Assembly (NCBI RefSeq): GCF_947179165.1
Contig: NC_077237.1
Location: forward strand, 62,479,523 to 62,543,522
Direction: 5' to 3'
From: Solanum dulcamara
Lineage: Eukaryota > Streptophyta > Magnoliopsida > Solanales > Solanaceae
Length of the DNA stretch: 64,000 bases
Of this stretch, positions 1 through 64,000 are shown piece by piece. The translations under genes were made by a program, and so were the position numbers. Each line of letters begins with the position of its first letter. Position 1 is the first letter of the stretch. The notes under the pieces were generated by a model. The model saw nothing but the letters and a program-made list of their open reading frames with translations. It was not told the DNA's origin and searched no databases.

Positions 1-98
1 TTTAGATCTTGTGTGGTGACTATTCAGGGGAAAGACACTAGGGTTGACCTCATTTTACTTGATATGGTGGATTTTTACTTAATTATTGGCATCGACTG
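1..98 (+). pseudogene. Gypsy protease, C-terminal fragment (element A)
   Basis: Frame +1 from about position 13 reads a strand typical of the end of the gypsy aspartic protease, including LILLDMVDF and the following hydrophobic I-I-G-I-D in place of the common V-I-L-G-M-D. The codon after this Asp is cut by the solo LTR at 99; the sequence resumes at 3298 with codons that fit the usual W-L-S continuation. The catalytic Asp-Ser/Thr-Gly half of the domain lies upstream of the window. What follows the motif in the same reading frame (from 99 on) is LTR sequence, not protein. Confidence 0.75.
94..98 (+). repeat. Left target-site duplication of the solo LTR
   Basis: GACTG directly before the LTR start (TGTTACAC) and again at 3293-3297 directly after its CA end. 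A perfect 5-bp duplication is the size made by gypsy integrases. Confidence 0.9.
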
Positions 99-3000
99 TG
101 TTACACTCTGCACTTTTCAACCTTTAAACGTGTTCCTAGTCTTCTTGAAAGTGGCCATAAGACCCCCACTATCCACACACATCAAACAATGCTAAGGAAA
201 AAAGAATGTGATACCCCGTGAGAGGGAAGGTTGGAAATAGAGTCGTGAGAATCCGGAATGGGTTGGAGGCCAAGAAATGAGTCGTAGGAATTGATTTACC
301 TACGTAAGCTACTAATTTAGAAGTCGTATACACTTGAGCTACTTAAGGACATACTAAGCTTACGTAGCATGGATTACATAGGCTCTTAAAATAGGACGAG
401 ATTACGAACCCACGGAGAAGGGAACAAGATGACATGAGGCATCCAATAAGAAAGTGACATGTGGCAGCACCTCAAGCAAGGAGGTGACCCACCTGCCTGC
501 TTGGGGTTAGGGGTGGACCCTACTGCCATGTGGCATCCCCTAAGTGGTTGCATAGTTATGGTGGTCCAATAAGGGTTGGACACGTGTCACCCTTAGAGAA
601 TGACACGTTTCACCTCCTAAGCCACCATACATATGTATGTATTGTGACTAAGAACTTCAGTTCTTAGCCAAAACTTCAGCAGCCAAAGAAGAGGAAAAAC
701 GTGAAGATCAAAAAGAAAGGCAGCCATAGTTTTGAGAAATTAAATGTAAATTTCCAAGTTTCTCCCATGAATTACTTACCTACGGTGTTCCTTAACCATG
801 TGGGGGGTGTATATGTGTCTTAGGATTCCTAAGGAATCATGTTTTCATATTTACACTTGGAACAAACAAGAAAAAGTTGAAGGAAAATTTAGAAAGCCAA
901 AAAGAGAGGGTTACGGATTTGGTCCACAGAAAAGGTAAGGCCCAATTTCATTCCATAAATTAATTATTTAAGGTATATCACAGTTGTATAATGATGTTCT
1001 ATAACAATAAATTCCAATTTGTGGCAGCGGAGAAGTGGCACAAACAGTCCGTAATTTTCAGCACGTTAAGGGGGTTTCCGAAGTTAATTTTCAGCAAGTT
1101 TGGGAAGCCATTTGTTGAGGTATGTCTTGGTTATATTCTCCCACGTTTTGGTAAGGATTTTTACATGATATTAAGGTGTTAATAATGAAAAATCATGGCT
1201 TGGAGAAGCACCAAATGAATAACAAGGAGTCCGCGCGATTTCAGCAAGTTTGAAAAGTTTGCGAGTTGTAATTTGGCAGTTTGGCTAATTTCGGGTGAGG
1301 TAAAGTTTCTCCTTTAAATTTGGACTTATGGTTTTTTATGGAGTGTTTTATACTCCCTATAGGTGGATGTAAATATGGAAATGTCATAGAAATGCTTGAC
1401 GTTCGAAACCAACTAAATTGGAATGGCTATAATTGAATTGTCGTCGAAGTAAGGTATTGTATTTGTGGTGTACTGATGCAGGTGTGTGGGGATTTGTTGC
1501 AGGGACTAAATTTGTTCTAAAAGGGGTGTGGGTTCTTCTGGTTTCAGCCACACGACCCCTCATTTCATATAATTAAAAGCCTTGTAAAATAAAGACTAGA
1601 AACCTATTTTGGTATTGTAATTTTCAGTAAGTTGGTTGGAGTTTATATTATGTAATGTCGCCATGTTTTACTTGTAGATAAGCTGCAGGTTTTTGTTTTT
1701 GGTTGGATGTAGTAATTAGGTATGTAATTGGGAATTCGTATAGGGCATATTATAGGGAAGATGTTGCCCGATTTTCATTAACTCTTTAACTAGTTAAGAA
1801 ACTAATCGAGAAAGCGAGCGAAGGGTTAAGTTCTATGAATACTTATGGGTAGACTAAGGAGCTGGAAAGACAAGGGTTGTTAATACTCGTATTGATTTTA
1901 TGTTAATTAGGTTTAAAGGATGACGATACAAATGGGATAAAAAGTAACCCGTAACAGGTATGTGAAGCTTCTCTTGGCATATTTTTGGTATAGGTATGTA
2001 AAGCCTATCTTTTCTCTTTCTTTTGGCATGTCTTAGATGTAAGCAGGATATGATATGAGCTTTGGGGGTAATTCCATTCCCAGGCTCTGAATATGACTTC
2101 AGGACCCTCACTCACTTTTGAATGTTAAACTTTAAAGTAGTAAGCTATTATCTTAGAGTCTTAGATAGGTTAAATAGTAACTGGAGGTACAGGCCTCTAT
2201 CCTTAAGGGCTCCACAGGGATAAACGTTTGGATCTTATAAGCTGTTTGGCAACATTTTGACACATGTCTATGGTTCCTGATACTCCATACAGTCCTCGTG
2301 ACACCTAGAAGGTACTTCAATTAATTCCAAGTGATGGTTCACTTGATGACTTCATTGAGTCTCAGATAATGATTTAAATTGTGTTTTGTTTCTCACTACT
2401 TTACTCGTGTATACTATAATACTTCTTTCATTATGCCCGGGCTGGGAATAGTAATTGTGGACAATCCACTGCATTGTTAATCTCTCCCTCACTAGAGGGC
2501 TGGGTATGTATGTATATATATATAATGATATGATGATGTGTTGTAATAAAGAGGTAATGGTACTACATATATGATTCACCGAATCCCTGATAGGGCCGGC
2601 TATATTGAAAATTTGAGCATGCATGATTTTACTTTTCCAGGTACAGGTTTCTGATTTGATATTTTATCCCCTGCTTCTTTATTTTGAATATACCCTCAAT
2701 TGTATGATGTTACGTTTTACATACTCAATACATATGTCGTACTAACCCCCTTTTCTCGGAGGGCTATATTTCATGCCCGCAGGTACAGATATAGGTTTTG
2801 GGAGTCCGTCAGCTTAGGATTCCGCACAGCTCAACTAGAAGAGGCTCCATTGTGTCGGAGCTTAGTTTTTGATACTGACCACTGATGTATAAAATTATTT
2901 TATCTATTCAGGGGTACGGCGGGGGCCCTGTCCCGCCATATGTTGTCGTTAATATTTTAGAGGTCTGTAGACATGTATACGTGGGTTGTATATGTCAGTT

Positions 3001-3292
3001 TTATTCAGCTAGGTCTACGTGATGTATGATATATGTTATTATGTTATGGCAGCCTTATCGGCTTGCATGCCCTTTCATGAGGTAATACAAATGAAAGAGC
3101 CTACACGTTTATAAAAGTGTTATCGTCCAATAAGGCTCTGATGCATGGCATCATGTTTTTTGTAGTCCAGTTCGACTATACTTGATTTGTATGCATTGCA
3201 TGTCTATAGTTAAACTTGACCATAACTGATAGACTTGTGTACGGAGGTTCATATCAGACCCCAGTCGTAGCCTATGAGGTTGGATCATGACA
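99..3292 (+). mobile_element. Solo LTR, D/E-type gypsy family, inserted in element A protease
   Basis: 3194-bp LTR starting TGTTACAC and ending GATCATGACA, flanked by GACTG on both sides. It is the + strand counterpart of the LTRs of D (42264-45614, 49642-52620) and of solo LTR E: for example 209-590 aligns with the reverse complement of about 45150-45510, and 2735-2790 with the reverse complement of 42770-42830. No internal region or second LTR is present, so it is the product of LTR-LTR recombination. Short ORFs inside it are not genes. A paired stem-loop module sits at 2724-2763. Confidence 0.9.
2724..2763 (+). other. Stem-loop pair in solo LTR (partly decayed)
   Basis: Arms CTCAATAC (2724-2731) and GTACTAAC (2739-2746) flank a 7-nt loop. 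They are followed at once by CCCCC (2746-2750), a 7-nt loop and GGAGG (2758-2762). The equivalent module in D has fully paired arms. It lies about 550 bp before the LTR end. Confidence 0.55.
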
Positions 3293-3297
3293 GACTG
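3293..3297 (+). repeat. Right target-site duplication of the solo LTR
   Basis: GACTG, identical to 94-98; the element A protease reading resumes here. Confidence 0.9.
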
Positions 3298-4390
3298 GTT
3301 ATCCTTTTATAGTGTAGTATTGTATTGTTATGTCAAAAATGTTACCTTACCATGCTTGGTATGTCGTCGTTGGTGTAGAAGGGATCTTGTAGTCGCAAGC
3401 CGATAGGGTTAATTTCTTTTGTTTGAGCTCAGAGGTTAGTAGCTATGATATGTTTGACATACTTAGTTTGTGTTAGAGATATGAGTAAGGAGAACCCTAC
3501 GATTGATTCAGTACCTATAGTCCAAAACTTTGGTGAAGTATTTCTTACCGACATGCCTGGCCTTGCTCTGGATCGCGATATTGACTTTTCCATTAACTTA
3601 GAGTTAGTTACTTATTCTATTTCCATTCCACCCTATCATATAGGCCCCGTAGAGCTCAAGGAGCTCAGTTTTCAGCTTCAAGATCTCTTGGGTAAGGAGT
3701 TTATTCAGCCTAGCGTATTGCCTTGAGGTGCCCCAATCCTGTTTGTTAAGAAGAAGGATGAAGCTATGTGGATGTTTATTGACTGCAGACAATAGAACAA
3801 GGTGATATTAAAGGAACATTACCTTATACCTACTATTGATGATCTATTTGACAAACATCAGGGTGTCGTGGTATTTTCAAAGATTGATTTGAGATCCGGC
3901 TAATACTAATTCAGGATTGGAGTAGTGGACAACCCTAAGACTGTATTTAGGACTTATTACGACCATTATGAGTTTCTAGTGATGTCTTTTGGGTTGACTA
4001 ATGTACTTGCAGAATTCATGGACTTGATGACTGGGGTATTCAGGACATACTTGGACTTATTTGTCATAGTCCTCATCGATAAAATTTGGTATATTCACGC
4101 AGCTGAGAGAGCATGAGCAGCATTTGAGGGTACTGCTCCAGACTTTGAGAGATTATGCAAAATTCTCAAAGTGCGAGTTTTGGCTTGAGTCCGTAGCATT
4201 CTTGGGGCAAGTGGTATCTAAGGATAACATTATGGTAGATTCGATAAATATTGAGGCTATTCGTGATTGGGCCAAGCCCACCTCGGTGACTGAGATTTGT
4301 AGCTTCGTCAGATTAGCAGGGTACTATAGGCACGGTGTTGATGGGTTCTCGACTATAGCAGCGCCTCTGATTTAGTTACATCGCCAAGAT
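3298..4390 (+). pseudogene. Gypsy protease end and reverse transcriptase (element A)
   Basis: Translation from about 3445 gives the linker and N-terminal RT block: IDSVPIVQNFGEVF, then DIDFSINL, ISIPPYHIGPVELKEL and LLGKEFIQPSVLP, as in plant chromovirus polymerases. A stop follows at 3724; the next fragment (3925-4116) holds the palm region with [14 protein letters not shown]. The catalytic box, normally ending in I-D-D, reads VLIDKIW, so the second Asp is lost, and a frameshift follows. The thumb/connection region (4124-4375) retains FLGQVVS and [11 protein letters not shown]. Several stops are visible (for example 3724 and 4373). Non-functional. Confidence 0.85.
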
Positions 4391-5389
4391 GTTTCATTTG
4401 TGTGGTCGAAAGAGTGTGAGAGGAGCTTTTTGAGGCTTAAGGATTTGCTTACCACCACCCTTATATTGGCTCTTCCAATTGAGGGCAAGGGATTCACCAT
4501 TTATTGTGATGCATTCGGGATTTTTTTGGGTTGTGTACGGATGCAGTAGGACCGAGTTATTGCTTATGCATCGAGGTAGGTCAAGCTGTATGAGCGCAAC
4601 TACCCCACTCATGACTTGGAGTTGGTGGTGGTAGTTTTTGCTCTTAAGATTTTGAGGGACTACTTATGTAAAGTTTGATGCGAGATCTACACTGATCAAA
4701 AGAGCCAGCCATATATTATGAGTCAGAGAGATCTTAATTTAAGGATGCACCACTAGATTGAGCTCTTGAAGGACTATGGCCTCTCTATTTTTCTACCATC
4801 TGTTCAAGCCAAACATAATAGCAGACGCCTTGAGTTGGAAGGCAGTGAGTAGGGGTAGTCTATCCTTTCTTTCTAAAGTGGAGCAACCTTTAGCTTGGGA
4901 CATCCAGTCCTTAGCTCACCGGATGATTTGGCTTGATATGTCTGATTCATGGTGTATGCTAGCTTATATGGGAATTCACTCATCTCTATTGGATCTGATT
5001 TGCAGCCATCAGTTTGAGGATGAGGATTTAGTTTCACTCCAAGATTAGGTTTTGGGAGATGATGCTAGCCTGGCTACTTTAGATTTAGATGGGGTATTGA
5101 GGTTTAGTGGTCGTCTTTGTATTTTGAGAGTTGGGGTTTTGATTTAGTTAATCCTTAGTGAGGCCCATGATTTTAGATATTCTATCCTTTCGGGCACTGC
5201 TAAGATGTACTGTGACTTGAGGCAGCATTACTTATGGAATGGTATGATGAGAGATATTACAGATTATGTATCACATTATTTGAGTTGTCAGTTGGTTATG
5301 GCCGAGCATTTGAGGCCTAGTGGAGAGCTTCATAGATTACTCATTTTCAAGTGGAAGTAGGAGCAAATCAGCATGGACTTCATTATGGG
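4391..5389 (+). pseudogene. Gypsy RNase H and integrase zinc-finger region (element A)
   Basis: Frames in 4391-4680 recover the RNase H start (FTIYCDAFGI at about 4495) with stops replacing expected residues. 4776-5048 holds the RNase H end, where the usual G-K-A-N-V-V-A-D-A-L-S appears as KPNIIADALS. About 5155-5390 reads the HHCC-type integrase zinc domain and the entry to the catalytic core (SMDFIMGL). Premature stops occur throughout, including 5046-5048. The segment runs straight into the duplicated block at 5390. Confidence 0.75.
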
Positions 5390-6335
5390 GTTGTCTTTCA
5401 CTTCCCATGGTATTGATAGTCTTTGTGTCATCGTAGATCGATCTACTAAGTTGGCCCATATCTTTCGTGAGGTGGTCCATCTTCATGGTGTACTTGTCTC
5501 TATTATCTCAGACCACTGCTCACATTTAACTCCAGCTTTTGGATCACTTTAATGGATGAGTTGGGTGCCCATTTTGACCTTAGCATAGCTTTTCACCCTC
5601 AGACGGATGGCTAGTTAGAGTGTAATATTCAGGTTCTTGAAGATGTTTTATGGGCTTGTGTTATAGATTTTGGGGGTCAATAGGACAAGTTCTTGCCCTT
5701 GGAAGAGTTTGCATACAACAACACTTACCACTCCAGTATTTAAATGGCCCCATTCGAGGCCTTATATGGTAGGCATTGACACTCTCAAGTTGGTTGGTTT
5801 GATTCTACAGAGCCTAGGCTACGTGGTACAAAATTGATATAGGAGGCTTTAGATCATGTGAGGTTGTCTTTCACTTCCCATGGTATTGATAGTCTTTGTG
5901 TCATCGTAGATCAATCTACTAAGTTTGCCCATATCTTTCGTGAGGTGGTCCGTCTTCATGGTGTACTTGTCTCTATTATCTCATACCAGTGCTTATATTT
6001 AACTCCAGCTTTTGGAGGACTTTAATGGATGAGTTGGGTGCCTATTTTGACCTTAGCATAGCTTTTCACCCTCAGACGGATGGCCAGTTAGAGTGTAATA
6101 TTCAGGTTCTTGAAGATGTTTTATGGGCTTGTGTTATAGATTTTGGGGGTCAATAGGACCAGTTCTTGCCCTTGGAAGAGTTTGCATACAACAACACCTA
6201 CCACTCCAGTATTTAAATGGCTCCGTTCGAGGCCTTATATGGTAGGCATTGACACTCTCAAGTTGGTTGGTTTGATTCTACAGAGCCTAGGCTGCGTGGT
6301 ACAAAATTGATATAGGAGGTTTTAGATCATGTGAG
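5390..6335 (+). repeat. 473-bp direct tandem duplication in element A integrase
   Basis: Unit 5390-5862 is repeated at 5863-6335, each beginning GTTGTCTTTCACTTCC and ending GATCATGTGAG. Copies differ by scattered substitutions (for example GACAAG versus GACCAG), so the duplication is not brand new. The unit covers much of the integrase core and following linker, with the same in-frame stops in both copies, so the gene was already dead when duplicated. Confidence 0.9.
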
Positions 6336-6804
6336 GGTGATTCCGGATAGGCTTGGTATAGCTCTGAGTAGAAACCAGAGTTATACAGATCATAGATGTC
6401 AGCTGTTGAGGTTTTCCGTTGATGACAGAGTATTCCTTCGTGTATCTCCCATTAAGTGCGTGATGAGATTTGGGAGATGGGGAAAGCTTATCCTCAAATA
6501 TATTGGCTCTTTCGAGATATTGAGGACAGTTAGCGAGGTTGCATATGAGTTAGCTTTGCCTCCAGGCTTTTCAGCCATTCATCTAGTCTTTCATGTTTTG
6601 ATGCTGCATCGGTATATTCCAAATGAGTCCCATGTTCTTCAATATGACATGGTTGACTTGGATGATCATCTCAGCTATATTGAGGAGCCAATTATGGTAA
6701 GAGATGTCTGGAAATTGCGATCCAGAGCCATTCCTGTAGATATAGTTTGCTGGAGGCATCATCCAGTCAAGGAGGCTACCTGGGAGACTGAGCAGGAGAT
6801 GTAG
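6336..6804 (+). pseudogene. Gypsy integrase C-terminus with chromodomain-like tail (element A)
   Basis: The longest open stretch of element A. It reads the post-integrase domain in the family order: YTDHRCQLLRF and DDRVFLRVSP, then GKLILKYIGSFEIL (usual form G-K-L-S-P-R-Y-I-G-P-F), LALPPGFSAIHLVFHVLML, and a chromodomain-like end with SYIEEPIMV, LRSRAIPV and WRHHPVKEATWETE. The stop is at 6802-6804. In intact elements this is the tail of one long Pol polyprotein, thought to guide integration into heterochromatin. The ATG at 6331 is inside the polyprotein and is not a real start. Confidence 0.85.
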
Positions 6805-7584
6805 GCATAGTTCCTCGACTTATTTGAGCCTTCAGGTACTTCTTGACTCTTATTTTTGCGGACGGGAGTTCTTTTAGTAGTGAATGTTGTAATGACCCTC
6901 CAGGTCATTTTTATTTTCTTTGCTTCTGTTTCATCATTTTGAGCATTCCTATAGTGACCTTAGGTAATTATGACTTGCTGGAGATAATAGCTCGGTTGCT
7001 TGGTCATTCGTTTTGGGCGTTAGGCTTTTTTCCTATTTTGGAGCTGTAATAACTTAAAAATTGACTTCGGTCATAACTTTAAGAAAATGACATCATAATG
7101 GAATTATGACAGTTCCATTAGCTTTGGAATGGAAAAATTAGACTAGTAGCATAGTCATAATGAGTACCAAGGAAATCGATACAAGGTTGGGGCCATTTGG
7201 CGCTTTTGACTTTGAAATTTGACCTTTGGTTGACCTTGGTCAAGATTCTTGGAAAACATGCTGAGATGAAAATTCTGACAGCAGGTTAGTTTCATAATGT
7301 CAAGTGTGGTCTAGAACGACCCTTCATTCTCTTTCCCAGGCTTTCGGTCTAATCTCAATGCCTATTATGGAATTAGGCTCAAAATGGCACTTAAATGTGG
7401 GACCCATTTTCAGTCATAACGACCTCTTATGAAAATTTTGAATGCATCATTGGGTCCGAAATAACATATCTCATTTGCGCATAAAGGATTCTGCATGAAT
7501 TTTGAGCACCCCGTCAAAGTATTTGAACTTGGTGAAAATTAGCATTTTAGCTGATATCTGGTGCAAGAGGAATTTCTCTCTGCG

Positions 7585-7775
7585 ATTGCGAGCCCTCGAC
7601 CGCGTTCACGGAGGTTTAGGCCTTTAGTCTCCATGTTCATACGTTCTGGGCTGCATTCGTGGAGGTATGTTGCCTTTGCCTCTATATTTATGGACCTCAG
7701 GCTGTGTTCGCAAAGATCAATCCTCCTAACCTCTGCATTCGTGGGCCGCTAAGGCTGCGTTCGCAAAGGCCAATC
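7585..7775 (+). repeat. CpG-rich short repeat array in LTR
   Basis: Irregular repeats of the type GCGTTCACGGAGG, GCATTCGTGGAGG and GCGTTCGCAAAGG, spaced about 30-45 bp. The same array appears in reverse orientation at 63360-63600, and in decayed form inside the G LTR (about 57330-57620) where CG is replaced by CA or TG. Confidence 0.65.
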
Positions 7776-9069
7776 TTTGGACTGTTACTTTGAATAAAAG
7801 GCCATGCATTTCAGCCATTGTATTATATTTCAAAGGACGATATATCTCTAATTCTTAGATTAATATTTCTGATTCAACGGTCTAAGTTCAAGTGAATTTC
7901 ATGAAGAATTCGTTGGTGAGCTCAGAATCTTGATGGAAGGCTTCGTGTGAGGTAAATTTACTAAATTAGTTGTTGTCTTTTGACATTTTCGAGTTGGAAT
8001 TGTGTTGAATTTTAAGGTCCTGTTTCTTGACCATTTTAGCTCTATTTTCATCTTGGGCTAAGATATGTAGTTTTCCGCAAGGAACATCATGATAAAAAAA
8101 TTGATCGTGGGAGCTTCCTTCTTGGTAATTCATTGTCCCTAAGTGCTGTCCCTTTTCATTTTTAGCTTAAGCTTGGGGTTGTTGATGCATGTTTGGGTTG
8201 TGGCTGTTTTGTGATGTGAATTGTGTTCTTTTTTGGAATACTAGCTTGGGTAGCATTTGGGACCTGTTCTCGGAGTCAATTCTGTTATTTACATAGCGAG
8301 TCCCATAATTCTTGATTTTGACTTTGAAATTAGCCCTTCTCTAAATTCGATAATTTTAATATCATAACGACAGTATTGACATTCTGATTCCATTATTGGT
8401 AGTATGGCATCATTTAGAGGCCGTTTGAAAGGGAAAAGCGATGGTTCAAGGAGTTGAACCGCGCGCGGATGGCCTACAAGTAAGCTATGGTTTTTCCCCT
8501 CTTTAGATTGAGCATGTTTAGGCAATTGTATCCTTATTTGTATGAGTTTGGGGGTGTTTAGTTATCGAGCATGTTAAATTTCTAGAATTCATGTCTTAAG
8601 CTATATTTTTCGGAATTTCAGGCTACTAAAGCATGTCTCTTGTTATTATTGGTCATCCATACCTTAGGATATGTGTTGTGCCTTTGGTTTATGTATTTGG
8701 AAGCATGTTTGGCCTTAGTCTAGGCTTAGACTTATGTTGCCTTAGACTTGCGTGATTTTGGTGCCGTTGGACCTTAGAACTTCTCTGTCGTCGTTTCGAA
8801 TAGCTTAGCTCTATGTAGACTGATATAATAGACTTGATTCAGATAGTATGAGGTTTATCTAGGCAGTAACACAACTTTAGAACCATACCTCCATAATGTC
8901 CCATTCTTCTATCGGTCCTGTAGCACTTGGTTCTTGGTTCTAGAAGTCTATTCATTGATTCTGTTGGATGTGGCTTCGGCTGGAGTGATTTATTGATGGC
9001 ACACGGATTGGGGGTACTCCCTGTAATGCTTGATTGGGCGTTGATCCTAATTCTAATAGATCGCCTATG

Positions 9070-9440
9070 TTCATAGTTCAAGTCCCAAATTTTCTCCATA
9101 GGGCAGGGTTTAAGTCCCTGCTTTGTTATTATTGCCTCAGTTTGAGTCCACGCCTATTATCAACCTTGGTTCAAGTCCATCGCTCCTTACTATCTATCGT
9201 TCGAGTCGTTAGCTACCTTTACCCAATTCAAGTTCTTGGTCTCTCTTATACGTGGTTCAAGTCCACAATTATCTTTATCGGGGTTCGAGTCCTTGGTCCT
9301 TTTTGCACGTAGTTTAAGTTCATGATTATCTATCACCTTCGTTTAAGTCCTTGGTTGCTTCCAAATCTTTCTTCGAGTCCCTGATCCTCTGATAAATATT
9401 CGGTTCGAGTCCTTATCTATTCTTATCTTTTGGTTAAATC
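9070..9440 (+). repeat. GTTCRAGTCC minisatellite in element A LTR
   Basis: About ten imperfect copies of a unit of roughly 30-40 bp carrying GTTCAAGTCC or GTTCGAGTCC. The core resembles a tRNA T-arm box by chance; no cloverleaf can be built. Confidence 0.6.
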
Positions 9441-9754
9441 TTCAGGCTTTTGGGATGGTGTGATTCAAGTCTACAAAAATTTGTGGCATTATTTGAACTT
9501 TATCGGACCCGTTTGTTTTACTTCAACTATCTTTGATCCTGTCGAGCTTATGGGAGTCCATTTAGGTTGTTGACTTTAGACTTGTGAATAGGCGTACCCG
9601 TTGGGTTTATGGGAGCCTGGTGGATTTAGTTTGTTCTCTCTCGTTGTGTGTTGAGTACGCTCATGTACATACCGACCTTGACTTCTTGTTCTGTCTTCGT
9701 TTGTGATTAGTTTCTTGCATTTCAGTTTACTTTTGATTACCTATGATGCATATT

Positions 9755-9810
9755 GGGTACCTGTTGTGTTGGTACTCAAACTAGACTCTTCATCTATTTT
9801 CGTGATATAG
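9755..9810 (+). other. Stem-loop pair in element A LTR
   Basis: GGGTACC (9755-9761) and GGTACTC (9771-9777) form a GTAC-core stem. A second pair, CTTCATC (9788-9794) and GATATAG (9804-9810), has a 9-nt loop and is mispaired here; it is perfect in the G LTR (55700-55722). Located about 455 bp before the LTR end. Confidence 0.5.
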
Positions 9811-10220
9811 GTCCGAGTACTATCTATCGGCGTTGAATCGATCCAGTTACAGTCTTGATCGGAGGTGAAGGTGAGAAAATAGAGTTCTGAATTTACCCAT
9901 GTCCCTCTGTACATATATTTTGCCTGTCTTTTGCTTTTGGGACAGTCTTGTTTCTGTGGTCCACTTTTGGGACTTGTACTCTTTTTGTAGTAACTCTGTA
10001 CATATGACTTTCAAGTTCTTGGAGGGATCTCGCATCTTGTATACATTTCTTTTTTCTTCCGTCATTCAATTGTATTCTTGTTATTTCATTATTATATTTA
10101 GTTGAATTGTTTGTCTTCTACCCTGACATCCCATTACTCACAATTCCGGAATATGGGTCGGCTGGCCTACTGGTTGATCATAGTAGGCTCCATCATGACC
10201 TGAAAAACCAGGTCGTGATA

Positions 10221-11836
10221 GTTTTGTAGGTTGTTACTCCCGTAATTTCCTTTACAATAAATTTCCTTACCAAAACTATGCATGGATGTTACTTCCGACA
10301 TCACCCGTTTTCTTTCATACCAAAGTAGACATTTATAAACAACTCAGAAAGGTAACTATTACACGTCATTTTAAATATATTACACTCTTCATGTTACAAT
10401 TTTTCCCTATTCCCATTATTTTAAAGGCTAGTGCTCCTGAAAGATTACTCCTCCATTTATACCAACTGCGGCATATAAAATCAACTAACAAAATTTGAAA
10501 TTTTAAAAAATACTCTTCGTTTTTATAATGTTGCAAAAGTGTCCATGGTTGTAAGTTGTAAACGACCATGATTCTAAGAATAATGCTTCAACTATGGATG
10601 CAGGGTATTATTTTAAATATGTAAAGATGTAGGTTACAAATTGGAGCAGTTACAAGGAAAAATGAATGCGGGTATGTGGGGGTGTGTCTAATAGAATTCA
10701 GGCTTAGTATGCGGGTGTAACCGATAAATTCATTTGTGGGTAGAATTGGCGCATATGCTTGGGGACTACCCAATTTCCATGACATTTGGCAACATGAGAG
10801 TAGTTTAGCGTTCGGTGTAACGGTGGTTCAATGTCCTTTACTAATTAAGGCATCACCAAAACGTAGGGATAGGTAATACGAATTATGTGCGAGTATAAAG
10901 AATAGCTTTAGTTAAGAATGTAAAGATTGATAGAGCATAGGGTACAAACTCCCTGTATAGATTAGATTACGTCCTAAATTATTAAGTACTTTGATCAAAA
11001 GGCTGGGTGGGTGGTGGGTGTAGGAGTACTAAACTCAAGGACCTAGTAAAAAAAGTTGAGTTTAGCTGAATTTTTCCCTTTCACTTATCCCCCTTAGTAG
11101 AATCCCCTCTTTACTCCCTTCAAATCTTGAAACCACAATGTTAGGATTGAAGGTGAACAGTTTTTCACATCCGAGCAACTCCATAGAGACAAATTAGTTG
11201 GGATACCATCTTAAATAGTCCTTTTTAAAATTAAACAGGCTTATCAAAGGAAATTAAATTACCAAAAAAATAACATATTAGAGATAACCTTGCGACATAC
11301 AATTTAGTTTTTAATTCACAATTTCACTAACTAAAAATAACCACTCTGTTAAGATACTATCTGCCCATAAGAGTAAATGAAATGAAATAGAAAATATAGT
11401 CATCTGTTTGGGATAGGGATCATGTTGTATGTTAAAAATGATCATGGTTCTATGTAAACTGATTCAACTATGGATATGGGATATTTTTTTAAGCATGGAA
11501 AGATGAAGATTACAAATTTTGGCAGTTATTAAGAAAAGCGAATGCGGGCAATTGTTTCAGCAGTTCCAATTAATACATTAACTTTCGGCAGTTGAAAAAA
11601 TGAATGTATAGATGGTCTTGGTCAATGATGTAGAGTTTGGCTACATTTTTCTCTCTTTCTCTTATCCTCCTTAGTAGAATCCACTTTTTCCTCCATTCAA
11701 AAATCGAAACCACAACATTAGTATTGGAGGTGAAGGGTGTTTCGCATCCGAGCAACTCCATCTTGTTATTTTAGTAGTGATACCATCTAGAATGCTCCTT
11801 TTTAAAATAGGCACAAACCTCCTTATAATTTAGTTA
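10221..11836. repeat. Degenerate repeat block related to the 775-bp array
   Basis: No gene recognised. 11100-11830 aligns with parts of the 775-bp unit at 18551-20100 (shared CCTTGCGACATACAATTTA and TAAGATACTAACT-type blocks). 10530-10680 and 11430-11550 are diverged copies of each other (both with CAACTATGGAT and GAATGCGGG). On the minus strand 11761-11570 is a diverged copy of the possible SINE-like segment discussed at 19083. Confidence 0.55.
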
Positions 11837-12216
11837 AACTAAACACTAATGGGAGTGCATTAGACAATCCCGGAAGAATTGGAGCTGGGGGTATCTTAAG
11901 AGATCACAAAGAAAAACTCATATATGCCTTTGCTGCACCTCTTGGCCTTGGTTCTTACAACCAAGATGAGGTGCAGGCTGCTTTATTGGGCATCACTTGG
12001 TGCATTCAACATGGATACAACAGGGTTCTCTTGGAGGTTGACTCAGAGCTGCTTGTGAAATTGCTAAAACAAGAGATCAAACCTCCTTGGAACATCAGGA
12101 ACTACATCACTTAGCTGCAAGATCTGATCACATTGCTGGATCAGTTTCAATGCAAACACATTTTTAGGGAAGCTAACTTTGCTGCAGACACTCTTTCCAA
12201 GCACAGCCATAAGGTC
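11837..12216 (+). pseudogene. LINE ORF2 RNase H domain (RVT_3 type), 5' part
   Basis: Plus-strand reading from 11837 gives a plant RVT_3/RNase H-like domain: a start with N-G-S-A, then GRIGAGGILRDH, the central acidic motif LLEVDSELLVKLL, and the C-terminal REANFAADTLSKHSHK, which carries the usual R-E-x-N-x-x-A-D signature. This domain sits at the end of ORF2 in plant L1-type LINEs and helps remove RNA from the cDNA hybrid. A TAG at about 12112 interrupts it. The reading is cut at 12216 by the copia LTR and resumes at 17293. Confidence 0.8.
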
Positions 12217-12658
12217 TGTTGGGGTGAGGAAGCACCACAACTAAAGTTTGATATGATGAAAATATTAAAAATAAATTGGACATGAGAATTTTACGTGGAA
12301 ACCCCTCTAATTGATAGAAGGGAAAAACCACGGGTAGAAGGATGTCATTATTTTTGTATGGAGTACACAGCTCTCAAATACAAGGAGAAAACAACAATTA
12401 ACACTTCTCTCTTGCAAAAGGAACAACTACTAAAGAGGACACTCAAAACTACAATATTTATCTTGGTGTATTACTCTCTTTGTATTCTTACTCTCTCTTT
12501 CTGGGATGGGATAAATGAGGGCAAGAGGTCTTCTATTTATAGGAAACTAGAAACGCGTAAAATCCGCGTATTGAACCTTCCTTTTTTGACTACGCATTCA
12601 AAAAGCGTTTTGTTCCTTTTTTGACTACGCATTCAAAACGCGTTTTGAATATCTTGCA
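12217..12658 (-). repeat. Copia 3' LTR
   Basis: On the minus strand starts TGCAAGATATTC and ends CCTCACCCCAACA. The palindromes present in the 5' LTR are partly decayed here (ACGCATTCAAAAAGCG versus ACGCGTTCAAAACGCG). Confidence 0.92.
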
Positions 12659-12672
12659 TTCTCCCACTTGAA
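12659..12672 (-). other. Copia polypurine tract
   Basis: Minus strand reads TTCAAGTGGGAGAA directly before the 3' LTR start (TGCAAG), the place and composition expected of the plus-strand primer. Confidence 0.75.
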
Positions 12673-12731
12673 GATTTAATTGAGAATCAATTAAGTCTTC
12701 ACACCATCCTTTCTACCCAATTACTGCAATG

Positions 12732-13865
12732 TTACGTTTCTGCTAGGCCAATAGAAGATCGACACCATATGAACTTGTTACTGTTGATCGGCTTCGTAAA
12801 CATATCTGTCAGGTTGTCATTAGTGTGAATTTTCTGAATATCCACACTGCCTTCTTCCACCTTCTCATGAACAAAGTGATACTGAACTCGTATGTGTTTT
12901 GTCCTTGAATCAAATGCCGGATTCTTTGCAAGATGCAAAGTGCTCTGACTGTCACAAAATAGAGCAATCTTCTCTTGTTTGTGCCCGAGCTCCTCCAGTA
13001 ACATCTGCATCCATATTGCTTCTTTGCTAGCTTGTGTAGCTGCTACATATTCTGCTTCCGTCGTAGATGTTGCCACGATAGATTGCAGTTTTGAAACCCA
13101 GCTTACAGCTCCTCCAGCAAGAGTAAACACATAACCTGTGGTGGACTTGCTTTTATCAAAATCACCTGCATAATCTGAATCAACATAACCTTTAACAGTA
13201 AAGTCTGATCCTCCATAACACATTGTAACATCTGAGGTACCCTTGATGTATCTCAGGATCCTCTTAACAGTATTCCAATGCTCTCTACCAGGATTAGCCA
13301 TGTATCGACTAACCACTCCCACTGCTTGTGCAATGTCAGGTCTTGTACATACCATAGCGAACATTAAACTTCCCACTGCTGATGCATACGGTACTCGAGA
13401 CATCTCCATCCTCTCTGCTTCATTGCTAGGACACATACTTGAGGATAACTTGAAATTAATAGGAAGTGGAGTAGAAATTGACTTACAGTCTTGCATCTTG
13501 AAGCGTCTCAAGATTTTCTTCAAGTAGTTCTTTTGAGAAAGCCAAATCTTCCTATTATTTCTGTCTCGGTGAATTTGCATCCCTAGAATCTTGTTTGTTG
13601 GTCCCAAGTCCTTCATTTCAAACTCCCTAGCCAACTGTGCCTTTAAATTTGTGAGACGATCTTTGTTGGGGCCTGCTACCAACATGTCGTCAACATACAA
13701 CAGCAAAATAACAAAATCTTCATCACCAAATCTCTTGTAATAAACACAAGGATCTGAACTATGTCTGTTGTATCCAAGGCTTATAATGAAGGAATCAAAT
13801 CTCTTATACCAACATCTCTGCGCCTGTTTGATACCGTATAGAGACTTGTTCAACCTGCAAACCAA
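12732..13865 (-). pseudogene. Copia reverse transcriptase and RNase H (frameshifted from upstream pol)
   Basis: 377-aa open stretch. RT motifs: LNKSLYGIKQAQRCWY, the catalytic box LLYVDDMLVAG with both Asp intact, then TPLPINFKL and GSLMFAMVCTRPDIAQAV. RNase H follows: GYVDSDYAGDFDKSKSTTGY, SKLQSIVATSTTEAEYVAA, LFCDSQSTLHLAKNPAFDSR, and the end motif LTDMFTKPI. The stop TAA at 12732-12734 is the natural end of the polyprotein. The ATG at 13865 is internal: a one-base frameshift in about 13866-13885 separates this part from the preceding pol reading. This is the RNA-dependent DNA synthesis and hybrid-removal module. Confidence 0.93.
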
Positions 13866-14062
13866 GTTCTCTTTTCCCGTTCTTCAAAACCTTCTGGTTT
13901 GAGCATATAAATTTCTTCTTCAAGTTCTCCATGAAGAAATGCAGTTTTGACATCTAACTGCTCTAAGTACAAGTCAAATGTAGCACACATCGCCAGGACC
14001 ACTCGAATTATTGTGAGTCGAACCACCGGAGAAAATATCTCATTGAAGTCTATACCTTCTTT
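13866..14062 (-). pseudogene. Copia RT, N-terminal stretch between stop and frameshift
   Basis: Continues the frame of 14063-15085 after a TAG at 14063-14065. It reads GIDFNEIFSPVVRL and then LEQLDVKTAFLHGELEEEIY, which holds the first RT Asp, then slips out of frame in an A-rich stretch near 13870-13885. The stop most likely replaces a Gln codon, given the family motif G-F-x-Q-K-x-G-I-D. Confidence 0.85.
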
Positions 14063-15085
14063 CTAAGCGAATCCTTTCACCACCAATCTTGCACGATACT
14101 TCTCCACTTGATCATTACCATTGCGTTTGATCTTATAGACCCATTTGTTTCCAATGGCCTTCCTTCCTTGTGGTAATTGAACAAGATCCCATGTTTTATT
14201 TTTATGGAGAGCTTCAATTTCTTCTTGCATTGCTGCCACCCATAGAGATGATTCTTGGCCTTTCATAGCTTCTTGAAAGGTTGAAGGCTCTCCATCTTCT
14301 GTTAATAGACAGTATGCAATATTACTCTCCATAGAATAATCTGAGTGCCAAGCTGGTTCTCTTCTCTCCCTAGTTGACCGTCGAACTTCTGGAGTTTCGA
14401 TCTCAGCTTGCTCTTGTTCTTCGTGCTCTGGTGCTGCTTCAGAAGAAACTGGAACTTCTTCTATTTCTTCAACTTCAACTGTAGTAGTCTCTGATTTTTC
14501 TTTTGAAGTGGTGCCTTCTTTTGCTTGTATCTTGTTTTCAACAAATACAACATCCCTGCTGATTAACACCTTGTGGGCTGTGAGATCCCACAAGCGATAC
14601 CCCTTGACTCCATCAGCATATCCTAAGAAAATGCATTTTCTGGATTTTGGATCCAACTTCGATTTTTCTTGGGTGTTGTACATAACATAAGCAGGACTTC
14701 CGAATATATGTAAGCGAGAATAATCAGCTAGTTTTCCTGTCCACATCTCCATTGGTATTTTCAGATCAATTGCGGTTGATGGTGACCGATTGATCACATA
14801 ACAGGCGGTTTTGACTGCTTCTGCCCAGAATGGTTTTTCCAACCCTGCAGTTGCCAACATAGCTCTTGTCCGTTCCAATAAGGTTCTATTCATCCGCTCT
14901 GCTACTCCATTTTGTTGTGGAGTATATGCCACCGTGAACTGCCGTTTAATACCTTCTTGTTTACAAAAGTTATTAAATTCATCACCAGTGTATTCTCCTC
15001 CATTATCTGTCCTCAAACACTTGATCTTTTTCTCGGATTCAAGTTCCACCCGCGCTTTGAATTCTTTGAAAACTGAAAAAAACAT
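14063..15085 (-). pseudogene. Copia integrase C-terminal half and RT entry
   Basis: 340-aa open stretch. It holds the second integrase Asp in LRTDNGGEYTGDEF and the catalytic Glu in QQNGVAERMNRTLLERTRAML, followed by the conserved NRSPSTAID and GKLADYSRLHIFGSPAY regions. An acidic Glu-rich linker follows (about residues 195-240), then KNKTWDLVQLP and the RT start KWVYKIKRNG. It ends at the TAG at 14063-14065. The ATG at 15085 is internal: the real frame arrives from 15782 through a frameshift in a run of seven T (minus strand, near 15075), where six T would keep frame. Confidence 0.92.
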
Positions 15086-15782
15086 CTGCCTTCCTCTTGA
15101 TTGGATACACCCAACTTCTCCTGGAGTAATTATCGATATATAACACGAAATATTTCGCTCCTCCTAGAGACTCCACCGGTGCTTGCACGACATCAGAGTG
15201 AACCAGATCTAGTATTTCCTTGCTTTTAGCAGAGGAACTGCTAAACTTCAATCTATTTTGCTTACTGGTAACACAATGCTCACAAAAGGGTAGTGAAACC
15301 TTTTTGAGCCCTGAAAGAAGTTTTTGCTCAGCAAGAATCTTCAAACCTCGTTCCGACATATGGCCAAGTTTAGAATGCCACATCATCGTTGATTCTTCAA
15401 ATGAACTTGCTGACGCGGTTGATGCTTCTCCTTCTTGGTGTGTTTCACCTTTAAGCACATATAGATTTGCCGCAAGTTTTTCTGCTTTCATCACTACAAG
15501 CGCTCCTTTGAATATTCTCATGACTCCACCATGAGTCTTATACGAACATTCATTATCATCTAGTTGTCCTAAAGACAATAGATTCTTCTTCAAGTCTTTT
15601 ACATGTCGTACCTTCTGGATGGTGCGAACCGTGCCATCATACATCTTTATTTTGATGGACCCAATACCAATAACATCCAAAGAATGATCGTTTCCCATGA
15701 ACACAGACACTCCTGAGATAGGATTATATTGATGGAACCATTCTCTCCTAGAAGTCATATGCCATGTTGCTCCTGTGTCCAT
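15039..15782 (-). pseudogene. Copia protease and integrase N-terminal half
   Basis: Begins one codon after the TAG that ends the gag reading and stays in the same frame. Protease active site: MDTGATWHM. The integrase zinc domain follows (HSKLGHMSERGLKIL, then CEHCVTSKQ), and the first catalytic Asp is in LDLVHSDVV, followed by FVLYIDNYSRRSWVYPIK. The last residues after KADVFF are out of frame because of the T-run frameshift. Together with 14063-15085 the integrase Asp-Asp-Glu triad is present, so only the reading frame is broken. Confidence 0.93.
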
Positions 15783-15785
15783 AAT

Positions 15786-16670
15786 CTAGACATCAGCGAA
15801 ACGTTTTCTGCCTTCATTATTTGATATTGCCTCACTACATAAAATATCGCCATTATCCGAGGTACATGCAACATTCCCTTGAGCATTTGATGGCTCAGGG
15901 TGTTCACTCTTCTTCTTGAACCGACAATCTTTCTTGAAGTGCCCTTTCTTGCCACAGTTGTAGCACTTGATATTCTTCTTACTTCTTGATTGAGATCTGC
16001 CATGATTGTGACTCTCACTGGGGCCACGTTCCGTTGGTCTTTCTCTCACCATCATCAAAGCTTCAGCTTGCTGCAAACTTGCTTGTCTGTCTTCCTTATT
16101 TTTGCGCCTATTGTCTTCTTCCAAGACAGCGGCTGCAATTTCATCGAAAACTAGACTGTCTGTATTGTTTGTCAGATTGATGATGAGTTGATCATACGAG
16201 TCAGGCAGACTTTGAAGTAAAAGCTCCGCACGTTCAGTCCCTTCTATTTTGCAACCCATTATTGTAAGTTGCGAAAACAGAGTATTCAAAGTATTGATGT
16301 GTTCAGTAACTAACATGGACTCTGCCATTCGAAGAGTATACAATCTTCTTTTTAAGAATATTTTATTATGTAAAGACTTGGCCTCATACAACCCCGTAAG
16401 AGTATCCCATATTTCCTTCGCCGTCTGCTTTTCCGCCACACTAGACAACACTTGATCAGCTAGTGACAAGTGTAGATCAGCAACTGCGTTGCTGTCTATG
16501 TCATTCCACTTGCTGTCATCAACAAAGTCTGTGTGGCTGCCTTCAATTGCAGCTAAGCAATTGTCTTTTCTCAGTATTGCTTTTATTTTTATTTTCCACA
16601 ATGAGAAATTAGTCTCATTGAATTTCTCAACGTCAAACTTTGTTGTACTCGACATTGTTATTTGTTTCAC
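15786..16670 (-). CDS. Copia Gag (capsid and nucleocapsid), ends at in-frame TAG
   Basis: 294-aa open stretch, typical of Tnt1-like Gag. The N-terminus has FDVEKFNETNFSLWKIKIK; the UBN2/gag-polypeptide region has AKEIWDTLTGLYEAKSLHNK and LLLQSLPDSYDQLI; the nucleocapsid zinc knuckle is CYNCGKKGHFKKDC (C-x2-C-x4-H-x4-C, about residues 237-250). It packages the element RNA in cytoplasmic particles. In related elements gag and pol form one ORF; here TAG (15786-15788) stands where a Trp is usual before the protease D-T-G, so the simplest reading is a point mutation (TGG to TAG). The upstream Met codons at 16670 and 16655 are both possible starts; the second (MSSTTKFDVEKF) fits the family better. 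Confidence 0.9.
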   Translation of the reverse strand: MKQITMSSTTKFDVEKFNETNFSLWKIKIKAILRKDNCLAAIEGSHTDFVDDSKWNDIDSNAVADLHLSLADQVLSSVAEKQTAKEIWDTLTGLYEAKSLHNKIFLKRRLYTLRMAESMLVTEHINTLNTLFSQLTIMGCKIEGTERAELLLQSLPDSYDQLIINLTNNTDSLVFDEIAAAVLEEDNRRKNKEDRQASLQQAEALMMVRERPTERGPSESHNHGRSQSRSKKNIKCYNCGKKGHFKKDCRFKKKSEHPEPSNAQGNVACTSDNGDILCSEAISNNEGRKRFADV

Positions 16671-16836
16671 ACCCTTCTAGATCGTTTCTGAATATTTTTG
16701 CGAACAATCGTGACTAACTGTACCGTCACCAAAATTTACTATTTACGTGAATAGTACTATTCACCGAATTTTACTATTCACAAAAAGTTACTATTCACTG
16801 ATAGTACCTTTGCATAAAATAGACAGAATAACCGAG

Positions 16837-16850
16837 GTCTTTGATACCAC
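16837..16850 (-). other. Copia primer-binding site (initiator tRNA-Met type)
   Basis: The minus strand reads TGGTATCAAAGACC just after the 5' LTR end. The first eight bases match the complement of initiator tRNA-Met 3' end used by most plant LTR elements. Confidence 0.85.
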
Positions 16851-17292
16851 TGTTGGGGTGAGGAAGCACCACAACTAAAGTTTGATATGATGAAAATATT
16901 GAAAATAAATTGGACACGAGAATTTTACGTGGAAACCCCTCTAATTGATAGAAGGGAAAAACCACGGGTAGAAGGATGTCACTATTTTTGTATGGAGTAC
17001 ACAGCTCTCAAATACAAGGAGAAAACAACAATTAACACTTCTCTCTTGCAAAAGGAACAACTACTAAAGAGGACACTCAAGACTACAATATTTATCTTGG
17101 TGTATTACTCTCTTTGTATTCTTACTCTCTCTTTCTGGGATGGGATAAATGAGGGCAAGAGGTCTTCTATTTATAGGAAACTAAAAACGCGTAAAATCCG
17201 CGTATTGAACCTTCCTTTTTTGACTACGCGTTCAAAACGCGTTTTGTTCCTTTTTTGACTACGCGTTCAAAACGCGTTTTGACTATCTTGCA
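16851..17292 (-). repeat. Copia 5' LTR with paired CGCG palindromes
   Basis: 442-bp LTR. Near its 5' (U3) end are two copies of the perfect palindrome CAAAACGCGTTTTG at 17233-17246 and 17268-17281, 35 bp apart, plus nearby ACGCG sites. CGCG boxes are known targets of CAMTA-type stress regulators in plants, so U3 enhancer function is a reasonable inference, comparable to the repeated boxes described in Tnt1. Confidence 0.9.
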
Positions 17293-17424
17293 GTTGACAG
17301 GTTGTATCAATTCTACAATTTTCAGCGACTTCCTAAGGAAACCCGAGGGTACTACATATTAGACAAACTGGGAATGGCAAGTTTCAGAAGGAAAAAGCTG
17401 AAGAGGATTAAAGATCCACCTTAA
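17293..17424 (+). pseudogene. LINE ORF2 C-terminal end
   Basis: Resumes the RNase H reading after the copia insertion: RLPKETRGYYILDKLGMASF and RRKKLKRIKDPP, then TAA at about 17422. This basic tail (L-P-K-x-x-R-G with F-R-R-K-K) is typical of plant L1 ORF2 proteins. Confidence 0.75.
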
Positions 17425-18550
17425 GTGAGCTGCTGAAGATTGGCTCAAGAGGATCAAGAAACCGCCATGAGCTCTTCTTATCTATTTTTCTATTTTTTTT
17501 GGTGCTATGTAGTTCTTCACATTGGCTGTCTCTAATTGTAGTTATAGCTTCTTTGAAGAATACTTAGTTAGGATTATATTGTAAAGGGGAGCGTCTCCCT
17601 TGTTTTATTGCTTTCCTAGTTACCTTGTATTGAGAGGAGTCCTCTCATAGGTGCATAGTTACCTAGGGACCGTTGTTCTCTATTTTCTACTGTTGTGCAG
17701 GTACATTGCAGAACTGTAGAAGCTGCAGTTTTTGATATTGCTAGCAGCCTTACATGGTGCATACTAAACCACCTAGGAGCAGCAATCAGCAATAACCTGC
17801 AATAACTTGTTGTGGAGAAGACCATAACCTTTGTCCTTTGAGCTTGACAACAACATTCAGCAGCCTGTGATATTGCAGGGAGCACTGCAAGATGCATCCA
17901 CCTAGGAGCAGCACTCAGCAACAACCTGCAACATCCTATTGTGGAGAAGACCATTGGAATCTCTATTGAGCTTGGCATAATGTCACATTGGCTGTACTGC
18001 AGTGCTGTAGCAGCTGATCCAATTCATGGAATTCTTCCAATGCAAACATTTTCCAAAGGTTACTTAAGGTTGTCTAAGTACTACCACATACTTGAGCACA
18101 CAAAACCAAAGTTACTTCGAGGGGGACAAACAAGGAATGGCAAGCATTAGAAGAACAAATCTGAAAAGGACCAAAATTCATTGTAGGTGTTCTTTTTCTA
18201 TATGTAATTTTAGCCTCCTTTTATATTTGCATAGACTTTTCCTTTATCTATGTAAGGGGAGAGTCTCCCTTATTTGCGCTTTCCTAGAATTATTGTATTG
18301 AGAGGAGTCCGCTCTTAGGTGCATAGTCTAAGTTTGCTCCATCTTGTAAATGGGAATAAGTCGAATGGCCTTAGTAGGCTACTCGACTTATGAACCACCT
18401 TAATCACGGAGGTAACATTTATGTCCCCCTCCATGTATATTTTTTTGCTTCTTATTTATAATAAGGCTTGGGGGTGCTCGGCTCAACCCCTGACCGCCAC
18501 GAGGGGCGAGATCCTTGGGTAAGGTCTGTTCTCCAAAAAGGAAAAAAAAA
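17425..18550 (+). other. LINE 3' region with internal duplications and A-rich tail
   Basis: No further gene. Two kinds of duplication are visible. The block GAGAGGAGTCC-TAGGTGCATAG with its GTCTCCCTT lead occurs at about 17585-17660 and 18250-18325, and diverged copies of the ORF end (GGGAATGGCAAG versus GGAATGGCAAGC) occur at 17370 and 18133, so the 3' end was tandemly copied (about 700 bp). Inside, CACCTAGGAGCAGCA is repeated at about 17770 and 17898. The end has GCTCGGCTCAACCCCTGACC and an A-rich tail. Confidence 0.6.
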
Positions 18551-20100
18551 CTGCCTTATGAAGGCCAAATGAACCACTGAAAAGAAAAACATATTGGAGG
18601 CTAACATTGAGACAAAAAATTAAGTTTTAAATTTGCAAGTTGACTAACAGTAAAAAACCACTATGCTAAGATACTAACTTTCCAAAAGAGTAAATCAAAT
18701 GAAAGAGAAAATGCAGTAACCTGGAGGTATACATGCTCATAATAGGTATAAAATACATGAGTCTAACCTTGCGACATACAATTTATTTTAGAATTTGGAA
18801 GTTCAGTAACTAAAAACAACCATTTGTTCGGGATGGGGATTGTCATACTTCATTCTCATTTAATTCTTACCAGTCTAATACTTTATATTGTTGTTTGTTC
18901 CTCTCTTTGTGGTACTATGGTTGTTAGTGTACTTTTAGTAGTTGTTTTATTTTCTTCATTGTTGTTTTTTCCATTTCATACCTACGTTGACATGTGCTAC
19001 TCGAGGATCAAAGATTCATGGTCATTTCAGGTACTTTATTTTATTCAGTTGTACTTACTGGCAATTGTTGTAGCAGTTCCAATTAATACATTAGCTTTCG
19101 GCAGTCAAAAAAATGAATGCAGAGATGGTCTTGGTCAATGATGTAGAGTTTGGCTGCATTGTTCTCCCTTTTTGTTATCCCCTTTAGTAGAATCTCCTTT
19201 CTGCTCCATTCAAAATTTGAAACCTCAACCTTAGGATTGGAGGTGAAGGGTGTTTCGCATCCAAGCAACTCCATCTTGTCCTTTTAGTTGCAATACCATC
19301 TAGAATACTCCTTTTAAAAGTTAAACTGCCTTATGAAGGCCAAATGAACCACTGAAAAGAACAACATATTGGAGGCTAACATTGAGACAAAAAATTAAGT
19401 TTTAAATTTGCAAGTTGACTAACAGTAAAAAACCACTATGCTAAGATACTAACTTTCCAAAAGAGTAAATCAAATGAAAGAGAAAATGCAGTAACCTGGA
19501 GGTATACATGCTCATAATAGGTATAAAATACATGAGTCTAACCTTGCGACATACAATTTATTTTTGAATTTGGAAGTTCAGTAACTAAAAACAACCATTT
19601 GTTCGGGATGGGGATTGTCATACTTCATTCTCATTTAATTCTTACCAGTCTAATACTTTATATTGTTGTTTGTTCCTCTCTTTGTGGTACTATGGTTGTT
19701 AGTGTACTTTTAGTAGTTGTTTTATTTTCTTCATTGTTGTTTTTTCCATTTCATACCTACGTTGACATGTGCTACTCGAGGATCAAAGATTCATGGTCAT
19801 TTCAGGTACTTTTTTTTATTCAGTTGTACTTACTGGCAATTGTTGTAGCAGTTCCAATTAATACATTAGCTTTCGGCAGTCAAAAAAATGAATGCAGAGA
19901 TGGTCTTGGTCAATGATGTAGAGTTTGGCTGCATTGTTCTCCCTTTTTGTTATCCCCTTTAGTAGAATCTCCTTTCTGCTCCATTCAAAATTTGAAACCT
20001 CAACCTTAGGATTGGAGGTGAAGGGTGTTTCGCATCCAAGCAACTCCATCTTGTCCTTTTAGTTGCAATACCATCTAGAATACTCCTTTTAAAAGTTAAA
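18551..20100. repeat. 775-bp direct tandem repeat, two near-identical copies
   Basis: Unit 18551-19325 and unit 19326-20100, both starting CTGCCTTATGAAGG; only a few differences are visible (for example AAAAAC versus AACAAC near the start). Each unit has a 105-codon + strand ORF and a 63-codon - strand ORF (18824/19083 and 19599/19858), but neither resembles a known protein and both are carried by the repeat, so I do not call genes. A minus-strand segment (GGAGTTGCTTGGATGCGAAA...) in each unit resembles tRNA-derived SINE heads in nightshades, with low confidence. Confidence 0.9.
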
Positions 20101-20480
20101 CTGCCTTATGAAGGAAAAATGAATTCCTGAAAAAAATAACATATTGGAGGCTAACCTTGCGACATAAAATTTTGTTTAAAATTTGCAAGTTGACTAAATA
20201 TTAAAAAGCACTATGTTAAGATACTAACTTCCCATAAGATTAAAGCAAACGAAAGAGAAAATGCAGTCATCTGGGGGTATACATGCACATAATATGCGTA
20301 ACATACATGAGTCTAACTCTGCGACATGCAATTTATTTTTGAATTTGGAAGTTTAGTAACTAAAATCAGCCACTATGTTAAGATACAAACTTCACATAAG
20401 TGATAAGCAAATGAAAAAAAAATTGTGATCGGAATGAGGATTACCTTCTTAAACAACATATATATACGCATAATAGGTAC
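20101..20480. repeat. Third, diverged partial copy of the 775-bp repeat
   Basis: Begins CTGCCTTATGAAGG in register with the preceding copies and can be followed through CCTTGCGACATAAAATT and a TAAGATACTAACTTCC block, then loses similarity. It is clearly more diverged than the first two. Confidence 0.75.
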
Positions 20481-21654
20481 CAAGTAATTGTGTAATAGAG
20501 GTTAGCAGATTCTAACAACCATATGAATACAACAATCTTCATGAGAACAACCAAGTGAAAACATTATTTATTATTTAGATATAGAAGGTTTGATTGTATA
20601 CGAAGTGACTACAACCCTCGACCCAACATGCTATGTTAAAAGCATGTAAATGGAGGGAACCCAAATATAGAGAACGATATAACATTAAAACTCAATATGT
20701 ACCATAATACAAATTAAAAGGGTGGTGAGCTGTTTGGAATGAAGCCACAATGTAAAAAGCAATGTGAATGAAAAGTGGGTAAAAGGGGGCGCGCGGGCAG
20801 ATAGTTGTAGCTGTAATACTAATAACAATCTACTACTGCATAACACATTAGTTCCATGATCATTAATGAATGAGTGATGGATCTTGCAGCATTCTGATAT
20901 TAATGCTAGCTCTCAGTTGGTCTTGCTTTTTCTGTAGGTAGTGGATCCGCAGTTTAGACATGTGAAAGTGTGCCCATTTGAGGGGAACTGGTGGTAGTTT
21001 AATTACTGAAGCAAGAGAGAAATACAATATTAATTATCAGCATCATCAAATACGTAGAAGGTGTAATCTGGAATTTACTTGGATATTCAGTTGGAAGGCT
21101 TAGGTGTGAAGACTAACTATAGCTCTTTCCTCCATTAGTGTATTCCTTAGTGTTTGAAGAAAAGGTGTATTATCAAAGCAATAAGTTCATAATAATGCAA
21201 TTTAGTATCCGGCACATGCTGAAGTGTGGAAATAATAGCCTAATATAATGGTATAACAAAGATTTGTTTGTAGGCACAAAAAGTCATGAATGGCTCTGTA
21301 CGCTAGAATCATTAATGGAAAGGAACTTCCATAGGAAATGAGTTCACTGTTACTTAGCAATAGTATATAGTACATGTTGGGATTCAAGATAACAAAATTT
21401 GTTTATTAAAGTATAATGTATAGTTTATTTACAGTATTCTTGATTTCTGTTAAAATTTATGTCGTGTGTAACAATGAGGTTCACATATTTTTGTTTATGT
21501 GCCTCTGTATGGCTTGAAGAACTCAATAATTTGAACTGCTTAAATTTTAGGGATGAAGATGAAGTGATGAAGGTTATAATATTGGAAAGCATAGAGTACA
21601 TTTTCAAAATGTTTTACAAGTTAGAGATTTATTTGAAAATAAACTATGATAACC
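20481..21654. other. AT-rich intergenic DNA, no gene recognised
   Basis: Only short incidental ORFs (for example 21459-21659) without family motifs. A short GGGGGCGCGCGGGC stretch near 20787 stands out from the AT-rich surroundings. Confidence 0.5.
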
Positions 21655-22043
21655 TATGATCCCAATATAGCCCAGATTCATCACCAACACCCAATCCACA
21701 ATCATTGATGAATCTCATGCACGATAGAGAGTAGTCATCATTATGCAACTTCCTAAAAGTAGAACTTCCACCTTCAGAACTATAGGATGAACATGAACTC
21801 CTGAAGTATAGGATGCCAACATAGCCCAATTTCATCACCAACACCCAACCCTTGAATGTTGAACAATCCCACGATCGATAGAGAATAGTCATCATGATTA
21901 GGCAGCTTCCAAAATGTGAAACTTGGATCTTCATAAAACTTAGCATCATTCATTACATCCCACACACGAACATGAGCAATTGACCTGTTCACCAATTCTT
22001 TTGTATAGTCCAGCTTCCAGTATGGAAGAATGTATTCAAACAT
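21655..22043 (-). pseudogene. Two tandem remnants of a possible B3 (DUF313-like) domain
   Basis: The minus strand carries two diverged copies of one coding block. The right copy (about 22043-21785) includes VNRSIAHVRVWDVMN, FWKLPNHDDYSLSI and GLGVGDEIGLCW. The left copy (about 21780-21655) includes FRKLHNDDYSLS and GLGVGDESGLYWD. The end motif G-L-x-x-G-D-E-I-G-L-x-W-D is typical of plant B3/DUF313 DNA-binding proteins, but the rest of the domain is short and unlike it, so this is tentative. No start, full domain or continuous frame is present; it looks like a dead gene fragment that was duplicated over about 125 bp. Confidence 0.35.
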
Positions 22044-22074
22044 AATCGAAAAATGAAATCACCAGCTTTACTTG

Positions 22075-22960
22075 ATCGAGATTTTCTTGGGTAATATTTT
22101 ACTTCATCTTTCATGGGTTATTCCAATTATACACCAGTGCAGGGCTCTATACTATATTTAAATTTCCTGAGCTTATAAGGTTTTTACTTTTGAAATCACC
22201 CGTTTACTTTTATACCAAATTTAAAATCTGAAAACAACCTAAAACTTCAGCTTTTACACAACACTTATCCTGTTAAGTCTATTAAACTCTCCCTGTTGCA
22301 TTTTAATTGGTAATGTTAGTGTTTATGCATTATCATTTTTATTTTTAATGTTCCTGGGTATCCGCCTACGGGAAGTTTGTCTATTAGGCCTTAACTGGTT
22401 GAGTCTGAGTACGTCAGTTTATTTTAGATTTCATTCCTTACAAAATTCTCTGGGCATCCTAAGAAATTGTATTTTCCATCTATTTCTTAGTAGCATTCAT
22501 TTTCATTATAGGTATACCAAGCTACGACTCTATGTAAAAAGGCCCTATTGATGCAGTTTGGAGGCAGTCAGGTCAGCTATTGTATGACAGTACACTATCA
22601 TTTTCCTTGATCGAGATCTTCGTGGGTAACCAGTTTCTTGATCTTTAATGGGTTATTCCAATCCTATGACAGGAAAGGCTCTACACTATATTTACCTTTT
22701 CCTATGAGGTTTTACTTTTGAAATCACCCGTTTACTTTTGTCGAGATCTTCATGAGTAATCTTTTTCTTGATCTTTTATGGGTTATTCCAATTGTATGAC
22801 AGGACAGGGCTCTACACTATATTTACCTTTTTCCGAGATTATAAGGTTTTTACTTTTGAAATCACCCGTTTACTTTTTTACCAAATTTAAAATCTGAAAA
22901 CAACCTAAAACTTCAGCATTTACACAACACTTATCCTGTTAAGTCTATTAAACTCTTCCT
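22075..22960. repeat. Three imperfect copies of a short direct repeat
   Basis: Blocks beginning GATCGAGATTTTC or TCGAGATCTTC and passing through GGGTTATTCCAAT and GGCTCTA-ACTATATTTA to GAAATCACCCGTTTACTTTT occur at about 22076, 22610 and 22740. The first and third continue for another 90 bp into CACAACACTTATCCTGTTAA. No gene. Confidence 0.7.
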
Positions 22961-23663
22961 GGATGATCTTGTCCGAGTGTGGGAGGGGCAGTGGTTAACC
23001 TAGAAGACTGGTTTGAATAAGTAGCATACCTGGTAAGCGACGTATTTGGTGTGGCGTTGACCAAAATTCAAAGCCAGCCACCAAGAACTTTGAGATTTGA
23101 TAGAACAATTATTTTGTAGAAGAAGGCAAGGGAATGGACGTGGGGGAGCAGGAATAGGGACTATGAGATTTGATAGAAGATTTCTTTTGTTGAAGAAATT
23201 GGGGGAGCGGGTACAGGGAGATGTAGCATTAGCGTTAGAGAAGAAGAATAGTAGGGGTTCAATTTGTAAGAAGGTGGCGTTCCACGTAGACAGGCACATC
23301 GTTCATGAAGAGCTGCAAGCATAGTAGCGACTGTGTAGGGGAAGTATAGTATAAATAAAAAGGAATTCCTCGTCTGTGATGGCGCCACATCACTGGGTTG
23401 AGGGTTCTCCTTTATATATATATATATATAAGATTTCCACATTTTCTATCTTTTGAATTGTTTGTGTTGAAGGTTTGGTTCCATCGCAGAAGCAGATTGT
23501 TGGGTCATGACAGTTCACCACTTAGTCTCAGGCACTAGTTTAGTGATGAACCAAACATTTGTGCCACAAACAAATCCAAATATAATGAATACACTAGGTA
23601 AAGAATAATTGTGATATTTTAATGTGCATTTTCTCAAACTTCATTTGATAAAAAGACTTTTAA
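22961..23663. other. Unassigned DNA with a TA microsatellite
   Basis: Contains short opposing ORFs (23097-23324 +, 23161-23442 -) without recognisable motifs, an internal imperfect duplication (GAGATTTGATAGAA at 23090 and 23164) and (TA)9 at 23413-23430. A block at about 23515-23600 (CACTTAGTCTCAGGCACTAG...CACAAACAAAT) recurs at about 25935-25985. Confidence 0.4.
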
Positions 23664-24123
23664 CACTTTGTTTGAATGGTTGTTACGTGTTGTTTCATAA
23701 TGTATAATATATCGTATTGTATTATATTATGTTATATTATATCGTACCGTATTGTTTTAATGACTACAACGTTTGGATAAATTATATCATTCTCCATCGT
23801 TACATAATGTCGCACATCCATTATTCGAATGATAAAACCTACAAGAAAAGTAGAGTACGAGGTAGAGTTACTATGAAAAGGTAGGATAAAAGATGAAATA
23901 TAATTATTAAATAATAAATAAAAATAAAATGAGAAGAAAATATTAAGGTAACAACACGAACACACCAAATCGGTCGTTACATAAAATGAGTCTTTTCGTC
24001 GTTACCTAACGATGGATTTAAACGATACGATACAATAGAATTTAAGTAACAATCAAAACAAACATAATATTTAAACCACCAATATAATACAATACAACGG
24101 GTAACAACCATCCAAACAAGGTG
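23664..24123. mobile_element. MITE, Tourist/Harbinger-like, 460 bp
   Basis: Terminal inverted repeats: left CACTTTGTTTGAATGGTTGT and the reverse complement of the right end CACCTTGTTTGGATGGTTGT. Flanked by TAA at 23661-23663 and 24124-24126, the 3-bp target of PIF/Harbinger-type elements. The interior is rich in TATTGTATTATAT-type stretches and has no transposase. It lies about 950 bp upstream of the RING-H2 gene. Confidence 0.8.
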
Positions 24124-24968
24124 TAAAGAATAAGTAGATTTTGAAAGTTTGGTCAAACAAGCTCTAAATTAACATTTTATATTAAATTAATTCACTATCA
24201 TTTCCTTTGATTATCACATTATAGAAGACTACATATTTCTATGATGAATCTAATTAATTTCTATCAACTTATACAATTTATTGAAACAATTTACTTTATA
24301 TTGAAGAACAACTTTTTATATGTCCTTCCCCACATAAAGGAAGAAATTTGGTGGAAAATTTATTTAATTCATTTTCCTTCTCAAACTTTTTTTCTTTTAT
24401 CTTTTTTTTTAATTGTATTTAAGGAACAATATAAAAAGGATATGTTTTATAATATTTTCTTTTACTTCCTTTCTGCACGCATTAAAAAACAAATGGTTTA
24501 TAAGATTTAAGCCTATTTGGCTTATTAATTAATAATGGTCATATCAATAAATTCGCTTCCAAAACAAATTAGGAAAACAACTTATTAACTTTCCAAATGC
24601 ACTAGGAAATATGGTAGGCCATCTTTTGTATATATCATATTGTTAATAATTCTGGTTTCAAAAAAAATTAGGAATGCAACTTATTATTTTTCCAAATGAA
24701 GAGGGAATACAATTTATTAATTTTTCAAATATAATGAATTAGGAATATAATGTATTAATTTCTCAAATATAATAAACTAAGAATATAATTTTTTAATTTT
24801 CCAAATATTGATAAGTTAGGAATACAATTTATTAATTTTTCAAATGAAATAGAAAATATGGTAGGCCAGCTCGATGTAGATATTTTATATTGCCAATGAA
24901 TCTGATTTCTATACAAATTAAGAAAACAACTTATTAAATTCCCAAATGAAGATATGGTAGGCCATTAC
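24124..24968 (+). other. Upstream region of the RING-H2 gene with repeat cluster
   Basis: AT-rich, no gene. Between about 24520 and 24965 it holds a short minisatellite of roughly 40-bp units (GGAATACAATTTATTAATTTTTC type) bracketed by larger related blocks. TATGGTAGGCCA occurs exactly three times, at 24610, 24857 and 24953, the last only 5 bp before the TATA-like run. These are candidate regulatory repeats. Confidence 0.55.
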
Positions 24969-24977
24969 TATATATAC
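24969..24977 (+). promoter_or_regulatory. TATA box of the RING-H2 gene (predicted)
   Basis: TATATATAC, about 100 bp upstream of the ATG at 25079, giving a 5' UTR of roughly 70-80 bases if transcription starts about 30 bp downstream. Confidence 0.55.
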
Positions 24978-25078
24978 TTCATTTTCGTTCAAACTTATTA
25001 TACGTTTTTGTTGCTTCCTTTCAAGAACTCAAAAAAATCCCAAAATTGTTTTTGTTTAATTTGTAGTGTTATTGAATA

Positions 25079-25555
25079 ATGAGTAACTCTAGTTCTCATT
25101 CTTCTATTATTGACATTTTTAACGTTAATGAACGTAATTCAGTAGATATATATAATTTCTTAAGTACTGGTGTAGCTGAAAATCTGCTAGGCCGATCCTC
25201 GCAAAATTGGAGAAATCTGCCATATGATTCTCACTCGATAAGTGATCCGGATCATCAAGAGGCTTATAAGGAGGAGAATGAGGAGGATGTTACATTGAGG
25301 TACTTTAAAACAAGAACTCATCATGTTGATAGGCCAATAGATGGAGTAGATAATCCAATAAAAATCAAAGATATTTGTGTCATATGTCATGAAGAATTTG
25401 AGCATGAAGAGGCCATTGGGACACTTGGGTGTGGACATGAATATCATGTGGGATGCATCAAAAAATGGCTGCTGAGGAAAAAAGATTGTCCCATATGCAG
25501 AGCTTCAGTTTTGCCGTTCACATCAACAAAGACTATACAAATGCATAGCATCTAG
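25079..25555 (+). CDS. RING-H2 finger protein, probable E3 ubiquitin ligase
   Basis: 158-aa intronless ORF, the only intact host-like gene here. The C-terminal RING-H2 has all eight metal ligands: C100, C103, C118, H120, H123, C126, C137, C140 (C-x2-C-x14-C-x1-H-x2-H-x2-C-x10-C-x2-C). Recognisable motifs are ICVICHEEFE, LGCGHEYHVGCIKKWL and CPICRA; the Pro after the seventh Cys and the Trp (W130) three residues after the first Ile-Lys pair are typical of E2 contact surfaces. Plant proteins of this layout pass ubiquitin from an E2 to a substrate. The N-terminal 95 residues are Ser-, Asn- and acidic-rich (a Glu/Asp run at about 64-70), with no membrane segment or signal peptide, so a soluble cytosolic or nuclear protein is likely. 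The start is the first ATG after a TATA box 100 bp upstream. Substrate and pathway cannot be told from sequence. Confidence 0.85.
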   Translation: MSNSSSHSSIIDIFNVNERNSVDIYNFLSTGVAENLLGRSSQNWRNLPYDSHSISDPDHQEAYKEENEEDVTLRYFKTRTHHVDRPIDGVDNPIKIKDICVICHEEFEHEEAIGTLGCGHEYHVGCIKKWLLRKKDCPICRASVLPFTSTKTIQMHSI

Positions 25556-26248
25556 AGATTTATTTTATTATGATATTATGTTTTGCTAGTCTAAAGTTTT
25601 CTTTCCCTATGTTTACTAGACCAAATACTTGTGTGTTTACGTATATTTTAAAATGCATATCATTAAACTTAGTAATTAAGATAAATGGTTTTTAAGTTGA
25701 GGATGTCACGCACAATATGTCTTTGTTACATACAAGAGCAATTCGTTTCCTGCCCTAATTACAGTTAAGAGACAAGAAATGACAATATAATTGTAGACAC
25801 TCTAGCATAAATACATATTAGACAAGAACATATATGGTAATATAGATTGTTTTTCCCACAACTGTAGCAATATCATTAATTCTTAAATTTTTCCCACAAC
25901 TGTAGCAATATCATTAATTCTTGAATTTCTTCTAGTGTTGTCACTTAGCCTCAAACACCAGCTTGAGACACAAACAAATACAAAATAAAGAGTACACATG
26001 CTATTATAATATGCAATTTTAATCCAATCAATCTAATAAAAGACAACGATAATAGGCAACGTGATAAAAGAAATTGACCGGTACATGAGAGACTAGAGTA
26101 TTACTAATAGATCTTCGGTGAAACAAGAAACCTGGCACCATTTTTATTTTTATAATATTTGATATTAGAAAAAAAGTTAGTCAATGAATACAATGATGTT
26201 TTACACGATTGCACGATAAATTCAGCAGTTAATTAAGAGGACAGTAAT
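25556..26248. other. 3' flank of RING-H2 gene, with a 38-bp duplication
   Basis: No gene. TTTTTCCCACAACTGTAGC... is repeated with a 38-bp period at about 25849-25924. A block at 25935-25985 resembles 23515-23600. It ends where LTR C begins. Confidence 0.55.
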
Positions 26249-28632
26249 TGTAACACCCCTAAAAATGTTGTATATGTTGTTCCAATTCTCGACGAAAATG
26301 ATACTGTTTTTTATTTTGTGCCTAACTTTTCATAAGATGGTCTAAGTTAGGTGATTCAAATTTTTGAATAACCCCAACATTATTATCTACAACTTTTGTG
26401 AAATGGAGCTTAAGAATCAGAGGCTAAATAGGTCAAATAAATTAATCTTTGCAAGATGGTGCTGTGATGAAATGGAGTGTTTGTAGAAGAAAATTCATAA
26501 CTCACTGTAGGATGATCCCATTAAGTTGATTCTTGAATGACATGAAAGGAGACTTCTAGAGCTACAATTCATATGGCATCAAATCCTAATTAGGAAATTA
26601 TTTTATTCAAACGTAGCTGCAAAAAAAGGTATTCCGTAAAAAAAAAGATTCATCTCACCAAACATGGAAGATCTAGATCCATTTGACATCACCCATGACA
26701 ACAATAGTCCTTCATTTGACATCACCCACGACATCACAATCCTCCATTAAATTTTTAGATTTTTCTTTATAATTATTTTAATTATTGTTAAGTCCCTCTT
26801 TCACACCTATGAATACCCATTTTATTTCATCAAGCTTTCTCAAGCAACTTTTCTCTCTATACACTTTTTAACTCATTCTCAAAATATAGTTTTAGGTCTT
26901 AGTAATGTAAAAATACTACTCCGGTGATTCATATAGTCCGGGTAATACAAAAAACGTTCCGACGAGGAGAAAATGTTAGGATTCAAGAGTGTTCATTAAG
27001 TCCTTCGATTATGAGTAAAGCTTTGGATTCCAGGTATGTAAGACTTCAATGAAAGTATTCCTTCCACTAACATTCCTAAAGTATTTTGATTATATGATAA
27101 ATTATGTTTATTTACCAAAATATTTTCAAGATGTACTCTAAGGTATGTGGGTGTTTATCCACAATTTTTTTCCACCCATGTAGTCCAAACCTTTTTCAAC
27201 TAAATCTCTTGATTTCAAGTAATATTTTCTTATGTGTAATTCTTATTTCTACTTAATATCATGAATCATGGTTAAACTAATGACTATTGGTCTATTTTGA
27301 TGCAAAATAATTTAATATGTATGAATTTATGGTTTGCAAGTACTTTTTCTATTTAGCTCTTTAAAGGTTCATGAAATTCATGATGGGTTGTTTAAAACAT
27401 GATTTTTAATTTAGGGATTTCAAAGTATTTATACATAATTTCATTTTCATATATGTTTGAAAGTTGAAGTGATTTGAACCCACCTAGTTTTACTATGTTT
27501 TGAATGAAGTTTGACTTGAAAACTTTGACACCAAATGAATGTTTATGAAAGCAATGTTTATGATAAAAAGGAAGTCTTATGAAATAAAAGAATGATGAAA
27601 TGATATGAACGATGTATTTTTTATGCAATAAGGACAATTCTTGCATATTTGAATTACCAAAGGTTTTAATGAGCTATTCTACCGAATATGATATTTTGAA
27701 TTCTCAAGCTATATGCTATGACTATTTTGAAGTATTAAGCTATTCTACAGAATTGACTTACCACCGAATCGGTCATTGAGGTGGGATTAGATAAGAGAAT
27801 CCTAGTTGCAACCCCTTATCTCATTAACTATGTGCCAACATAGGAGCCCTTATAGGCTTAGGCTAATGGATCCAGGAAAACCCTTAAAGTTAAAGTTAAA
27901 AAATAAATGTAAAATTGACGGACTTCTACCCTAGGCAAGTAGACTCCCCAATAAATGTAGGGGGTTATGTTGGATTTAATGTAATAGATAACATGGTCTT
28001 AATGTCGGTTATAGTCAACTCCCCACAAATGAATGTTTCAAATGCTATTTACATGATTAACCATGCATGTATATATCCACATATGTATGATTTAGATGCT
28101 ATCTACTTGATTTCTTATGCGCGCACTCATTTATGTACTTTACATTATAAATTTCCTAAAAGTTTTACTTTGTAATGCATGCCTACATACTTAGTACATT
28201 CAAAGTACTAACACATACTCTTTTGCCTACATGATATCACCATGTAGGGACCAGTGCTCCTTCGTGTTCTCCTCCACGTGATTAGTTGAGATTTCGTTTG
28301 AAGGCTACTTTTGGTGAGTTCCCATGTTTCGAGAATAATACTCTTTTATCTTTCTATTTTATGATATGTTGAGATCCTTAGACACTTACTATGACATATT
28401 TTTCTATTATGATTGAGGGTGAGCTAGGGACTTGTCATAGCATTATTAAATCTAAAAATTAGAGGTATTGTTGGACATATGTAAGTTGACGATTTACTAT
28501 TATGATTTCTGCTTGTTTATTTATTTTCCTTACCTATGAAAGGCTAAAAGAAATACTAAGAGGCTTGTTTGAGGTACTTTCGGGTTTTTCATTCTCCATG
28601 TCACGTTAAGGCCCTAGGCTTGGGTCATGACA
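26249..28632 (+). mobile_element. 5' LTR of gypsy element C
   Basis: 2384-bp LTR from TGTAACACCCC to GGGTCATGACA, followed two bases later by a clear primer-binding site and a gag start. No 3' LTR is found in the window, since the element is cut in gag. Two strong stem-loops lie at 28191-28248. Short ORFs inside are incidental. Confidence 0.85.
28191..28248 (+). other. Perfect stem-loop pair in LTR of element C
   Basis: First stem TTAGTAC (28191-28197) with GTACTAA (28205-28211), 7-nt loop. Second stem CCTACATG (28226-28233) with CATGTAGG (28241-28248), 7-nt loop. Both are perfect; the module ends about 385 bp before the LTR end. Confidence 0.75.
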
Positions 28633-28635
28633 AAC

Positions 28636-28647
28636 TTGGTATCAGAG
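28636..28647 (+). other. Primer-binding site of element C
   Basis: TTGGTATCAGAG just after the LTR end (28632), matching the initiator tRNA-Met type used by gypsy elements. Confidence 0.9.
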
Positions 28648-28847
28648 TCTGAGGTTTTGAATGGTCCTTGGAGTCCAACATACCCCTTCAAATAGGATCT
28701 TATTCATGGTTGCGAAGCGCGCCATAACTATGAATAGGAGACTATGAGATATTTAGGAAAGTTTTCACTTTTTTTCAAATTCATGTCGTACCTTAGAGTG
28801 TCCTAAGCTTTCCTCTAACTAACGACCCATTTCGTATTTTCTAGATA

Positions 28848-29470
28848 ATGACTCGTAGAAGAGAACCTCCAAGACCAAGGGTTGATAATGAGGACCAAGC
28901 TCCTCTGGTTCCCGATGCCCCACATCATGAGGAAGGGATAACCCATGTTGAGTTTTAAAATATCATTACGTTGTTGGCTCAAGTCGTAGCCAACCAAGGG
29001 CATCAAGGTGTTCCTCCTCTCCAAATGAAAAATCTGGCCTCTAGGATTCGGGATTTCCAAAGGATGAATCCGCCCAAGTTCAATGGTTCTAAACTAGATG
29101 AGGACCCTATGGAGTTCATTGATGAGGTGTATTGAATTGGTGATATCATAGGTTTGCCACCGAATGAGAAGGTCGAGCTAGTCGATTATCAACTCAAAGG
29201 TGTGGTTCGAGTGTGGTACAAACAATGGGATGTTGAGAGGGATGAAGAAATGGGGCCGATAGGATGGGAAGAGTTCAAAGGTGCCTTCCTAGACTATTTC
29301 TTCCCATTAGATCTAAAGGAGGCCAAAATCCAAGAGTTCATCAACCTCCATCAAGAGAGTATGAGCATAAGGAAGTATGCCCTCAAATTCACTAAGTTGT
29401 CAAAGTATACTCCCTTCATGGTCTCCGACCAAAGAACTAGGATGAGCAAGTTTATTTCTAGTGTCTCAAG
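28848..29470 (+). pseudogene. Gypsy Gag, N-terminal and capsid part (element C), truncated
   Basis: Starts MTRRREPPRPRVDNEDQAP, the basic-proline start common in plant chromovirus Gag, then TAA after about 37 codons. The reading continues as a spacer (LAQVVANQ), the capsid entry RIRDFQRMNPPKFNG, and from 29154 an open stretch with VELVDYQLKGVVRVWYKQW, AFLDYFFPLDLKEAKIQEF and IRKYALKFTKLSKYTPFMV, the retrotransposon gag domain. Similarity stops near 29470, where sequence belonging to element G (opposite strand) begins; the zinc knuckle and all of pol are missing. Confidence 0.85.
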
Positions 29471-30119
29471 CTTGGAACTGTCCCAAAGATCCTAATCCTG
29501 AACCATGTTTCTAATTGAAGGGGGGATTATTCACTGTTCTAGCTACTAGAAAGCTGGTATAATCACCTCTTGCCCTCATCTGGGGTACTCTTAGGATCAA
29601 TGATCTAAGATGTCGAAGTCATAGTAGCCTTGAGAAGACCGACTTGCAAGAATATAGCCACCATAACCTGAAGAACCCACATCTCATCCCTAGAAACTCT
29701 GCTAATGCTAGGACCACCCTGCTATCCAAGAGTTCATCAACCTCCATCAAGAGAGTATGAGCATAAGGAAGTATGCCCTCAAATTCACTAAGTTGTCAAA
29801 GTATACTCCCTTCATGGTCTCCGACCAAAGAACTAGGATGAGCAAGTTTATTTCTAGTGTCTCAAGCTTGGAACTGTCCCAAAGATCCTAATCCTGAACC
29901 ATGTTTCTAATTGAAGGGGGGATTATTCACTGTTCTAGCTACTAGAAAGCTGGTATAATCACCTCTTGCCCTCATCTGGGGTACTCTTAGGATCAATGAT
30001 CTAAGATGTCGAAGTCATAGTAGCCTTGAGAAGACCGACTTGCAAGAATATAGCCACCATAACCTGAAGAACCCACATCTCATCCCTAGAAACTCTGCTA
30101 ATGCTAGGACCACCCTGCT
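29328..30119. repeat. 396-bp tandem duplication spanning the C/G junction
   Basis: 29328-29723 is repeated at 29724-30119 with no difference that I could find by eye. The unit contains the end of the C gag (+), the junction near 29470 and about 250 bp of G gag (-). It is therefore younger than the joining of the two elements. Confidence 0.92.
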
Positions 30120-30456
30120 CACGCTAGCTTTCCTCAAAAGCATGTAATATCGCCTGAGCAGGCCAAATGGTCTGACCATGCTGTAATCTCTATCAGGGCT
30201 TATACTTGGAGTCCTTATCTCTAGTCTGGGATCCATTGTAGCAGCCCTGGTAATGAGACCTCTTATTACTGCCCCTTTATGCTACGCAATTAATATGCTC
30301 TACGAATCCTGTATGGTCGACCACATCAAGAAAAAAATAACCTGTTGAAGCCAGATTCTCCATGTCAACGCTTAGTCTATACCGTAACCTACATATAAAA
30401 AATGAACTCTTCTTCTCCATCAGTAAGATCATGGAAGCATAGAGAGACAACTCATG
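29471..30456 (-). pseudogene. Gag, distal part of element G (separated by insertion of B)
   Basis: Minus-strand reading from 30456 leftwards continues the Gag of element G, whose front half is at 54354-55300. Frames recover SLYASMIL, FFICRLRYRLSVDMEN (usual form F-V-x-G-L-x-Y-x-L-R), FLDVVDHT and a basic Ser/Gly/Tyr-rich spacer (KRSHYQGCYNGSQT) as found before the zinc knuckle. Stops are present. The longest frame, 30236-30015, is a shifted reading of that spacer. About 250 bp of it is doubled by the 396-bp duplication. Confidence 0.65.
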
Positions 30457-32716
30457 TGTAACACCCCAAAAGTCAAAAAGTTAGAACCAAGGAGAAAAGT
30501 CTCAAAATTTAGAACTGGCTCATGTTCACTAGTCACTCTATGACTCATAGAGCCTTCTACGACTTGTAAGAGTGAGTCGTAGAGTGAGTCAAAAAGGTTT
30601 GTCCAAAACAAACCTTAGATGACATCCTACAACCAAACATGATGAGTCGTAGGACTTTTTACAACCCATAATACCCAGTGATAACCCAAACTTAGAGGCC
30701 ATGTTTTAGAAGTCCATCAAGGTCAGGTCTACAACTTGACAGGATGGCCCGTAGAAGTTGTTATGAGTAGTAGAAACAACTTGTAACCAAAGAATAGAGG
30801 CTCTCAAAGTTGCAAATTTTGGGAGTTGCAGGATAGACCAATTCTATGACCCATAGACGAGTTGATGAGTCGTAATAACGAATCATTCCAAAACTTTGCA
30901 GGCTTAATTTTAAGCCCATTCCTCATACTTGCAAAACAAGTTGTCTTGACGACTCGTTGTTTCTTCTACGACCCATAGAAGGGGTCTCTTAGGTCCAAAA
31001 TTCTGAAGTTTAATGAGGGGAAATTAGGTGATTTCCTAAGTTCGATTCAGTGAACCTAGAAATGATTATGGACAAGTTCAACCCTATATCTAACCATTTC
31101 TTTGAAATTCCCTCATTCTAAAACATTTCTTTGAAATTTCCTCATTCTAAACCATTCTTCTAAAATTTCACTAAGGCAAGAACTCCAAATCTCTCTCAAG
31201 GTTTCTCTTTAAGTTCAAGCTAGGGTTTCACATTTCTTCCAATATTTCTTCTTTAATTCTAAGTTAAAACACTCAAGGTATGTGGAGATTGATCCATGGG
31301 TCGCTTTCACCCATGGAGTCCCAAGTTTTGTCAAGGTTTCTTTCCATTTCAATTGAATTATGAACCCTAGTTTTGATGAATTGCACTAGGCTATTTCTAT
31401 TTCATTTTGAGTTATTATCAATGATTATTCTAAGCATGTTTCTATATGAATTGAATGATTTTAAGTTGAATTATGGATGCTCATGTATAAATGTATCTCA
31501 ATTATGATTTTAAGATTCAAAGATGATTTTCATGAGTTGAGTATGAGTTCAATGATTTTAAAGGAAAGTTTTAAAGATGTAAAGTTGAGATTATGATTTT
31601 TAAGTAATGAAGTTATGATGAAGATCAAGTTATGATCAAGAAAGTTATTATGGTATGATAAGTCCAATTCTCACACAATCATATTAAGGATGGTGATAAG
31701 TACAATTCATATCGAAGTTATGGATTCTTATGAATCACTAAAGTTAATAAGCTATTCGTCATATGTTTTGTAAATATGGATTAATAGGCAGTTACTATCT
31801 TTTCCTATAATGTTATGATCATATTTTAATAAATTCCATTGAGATATTTACTAAGCTCGAGAGGACTTCTGGGTGGGATTTGGTTCGGTAACACAGTTAG
31901 TTACCTAAGAAAATCCTAGTAGCAACCTGAAGTCCCAAAATATATTGCCCACGTAGGTTGCCTTCATGTCCTAGCTAGTGGATCCATGACGGAGTACACC
32001 CTAGCATAGTAGCCTCCCCCTTCTGGATGAGGGTTCCATCGAATTCTATATTATAGATCTCTTGTTCTTAGATGTCGGTTAAAGGTCCTATTCCATACAA
32101 GTTGAAGTTAAGCTATGAGTTATATGATGAGGTTTTATGATATGCAGTGAACATAAGTTTTCATATATTTTCAAATGTATTTAAGCCATACTCATATTCA
32201 TTATGATTGGTCATGCATTTTATGGCATATTATTTATGTTCCTTTACTTGTTCATACATACCTCACATACTTAGTACATTCAATCATGCTAACTCATATT
32301 TTTAGTACATTGTCTCATAATGTAGGGGCGGACGACACTCACGATAATCCTATTCGTGGCTAGAGTTGATTAGATATTAAGGGTTGGTGAGTCTTCATCT
32401 TATCAAGGGCAATGATTTTTTTTCATATTGCTACGATTTTACTTCCCTTTATGCTCAAATGAGATAGGACCTTGTCCTAAGCCCCCATTAAAGATTATAC
32501 TAGAGGCATGCATAGATGATGTTATGATGTAGTCAGTATTGGACATCTATTGAGTTGATTTCTCTTAGTCCTACTCCCTTAAGTTGATTACTTCCTCTTA
32601 TATCTTATTATCATGTTCTTTACCGTATGAATACAATGTATGCTAAGATGGATTGGTTGATGTCCCTTACTTCCCAATCGCCATGTCACAGCTTGGCCCT
32701 AGTTCGGTATGTGACA
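30457..32716 (+). repeat. 5' LTR of element B
   Basis: 2260 bp from TGTAACACCCC to GTATGTGACA, followed by a primer site. Its first two thirds align with 37694-39160 and its last 700 bp with 53638-54353. Many repeats of the type ACTCATAGA-GAGTCGTAGA lie in 30520-31000. Confidence 0.88.
32271..32325 (+). other. Stem-loop pair in 5' LTR of element B
   Basis: TTAGTAC (32271-32277) and CATGCTAA (32285-32292), partly mispaired. Then TACATT (32306-32311) and AATGTA (32319-32324) with a 7-nt loop GTCTCAT. About 440 bp before the LTR end. Confidence 0.5.
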
Positions 32717-32732
32717 AACTTTATATAAGAGC
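32717..32732 (+). other. Decayed primer-binding site of element B
   Basis: AACTTTATATAAGAGC occupies the place of the usual AACTTGGTATCAGAGC right after the LTR; three substitutions would weaken tRNA-Met priming. Confidence 0.65.
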
Positions 32733-32931
32733 ACAAGTTTGAAAAGAGTCCTAGGAGTCTAGCATGCCGCGTTAACTAGAGTCTTGTTTATTGGTGTGAA
32801 GGATGCCTCATCTATGAATAAGAGGCAAAGAAACGTCTTAGGAAAATCTCACTTTTTTTGTGATCTATGACATACGATAGAGTGGTTAAGTCATTCCCTC
32901 TAATGCTTGTGCTTTGTAATTTTCGAAATAT

Positions 32932-34150
32932 GCCTCTACGAAAATACCCCGCTAGAAGGAATATGGTGGAAGAGGATCAATAAGCTCTGAATGATCCTTT
33001 GAATAATCAAGTTTCCATTGTCGAGTTTTGAGCGGCCTTTAAAGTAATTGCTCAAGCTATTACGACTCAAGTTAACTGTGAAGTGGTTGCTCCCGTTAAC
33101 CCAAATGTTGATACGGTGGCATCAAGAGTTCATGACTTCATGAGGATTAATCCTCCAGAGTTATAGGGTTCTAAATTTGATAAGGATCCACAAAAGTTCA
33201 TTGATAGCATCTATAAGATTATTGATATCATGGGAATTAGCCCGATTAGGAGGGTGGAGTTTGCCAAATATCAATTGAAGGGTGTTGCTCATATTTAGTA
33301 TGACCAATGGAAAGGTTATAGGCCTAGAAAAATGGATCTTATGACTTGGGATGAGTTTAAAGGGGTGTTTCTTGAGCATTTTTTCTCATTGGAGTTGAGT
33401 AAGGCCAAGGTGCAAGAGTTCATCAACCTTAAGCAAGTGGTATGAGTGTGATGAAGTATGCCCTCAAGATTACTCAATTGTCAAAATATGCTCCATTAAT
33501 GGTTACCGACTCAAGAACTCGTATAAGCAAGTTTTTATCAGGTGTGTCAGATATGGTCTCAAAGGAATGCGAAACGGCTATATTGATTCAGGAGATGGAT
33601 ATATATAGAATTATGACCTATGAAGATCAAATAGAGAAGAGAAGCTAAAGGAGAAGAATAGGTAATCCAAGAGGCCAAGGACAGATGGTAGTGATTTCTT
33701 ACATGGTAAGTTTGGAGTTGGTGAACATTCTCATTTTCGCCGAAAGTACTCTGGCCAAGGATCTTATAATGCCACTACTCCAAGTTTGACAAGGATAGGG
33801 TACCCAACCCTAAGCCTCAAGGAGGTTCTCTTATTGGCCAATTTACTTTCATACGCAAGAAGTGTGGTTAAAACTACAAGGGTGATATTTAGTCAGTTTG
33901 AATGTGTGTTACCGATGTGGTAATATAGGTCATTATGCTAAGGAATTCAAGGTCAAAGATGGTCTTCCTCAATCCAAGATGCTCATGAAGGACAAGTTGG
34001 TTAAGGTTCTCAAGTGCAACCAAAGGGTGGTCAACACAATAATAGGTTTTATGCTCTTTATGGTACGCAAGAGATGGAGGAGACTCCCGATGTTGTTACT
34101 GGTATGTTATGGGTCTTTTACTATGATGTTTATGCATTGATTCAGATGTA
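32932..34150 (+). pseudogene. Gag of element B, with altered zinc knuckle
   Basis: Starts MPLRKYPARRN and reads on through a TAA after 17 codons. Capsid motifs follow: SRVHDFMRINPPEL, VEFAKYQLKGVAHI and MTWDEFKGVFLEHFF. After a frameshift near 33435 comes MKYALKITQLSKYAPLMV, then KECETAILIQEMDIYRIM. The nucleocapsid knuckle is CYRCGNIGHYAKEF at about 33904-33945: the last Cys of C-x2-C-x4-H-x4-C is Phe, so metal binding is lost. Multiple stops. Confidence 0.85.
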
Positions 34151-34600
34151 AATTTGTCTTTTATTTCTCCTTATGTGGACATGAGATTTGATGTTAGCCC
34201 CGAAATGTTGGTAGAGCCTTTCTCTATTTATACTCCTATAGGTGAGTCGGTTGTGGCTAAAAGAGTCTATAGAAGTTGTCCAGTTACAGTCTTCCATAAA
34301 GTTACTCTATGTGATCTAGTTGAGCTTGAGATAGCTGATTTTGATGTTATCCTTGGTATGGATTAGATATATGTATGTTATGCCTCTATTAATTATAGAA
34401 CCTGAGTGGTTAAGTTCTAATTTCAAAATTAGCCAATATTGGAGTGGAAGGGTAGTAATTCCATGTTCATAGGTCAATTCATTTCATGCCTTAAAGCTCA
34501 GAAAATGATTTCCAAGGGTTTTATCTATCATTTTGTGAGGGTTAGGGATGAAAATTCTGAAGCCTCTACTCTAGAGTCGGTCTCTATTGTTAATTAGTTT
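34151..34600 (+). pseudogene. Protease region of element B
   Basis: 34154-34366 reads the protease C-terminal half: SFISPYVDMRFDVSPEML, FSIYTPIGESVVAKRVYRSC and LEIADFDVILGMD, followed by a stop where Trp is usual. The catalytic Asp-Ser/Thr-Gly segment just upstream is not recognisable in frame. 34400-34600 is the decayed protease/RT linker. Confidence 0.8.
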
Positions 34601-35658
34601 TTGGATGTGTTTCTTGATGATCTACCCGTTGTCCCTCCTAAAAGGGAGATTGATTTTTGTATAAACCTTCTTCCGGATACTCAATCTATATCTATTCCTC
34701 CTTACCGAATGGCCCCGACAGAATTAAAGGATTTAAAGGATCAATTGAAAGACTTATTAGACAAAGGTTTATTAGCCCAAGTATATCCCCATGGGGTGCT
34801 TCCATTTTGTTTATTAGAAGGAAGGATGATTTAAAACGTATTTGTATTGACTACCAGTAATTGAATAAAGTAACCATCAAGAATAAATACCCAATTCTAA
34901 GGATAAATGACTTGTTTGATCAATTTCAAGGGAAAAGTTACTTCTTTAAGATTGACCTTCATTCTAGGTATTACCAATTGAGGGTGAGGGAGTATGACAT
35001 TCCCAAATTGGCATTTCGAACAAGCTTTGGCCATTATGAGTTCCTAGTTATATCGTTTGATTTGACTAATGCCCTTATTGTATTCATGGACTTGATAAAT
35101 AGGGTGTTCAAATAATATTTGGACATATTTTCGATTGTATTGATTGATGACATTTTGGTTTACTCTCGCAATGAGGAGGAACATGCAAATCACTTGAGGA
35201 TTGTCTTGCAAACTCTAAGGAATAAAAAATTATTTGCCAAGTTCAGTAAATAGGAGTTTTTGTTAAGAGTGGTGGATTTTCTTGGTCATATTGTGTATGG
35301 TGAAGGGATTATGGTTGATCCTAAGAAAACCAAGTCAGTTAAGAATTGGCCTAGACTATTATCTCCTTTGGATATTAGGAGTTTCTTAGGCATGGTCGGA
35401 TACTATAGGAGATTTGAGGAAGGATTTTCATCGATCTCATCATCTTTGACCAATTTGACTCAAAAGAAGTTAAAGTTTCAATGGTCAGAATCTTGTGAAA
35501 AGAGTTTTCAAGAGTTGAAAGATCGTCTCACTACCGCTCCTATCTTGACCTTACTGGAAGGGTCCGATGGTTTCATGGTGTATTATGATGCTTCAAGGTT
35601 TGGTCTTGGTTGTGTTTTGATGCAACATGGTAAGGTGATAACCTACACAGTAACTTAA
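34601..35658 (+). pseudogene. Reverse transcriptase and start of RNase H, element B
   Basis: RT begins [20 protein letters not shown] and [15 protein letters not shown]; after a frameshift it continues [21 protein letters not shown] with a stop at 34858-34860. The palm (34861-35115) has [15 protein letters not shown], with the first catalytic Asp, and [16 protein letters not shown]. About 35120-35160 reads [12 protein letters not shown], so both catalytic Asp of the D-D box remain. Connection and RNase H follow at 35260-35658: DFLGHIVYGEGI, RSFLGMVGYYRRF, FMVYYDASRFGLGCVLMQ. Stops at 34858, 35113, 35250 and 35656 break it. Confidence 0.9.
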
Positions 35659-36345
35659 GGGGTACGAATAAAAGTATCCCACCCATGATCTTGAATTAGC
35701 GGCAGTTGTGTTTGCTTTGAAGATTTGATGACACTATCTTTATGGTTTCAAAGTGGATGTATTCACTTTTGAAAAAGGAGATAGCTTGAATTTTTGAAGG
35801 ACTATGACATGAGTGTGTTGCATCATTCAGGAAAAGCTAATGTGGTTGCCGATGTACTAAGTAGATTGTCCATGAGTAGTGTTGCACATGTTGAGGAAGA
35901 CAAGAAAGAATTGGTCAAACATGTTCATAGATTGGAATGTTTAGGTGTGCGTTTGGTAAATTCTAATGATGGAGGTATTCTTGTGCATAATGGTTCAAAA
36001 TCCTCCCTTGTGACGGATGTTAAGGTTAAGCAAGACCATGATCCAATGTTAGTTAAGTTGAAGAAGTCGGTTGCTAAAATGCCATTGAGGTTTTTCTCCC
36101 AAGGGGGAGATGGTGTGCTTTGTTATCAAGGTTGATTATGTGTACCTAATGTTGAAGGGTTAAGAGAGTTGATATTGCATGTAGCCCATAGTTTCCAATA
36201 TTTTATTCATCCGGGTTCCACCAAGATGTATCGTGACGTGAGGGAAATGTATTAGTGGAATGGCATGAAGAAAGACATAGCGGAATTTGTAGCTATGTGT
36301 CCAAATTTCCAAAAAGTTAAAGTTGAGCATCAAAGACATGGAGGT
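35659..36345 (+). pseudogene. RNase H end and integrase zinc domain, element B
   Basis: 35794-36135 reads the RNase H end with SGKANVVADVLSRLS, then the family linker SSVAHVEEDKKELVKHVHRL. 36140-36350 reads the integrase HHCC region (HPGSTKMYRDVREMY, then MCPNFQKVKVEHQ), where the last Cys of the zinc site is Phe. Stops at 36133 and 36253 are visible. Confidence 0.8.
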
Positions 36346-36882
36346 TTAGCCTAAGATATTGAAATTCATACTTGGAAGTGGGAGGATGTTAATGTGGACT
36401 TTGTAATGGGTTTGCCTCATACTAAGAAGCAACATGATTCTATTTGGGTTGTTGTAGATTGTATGACTAAGTCGGCTCATTTGCTCCCACTTAAGACTTC
36501 TTATGGAACCAAAGACTATGCTAAGTTGTATGTTCGTGAATTGGTAAGACTTCATGGTAATCCCTTGTCCATAATATCGGATCAAGATACACTATTCACT
36601 TCACACTTTTGGAAATTATTTCAAAAGGGTCTCAGTACAAAGGTAAAGTTAAGTACAGCCTTCCATCCTCAAACTGATGGTCAAGCCAAAAGAAAGATCT
36701 AAACTTTAGAGGATATGTTGAGGGTGTGTGTTATTGATTTTAAAGGATGTTGGGATAAACATTTTCCATTGATTGAGTTTTCCTATAATAATAATTATCA
36801 TTCTAGCATCCAAATGGCTACTTTTGAAGCATTGTATGGGAGAAGATATAGGTCCTCGGTGGGATGATTTGAAGTAGGTGAG
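36346..36882 (+). pseudogene. Integrase catalytic core, element B, catalytic Glu changed to Lys
   Basis: MDFVMGLPHT starts the core. The first Asp is in IWVVVDCMTKSAH and the second in ISDQDTLFTS. The region of the third acidic residue reads DGQAKRKI then a stop: the usual Q-x-E-R-T-I-Q has Glu to Lys (GAA to AAA) and Gln to stop (CAA to TAA). After the stop the core continues [33 protein letters not shown]. Catalysis is therefore lost even apart from the stop. Confidence 0.9.
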
Positions 36883-37413
36883 ATGCCCTTTATTGGTCCA
36901 GATTTGGTTATAGATGCTATGGAGAAGGTTAGACATATAAAGGAGAGGTTGAAGATGGCTCAAAGTCGTCATAACTTCTATTCGGATGTTAGGAAAAGAG
37001 AGCTTGAATTTGAGGTGGAAGATTGGGTCTATTTGAAGGTTTTACACATGAAGGGTGTAATGCTTTTAAGTACGAAAGGGAAATTGAGTCCTAGATATAT
37101 TGTACCTTATAAGATATTGAGACACATTGGCAAGGTGGATTATGAATTTGATTTTCCATTTGAGTTAGCTATGGTCCACCCTGTGTTTCATGTATCTATG
37201 CTGAGAAGGTTTGTGAGTGATCCAAATTCCATAGTACCATTGGAAGATGTAAGCATAGAAAAGAATTTGACGTATGAAGAAGTTCTGGTGGAAATCTTAG
37301 ACCGGAAAGTTAAGAGGTTAATGAACAAAGAAGTTGCATCCGTCAAAGTGTTATGGAGAAATCAACAAGTAGAAAGTGATATTTGGGAAGCGGAGGCGGA
37401 TACGATGAAATGA
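36883..37413 (+). pseudogene. Integrase C-terminus with chromodomain-like tail, element B
   Basis: 176-codon open stretch, the best preserved part of B: AQSRHNFYSDVRKRELEFEV, DWVYLKVLHMKGVM, GKLSPRYIVPYKILRHIG, VHPVFHVSMLRRFVSDP, then NLTYEEVLVEILDRKVKRL, VASVKVLWRNQQVES and IWEAEADTMK, ending TGA at 37411. In the family this is the last domain of Pol. The ATG at 36883 is internal to the polyprotein. Confidence 0.88.
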
Positions 37414-37693
37414 TACTAATACCTCTTTCCCTCTACTCAAGCCTAATGTAGTAAGTTCTTCTTATTCAAGCTAATTGAACTCTTACATATTCAGTTCCTC
37501 CTATGTCATTACTATTCATGCATGTTCATGAAAGTTGATTCTAAAGTCATAATTTTATGTTAAGTTGAAGTTTTCATGTTCCATGTATTTTAAGGTATCA
37601 TCATGTTCACGTTGGGTTACTAGTCCTCTTTTCTCATCCTTCCTATGATAAGTTAATCTCATTCGAGGAAGAATGTTCCCAAAGGGGAGATAT
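37414..37693 (+). other. 3' untranslated region and polypurine tract of element B
   Basis: Non-coding stretch after pol, ending with AAAGGGGAGAT (37681-37691), the purine tract, immediately before the LTR start TGTAAGAACC at 37694. Confidence 0.75.
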
Positions 37694-39160
37694 TGTAAGA
37701 ACCTGGAAGTCAAAAAGTTGGAACCAAGGAGAAAATTCTCAAACTTTTGAACTGAATCATGTTCATGAGTCACTGTACGACTTGTAGATCCTTCTATGAC
37801 TCGTAAGAGTGAGTCCCAAGAGATCTTCTAGAAGAAACCTTATATGACACCCGACAATCCAACATAATGAGTCGTAGGAGGGTTTATGACCCATAATACC
37901 CAGTCGTAACCCAATCTCAAAGAACATGTTTCAGAAGTGCCTCAAGGTCAAGTCTACGACTTGATAGGACGGTCTATATAAGTTGTTACGAGTGGTAGAA
38001 AATACTCCTAACCAAAGATTAGAGGCTCTCAAAGTTATAAGTTTTGGGACCTGTAGGGCAGACCAAGTTTATGACCCGCAGACGATTTGATGAGTCATAA
38101 TAATGACTTGTTCCAAAACTTTTGAGGCTCAATTTTAAGCCCATTTCCCAGACCTGCAAGACGAGTCGTTACAACCCGAAGAAGGGGTCTCGTAGGTCCA
38201 AAAATCCAAAGTTTAATGAGGGGTAATTAGGTCATTTTCCAAGTTGGTTCAATGAACCTAGACATGATTATGGCCATGTTCAAAACTATATCTACCCAAT
38301 TCTTTGAAATTCCCTCATTTTAAATTCTTCTTCTAAAATTTCACTAAGGCAAGAACTCCAAATATTTCTCAAGGTTTCTCTTCAAGTTCAAGCTAGGGTT
38401 TCAGATTTCTTCCAAGGTTTTTTCTTCAATTCTAAGTGAAAACACTCAAGGTATGTGGGGATTGATCCATAGGTTCCTTCCACCCATGGAGTCCCAAAGT
38501 TTTCTCAAGGTTTCTTTCAATTTTAATTGAATTATAAACCCTAGATTTGCTGAATTGCATTGGGCTATTTCAATTTTATTTTGAATTGTTATCAATGATT
38601 ATTCTAAGTATGTTTCTACATGAATTGCATGATTTTAAGTTTAATTATGGATGTCCATGCATAAATCTATCTCAATTATAATTCTAAGGTTCAAAGATGA
38701 TTTTCATTAGTAAATTATGAGTTCAATGATTTTCAAGCAAAGTTTTCATGATGTAAAGTTGAGATTATGATTTTTAAGTGACAAAGTTATGATGATGATC
38801 AAGTTATGATCAAGAAAGTTATTATGGTATGATAAGTCCAATTCTCACACAATCATGTTAAAGATGGTGCTAAGTACAATTCTCACCAATGTTATGGATT
38901 CTTATGAATCACTAAAGTTAATGAGCTATTCCTAATATGTTTTGTATAGATGGATTGATAGGCATTACTATTTTTCCCTATAGTATTATGATCATGTTTT
39001 AATGAATTCCATTGGGATTTTGAATAAGTACCGAGAGGACTTCTAGGTGGGGTTCGATCCGGTAACGCAGTTAGTTACCCAAGATAATCCTAGTAGTAAC
39101 CTAAAGTCCCAAACTATGTTTCCCATATAGGTTGCCTTCATGTCCTAGCTAGCGGATCCA
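37694..39160 (+). repeat. 3' LTR of element B, left part
   Basis: Aligns with 30457-31990 of the 5' LTR from TGTAAGAACC through GTTGCCTTCATGTCCTAGCTAG to GGATCCACAT, then stops abruptly. The continuation (5' LTR: TGACGGAGTACACC) is found at 53638. Confidence 0.85.
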
Positions 39161-39915
39161 CATAGACACCCAATCAACCCAACTTTCCCAAATGCCCCCA
39201 CTTTATTACTCAAGTAGAGTGAAATATCTAGGTGGAAGCGTACATTTTCTTCTTAAGAGAAACAACCTCTGAATCCAGTTTTGTCATTAGGATAGGAGTC
39301 CACCTTTTCAAAAAAAAAGGAACTCTCTATGCCACAAATCGCCAATCGATTTGCCGATCCAACTATGGATGAAACACCATGTCCACAGGCTCGGCTGAAC
39401 CTCTCTTATCCTAGATGACTTGAGCTTGTCTTGGCTCTCTTCTTTGACAAATAGGACTTTGCTTATTCTTGGATTTTTACAATATGAGATTGAATACCAT
39501 AACTCTAGTTGGTAAACGTGCGAGTACGAGGGTAGTCGAGGTATCACAGTGGGGCCTATTTTCTGTCCGGTTCTTAGGTTCGATCAAGAGTCTCTTTTTT
39601 TTGGGGGGGAGCAGAATTTCGATCTCTTCTTTATTGTGGGAATTGAAAAATGTAGGAATTGACTTATTTTGCATTAATAGGTCTTTGAGGGACGTCTTCT
39701 CTTTCCCCTAGTAAGAGACCAAGAGAGTAGATTTGCTGATTTTTCCAGTCAAGTATAGTTGATAATTCCATTTTTGAATATGAATTTTAATAGATTCTCT
39801 TTATTATTCTAAATATAGCTTTTTTTATCAAATTGAGTTGTAAATGGTACCTTTGTTGGGAAAAAGCAATATGGTTTTTAATCCTTCTGATCTTGTTCTT
39901 GATCCAATATGGCTC
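39161..39915. other. Segment F, left part: foreign insert in element B LTR
   Basis: Unlike the surrounding LTRs. It has a poly-A and a poly-T/G run (39311, 39593) and short ORFs in both directions (39469-39711 +, 39477-39674 -) without motifs I can assign. Composition and style recall plant organelle DNA, but this is impression, not proof. It continues at 53130 after removing E and D. No clear target duplication at its own ends. Confidence 0.45.
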
Positions 39916-42263
39916 TATGACGACCCAACTCCGTAGGCCGTGACTGGTGCCCGAGTTAGGCATCCATACATACCCTTAACCCCACTTAGCGTGTTAGCAG
40001 AATAAACAAAAGTAGAAATCAAAAAAGGGTCGCTAGAGAGCGCATGAGAACAAATATAGCACAAGAGGGCCATTAAGGCCATCATGGAACACAAAGCCAA
40101 AAACATATATACATAACCCATATCACAAATCTATAGACCTCTACAGAATGATAGCCTAGTCATATGATGGGACAGGGCCCCATCGTACCCTTAACCAACA
40201 TGTACAAATGTACAACAAAAAAATTAGTACCAAAATAGGGCTCCAGACAAAGGAGCACTACTAACCAACAGGGTGGATATCCTAAGCGAGCAGATAAGCA
40301 ACCCGAGCTTCTATACCTGCAGGCATGTAACGTATCCCCTGAAGAAAGGGGGTCAGTACAGACAATGTACCGAGTATGTAAAGCATGGATTGTAACAGAT
40401 AAAGACATTACCAGAAAAGAAGGAGCAAAATGAGCAAAATATCCAGAATATCAAAATGCTTTTCATAACCACAGATAATGTATGCAGAAAAACATATGCC
40501 ATATCCGGCCCTATTATGGGACTTAGTGAACAAATCATGGTCGCTGTCCCATCACTGGCGTCACAACACATCATAACTCTAGAGTAGGGAATATCTCCGT
40601 AACAGATCATATAACATTAGATGGTCATATCATATCATATCATATCATATGTGTACATGGAATGTCATAACTCTACAAAAACTATGTACAGGTCATACCT
40701 ACCCTCTCACATCGGGGCATGGCGAAAAATGTAGAGAAGTACACACAATAACAAAACCTGACCTTTGCTTGGTGAAGGAAGCATTGAGGCATCCACGAGT
40801 GGAGTAGTGAGAAACAAAATGCAGTTTAAATCATTTTTGAGATTCGATGGAGTTAACAAAATGAGCTATTATCCAAAAATCAAGACAAGAGTCATATCAA
40901 GTACCTTTTGAGTATCACTATGAGTTATATCCAAATAGAAATTTTGGAACCATATACACATATCTAGGCACGATAAAATATCCTTTGAAAAATCAAGAAG
41001 TTGGCCATCCTAGCGGTTCTATGAATAGGAACTTCCTTGGAATCATATAAAAGTCATATACTTATTTCATAAAACCATGACAAAAAGGAAGATTAGATTT
41101 TTATACTTATGTCAAAACATTCCAAGAGAAAGAATAAGCTTTACATACTTATGTCAAAGACATGCTAAAAGAAGGAAAGATTAGTTGTACATACCTCTTA
41201 CGGATTACTCCTAATACATTTGCCTCATCGTCTCTTGAACCTATATAACATGAAAGTAATACTATGGTTAATGAAATTTCACTTTCCAATTCCAACTCTA
41301 CAACCAAGTCTTCATAGAGGTCATTTGTTTATCCATTTCCCTCGACTAGTTCATTACTAGTTTCTAAGTTATCAAAACTTGGGCAGCATCTCCCCTATAA
41401 CTTCAACATCCTCAAGATTTCAACTCGGACAACATGTCAACAACCATACGAACAAAAACAACCAGAAGCATATATACAAGTAAATCACTTCAACATTACT
41501 CAATACAACTCTAAACCACTAGCTCCGAACTACGATACCAAAATGGAGTTCTTAGCCTTTATTTCATAAAATCTTTTATCATATGAAATGGAGGGTCGCG
41601 TGGATGCAACCAGAAGCACCCATACCCCTTTTTGAGTACTTGTCAGCCCTGCAACACCGAATTAAGCCACCCCAACCTGCAGCACCACAACAACAACACA
41701 CTACTCGACTTTAATTTACCTACTATGACTTCAATTTAGTTTGTTTCTAACGTCAAACATCCTTATACACTTTTTCCACTTACAGCCTCACTTAAGACAT
41801 GTAATATACCTCATAACATCATCATAAACTCCAGTTCGAAATGTAAAACTTTACCTTACCCGAAACTCGCCAAAACTTGCCGGAACTCGCCTCGAAATTT
41901 CCTTTAGCGCAGCTAAAACTTCCGGGCTGTTTGTTAATGTTTTAGGGCTGCTCCAAACCATAAATTTACATTACCAATACCTTCATAACATATTGTTATA
42001 CACTAGATAATTAATTTATGGAATGAAATCATAGAGCTTACTTGTTTCCTCTCCAAATCCGTGGCCTTCTCTCTCTACCTATCTAGTTTCTTCTCTTCCT
42101 TTCTCTCTTATTCTTGAGTTTTCTAGAAATTTATGGAAATTTGATAAGTCTTAAGACATATATATATAGGCCACTTTAGGAAGGGACACATGTCATCCCC
42201 TAAGTGGTGACACATGTCAATCCCTAAGTGGTGACACATGTCAAACCCTCATTGGGCCAACAC
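39916..42263 (-). mobile_element. Solo LTR E, 3' part (split by element D)
   Basis: Minus-strand LTR of the D family. Its terminal TATGACGACCC (TG changed to TA) starts right after GGCTC (39911-39915). It includes the stem-loop block near 40330-40373 and an (ATCAT)n run near 40625-40650. It is interrupted at 42263 by D and continues at 52621. With its two parts joined by position it measures about 2.86 kb. Confidence 0.85.
40336..40373 (-). other. Stem-loop pair in LTR E (partly decayed)
   Basis: In + coordinates: CCCCT and GGGGG arms with loop near 40337-40352, then TCAGTAC (40353-40359) and GTACCGA (40367-40373) with a 7-nt loop and one mismatch. Confidence 0.5.
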
Positions 42264-45200
42264 TTTCATGACCCAATCCCATAGGCCGCGACTGGGGTTT
42301 GACTTGGACCCCCACATACATATTTATCATCTGTGGTCAAGCCAAATTATAGACACGTAATGCATATAAATCAAGTGTAGTCAAACTGAACTACAAACAA
42401 CAAGATACGTACATGAGAACCCCCATGGGTCATAGCATTTCATATATCTGTAGCTTCTTTCATTTGCATCATAATATGAAAGGGCACGCAAGCCGACAAG
42501 GCTTCCATAATATAATAACATATATCATACATCATGTAGACCCAGATAAACCAAACTGACATATACAACCCACATATACATATCTGCAGACCTCTAAAAA
42601 TATTAACGATAACATATGGCGGGACAGAGCCTCTGCCATACCCCTGAATAACAAAAAATATTATATACATCAGTGGCCAGTATCAAAAACTAGACTCCTA
42701 TACAATAGAGCCGCTTCCAACTGAGCTGAATGGAATCCTAAACTAACAAACTCCCAAAACCTATATCTGTACCTGCGGGCATGAAACGCAGCCCCCCGAA
42801 GAAAGGGGGTCAGTACGATATATGTACTGAGTATGTAAAACATAAAATAATACAACCGGAAGCATATCTAAGACAGAGAAATAGGAGATAATATATCAAA
42901 TCAGAAATTTGTACCTGTACCCTATGAATCATAAAAAGTGTGCATGCTCAAATTATACCATATAGCCAGCCCTATCAGGGGTCCGATAAATACATTTGTA
43001 GAACCATCATAGGCCCCGTGTCATCACCACCTTATTACAATACATTATCATATATATACATACGTAACCCGACCCTCTAGTGAGGGGCGGTAGATAATGA
43101 AGTGGAATTGAGCACAAATCTGATAAGCGGCCCAGGACTCAGAGAAAAAGGGTTACAGTATACACGAATAGAATAGTGAGTAACTATATGCAATTTAAAT
43201 CATTATCAGAGACTCGACAGAATAAGAAAGTTAGGCTTTTGCCTGAGGACTCGAGTACTAGTGTCGTCATCTCGAGTGTCCTCTAAATGCCATTATGGGC
43301 TATACCAATTGTAACTTTGGGGACCTTAGACATGTACCTACGTAAGGACAAGTTGCTTATGGAATCAGAAACACTTGTTATCATATAGTCTTTAAGACTT
43401 AGAGCCTGTACATTTGGTACCTCTTTAACATATAGAAGTTTCTAGGGAAATCGCTCAACTATTATAGTAATTCAATACTCAGAAGTAAATAAGAGATGCT
43501 TAAGAATAGAATTAATCCAGAGCTCATACCATATTTAACTTACAACTAAGACATGCCAAACAGAAAGAGAATAAGCTCTATCTAGTCTGTACTTCCCTTC
43601 GTGTGGTCATCATGTACATAATTCATACTCGGCCCATACTGGGGATCGATGAACAACTATGGCATCATAATCTCATTTTCATACCAAGTACATATCAACA
43701 GAAAGGAGAGATAGCCTTCCAGACACTACTTTTTGACATGTAGAAGCCTTAACAGGCAATACTCAATTCTTACAGAAGTTTCAATATTAAACAGTGGATA
43801 GGGGTTATGAGACATACTTGGAGTTATGGAAATGGAATTACCCCCATATTTCACATACAATTCACTTACGGCTAAGAAACTCCAAAAGGAAAGAAAGATA
43901 GCTTTACATACTGATGCCAAATACATGCCAAGAGAAAGCTTCACATACCTCGTATGGACTTCTCTTAATTACGTCCACTTCGTATTCCTCCAAACCTATT
44001 TAACATGGAATCAATGTGATTATCAACAACCTTAAACTTTTAAGTTCCTTCAGTTTCACCTTGGTATTCATGGAACTTATGTCCTTGTTCGTCTCCTCGA
44101 CTAGGTCTTTAATTAGTTAAGGTGTTAACGAAAATTGGGCAGCACCTCCCCTATAATATGCCCTATCCGAATTTCCAATTACATCTCTAATCACTAAAGA
44201 CAACCAAAAATAACATCCTGCAGCATATATACACCTAAAACATGACAACATTACACAACACAAGCTCCAAACCACTTGGTGAAAATTATGATATCAAAAT
44301 AGGGTTTCTAGTCTTTATTTTGAAAGCCTTTATTTATACAAAATGAGGGGTTGTGTGGATGAAACAAGAAGAACCCACACCCCTAATAGAACACATTTAG
44401 TCCCTAAAAAAAAACCCCACACACTTGCAACAGCACACCACAAGTACAACACTTTACTTCGATGGCAATTTAACTATAACGACTCCAATTTAGATTGTCT
44501 TCGACGTCAAGCATTTCTATGAAATTTTGACATTTACAGCCACCTATAGTGAGTGTAAGACAATCCATAACAGAACCATAAAGTTCAAATTGAAAGGTGA
44601 AACCTTACCTTACTCGAAATTGGCCAAAACTCGCCAAAACTGCATCTCAGAAACTTCTTGATGTGCTGAATTGAGGCGGACTGTTTGTGTCCATTTTCCG
44701 CTGCACCAAATTGATTTTTTTTTAATAAAACACTATTATATATCCGTGGGGTACCTCAACTAATTAATTCACGAAACAAAACTCGGAGGCTTACCTTGGC
44801 AGCCCCAACCCATAGCCCCCCTAGCTTGTACCCCTAGCATTTTTCTCTTTTCCTTTCTCACTTTTCTAGGCGTAAAACTGAAGAATTGATTTCGTAGACG
44901 TATTAAGATACATATATACATATCCACGTGGTTGAGGAACACTGTAGATAATTAATATATGGAGAAAAAGTGGAGGTTTACCTTTCTTTTTCTTGTTGCC
45001 GCCATAACCCTCTCTCTTAGTCTTAGGTTTCTTTTCCTTTGCTTTCTATAAGTTTCAGCTCAAATGAATTAGGAAATGAATTAGTAGTCATCTAAACACA
45101 TATATATACACCTCATTAGGAGGTGACATATGTTATCCCCATAGGGTGACACATGTCCAGCCCCTATTGGGCCATGTATCCATGCTATGGCTCCTAGGCT

Positions 45201-45614
45201 GCCACGTGTCAGTTAGGTCACCTGCTGCCACGTGGTACTTCCATAGGCTGCCACGTGGTATCTCCTGTTGCTGCCACGTGGCATCTTATCCTCTTCCCCA
45301 TGGGTTCGTAATCTCGTCTTATTTTAAGAACCCATGTAACCCATGCTTCACAAGATTGGTATGCACTCAAGTATATTAGGTATGTAAGACTTCCAAGTTA
45401 GTGGCTTACATAGGTAAATCGAGTCCTTTGACTCGTTACTTGGCCTCCCACTCCTTTTGGATTCTTATAACCGTATTTCCAACCTTCCCTATCATGGGGT
45501 ATCGCATTATTCCTTCCTTAGAGTCGTTTGATAGTGTGGTAAATTATCTGACTCACTTGCTAACTTCTAGGAAGCTTAGGAAGCATTCTGAGCTCAAGAG
45601 TGTGGGGTGTAACA
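42264..45614 (-). repeat. 3' LTR of element D
   Basis: 3351 bp. On the minus strand it starts TGTTACACCCC right after the purine tract. Contains several CCACGTG-type stretches around 45200-45280 (CTGCCACGTGG repeats) near its 5' end, which are G-box-like. Confidence 0.88.
42773..42830 (-). other. Three consecutive stem-loops in 3' LTR of element D
   Basis: In + coordinates: CTGCG (42773-42777) with CGCAG (42787-42791); CCCCC (42793-42797) with GGGGG (42805-42809), 7-nt loop; TCAGTAC (42810-42816) with GTACTGA (42824-42830), 7-nt loop. All arms are perfect. On the element strand the GTAC stem comes first. Confidence 0.75.
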
Positions 45615-45628
45615 TCATTCCCCCTTTA
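45615..45628 (-). other. Polypurine tract of element D
   Basis: Minus strand reads TAAAGGGGGAATGA directly before the 3' LTR start TGTTACACC. Confidence 0.85.
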
Positions 45629-46500
45629 GAATATTCGTCATCGAATGTTAACTTACCTCATAGGGTTTCACAAGTATTTTGGGGATTCTGTATAACTGTC
45701 ATCTTTCAATCCATTTAGGGGTTTAGGTTGCCTCTGTATGTAGTGAATAAGTACGGATATCTTTTTTCTATCCTTTTTTTTGACTTCTCAGGTCATCTGC
45801 TTTTTGTTTTTTTTTTCCTACAATACCTTGATGGAAGTCACATCCTAGTTTGCAACCTTCTAACTTGCCGATCCAAGACGGCTATAGGTTGTTCCTCGTA
45901 GGATTCCATTTCATGGGCATCATCTACGGGACATACTCTAGGTAGCTCACCAGTACCTTTATGAAGCATCCTTATCTAATAGACTGGGCGTATAGTTTTC
46001 CAATCAGGTGGTAAGCTCAAATTACCAGAAACTTTGCTCACCTTACGAGCAACCTGACAAGATCCAATATTTTTTGGGCTAAGTTTTTTTTCTCGCCAAA
46101 TTATATTACTTCCTTCCTGGGTGACCCTATTGCGAACTTCTAATCATCTAGTGGAATCTGCATGCCGATGTTGATTATCTGTATATCATTTCTGTCAATT
46201 CTGGGTTACTAGTCAATAGCTTGCTCAATCATATCAGGGCATTTTAGTCTTTGCCTCAATAGGGGGACTTACACATTCTACCATACAATGTCTTGTAGGG
46301 GGTCATTTGGATACTAGAATGGTAGCCATTCTTGTAGGTGATCTCAATAAGTGGTAGACGGTTGTCCCAGTTACTCTGGAGGCGAACTATGTAGGTTCAC
46401 AATATATCTTCTAGCATTTGATAGTACGTTCAATCTGTGCAGCAGCTCAAGGGAAAAATGCAGTACTAAGACCTACTTGTGCTTCCAATCTCTTCTTGGA
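45629..46500 (-). pseudogene. Integrase core and chromodomain-like C-terminus, element D
   Basis: Minus-strand frames, with stops, recover the Pol end. About 46440-46260 reads IERTIK, a segment matching the usual W-D-x-x-L-P-L-I-E-x-x-Y, and SSIQM-type and LYGR-type motifs (Y-H-S-S-I-Q-M region and T-L-Y-G-R). About 46030-45840 reads LSLPPDW, VSMLHKG-type residues, YEEQPIAVLDRQVRRLQT, then the tail. The order fixes the strand and confirms that D is a gypsy element with the same Pol layout as A and B. Confidence 0.75.
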
Positions 46501-49500
46501 CTGATCTCCAGACGTTAATTATAATTGAAGTCCCTCTATCTACGATAATTATTGGGGGAACCTCATGGAGTCTTACTACCTCCTTGACCCATAACTTCGC
46601 CTAGTTCCAGCTACATAGGTGGTCTTGATTAAAAGCAAATAGGCTGATTAATTAGCCTACTCATAATAACCCGTATAGCACCCTACTCTTGCAGAGTATA
46701 AAATAGGTGCATAATAATGTTGATAATTTTGGGATCCTTAGCCTCGTATAGTCCTTCTCGACTCTTTTTAAAACTCTAACTGGCACTCTACCTTTTGGGT
46801 TTTGTTTTTCCATCCTCAGAGTTGGCTTTCATAGTCGTTCTATGCTCCGTCTATCATTACCAAATATAATTATGAAGGAACTTGGCATATAAGTCTGCCA
46901 TCCTATGGTAACCAGTTAGTTCTGCCTGCCTTACTTAAACTATTTCATAATTTCCTTATCCCCGCTTGTAACACTTTAGATATGTTTTCTCGTATTGTCC
47001 TTTACCTTTACGAGAATATGAGAAGGTGCTAAACTTAACCTAAAAAATATCTTAGCATCGTCTTGCTAGGTCTCATATGTTACCTTGCTATTTCCTCCCT
47101 AGTCCTACAATCGATGTCAGAGTAGATATTTGGTCCAACTTTGGTCATGTCTTACTTTGTCTATAATACTAATTTCATCTTGGTAGTTTGGCTTAACCTA
47201 TCTTTGTAGCTTTTTGTGGGGTATCCAAAATATCATACATTCCTTGTCATTATTAAGCCTCTATTCCTTTTATCATGTACTTATTCACTTATCCCGATTC
47301 TTATACATACATATCTATAGGTTGCACCACCATTCTGATGCAACTTGTAGGAGGTAGACGTAGTCCTTTTATCTCCTGGTTCATTCTATTGTACACATCT
47401 TACTCACATTGAAACTTGCTTGTCCCATCTTTTTATACTTCTTTTTTTTCCTTTGTTCACTCTTTTCTCTTCTCATCCCCCATCATAGGAGGTTTTGTGT
47501 TCCTTTTTCCTTGGTTATTTATCTATCGCAATATCATTTTCGACCAACTCTATAGCCAACATCTTGTTTTTTGACCCAGGATGATGTCATTATCCTTCGT
47601 AGCGTCTCTTGAGTTATTCAATATCCTTTTATTGCTATACCCTTTTCTTTTCATACGCATTCACCTTCTAGCGTTATGTCATTCAAGGTCTTATTAAAAA
47701 CTTGTTAACACTACCATACATAGCATTCTAACTTCTATCCAACTATTGACGACTTCCAGATCTTGTTAACTTGGTTCAGCAAGGGATCTTATTGAATTTT
47801 AAGCATACCTCTCAAATATGTTGCCATATCAATTGCCTACATCTTACCCTTGAAGTTTTGTCACTTGCTTCCCCCCTTTAGAGGGTACTTACACCTTTAT
47901 CTCCTTGTACCTTATTCTATGTCTCTATGTCCAGTGTCAATTTCGTCCAATCTCCTTCCCTAATTTACTTGGTACTGTGTCATATTCTCGTCCTTCTGTA
48001 TATTTTATAACCTCGTTATCCACGTACAGAACCTTGGCTAAATTACGAAGCAATGAGAGCCCTTCCATACATAATGCGACACCTCATCTATTAATCTGTA
48101 CTTGAGTAATGGGACTCATGGAATAACTTGTCCAAGGCCACCTTCTACTTGTCTTCATCCAAGAATTAATTAGCACGTGTAGTCATTTCAATTCCAATTA
48201 GGCAGTGCTAGTATTCTGACGATAATTGTTCAAGGTTTTCTTGAAGTAGTAGCTTTATCCCAACCTAGATCCTTTGTTTCCTGGGGTGAATAGAAGTTAC
48301 ACTATTTATTCCTTAAGTTTTTGCCGTCTTTGTCTTTTAAGGGTTCCATTATTATCGGGGAGACGTTGTGTACACATGTCATTGCATTATACCTTGTGCT
48401 CTTTTCCCTTACTATGTACCCAACATAGGCTTTTAACTTAGTCAACACCTACCACGTATGCCTTACTAGCAGTCTTACTTTATTCTCGTGTTGCTATACT
48501 ATATTTTTAAATTCATACTTACGTATCCCCCTTTTAGTTCATACTCCTATTCAATGTATAACAACTCTTTGGGGTAGTTCGGTTAAAATTCCCTTCTTCC
48601 GTTAGTTGGGGGAGAGCTAATAAACTGTTATCGTAGGGCACTTTCCAACCATTGTTAAAAGAAAACTAGAATCCTTTAAACCTTACAGTGCTTCTTAACA
48701 CTTGACCTACATGGTCTCCCTGTGTTTATCCTCGAGTCATGAATAACTTGTCTAATTCCCAACTAAGAGTTGGGGTTTGGTACTTTTCAAGAAAAGTGAA
48801 ACTCAATCGCTGGACATCTTACCCTTCCATTTAGGTTTTTCCTACAACACAATTACGGCTGGAGATATTGTGGTTTGAACTGTACTGCTCAGATAGGCTT
48901 TTGTTTATCCAATATAATATTCTCCAAGTAAAAATGGTGCCCCTTATCAACGACATGAAGAGTACCTCCTACAGCTTTAATTAAACACAATAGAGGTACC
49001 TAGTATCCACTTCCAAGACATTTTATAAAGCTATGTTTCATTCTTTTTCCTTGTTCTAGGAAAATTTCAGCAGAGCTTTCCCTACACTCCTTACTATCCC
49101 ACAACCTGCACGCAGAAAATACCAACAATGCCTCACAGGGCCAACATATATGTAGATTTGTATCATATCACATCCACACAGGGCTTCCAATATCATATCA
49201 TATCGCAGCCACACAGGGATTTCAATATCAACAATAGTATAAAAATAATGGACTTACCTCGTATGTCCAACTTCGAACTACATTTGTTGCTCTTCCCTGT
49301 CACTTTCCTTTCAGGTTTCTACTTTACATTTCAATCATATGTCAATACCTTACCCAACAGATATCTCCCATGCCTTTACTTACCTGCGTGCTTCGTAACT
49401 TCCTTTGTCATCAATTACTTCCTTCTATTGATGTCGTCCTTCTACTAAAGATCAAGGTTAGTATAAAAAGGTTTCCTATGACTTGGATCTATAGCACGAT

Positions 49501-49625
49501 CTCAGATATGAAAAAAAGGTAACATCCTAAATATCCTGTAGCTTCCTGTTTATAGATGTGGCGCGCAACACATCAATAACCAAGACTATACTAGAAACGG
49601 TCTACAGACAATCCAAAGATGAACT
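46501..49625 (-). pseudogene. Heavily decayed gag-pol body of element D
   Basis: Expected to hold gag, protease, RT and RNase H on the minus strand. No continuous frame longer than about 100 codons and no motif that I can assign with confidence; the position between the primer site and the integrase remnant is the main evidence. Short + strand ORFs here (47905, 49128) are incidental. At 49150-49215 an ATATCATATCATATCGCAGCCACACAG-like stretch is doubled. Confidence 0.5.
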
Positions 49626-49637
49626 GCTCTGATACCA
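49626..49637 (-). other. Primer-binding site of element D
   Basis: Minus strand reads TGGTATCAGAGC, a perfect match to the usual initiator tRNA-Met primer site, four bases from the 5' LTR end at 49642. Confidence 0.92.
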
Positions 49638-49641
49638 CTTT

Positions 49642-52620
49642 TGTGACGACCCAATCCTGTAGGCCGTGATTGTGGTCCGACTTAAACCCCCGTATACATA
49701 TTTATTAGTTATGGTCAAGCCAAATTATAGACACGTAATGCATATAAATTAAGTGTAGTAAAACCGGACTACAAACAACATGATACTTACATGAGAACCC
49801 CCATGGGTCATAGAATTTTATATATCTGTACCCTCTTTCATTTTCATTATAATACGAAAGGGCATGCAAACCAAAAAGGCTTCCATAATATAATAACATA
49901 TATCATACATCATGTAGACCCAGCTGAATCAAACTGACATATACAACCCAAATATACATGTCTACAAAGCTCTAAAAATATTAACGACAATATATGGCGG
50001 GACAGGGCCCCCGCCGTACCCCTGAATAATAAAAATAATTATATACATCAGTGGTTAGTATCAAAAACTAGACTCCGATACAATAGAGCCTCTTTTAGCT
50101 AAGCTAAATGGAATCCTAAACTAACGGACTCCCAAAACTTATATCTGTACCTGCGGGCATGAAACGCAGCCCCCCAAAGAAAGGGGGTCAGTACGACATA
50201 TGTACTGAGTATGTAAAACATAACATAATACAACTGGAAGCATATCTGAGATAGAGAAACAAGGGATAAAATATCAAATCAGAAATTTGTACCTGTACCC
50301 TATGAATCATAAAAAGTATGCATGCTCAAATTATACCATATAGTCGTCCCTATCAGGGGTCCGGTGAATACATATATAGAACCATCATAGGCCTCATGCC
50401 ATCACCACCTTATTACAACACATGATCATATATATACATACATAACCTGACCCTCTAGTGAGGGGCGGTGGACAATGAAGTGGAATTGAGCACGAATCTG
50501 ATAACCGGCCTGGGACTTGGAGAAGAAAGGTTATAGTATACACAAATAGAGTAGTGAGTAACTATATGTAATTTAAATCTTTATCAGAGACTCGACAGAA
50601 TAAGAAAGTTAAGCTTTCGCTTGAGGACCCGAGTAGTAGTGTAGTCATCTTGAGTGTCCTCTAAATACAATTATGGGCTATACCAATTGTAACTTTAGGG
50701 ACCTTAGACATGTACCTACGTAAGGCCAAGTCTCTTATGGAATCAGAAACACTTGTTATCATATAGTCTTTAAGACATGGAGCCTATACATTTGGTACCT
50801 TATTAACATATAGAAGTTTCCAGGGAAATAGGTCAACTATTATAGAAATTCAATACTCAGAAGTAAATAAGATATGCTTAAGAATAGAATTACTCTAGAG
50901 AACATACCATATTTAACTTACAACTAAGACATGCCAAACAGAAAGAGAATAAGCTCTATATAGTATGTACTTCCCTTCGTGTGGTCATCATGTAAATATT
51001 CCGTACTCAGCCCATCCTGGGGCTCGGTGAACAATTACGGCATCATCATTTCATTTTCATACCAAGTACATATCAACAGAAAGGAGAGATAGCCTTCCAG
51101 ACACTACTTTTTGACATGTAGAAGCCTTAACAGGCAATACTCAATTCTTACAGAAGTTTCAATATTAAACAGTGGATAGGGGTTATGAGGTGTACTTGGA
51201 GTTATGGAAATGGAATTACCCCCATATTTCACATACAATTCACTTACGGCTAAGAAACTCCAAAAGGAAAGAAAGATAGCTTTACATACTGATGCCAAAT
51301 ACATGCCAAGAGAAAGCTTCACATACCTCGTATGGACTTCTCTTAATTACGTCCACTTCGTATTCCTCCAAACCTATTTAACATGGAATCAATGTGAGTA
51401 TCAACAACCTTAAACTTTTAAGTTCCTTCAGTTTCACCTTGGTATTCATGGAACTTATGTCCTTGTTCGTCTCCTCGACTTCGTCTCCTCGACTAGGTCT
51501 TTAATTAGTTAAGGTGTTAACGAAAATTGGGCAGCACCTCACCTATAATATGTCCTATCCAAATTTCCAATTACATCCCTAATAACTATATATAACCAAC
51601 AACAACATCCTTCAGCATATATACACCTAAAACATGGCAACATTACACAACACAAGCTCCAAACCACTTGCTGAAAATTACGATATCAAAATAGGGTTTC
51701 TAGTCTTTATTTCGAAAGCCTTTATTTATACAAAATGAGGGGTTGTGTGGATGAAAAAAGAAGAACCCACACCCCTACTAGAACACATTTAGTCCCTGAA
51801 ACAAACCCCCACACACCTGCAACAGTACACCACAAGTACAACACTTTACTTTGACGGCAATTTAACTATAACGACTCCAATTTAGATTGTCTTCGACGTC
51901 AAGAATTTATATGAAATTTTTACATTTACATCCACCTATAGTCTTGTAAAACACTCCATAAAAATAAATTAAAGTCCAAATTAAAAGGTGAAACCTTACC
52001 TTACCCAAAATTGGCCAAACTCGCCAAAACTACATCTCAGAAACTTCTTGATGTGCTGAATTGGGGCGGACTGTTTGTGTCTGTTTTCCGCTGCCCCAAA
52101 TTGAATTTTTTTTTATAAAACACCATTATATATCCATGGAGAACCTCAAATAATTAATTTACGGAATGAAACTCAGAGGCTTACCTTGGCAGCCCCAACC
52201 CGTAGCCCCTCTAGCTTGTACCCCTACCATCTTCCACGTGTCACTTCTCTAGGCTGCCACGTGGTACCTCATGTTGCTGCCACGTGGCATCTTATCCTTT
52301 TCTCCGTGGGTTTGTAATCTCATCTTATTTTAAGAACTCGTGTAAAACATTCTTCAGAAGCTTGGTATGCACTCAAGTATCTTAGGTATGTAAGACTTCC
52401 AAGTTAGTGTCTTATGTAGGTAAATCGAGTCCTATGACTCATTTCTTGGCCTCCTACTCCTTTCAGATTCTTATAACCGTATTTCCAACCTTCCCTATCA
52501 TGGGGTATCGCATTCTTCCTTCCTTAGAGTCATTTGATAGTGTGGTAAATTATCCGACTCACTTGCTAACTTCTAGGAAGCTTAGGAAGCATTCTGAGCT
52601 CAAGAGTATGGGGTGTAATA
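49642..52620 (-). repeat. 5' LTR of element D
   Basis: 2979 bp, ending on the minus strand in GGTCGTCACA. It is shorter than the 3' LTR because about 370 bp corresponding to roughly 44840-45220 is absent near 52230. A small extra duplication (CGTCTCCTCGACT) is present at 51467-51495. A stem-loop block equivalent to that in the 3' LTR lies at 50151-50208. Confidence 0.88.
50151..50208 (-). other. Three consecutive stem-loops in 5' LTR of element D
   Basis: In + coordinates: CTGCG (50151-50155) with CGCAG (50165-50169); a C-run with GGGGG about 50171-50187; TCAGTAC (50188-50194) with GTACTGA (50202-50208). Arms are kept although loop and flank bases differ from the 3' LTR. Confidence 0.75.
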
Positions 52621-53129
52621 AATATATCCCTTCCTCCAATCATGGGCTGCCACATGGCATGTAGGGGGTCCACCACCCTTGCTCCAGCTTCTACTACATG
52701 GCACTCTCATTCTGCCATGCGGCACTCTCTTTTCCCCTCGTGGGTTTGTAATCTCGTCTTACTTTATAAACCTATTTAATCCTTGCTACGTAAGCTTGGT
52801 ATGTACTTAAGTAGCTTAAGTATGTAAGATTTCCAAGTTGGTAGCTTACGTAAATAAGTTGAGTCCTACGACTCATTATTCGGTCTCCAATTCCTTTTGG
52901 ATTCCTATAACTTTATTTCCAATCTTCCGTGCAATGGGGTATCATATTCTCCTTTCCTTAGAGTTGTTTGATAGTGCTATAGCCTATCCAGGTCAATGGT
53001 AACTTCTAAGAAGCTTAAGAACCCTTCAAGAAACTTAAGAAGTTAAAGAAGATTAAAAACCTTTCAAGCAACTCAAAAACCTCTCAAGGTACAAAAGTCT
53101 TTCAAGATACAAAAGTATGGGGTATAAAA
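52621..53129 (-). mobile_element. Solo LTR E, 5' part
   Basis: Continues solo LTR E after the element D insertion: CTACGTAAGCTTGG, GTAATCTCGTCTTA and GGGGTATCATATTC blocks align with 52320-52510 of D and, in reverse, with 209-420 of the first solo LTR. It ends at GGGGTATAAAA (53129), followed by GGCTC (53130-53134), identical to 39911-39915. Confidence 0.85.
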
Positions 53130-53637
53130 GGCTCATAATTTAGGCACATGAGTGAGATTTTGGCTAAGCACTGAGGAGCTACATTTCCTGGATGAAAGAC
53201 TTCTAAACCCTAATCTCCTGGGTCAGCCAAACTACGGTCCACTTTGTATGTATGCTGAGTAGACCTGGCCAAGCATCAAAAGAGTAGCCTACAGATTGGT
53301 GCCTAGTGACACGGTAAAGGTAGAACCATCAACAACTCTGAGTGCCCCAAAAAGTCTTAAGTTCCTATCAACCACTTTCCCATGTAGCTTCAACTGTGAA
53401 AAAAATAATTAGAAAGACATAGGGAGAGGGTTGTGTAGCCTTAACTGGTGAGGCCCTCGTTTTCTCTCTACTTTAAATGTCTTTTCCCTGCCTGTTCAAG
53501 GAACTAAGGAAGGAGAGTCACTTGCTTGTTTGGTGTGTTTGGAACTAGGTTATTTAAAGCTTCCCTTTCTTGAAGAAAGATCGGAAAGGAATGTCTCATT
53601 CCAGTTTCATTAACACAGTTGAGTTGAGTTGAGTACC
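53130..53637. other. Segment F, right part
   Basis: Begins with the E target duplication GGCTC and ends where element B LTR sequence restarts. Contains ACGGTCCACTTTG and a GATCGGAAAGGAATG stretch of organelle-like appearance and GAGTTGAGTTGAG. No gene recognised. Confidence 0.45.
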
Positions 53638-54353
53638 TTGAAGGAGTATACCCTGGCAAGGTAGCCTCCCTCTTATTGATGAGAGTTCTATCAGATTTCA
53701 TGTTATAGGTCACATGGTCTTAGATGTCAGCTAAAGGTCTTATCCCACACAAGTTGAAGTGAAGTTATGATTTATATGATATGCATTGACCATGATTTTT
53801 TATATGTTTTCAAATTTATTTAAGCCATACTCATGTTCATTATGATTGGTCATGCATCTTATGGTATATTATTTATATTTCTTTACTTGTTCATGCATAC
53901 CTCGCATACTTAGTACATTCAAACATACTAACACATGTTTTGCCTATATTGTCTCATAATGTAGTGGAGGACGACACTCACGACCATCCTATTCGTGGCT
54001 AGAGTTGATTAAATATCAAGGGTTGGTCAGTCCTCATCTTATCGAGGGCAATGACTTTATTTCATATTTCTATGATTTTACTTCCCCTTATGTTCAAATG
54101 AGCTAGGAACTTATCCTAAGCCCTCATTAAAGATTAGACTAGAGGCATGCTTAGACGATGTTATGATGTAGTCCGTATTGGACATCTATTGAGTTGATTT
54201 CCCTTAGTCCCACTCCCTTAAGTTGATTACTTCCGCTAATATCTTATTGTCATGTTCTTTACCTTATGAATGCAATGTATGCTAAGATGGCTTGGTTGGG
54301 GCCCTTGAATCCTGGTTGCCGTGTCGTGGATTAGTCTAGTTTGGGTCATGACA
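53638..54353 (+). repeat. 3' LTR of element B, right part
   Basis: Aligns with the last 720 bp of the 5' LTR (from about 31990 to 32716), beginning GAAGGAGTATACCC (5' LTR GACGGAGTACACCC) and ending GGGTCATGACA. Together with 37694-39160 it covers the whole LTR with no overlap. A stem-loop pair lies at 53910-53964 (TTAGTAC with CATACTAA; CTATATT with AATGTAG around loop GTCTCAT). Confidence 0.85.
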
Positions 54354-55300
54354 TCATAGAACATCACCTCATAGTCAAAGACCGTTATAGAGCCCTTCTC
54401 CAACCTAGATAATTGTTCACGAAGCCTATACTTGAGGCTCTATGGTATAAAACAGGACAAGAAAGCCTCTTATAGCTCATCCCAATTAAGGTATAAGAGG
54501 CGAACCAACTCGTTTAGACAGCAAATATGAGCGCCACCACTGCCTATCGGGCCCATGGAACTAATGGGCGATGAAGTCAGCTTTTCTCAAATCCACGAGG
54601 CTTAAAGACTAAAGCTGCTCATGGCATGTAGTCAAGAACTCATGGGAGTCCTCCCTAATCGCCCCCATAAACATCGATGGAGTCTCTTAAATACCATGAG
54701 CATCTTCTACTCATGCAATGGCATTTTCCCATCATCTAAACCTGGCTGTGTTGCCATATGAGCTCGTAGTAACTGACCCTCTGGTGCTACTACTGCAGGC
54801 TGACTTTGTAGTGCTAGGGCTGGTGCCTACCTCATCTCACCTATAACTGCTAAAATCTGGGTGAGTATAGCATGAAGCTCTGGTTCTGCAGCTGATGCGG
54901 ATGGTGGGTAGGCTGGTCCCTGCTCTATCGGTTATGGAGGTACAAATGCTTTTTGTGGCTCCTTCTAGGGCTTTCGAGCCTCCTCTCTGTAATAGGCCAG
55001 TGCTATAGTCCTCACCCAACCTCTGAGTTGGCCTCTACCCATAGCTGGGGCTATATCTGAGGGCTTGAGTGCATCATCTCGGGCTGTTGTGCCTCGCGTG
55101 CAAGCCTTCCTGTGAAAGAGTAAATTAAGTGAGATTTTAAGGAACCAATAAGATACATACTACATGAAAGTGACACAAAGAGGGAAATCTTCCTAACAAC
55201 ATCTTGTAGCCTCCCAAAGATAAATCACAAACGTCTCCGCATCGATCCATAGGACCCTACTAGATGTTAGCTCTATGCAAGTGAGACTGGTGAAGTTGGA
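54354..55300 (-). pseudogene. Gag, front part of element G
   Basis: Minus-strand reading from about 55110 leftwards. It starts in a Gly/Arg-rich N-terminus ahead of an Ala/Pro-rich stretch (region 55019-54837) and then shows the capsid pattern before 54360 (for example the reverse of CTTATAGCTCATCCCAATTAAG corresponds to the W-D-E-L-x-x-x-F segment). Stops are present. It is cut at 54354 by element B and resumes at 30456. Confidence 0.65.
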
Positions 55301-55313
55301 GCTCTAATACTAA
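55301..55313 (-). other. Primer-binding site of element G (diverged)
   Basis: Minus strand reads TTAGTATTAGAGC in the position of TTGGTATCAGAGC, directly after the LTR end at 55316. Confidence 0.7.
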
Positions 55314-55699
55314 CTTATCATGACCCAGTTTCTCGAGCCATGATGGTAAGCCAACCCATAACCCCAGAAAACTAGTAATGGGTTTAAATTTAGAAACTAA
55401 ACAAGAATAAGCAATTCTACTTTAAACAAAATACATAAGAGATGAGAAATTTTAATTATATACAATTGATACCTCTCAAAACCTGAAAGACTAATACAGA
55501 GCTGACAAATCATAAAAATAGTATAAGTCCCAAAACTAGACCATAAAATCAAGACTTGTCTCAAAAACTAAAAACTAGTCATATATATATATACACACAT
55601 ATATGGAGACTAGAATAGTGCAAAATGTCAAGTGCTTACCCCTATCTCTGGATCGGACTGCTCTAAGCTCAAATCAATGTTGGCTACTGGTGCTTGGAC

Positions 55700-55755
55700 C
55701 TGCATCACTAAAATAGATGCAGAGTGTAGTATGAGTACCAAAATAATAGGTACCT
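55700..55755 (-). other. Stem-loop pair in LTR of element G
   Basis: In + coordinates: CTGCATC (55700-55706) with GATGCAG (55716-55722), perfect, 9-nt loop; GAGTACC (55733-55739) with GGTACCT (55749-55755), GTAC core with mismatches at the outer positions. About 385-440 bp from the LTR end. Confidence 0.65.
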
Positions 55756-56098
55756 AGTAGGCATCATAGGCCAACTATGCTTGAAAAGTAAAGAAAATAT
55801 AAAAGAGGGAATAAAATAGAACAGAGGTCAAGAGCGGAAGTGTAAAGTAAAGTAATGAAGTGCACACAAGTGTAGAAAGAATTAACTAATCTATTACTAA
55901 GCTATACCTAACTGAACCTTATAAGCCAAGAAGGTACACTCATGCACAAGTTAAATAAAAACTCGAATGGACCTCCAAAAGGATGAAGAGTACATATAAT
56001 AGCTATAACTACCAAGAACTGAATTTGAGAACCTAATATAAAGAATGTAGAACCAAAACACTGTACCGAACAAGTAGAACCCAAAAGTATAGAGGCAA

Positions 56099-56290
56099 GA
56101 CCTTAACCTGGATGCTCTTTAAGAGTCTGGTGAGGTTGAGTACACACCTTGAATCTGGATGCCCACCAAAAGTATCAAGGTGGTTGAGGCCAGACCTTGA
56201 ATCTAGATGCCCGCCGAAGATATTGTTATGGTCGAGGCCAAACCTTGAATCTATGATACCCACCATAAGTATCAAGGTTGCCGCTGAAAG
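56099..56290. repeat. 48-bp minisatellite in element G LTR
   Basis: Units starting CCTTGAATCT at 56147, 56195 and 56243 (exact 48-bp spacing), with a more diverged unit at about 56101. Each includes GATGCCC and GTATCAAGG-type segments. Not seen in the element A LTR. Confidence 0.8.
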
Positions 56291-58298
56291 TAATCTCGAT
56301 GCTTTATAGTCATAGATCTTTGTGGAATGTCTTCCCCACCTAGTCTAACTAATGAAACCATCTGGGTTAAACTTAAAACCAATCTTGAATCGTAAAACAG
56401 AACTCGTTATTATCGCCAAAAACTAGTATAATTGCAGAGTTTGGGAGGTAAGGATAGAAAGACATCAAAGCAAGCGCACCTCCTAGATAAGGATCAAACT
56501 ATCAGACTCATCTGCTACACCAGTCTACAAGGATCTAAGCTGGTCAAAATGGCATCGTGGGTAACACTAAGGCCTATCGTGTCCAAATCATGCATTTCTA
56601 AGCTCTAGTCAAACCTAGGCTAAGGCTACACATGCTCCTAATAGATGATAAAACAAGTATATAAACACAACACAAGTCATGGATGATATGGAAGGAAAGT
56701 AGCATGCTAACACGTACCCAATAAAATCTCAAAATAGGCCTAAAGTATAATTTCTAAATGTCTTAGCATGATTCATTCACTATTCAACCCAAAATCAAAC
56801 TAATCAACAGACAATCATATTTCAAGATAAATCTAAAAAGATAGAAGTCGTAACCTATCAGTAGACTGATCACGGGTTCTTTAAAATAACTAAACCAGAG
56901 TTTTTCCCTTTCGAACGGCCTTCGAACATTTCTGTGCAATCAAATATAGGTACATAACATTAATATGATCGTTTGACATTAAAATTACTAAAATCAAAGA
57001 TGGACCAATTTTGGAGTAAAAAATGTGAATATGGGACCCACTTTGGTAATTTCGAATTTGACTCTGTAAAAAGGTCCTAAACACCATTACAAACTTGTGT
57101 TCCAAAATAGAATACAATTTGGTGCTCAGAACAACCCCAAAAATGACATGCAATAAAATCACAAAGGAAGCTTAAGGACAATAACTAAAATGAGTATTTT
57201 ACCTCCAAAAAAGCCTCCTCAACACTTTCCAAAGTTACCCATGCATTTTCCATTAAATTACCCACAAACTAGGCTTTGAATCACCAATTTTTGCCTTACA
57301 ACAAAAGAGATATCAATGTTTGAAAATAAGAACCAAGTGTTGATTGCGTCTGGTCTTTTAAATAAAGACCAAACACAGTTGCCTATCAGAATCGCAAAGA
57401 CACGTGTAATGATTACGAACGTCCCTCAAAATGACCATTGCAATAGTGGTGATCAGGTCTCACAATCAAGAAGACCAACTGAGGTTAACCCATGTCAACG
57501 CCTCATCACGATTACAGCCAAAGGCCTCATGATTGAGATTCATGTGCTAAGTATCCTCTGCAATTGCAGAGGCTGCATCTCAAATATGATGAAGAAAGCC
57601 ACTTGCACCAGCAACTGCTGCATCAAGGATTTTTAGCCTAGTCCAAAGTCTCCGATGAGGTACTCGAGATTCATTTGGAATCCTGTGCGCGCAAATGAAC
57701 TATGCTACCCTACCAAATTCGATGTTCTGGACTCAATGACGTCTTCAAAATTTCAATATAAGATTATTTTAATAAAAAGTAGGTCCCAAACCCATGTGCC
57801 ATTTTAAGCTTAATTTTACAACTAGCCTCAAAATTAGACCGAAAGCCTTGGAAAATGAATGAAAGATCATCCTAGATGAAACTCTACATTCCATAACTAA
57901 CCAAGCTCACATAATTTTCATCCAAGCGTGTTTTCCAAGAATGTTGACAACGTCAACCTTAGGTAAAATTTCATAGGCTAAAATGCCAAATGGCCCAAAA
58001 CTTGCATTGATCTCCTTGATAATCATGCCAACTATGAAACTAGCATAAGTTGGCCATTCTAGAGCTGATGGAACCATTAAAATTTTATTTTGATGTTGTT
58101 TACCTGATGTTATGACCGATGTCAACTTTTCATGTTCAAAAGCTCCAAAATAGGGAAACGGGCCTAAAACCCAAACGAACGACCAATCAACTGAATAGTC
58201 AGTGTCAATAAGTCATAAATGACTTAGGATCACTATAGAAATGCTTTAAACAACGAAAAGAATGCATTAAGGCAAAAATGACCTAGGGGGTCATTACA

Positions 58299-59724
58299 TA
58301 CTTAGACAATTATTTACTACTGGTGCAGATTTTTTCTCTATTTTCAAATGAACAATGATAAATATTGTCGACACGCTTCAATATTGAAGTAAAAAATAGC
58401 CTACTCTATTTTTTCCAAATCGAAGAACTGAATTTAAATCAAATCTAACAAAACATGTAAAACGACTCGCATTATCATTTTATTTTTAACATATTTCCCA
58501 GTTTGAACCTACATGTAGTTTTACTACGTTATTTATGACTAGAAAGAATAGATGGCATGATTCTAAAGGTGTTCAAATGTGATAAGAGAAAAAAATTCAA
58601 TTTTGAAAGTTGATAAATGTAATTACACTCATGTTCCTTTGGTGTTTTCTTATTATTTTTTCTATTTTAATCATCACCATATCTTTTTCATAATATTTGT
58701 GACTAACAGGAAGGGTTGACATAAATGTCATGGTGATTGAATGGATATTGGATGAGATTTTTGACTTTGAAGGTTTGAAGTTTAAAGAAAATTAAAATTC
58801 TTAGCTAACGATATTAAATTAGAATTGTGATAGTTTTAAGGTCATAAAGGCGATTTTTGGTTTGATTGTATGTTTGTATGGATATCGAGGTGTTTGGGAG
58901 TGATTTGAGTCTTTGGTTGTAATTTTGAGTTTTAAGAAAGCTAAGTTCTTGTCAAATTTTGGTAAATATGGACCTCGTATTGATGATTTCATAAATTCAA
59001 TTGGCCCAAAATGTCTTTCATAATTTATTTTCATATTGGTTTGTATTTGGGAGATTCTGAATGAGTTTAAGACACTCAGGTTACATTCTAGTTGAATTTA
59101 AAGTTAATAGTTGACTACGGTAAAATAATTGACCAAACAAGTTGTATTTATGATTTTAAAGTTCCAACATACTAGTATAATAATTTTAAACTTGTCCATA
59201 AATTTTAGTTAAATTTTGATGAGCTTCGGATGGATTTTAAATATTTTGATTACTTTGTCCTTGTTTAACCATAAAAATATGAAGATTCAAAGGTCCGCTT
59301 TTAGTTTTTGAGATCAAAATTATATTCCAAGACTTTTGAAATTTCAAGCATAAATTATATGAATGATCTATAAAATTTTGGGTAATTTTGGTAAGTCCAA
59401 ATAAGATTTTTGTCATGAAACATAAAATTATAATTTAACATAAAAAAATGATATCTGACTGGGAAAAAGAGTATGATATTGAGTTTCGATTGAACAAGTA
59501 GGTTGGTATCATTATCTATGACTCAAACAAAAAAGAACTGCCCATATCAAGGTTGTATGAGGCAATTACATGCATTTTATTTTTTAAAAATACAGTTGGT
59601 GAAAAGAATAATTAGGTTTGTGTATACCTTTAGTGACGAAAAAGTGAACTTGTACTGATGACATTTTAATTTTTTTGACAAATTTACTTTATTTCTATGT
59701 AGTTGGACAAAATTAAATTCGGCA
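58299..59724. other. AT-rich DNA, probable old repeat, no gene
   Basis: Long stretches of TTTTGAAATTTC, AATTTTGATGAGCTTCGG and AGTTAATAGTTGACT type recall worn gypsy LTR sequence, but I cannot place ends. The ORF at 58819-59034 (-) has no motif. Confidence 0.4.
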
Positions 59725-59902
59725 TACTTCAGCAGTAGCACCTCAAGCTAGAGGCAGTGCCAAAAGTCAGGACCGATGAGGTGGTCGCCAGGGAGATTAG
59801 GGAGGATCTCAAGGAGGTATATCAGGCGGTAGTTCAGACGTTAAGGTCAGTGTTGGATAGGGGCACCTATATGCAGCTCTAGCAAGGGCGGAGACTGAGG
59901 CA

Positions 59903-60259
59903 TTGGACGTTGTCATCACATGTATGATTATTTTATATTGTTATCCCCACTCGACTTTATTTTATCTAGGTTCTACTTTCTCATCTATATATGTATATTA
60001 TGATTCCCTACTTAGTATGTTCTCTAAGCCTTTATTAGCTCTGTTATGTGTTTCAACAACCGTGGGTGACTCTTTACTAGTGGATCAGGTGTGTAGATCT
60101 TGTTTGCTGACTATTCAATGGTGTGACAATCAAGTTGGCTTTATTGTTTTGGATATGTTAGGTTTTTTCGTTTTCCTGGGCATGGACTGGTTATATCCCT
60201 ACCATTTAATTTTGGATATTATTGCTAAGACTGTTACCTTAGCCATGGTATCCCTCTAG
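59903..60259 (+). pseudogene. Gypsy protease, element H
   Basis: 118-codon open stretch covering the whole domain: VVITCMIILYC, then the active-site region FYLGSTFSSIYVYY, where family members have F-D-P-G-S-T, so the catalytic Asp is lost. It continues VSTTVGDSLLVDQVCRSCL, IVLDMLGFFVFLGMDWLYPY and ILDIIAKTVTLAM, the second half with the hydrophobic flap-strand pattern. The first Met is internal to the polyprotein. Confidence 0.85.
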
Positions 60260-61745
60260 GGGTATGAAAGGCTCTTTTAGTTACTCACTGACTAGGTTAT
60301 CTCTTTTGTTCAAGCTTATATATTTGTTACTAGCGGGCTTCTAGATTACTTGGACTATGTTCGGAATATTAGTAGGGATTGCCCTACAATTGATTCAGTC
60401 CCTTTTGTACAATAATTCACAGATGTATTCCCTACTGATCTACCTGGCCATCACCTGGAGCGTGATATTGACTTTGCTATTGAAATCAAGTTGGGCACTC
60501 TACTATTTCTATTTCTCCTTACTGAAAGGCCACCGTAGAGCTCAAGGAGCTCAATGTTCATCTTCTGGATCTCTTGTTAAGAGATTCATTTGACTGAGTG
60601 TGTCGCCTGCCCCTATGTTATTTATGAATAAGAAGGATGGGACAATGCATATGTGTATTAACTAAGGCAGTTGAAAAAGGTGGTGGTAAAGAACCGGTAT
60701 CCCATGCCTTATATTGATGATTTGTATGACCATACTAAGGGTGCCGCAGTGTTCTCTAAGATTAATTTGAGTTCCAGTTACCATGAATTGAGGATTAGGT
60801 GGTAGATATACCTTAGACAACATTTAGAAGTCTTTATGATCATTATGAGTTTCTAGTGATGTCCTTGGAGCTGACCAATGCCCCTTAAACCTTCATGGAC
60901 TTGATGACGCATGTATTCAAGCCTTATATTGATTCCTTTGTCATTCTTTTCATTGATGACTTTCTGGTATACTTGTAGAGCTGGGAATAGCATGAGCAAC
61001 ATTTGAAAATCATGCTTCGGACTTTGAGAGATCAGTGGTTGTATGCCATGTTCTCAAAGTGAGAGTTTTATCTTGAGCTCATACCATTCTTGGTGAACGT
61101 AGTGTCCAAGGAAGGCATTATAGAGGATTCGGTGAAGATTGAACTATTTTCAATGGCTAGGCACACCTTGGTGACTGATATTCAAAGCTTTATTGGATTC
61201 GTGGGATACTATAGATGGTTTGTAGAGGGATTCTCATTTGTTGCAGCACCTTTAATTCGGTTGACTCTCCTTGATTTTCCTTTTAAGTGGTCAGAGGAGT
61301 GTGTGATGAGCTTTCGGAAGCTCAAGGAGTTGCTTACTACCGCTTCTATTTTAACTCTTTCAGTTGAGGGTGAGGGATTCACTATGTATTACGATGCATC
61401 CGGTGTTAGTTTGGGTTGTGTATTGATGCAGCAGGGTCGTGTGATTGCATATGTTTCAAGGCAGCTGAAGATGTATGAGCACAACTACTCACTTATGACT
61501 TGGAGTTGGCGGCGGTAGTTTTTCCCCTTTAGATTTAGAGGCATTACCTATATGGGGTCAGATGTGAGATCTACACCGATTAGAGGAGTGTACAGTAAAT
61601 TATGAGAAAAGACCTCAACTCGAGGCAACGTAAGTGGATTTAGCTCCCGAAGGACTACACCTCTCTAATTTTTACCATTCGGGCAAGGCAAATGTGGTAG
61701 TGGACTCCTTGAGTTAGAAGGCCATGAGTATAGATATTTTATCCC
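60260..61745 (+). pseudogene. Gypsy reverse transcriptase and RNase H, element H
   Basis: Fragments in all three frames: SLLYNNSQMYSLLIYL in a shifted reading of the RT N-terminus near 60400, [14 protein letters not shown] near 60690, HYEFLVMS near 60842, and SFVILFIDDFLVYL near 60935 with both catalytic Asp. 61090-61518 is the open connection/RNase H part: FIGFVGYYRWFVEGF, PFKWSEECVMSFRKL, and GFTMYYDASGVSLGCVLMQQ, the RNase H start with its Asp. Many stops. Confidence 0.85.
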
Positions 61746-62789
61746 AGATTGAGTTCTGTGGGGTAACATCGTGTAGGCCACCTTAGGTTCTGATGAACGC
61801 TCAACTATATCTCTTATTTTCAGAGTATAGGTGGTTATTTACAAAATAATACCCAACTTATTAGGTTAGGATCGAACCTCAAGGACTGGCAAATGGGACT
61901 CTCTTCAATTGATTCAACAATTCAAACAAATTAGCAATTATAGTTCACAAGAAACATACATATATAAAAGCGGAGGATTTATCTAACAACAACAATTTAT
62001 CACTATGAAGAACTAAAAACAGGGATTTATAACAACTTTTTCTACCAAGATTGGAAAGGACAAGGGGTGTGTGCATAGCAGTTTGGGTTTCAAATCAAAT
62101 TGATTAAGATTAAGCTCATTAAAAGAGATTGGTAAATGGATAGCATTTGGTTTAGGCTACACTTTGATATTCTACCAAACTATCAAGTGTATGTTCCTTG
62201 GTTTCTTTTGAACACCAAGACCTTTGAAACAAAACACCAAATATTACTTGATTAGATGAACTATCCCTAGCTTACATTATTAAAAAAAATTATTCGGATT
62301 ATCCCATCCCTGGCTGAAACCTATAGAGTAATTTCAATAATTCCTCACTATCGAGTCTTACGCAACTCCATTTTGCTTCCAAACCAAAATCCATTAGATA
62401 TCTCAATCAATGTTTGCAACCGCTGATAGTTTTTATTAAAACTCCAAGACTACAATACATCCATGTCATACAAACAATTTTAGAAAAGATTAATCAAAAC
62501 CCATTCGGGCTTTTACACTTCCATAAAGTACACACAACCCTAACTAATGATTTAGCTACTCATAAAACAAGTAATAAAGATAATACCCATAAAGTAAATC
62601 TTCTTTCCAAGCTAAAATGATGAACAAAATATGAATCCAAGCTTTGGAGAATACAAATTAGGTTTCGCTGTCTATAAGCTAAGAGTTTTTCACTATGGCT
62701 ATGAAGGTTCTATCTCTCTAGAAATTTCTCTCTACTCTCTACATTTGGTAAATATATAATGTGAATAATGGTACATAATTTTACAAATG
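61746..62789. other. Unassigned DNA between pol fragment H and an LTR fragment
   Basis: No gene recognised; the ORF at 62414-62620 has no motif. GATCGAACCTCAAGGACTGG near 61872 is of a kind seen in plant repeats. Origin unknown. Confidence 0.4.
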
Positions 62790-64000
62790 CCCAATTTGAT
62801 CCTTACTATCTAAAATGGGAAATTTGGGACTCGCTTTCAGAATTCCAAAATTGACCTCAAAAAGAGGTTCTAAACATATCCCCAAGCTCATAAATCAAAT
62901 TGGTAACCAGTACGGGGTTGGGAAACTATGCAAAATGAGCATGCAACAAAAATTCACAAAATTCGAACTAAAAGATGAAAATGGCGGCTTCATGATCAGT
63001 GAACTTTGAAAAAACAAGATTCTCCCAATCCAAACAAATTACACCATAATGTTCCTTTAGAAATACCCCAGAATATAGCCTCAAAAATCAATAAAAATGG
63101 AGTTTATATGATCAAGATACAATCTCCACAAATTCAACAAAATACCACTATGAAATTCACTAAAATAGTAGTTAAGTACGAATTCTTGCCTCACACAAAG
63201 CTTTTCCTCGAGTTTCCAAGCTCATCATTAGATTCCCCAAGAAATTTTCTTGAGTTTGGAACTTGAATCACCTTATTCGAGGTTAGAATAAAGGAAATAT
63301 CGATGTTTGAAGTTTGAAGAATAACCTAAAAATCGTCCTTGGCCTTTATTGAAAGACTAGGACATTGGCCTTCGTGAATGCGGCTACAGTGCTCCGCGAA
63401 TGCAGAGGTCAAGAAACTTGACCTTCGCAAATGCGGCCAGAGTCCCACGATCAGGGAGGAAAAAATCTCACAACTCTGAAACGTGGTCAAGGCTCCGCGA
63501 ACATGGAGACCAACCTCATGATCCTTCGCGAACGCGACCAAGGCTCCACGATTGCGGAGAAAAATTTTACGGACCTCCACAAATGCTTCCTGGGGCCCGC
63601 AATCAATAAGAGTAATTTTGGCTGCACCAGCTATTAGCTAGAAGTTGAATTTTCATCAAGTTCAAATACTTCATTGGGGTGCTCGAAATTCATTCAGAAT
63701 CTCATGCGCGCAAATAAGATATGATACCCTACCAAATGCAATGTTTTGGACTCAATGGTATAGTTAAAATTTCTATATAAGATCATTACGACTGAAAGCA
63801 GGTCCCACACTTAAGGGTCATTTAGAGCCAAATTCCACAATTTGCCTTGGAATTAGAACGGAAGCCTTGCGAAGCAAACAAAGGATCGTTCTACACCAAA
63901 AATCGAAATTACAAAACTAACCGCACTGTCAAAATTTCATCTGAGCGCGTTTTCTATGAATATTGGCCAAAGTCAATTATAGGCCAAATTTCAAAGACAA
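62790..64000 (-). mobile_element. A/G-type LTR fragment running off the window
   Basis: Aligns on the minus strand with the middle of the element G LTR (about 56900-58000) and with element A LTR 7170-7800 (shared CTCGAAATTCAT, GGTCCCACA and TTTTCTATGAATATTGGCC-type blocks). Neither end is in the window. A CpG-rich array is at 63360-63600. Confidence 0.7.
63360..63600 (-). repeat. CpG-rich short repeat array (least decayed copy)
   Basis: Repeats of CTTCGCGAACGCGACC, CTCCGCGAATGCAGAGG and CTTCGCAAATGCGGCC type, about 30-40 bp apart, richer in intact CG than the copies at 7585-7775 and 57330-57620. Confidence 0.65.

What the first reader, a model, noticed from the sequence alone, without database searches (positions are those of the whole stretch)
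28191..28248. Double stem-loop module shared by all gypsy LTR families here, with arm changes that keep pairing
Each gypsy LTR whose 3' end is defined carries, about 420-570 bp before that end, a GTAC-core stem-loop followed by a second stem-loop. C: TTAGTAC/GTACTAA then CCTACATG/CATGTAGG, both 7-nt loops. D (both LTRs): TCAGTAC/GTACTGA then CCCCC/GGGGG (7-nt loops) and a third CTGCG/CGCAG. G: AGGTACC/GGTACTC then CTGCATC/GATGCAG (9-nt loop). B: TTAGTAC with a decayed partner, then CTATATT/AATGTAG. Solo LTR, E and A have worn versions. TTAGTAC/GTACTAA against TCAGTAC/GTACTGA is a paired change, and the second stem keeps its shape with unrelated sequence. Position and loop size are kept while sequence is not. 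That suggests a selected RNA (or DNA) structure in the R/U5 part of the LTR, possibly for poly(A) choice, packaging, dimer formation or start-site definition. I do not know of a name for it.
Basis: partly seen in the sequence, partly recalled or inferred. Interest (0 to 1): 0.85.

Follow-up and report, generated by a model that had tools for sequence, protein, structure and literature searches.

The report
Conserved paired hairpins in plant LTRs
Three otherwise dissimilar groups of jumping genes in this plant genome carry the same small two-hairpin element near one end of their terminal repeats, and the groups differ in ways that keep the hairpins paired, which suggests a shared control element whose exact job is still unknown.

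Summary
The module is real at 28191-28248 and has a counterpart, worn in some, in the nine gypsy LTR copies I defined in the window. They form three groups (C/B, D/E/solo, G/A) whose LTRs do not otherwise align above chance in the pairs tested. In the 942-Mb genome the first hairpin core has 16,033 exact matches in its C/B-D/E form (24 for the reversed control) and 2,079 in its G/A form (0 in control). It holds the most conserved blocks of the LTR 3' part in the two groups profiled. One pair of hairpin 1 is U-A, C-G or G-C in the three groups; hairpin 2 shows paired changes at two further pairs.

Corrections: one perfect double hairpin is not rare by chance. The second hairpin is related sequence between C/B and G/A; D's C-run/G-run stem is an extra hairpin. 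D/E copies show no covariation signal, and single mutated copies are not compensated, so support rests on a few deep events. Start and poly(A) sites are unknown; RNA rather than DNA function is not proven.

Best reading: a cis-acting RNA structure of these elements, a new member of the known kind 'structured R/U5 elements'. No Rfam match; no description met in my searches.

The parts
28191..28211 (+). C: hairpin 1 (H1), 7 bp, 7-nt loop
28226..28248 (+). C: hairpin 2 (H2), 8 bp, 7-nt loop
32271..32292 (+). B1: H1, 6 bp with one G-U, 10-nt loop
32304..32326 (+). B1: H2, inner 6 bp kept, outer two pairs broken
53910..53931 (+). B2: H1, 6 bp, 10-nt loop
53943..53965 (+). B2: H2, 7 bp with one G-U, 7-nt loop
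2725..2782 (+). Solo LTR of D type: worn H1, extra hairpin and H3
50188..50208 (-). D1: H1, 7 bp, 7-nt loop
50151..50187 (-). D1: extra C-run/G-run hairpin and H3 (CTGCG/CGCAG), the likely counterpart of H2
42773..42830 (-). D2: H1, extra hairpin and H3
40317..40373 (-). E: intact H1, extra hairpin, worn H3
55732..55756 (-). G: H1, 6 bp with one G-U, 9-nt loop
55699..55723 (-). G: H2, 8 bp with one G-U, 9-nt loop
9753..9779 (+). A: H1, 9 bp with one G-U, 9-nt loop
9787..9811 (+). A: worn H2, two pairs broken

Best explanation
The module is an old, homologous, base-paired cis element inherited by three groups of Ty3/gypsy LTR elements. It most likely acts in the element's own RNA as two short adjacent hairpins (three in D/E) in the leader part of the LTR, and so would be present at the 5' end and, if inside R, also at the 3' end of the genomic RNA. 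The likely work is one of the known jobs of such structures: choice of poly(A) site, first strand transfer, or genome RNA selection and dimer formation. Shown: recurrence, conservation peak, homology of C/B with D/E, and pair-preserving differences between groups. Inferred: homology with G/A (position, GTAC core, H2 sequence), that the structure forms in RNA, that it lies downstream of the start site, and which job it does.
For: Genome counts of the H1 core far above control: 16,033 against 24 and 2,079 against 0. H1 pair 2 is mainly TA or CG in one form (67 and 30 of the first 100 listed) and GC in the other (64 of the first 100). In both lists pair 3 varies A/G against a constant U and pairs in 98 of 100, as G-U in 74 of the G/A list, which an RNA stem allows. 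C/B, 17 copies: 93.7% of cells paired, four pairs with two-sided change, 1/500 shuffles for pairing; tree null 5/1000 for pairing, 33/1000 for two-sided cells. Between groups H1 pair 2, H2 pair 4 and the inner H2 pair change on both sides and stay paired; crude null 0.005 (H1) and 0.001 (H2). A C/B-only covariance model ranks D2, D1 and E next after its own members (E 0.0011, 0.0062, 0.088) against 0.5, 1.7 and 6.5 for sequence alone. Most conserved block of the LTR 3' part in both groups profiled.
Against: D/E, 24 copies: no covariation signal (covariation score 85/500 shuffles; two-sided cells 803/1000 in the tree null). C/B H1 alone is not significant (173 and 373 of 1000). Copies with a purine at H1 pair 2 (181) are not compensated: 2 of the 100 listed. 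In the nine-copy H1 alignment the number of two-sided pairs is as in shuffles (396/500). The inner GTAC/GTAC pairs come free with a repeated palindrome. B1, B2 and solo do not fold better than shuffles. The start site is not located: TATAAAT about 45 nt before H1 only in the C family, and TATA-like runs about 160 bp after H1 in D, G and A.
Confidence: 0.5

Rival explanations
1. A DNA-level element of the promoter region: inverted-repeat binding sites (for example two GTAC-core sites, the core I recall for plant SBP/SPL factors) for a dimeric protein. Symmetric changes then follow from co-evolving half-sites and not from RNA pairing.
For: GTAC twice, 7 or 9 nt apart, is the invariant heart of H1. 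TATA-like runs lie about 160 bp after H1 in D1, G and A, which would put the module in U3.
Against: Many G-U cells, which are mismatches in DNA half-sites: pair 3 of H1 is G-T in 74 of 100 listed G/A matches. H2 has no GTAC; its stem stays while its loop is 5, 7 or 9 nt. The C family has TATAAAT before H1 in the six forward copies printed.
Confidence: 0.25
2. A conserved leader or promoter sequence whose pairing is incidental. Descent explains the recurrence, repeated GTAC gives the H1 core, and the few paired differences are luck plus post-hoc choice of register.
For: Double hairpins are common in this DNA. No covariation in D/E. Single copies are not compensated. The H2 register between C/B and G/A was set with the structure in view; MAFFT alone places it two columns off.
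Against: Three states at H1 pair 2 on an alignment made without structure. Two transversions kept paired at the inner H2 pair: UA 7 and GC 4 of 11 C/B copies. Nulls.
Confidence: 0.15
3. The hairpins serve a splice donor placed in the LTR leader, as in foamy viruses, where U1 binding and RNA structure in R decide poly(A) site use.
For: D/E: CAG|GT directly after H3 in 11 of 13 copies, then CTRAC-like and U-rich sequence about 120 nt on. C/B: GTRAGT about 125 nt after the H1 start in 8 of 11. G: GGTAAGC about 115 nt after. Foamy virus precedent seen in passages of PMC3694450.
Against: The acceptor CAG is kept in only 6 of 13 D/E copies. A search for D/E copies with the two sides 0-25 bp apart found 0 matches, though no positive control of the unspliced form was run. 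The D donor is weak. Donor-like words are frequent. No transcripts seen.
Confidence: 0.1

Closest known systems
Retroviral R-region hairpins (HIV-1 TAR and poly(A) hairpin; foamy virus R stem-loops)
   Same: Short adjacent stem-loops in the LTR, proposed here for the same region and jobs. Foamy virus passages on R stem-loops, splice donor and poly(A) choice were read (PMC3694450); for HIV-1 only a search listing with abstract start was seen (PMC2645353).
   Different: No AAUAAA in these hairpins; R is not mapped here; sequences unrelated; plant gypsy elements.
Ty3 5'-leader dimerization site (PAL6) and structured 5' end
   Same: Ty3/gypsy relative with structured 5' RNA; passages of PMC11381356.
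   Different: PAL6 is a palindrome at the tip of a hairpin at nt 391-396 of the RNA; here the GTAC palindromes are in the stem and the loops differ between groups.
Tto1 redundancy (R) region, tobacco copia element
   Same: A plant LTR element whose R region was mapped functionally for strand transfer (one passage of PMC12786077).
   Different: Copia, not gypsy; the primary paper was not available, and any structure in it is recalled only.
General LTR models of Benachenhou et al.
   Same: They link residual conservation in long R regions of retroviral LTRs to stem-loops (passages of PMC3601003).
   Different: No plant gypsy clade and no such double hairpin in the passages read.

Membership tests
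Ty3/gypsy LTR retrotransposon (carrier) | gag, RT-RNase H and integrase pieces next to the LTRs | tested here: met
   Retrotrans_gag, RT_RNaseH_2, rve (below its curated cut-off) and SH3_Tf2-1 in six single open pieces of several elements; not tested for each element.
Ty3/gypsy LTR retrotransposon (carrier) | tRNA-Met-like primer site directly after the LTR | tested here: met
   C, D1 and G by sequence with 1, 0 and 2 mismatches; not met within 2 mismatches at B1, and the other five copies are 3' or solo LTRs or unclear.
Retroviral R-region hairpin | lies between RNA start and poly(A) site | not testable with these tools
   No transcript data; TATA-like runs on both sides.
Retroviral poly(A) hairpin | AAUAAA inside or at the hairpin | tested here: not met
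   No AATAAA in the nine window modules as printed.
Dimer initiation hairpin | palindromic loop conserved between families | tested here: not met
   Loops such as ATTCAAA, ATATGTC and TATTATTTT are not palindromes; GTAC palindromes are in the stem. Dimerization itself not testable.
Retrozyme / hammerhead LTR | hammerhead ribozyme match | tested here: not met
   0 Rfam matches at gathering score in the whole window.
Foamy-virus-like R splice donor | used 5' splice site in or beside the hairpin | tested here: inconclusive
   Donor-like words conserved, acceptor in 6 of 13; no intron-less copy found.
Conserved structured RNA | covariation above a phylogenetic null | tested here: inconclusive
   C/B pairing 5/1000 and two-sided cells 33/1000; D/E two-sided cells 803/1000; R-scape not available.

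The most novel reading that the evidence does not exclude
The pair H1-H2 is a cis-acting RNA control element older than the split of three LTR groups that share no other alignable LTR sequence. It is kept in about 18,000 copies with an exact H1 core and works like the R-region hairpins of retroviruses, perhaps by coupling a leader splice donor to poly(A) choice. It would be among the most widely kept structured RNA elements of plant gypsy elements.
Probability: 0.3. Interest if true: 0.75.

Novelty: new member of a known kind. Interest (0 to 1): 0.5.

Why it matters
LTRs are the fastest-changing part of these elements and often cannot be compared between families. A short paired core that can be recognised in about 18,000 copies gives a fixed landmark for LTR annotation and for placing R, and a concrete target for testing how plant gypsy RNA is selected, ended or copied, which is less studied than in yeast and retroviruses.

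Tried and rejected
Rejected: the double hairpin of C alone as evidence. Folding strength as evidence for B and solo. A cloverleaf in D: the closing stem in the longer D fold is altered in E and not shared by C. Transversion covariation at H1 pair 2 inside C/B or D/E. D/E copies without the would-be intron. Dimer by palindromic loops. Hammerhead or other Rfam family. Relatives in IMG/VR: two protein pieces and one DNA pattern gave nothing; the single GTDB match, in Exiguobacterium, looks like chance.

Led nowhere: H2 patterns for the whole genome did not complete. No metagenome scans were allowed. Rows dropped: of the 20 loci, 6 went into A9 and 10 into A10; L059 (worn), L062, L069 and L073 (near-duplicates by eye), all D/E type, were left out. 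The further C-family copies were not put into A9, as near-duplicates of C, and the 20 loci were not analysed. The 40 kb (L050-L053) were fetched but not searched. The 200 kb searched hold 4,792 N. In A9 one cell (L067, inner H2 pair) counts as unpaired because of gap placement.

Full report
What is there. The window is a nest of plant LTR elements. Self-comparison, primer-site search and Pfam matches in six single open pieces mark several Ty3/gypsy elements; one copia element and nested insertions are also present. The window lies in a genome of 942 Mb. I take the host to be a nightshade-like plant from memory only; no tool named it. I defined nine LTR copies with a recognisable 3' part: C, B1, B2, a solo LTR, D1, D2, E, G and A.

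The module. C carries exactly the two hairpins claimed. H1 has a counterpart in all nine copies (two broken pairs in solo), and H2 in most; H1 starts about 440-570 bp before the LTR 3' end. Local alignment shows three groups, C/B, D/E/solo and G/A: the four within-group pairs tested score far above shuffles, none of the 15 between-group pairs tested exceeds the shuffled maximum. D/E has one extra hairpin between H1 and the counterpart of H2.

Is it more than chance? A single perfect 7+8 bp double hairpin is not rare: 7 clusters against 3.4 expected for two strands. Folding is unusual for C, D1, D2 and G, modest for E and A, and not unusual for B1, B2 and solo. In a sliding scan of each LTR the module window ranks 1 of 93 (C), 3 and 2 of 93 (D1, D2), 2 of 93 (G), 7 of 93 (E), 6 of 93 (A), but 62 of 93, 15 of 65 and 65 of 93 in B1, B2 and solo. 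C to B1 and E to D1 keep none, and G against A keeps other hairpins, among them one at the LTR end.

Homology test. A covariance model built from C, B1 and B2 alone was searched over the window, both strands, no filters. After its own three sequences the best matches are D2 (E 0.0011), D1 (0.0062) and E (0.088), at the module and on its strand; in D2 and E the match runs through H1, and H2 of the model is not truly matched. Solo comes ninth (1.2); G and A modules are not found. A sequence-only profile gives D2 0.5, D1 1.7, solo 4.7, E 6.5. So the link of C/B to D/E is real and pairing adds to it; the link to G/A rests on position, the GTAC core and H2 sequence.

Genome-wide. A pattern fixing CATAYT and both GTAC blocks but leaving H1 pairs 2 and 3 and the loop free has 16,033 exact matches against 24 for the reversed pattern. 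Of the first 100 listed, pair 2 is TA 67, CG 30, CA 2, TG 1, and pair 3 pairs in 98. The G/A form has 2,079 matches against 0; of the first 100, pair 2 is GC 64, AC 17, GT 6, TC 5, GA 3, AT 2 and three single others (72 paired), and pair 3 pairs in 98, mostly as G-U. Both listings cover only contig C1 and are dominated by a few large families, so they are not independent samples. When the 5' base of pair 2 is a purine in the first form (181 matches, control 9), the partner stays A or G in 98 of the 100 listed by my reading: single copies decay without compensation, as expected of dead copies. The informative changes are therefore those between families.

Covariation. H1 in nine window copies, aligned by sequence alone: 92.3% of cells paired; pair 2 is CG 3, UA 3, GC 1, broken 2; 7 of 500 shuffles reach the pairing, but 396 of 500 reach the number of two-sided pairs. 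C/B group, 17 copies (3 from the window, 8 found through LTR similarity in 200 kb of arbitrary 10-kb stretches, 6 through the H1 pattern): 93.7% paired (1/500 shuffles), four pairs with two-sided change (47/500), nine such cells (3/500). Moving the inferred changes at random on a tree gives as much pairing in 5 of 1000 and as many two-sided cells in 33 of 1000; H1 alone 173 and 373 of 1000; H2 alone 15 and 29 of 1000. The six pattern-found copies were chosen with the inner H1 pairs fixed, which helps H1 but not H2. D/E group, 24 copies: 89.0% paired, no covariation signal (pairing 101/500, covariation 85/500; in the tree null pairing 24/1000, two-sided cells 803/1000). Between groups, H1 pair 2 (U-A, C-G, G-C), the inner H2 pair (U-A, G-C, C-G) and H2 pair 4 (A-U, G-C) all stay paired; a crude null that moves the 3' differences gives 0.005 for H1 and 0.001 for H2. 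These arms and the H2 register were set after seeing the data. In 20 G/A copies picked for varied H1 loops, the expected H2 stem of at least 5 bp is the best hairpin in 11 by my reading, with loops of 5, 7 or 9 nt; in many of these single copies shuffles do as well.

Conservation. In 11 C/B copies the best 20-nt block of 850 bp of LTR is H1 (pair identity 0.87, mean 0.48), with H2 fifth (0.78); in 13 D/E copies the best is H3 (0.88) and the second H1 (0.83; mean 0.52). Other blocks are kept too: C/B at -209, +120, +229 and +361, D/E at +197 and +231. No copy found through the H1 pattern was used in this profile. G/A was not profiled.

Where is the RNA start? The C family has TATAAAT about 45 nt before H1 in the six forward copies printed, the window's own included, which would put the start just before H1. 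The other families lack it there, and D1, G and A have TATA-like runs about 160 bp after H1. So the module may lie at the start of R, or in U3. No transcript data were available. Two observations lean to RNA of the plus strand: H1 pair 3 varies A/G against U, which is constant in the 200 listed matches, and H2 loop length changes while the stem stays. Neither is decisive.

Mechanism. I commit to an RNA leader structure at 0.5, a DNA-level inverted-repeat site at 0.25, incidental pairing in a conserved sequence at 0.15, and a splice-donor-linked variant at 0.1. The last arises from donor-like words after H3 (D/E, 11 of 13) and at about +125 (C/B, 8 of 11), against an acceptor CAG in only 6 of 13 D/E copies, and from the foamy virus case, where a donor in R and the fold around it control poly(A) choice (passages of PMC3694450). 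A search for D/E copies with the two sites 0-25 bp apart found none.

What is known. No Rfam family matches the window at gathering score. Ten literature searches brought up no description of this module in the listings, nor in the passages read of PMC3601003, PMC11656987, PMC11381356, PMC3735527, PMC12786077 and PMC3694450. That library holds open-licence papers only. The kind, structured control elements in LTR leaders, is well known; this one appears to be an unnamed member.

Noticed in passing
10192-10219 (+), 55317-55344 (-), about 28599-28632 (+), 32684-32716 (+) and 54321-54354 (+): A second hairpin at the very 3' end of the LTR, next to the primer site (11 bp in A, kept in G with one two-sided and four one-sided changes), resembles the retroviral U5 inverted repeat.
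   Followed up: partly
49996-50015 (-) and 40166-40184 (-): D/E group: another hairpin about 190 nt after H1, GGCGGG/CCCGCC in D1 against GATGGG/CCCATC in E, two pairs changed on both sides; lies in a conserved block.
   Followed up: partly
L031-L048 and window, about 50-190 nt after H1: Splice-site-like words in the LTR leader: CAG|GT after H3 in D/E, GTRAGT in C/B, GGTAAGC in G.
   Followed up: partly
G000:C1:7492814-7492895 (outside the window): Three H1 cores in tandem with a 28-bp period: the hairpin seems locally amplified there.
   Followed up: no
30457-32716, 37694-39160 and 53636-54355: One long B LTR pair in which the 3' copy appears split by the nested D/E insertions at 39160/53636.
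   Followed up: no
29328-30119: Exact 396-bp tandem duplication beside the gag region of the C element.
   Followed up: no
12216-17292: A copia element with near-identical repeats (98%) and long open frames, so a young insertion.
   Followed up: no
18548-20397: A 775-bp tandem repeat, two copies about 96-99% alike and a third more diverged.
   Followed up: no
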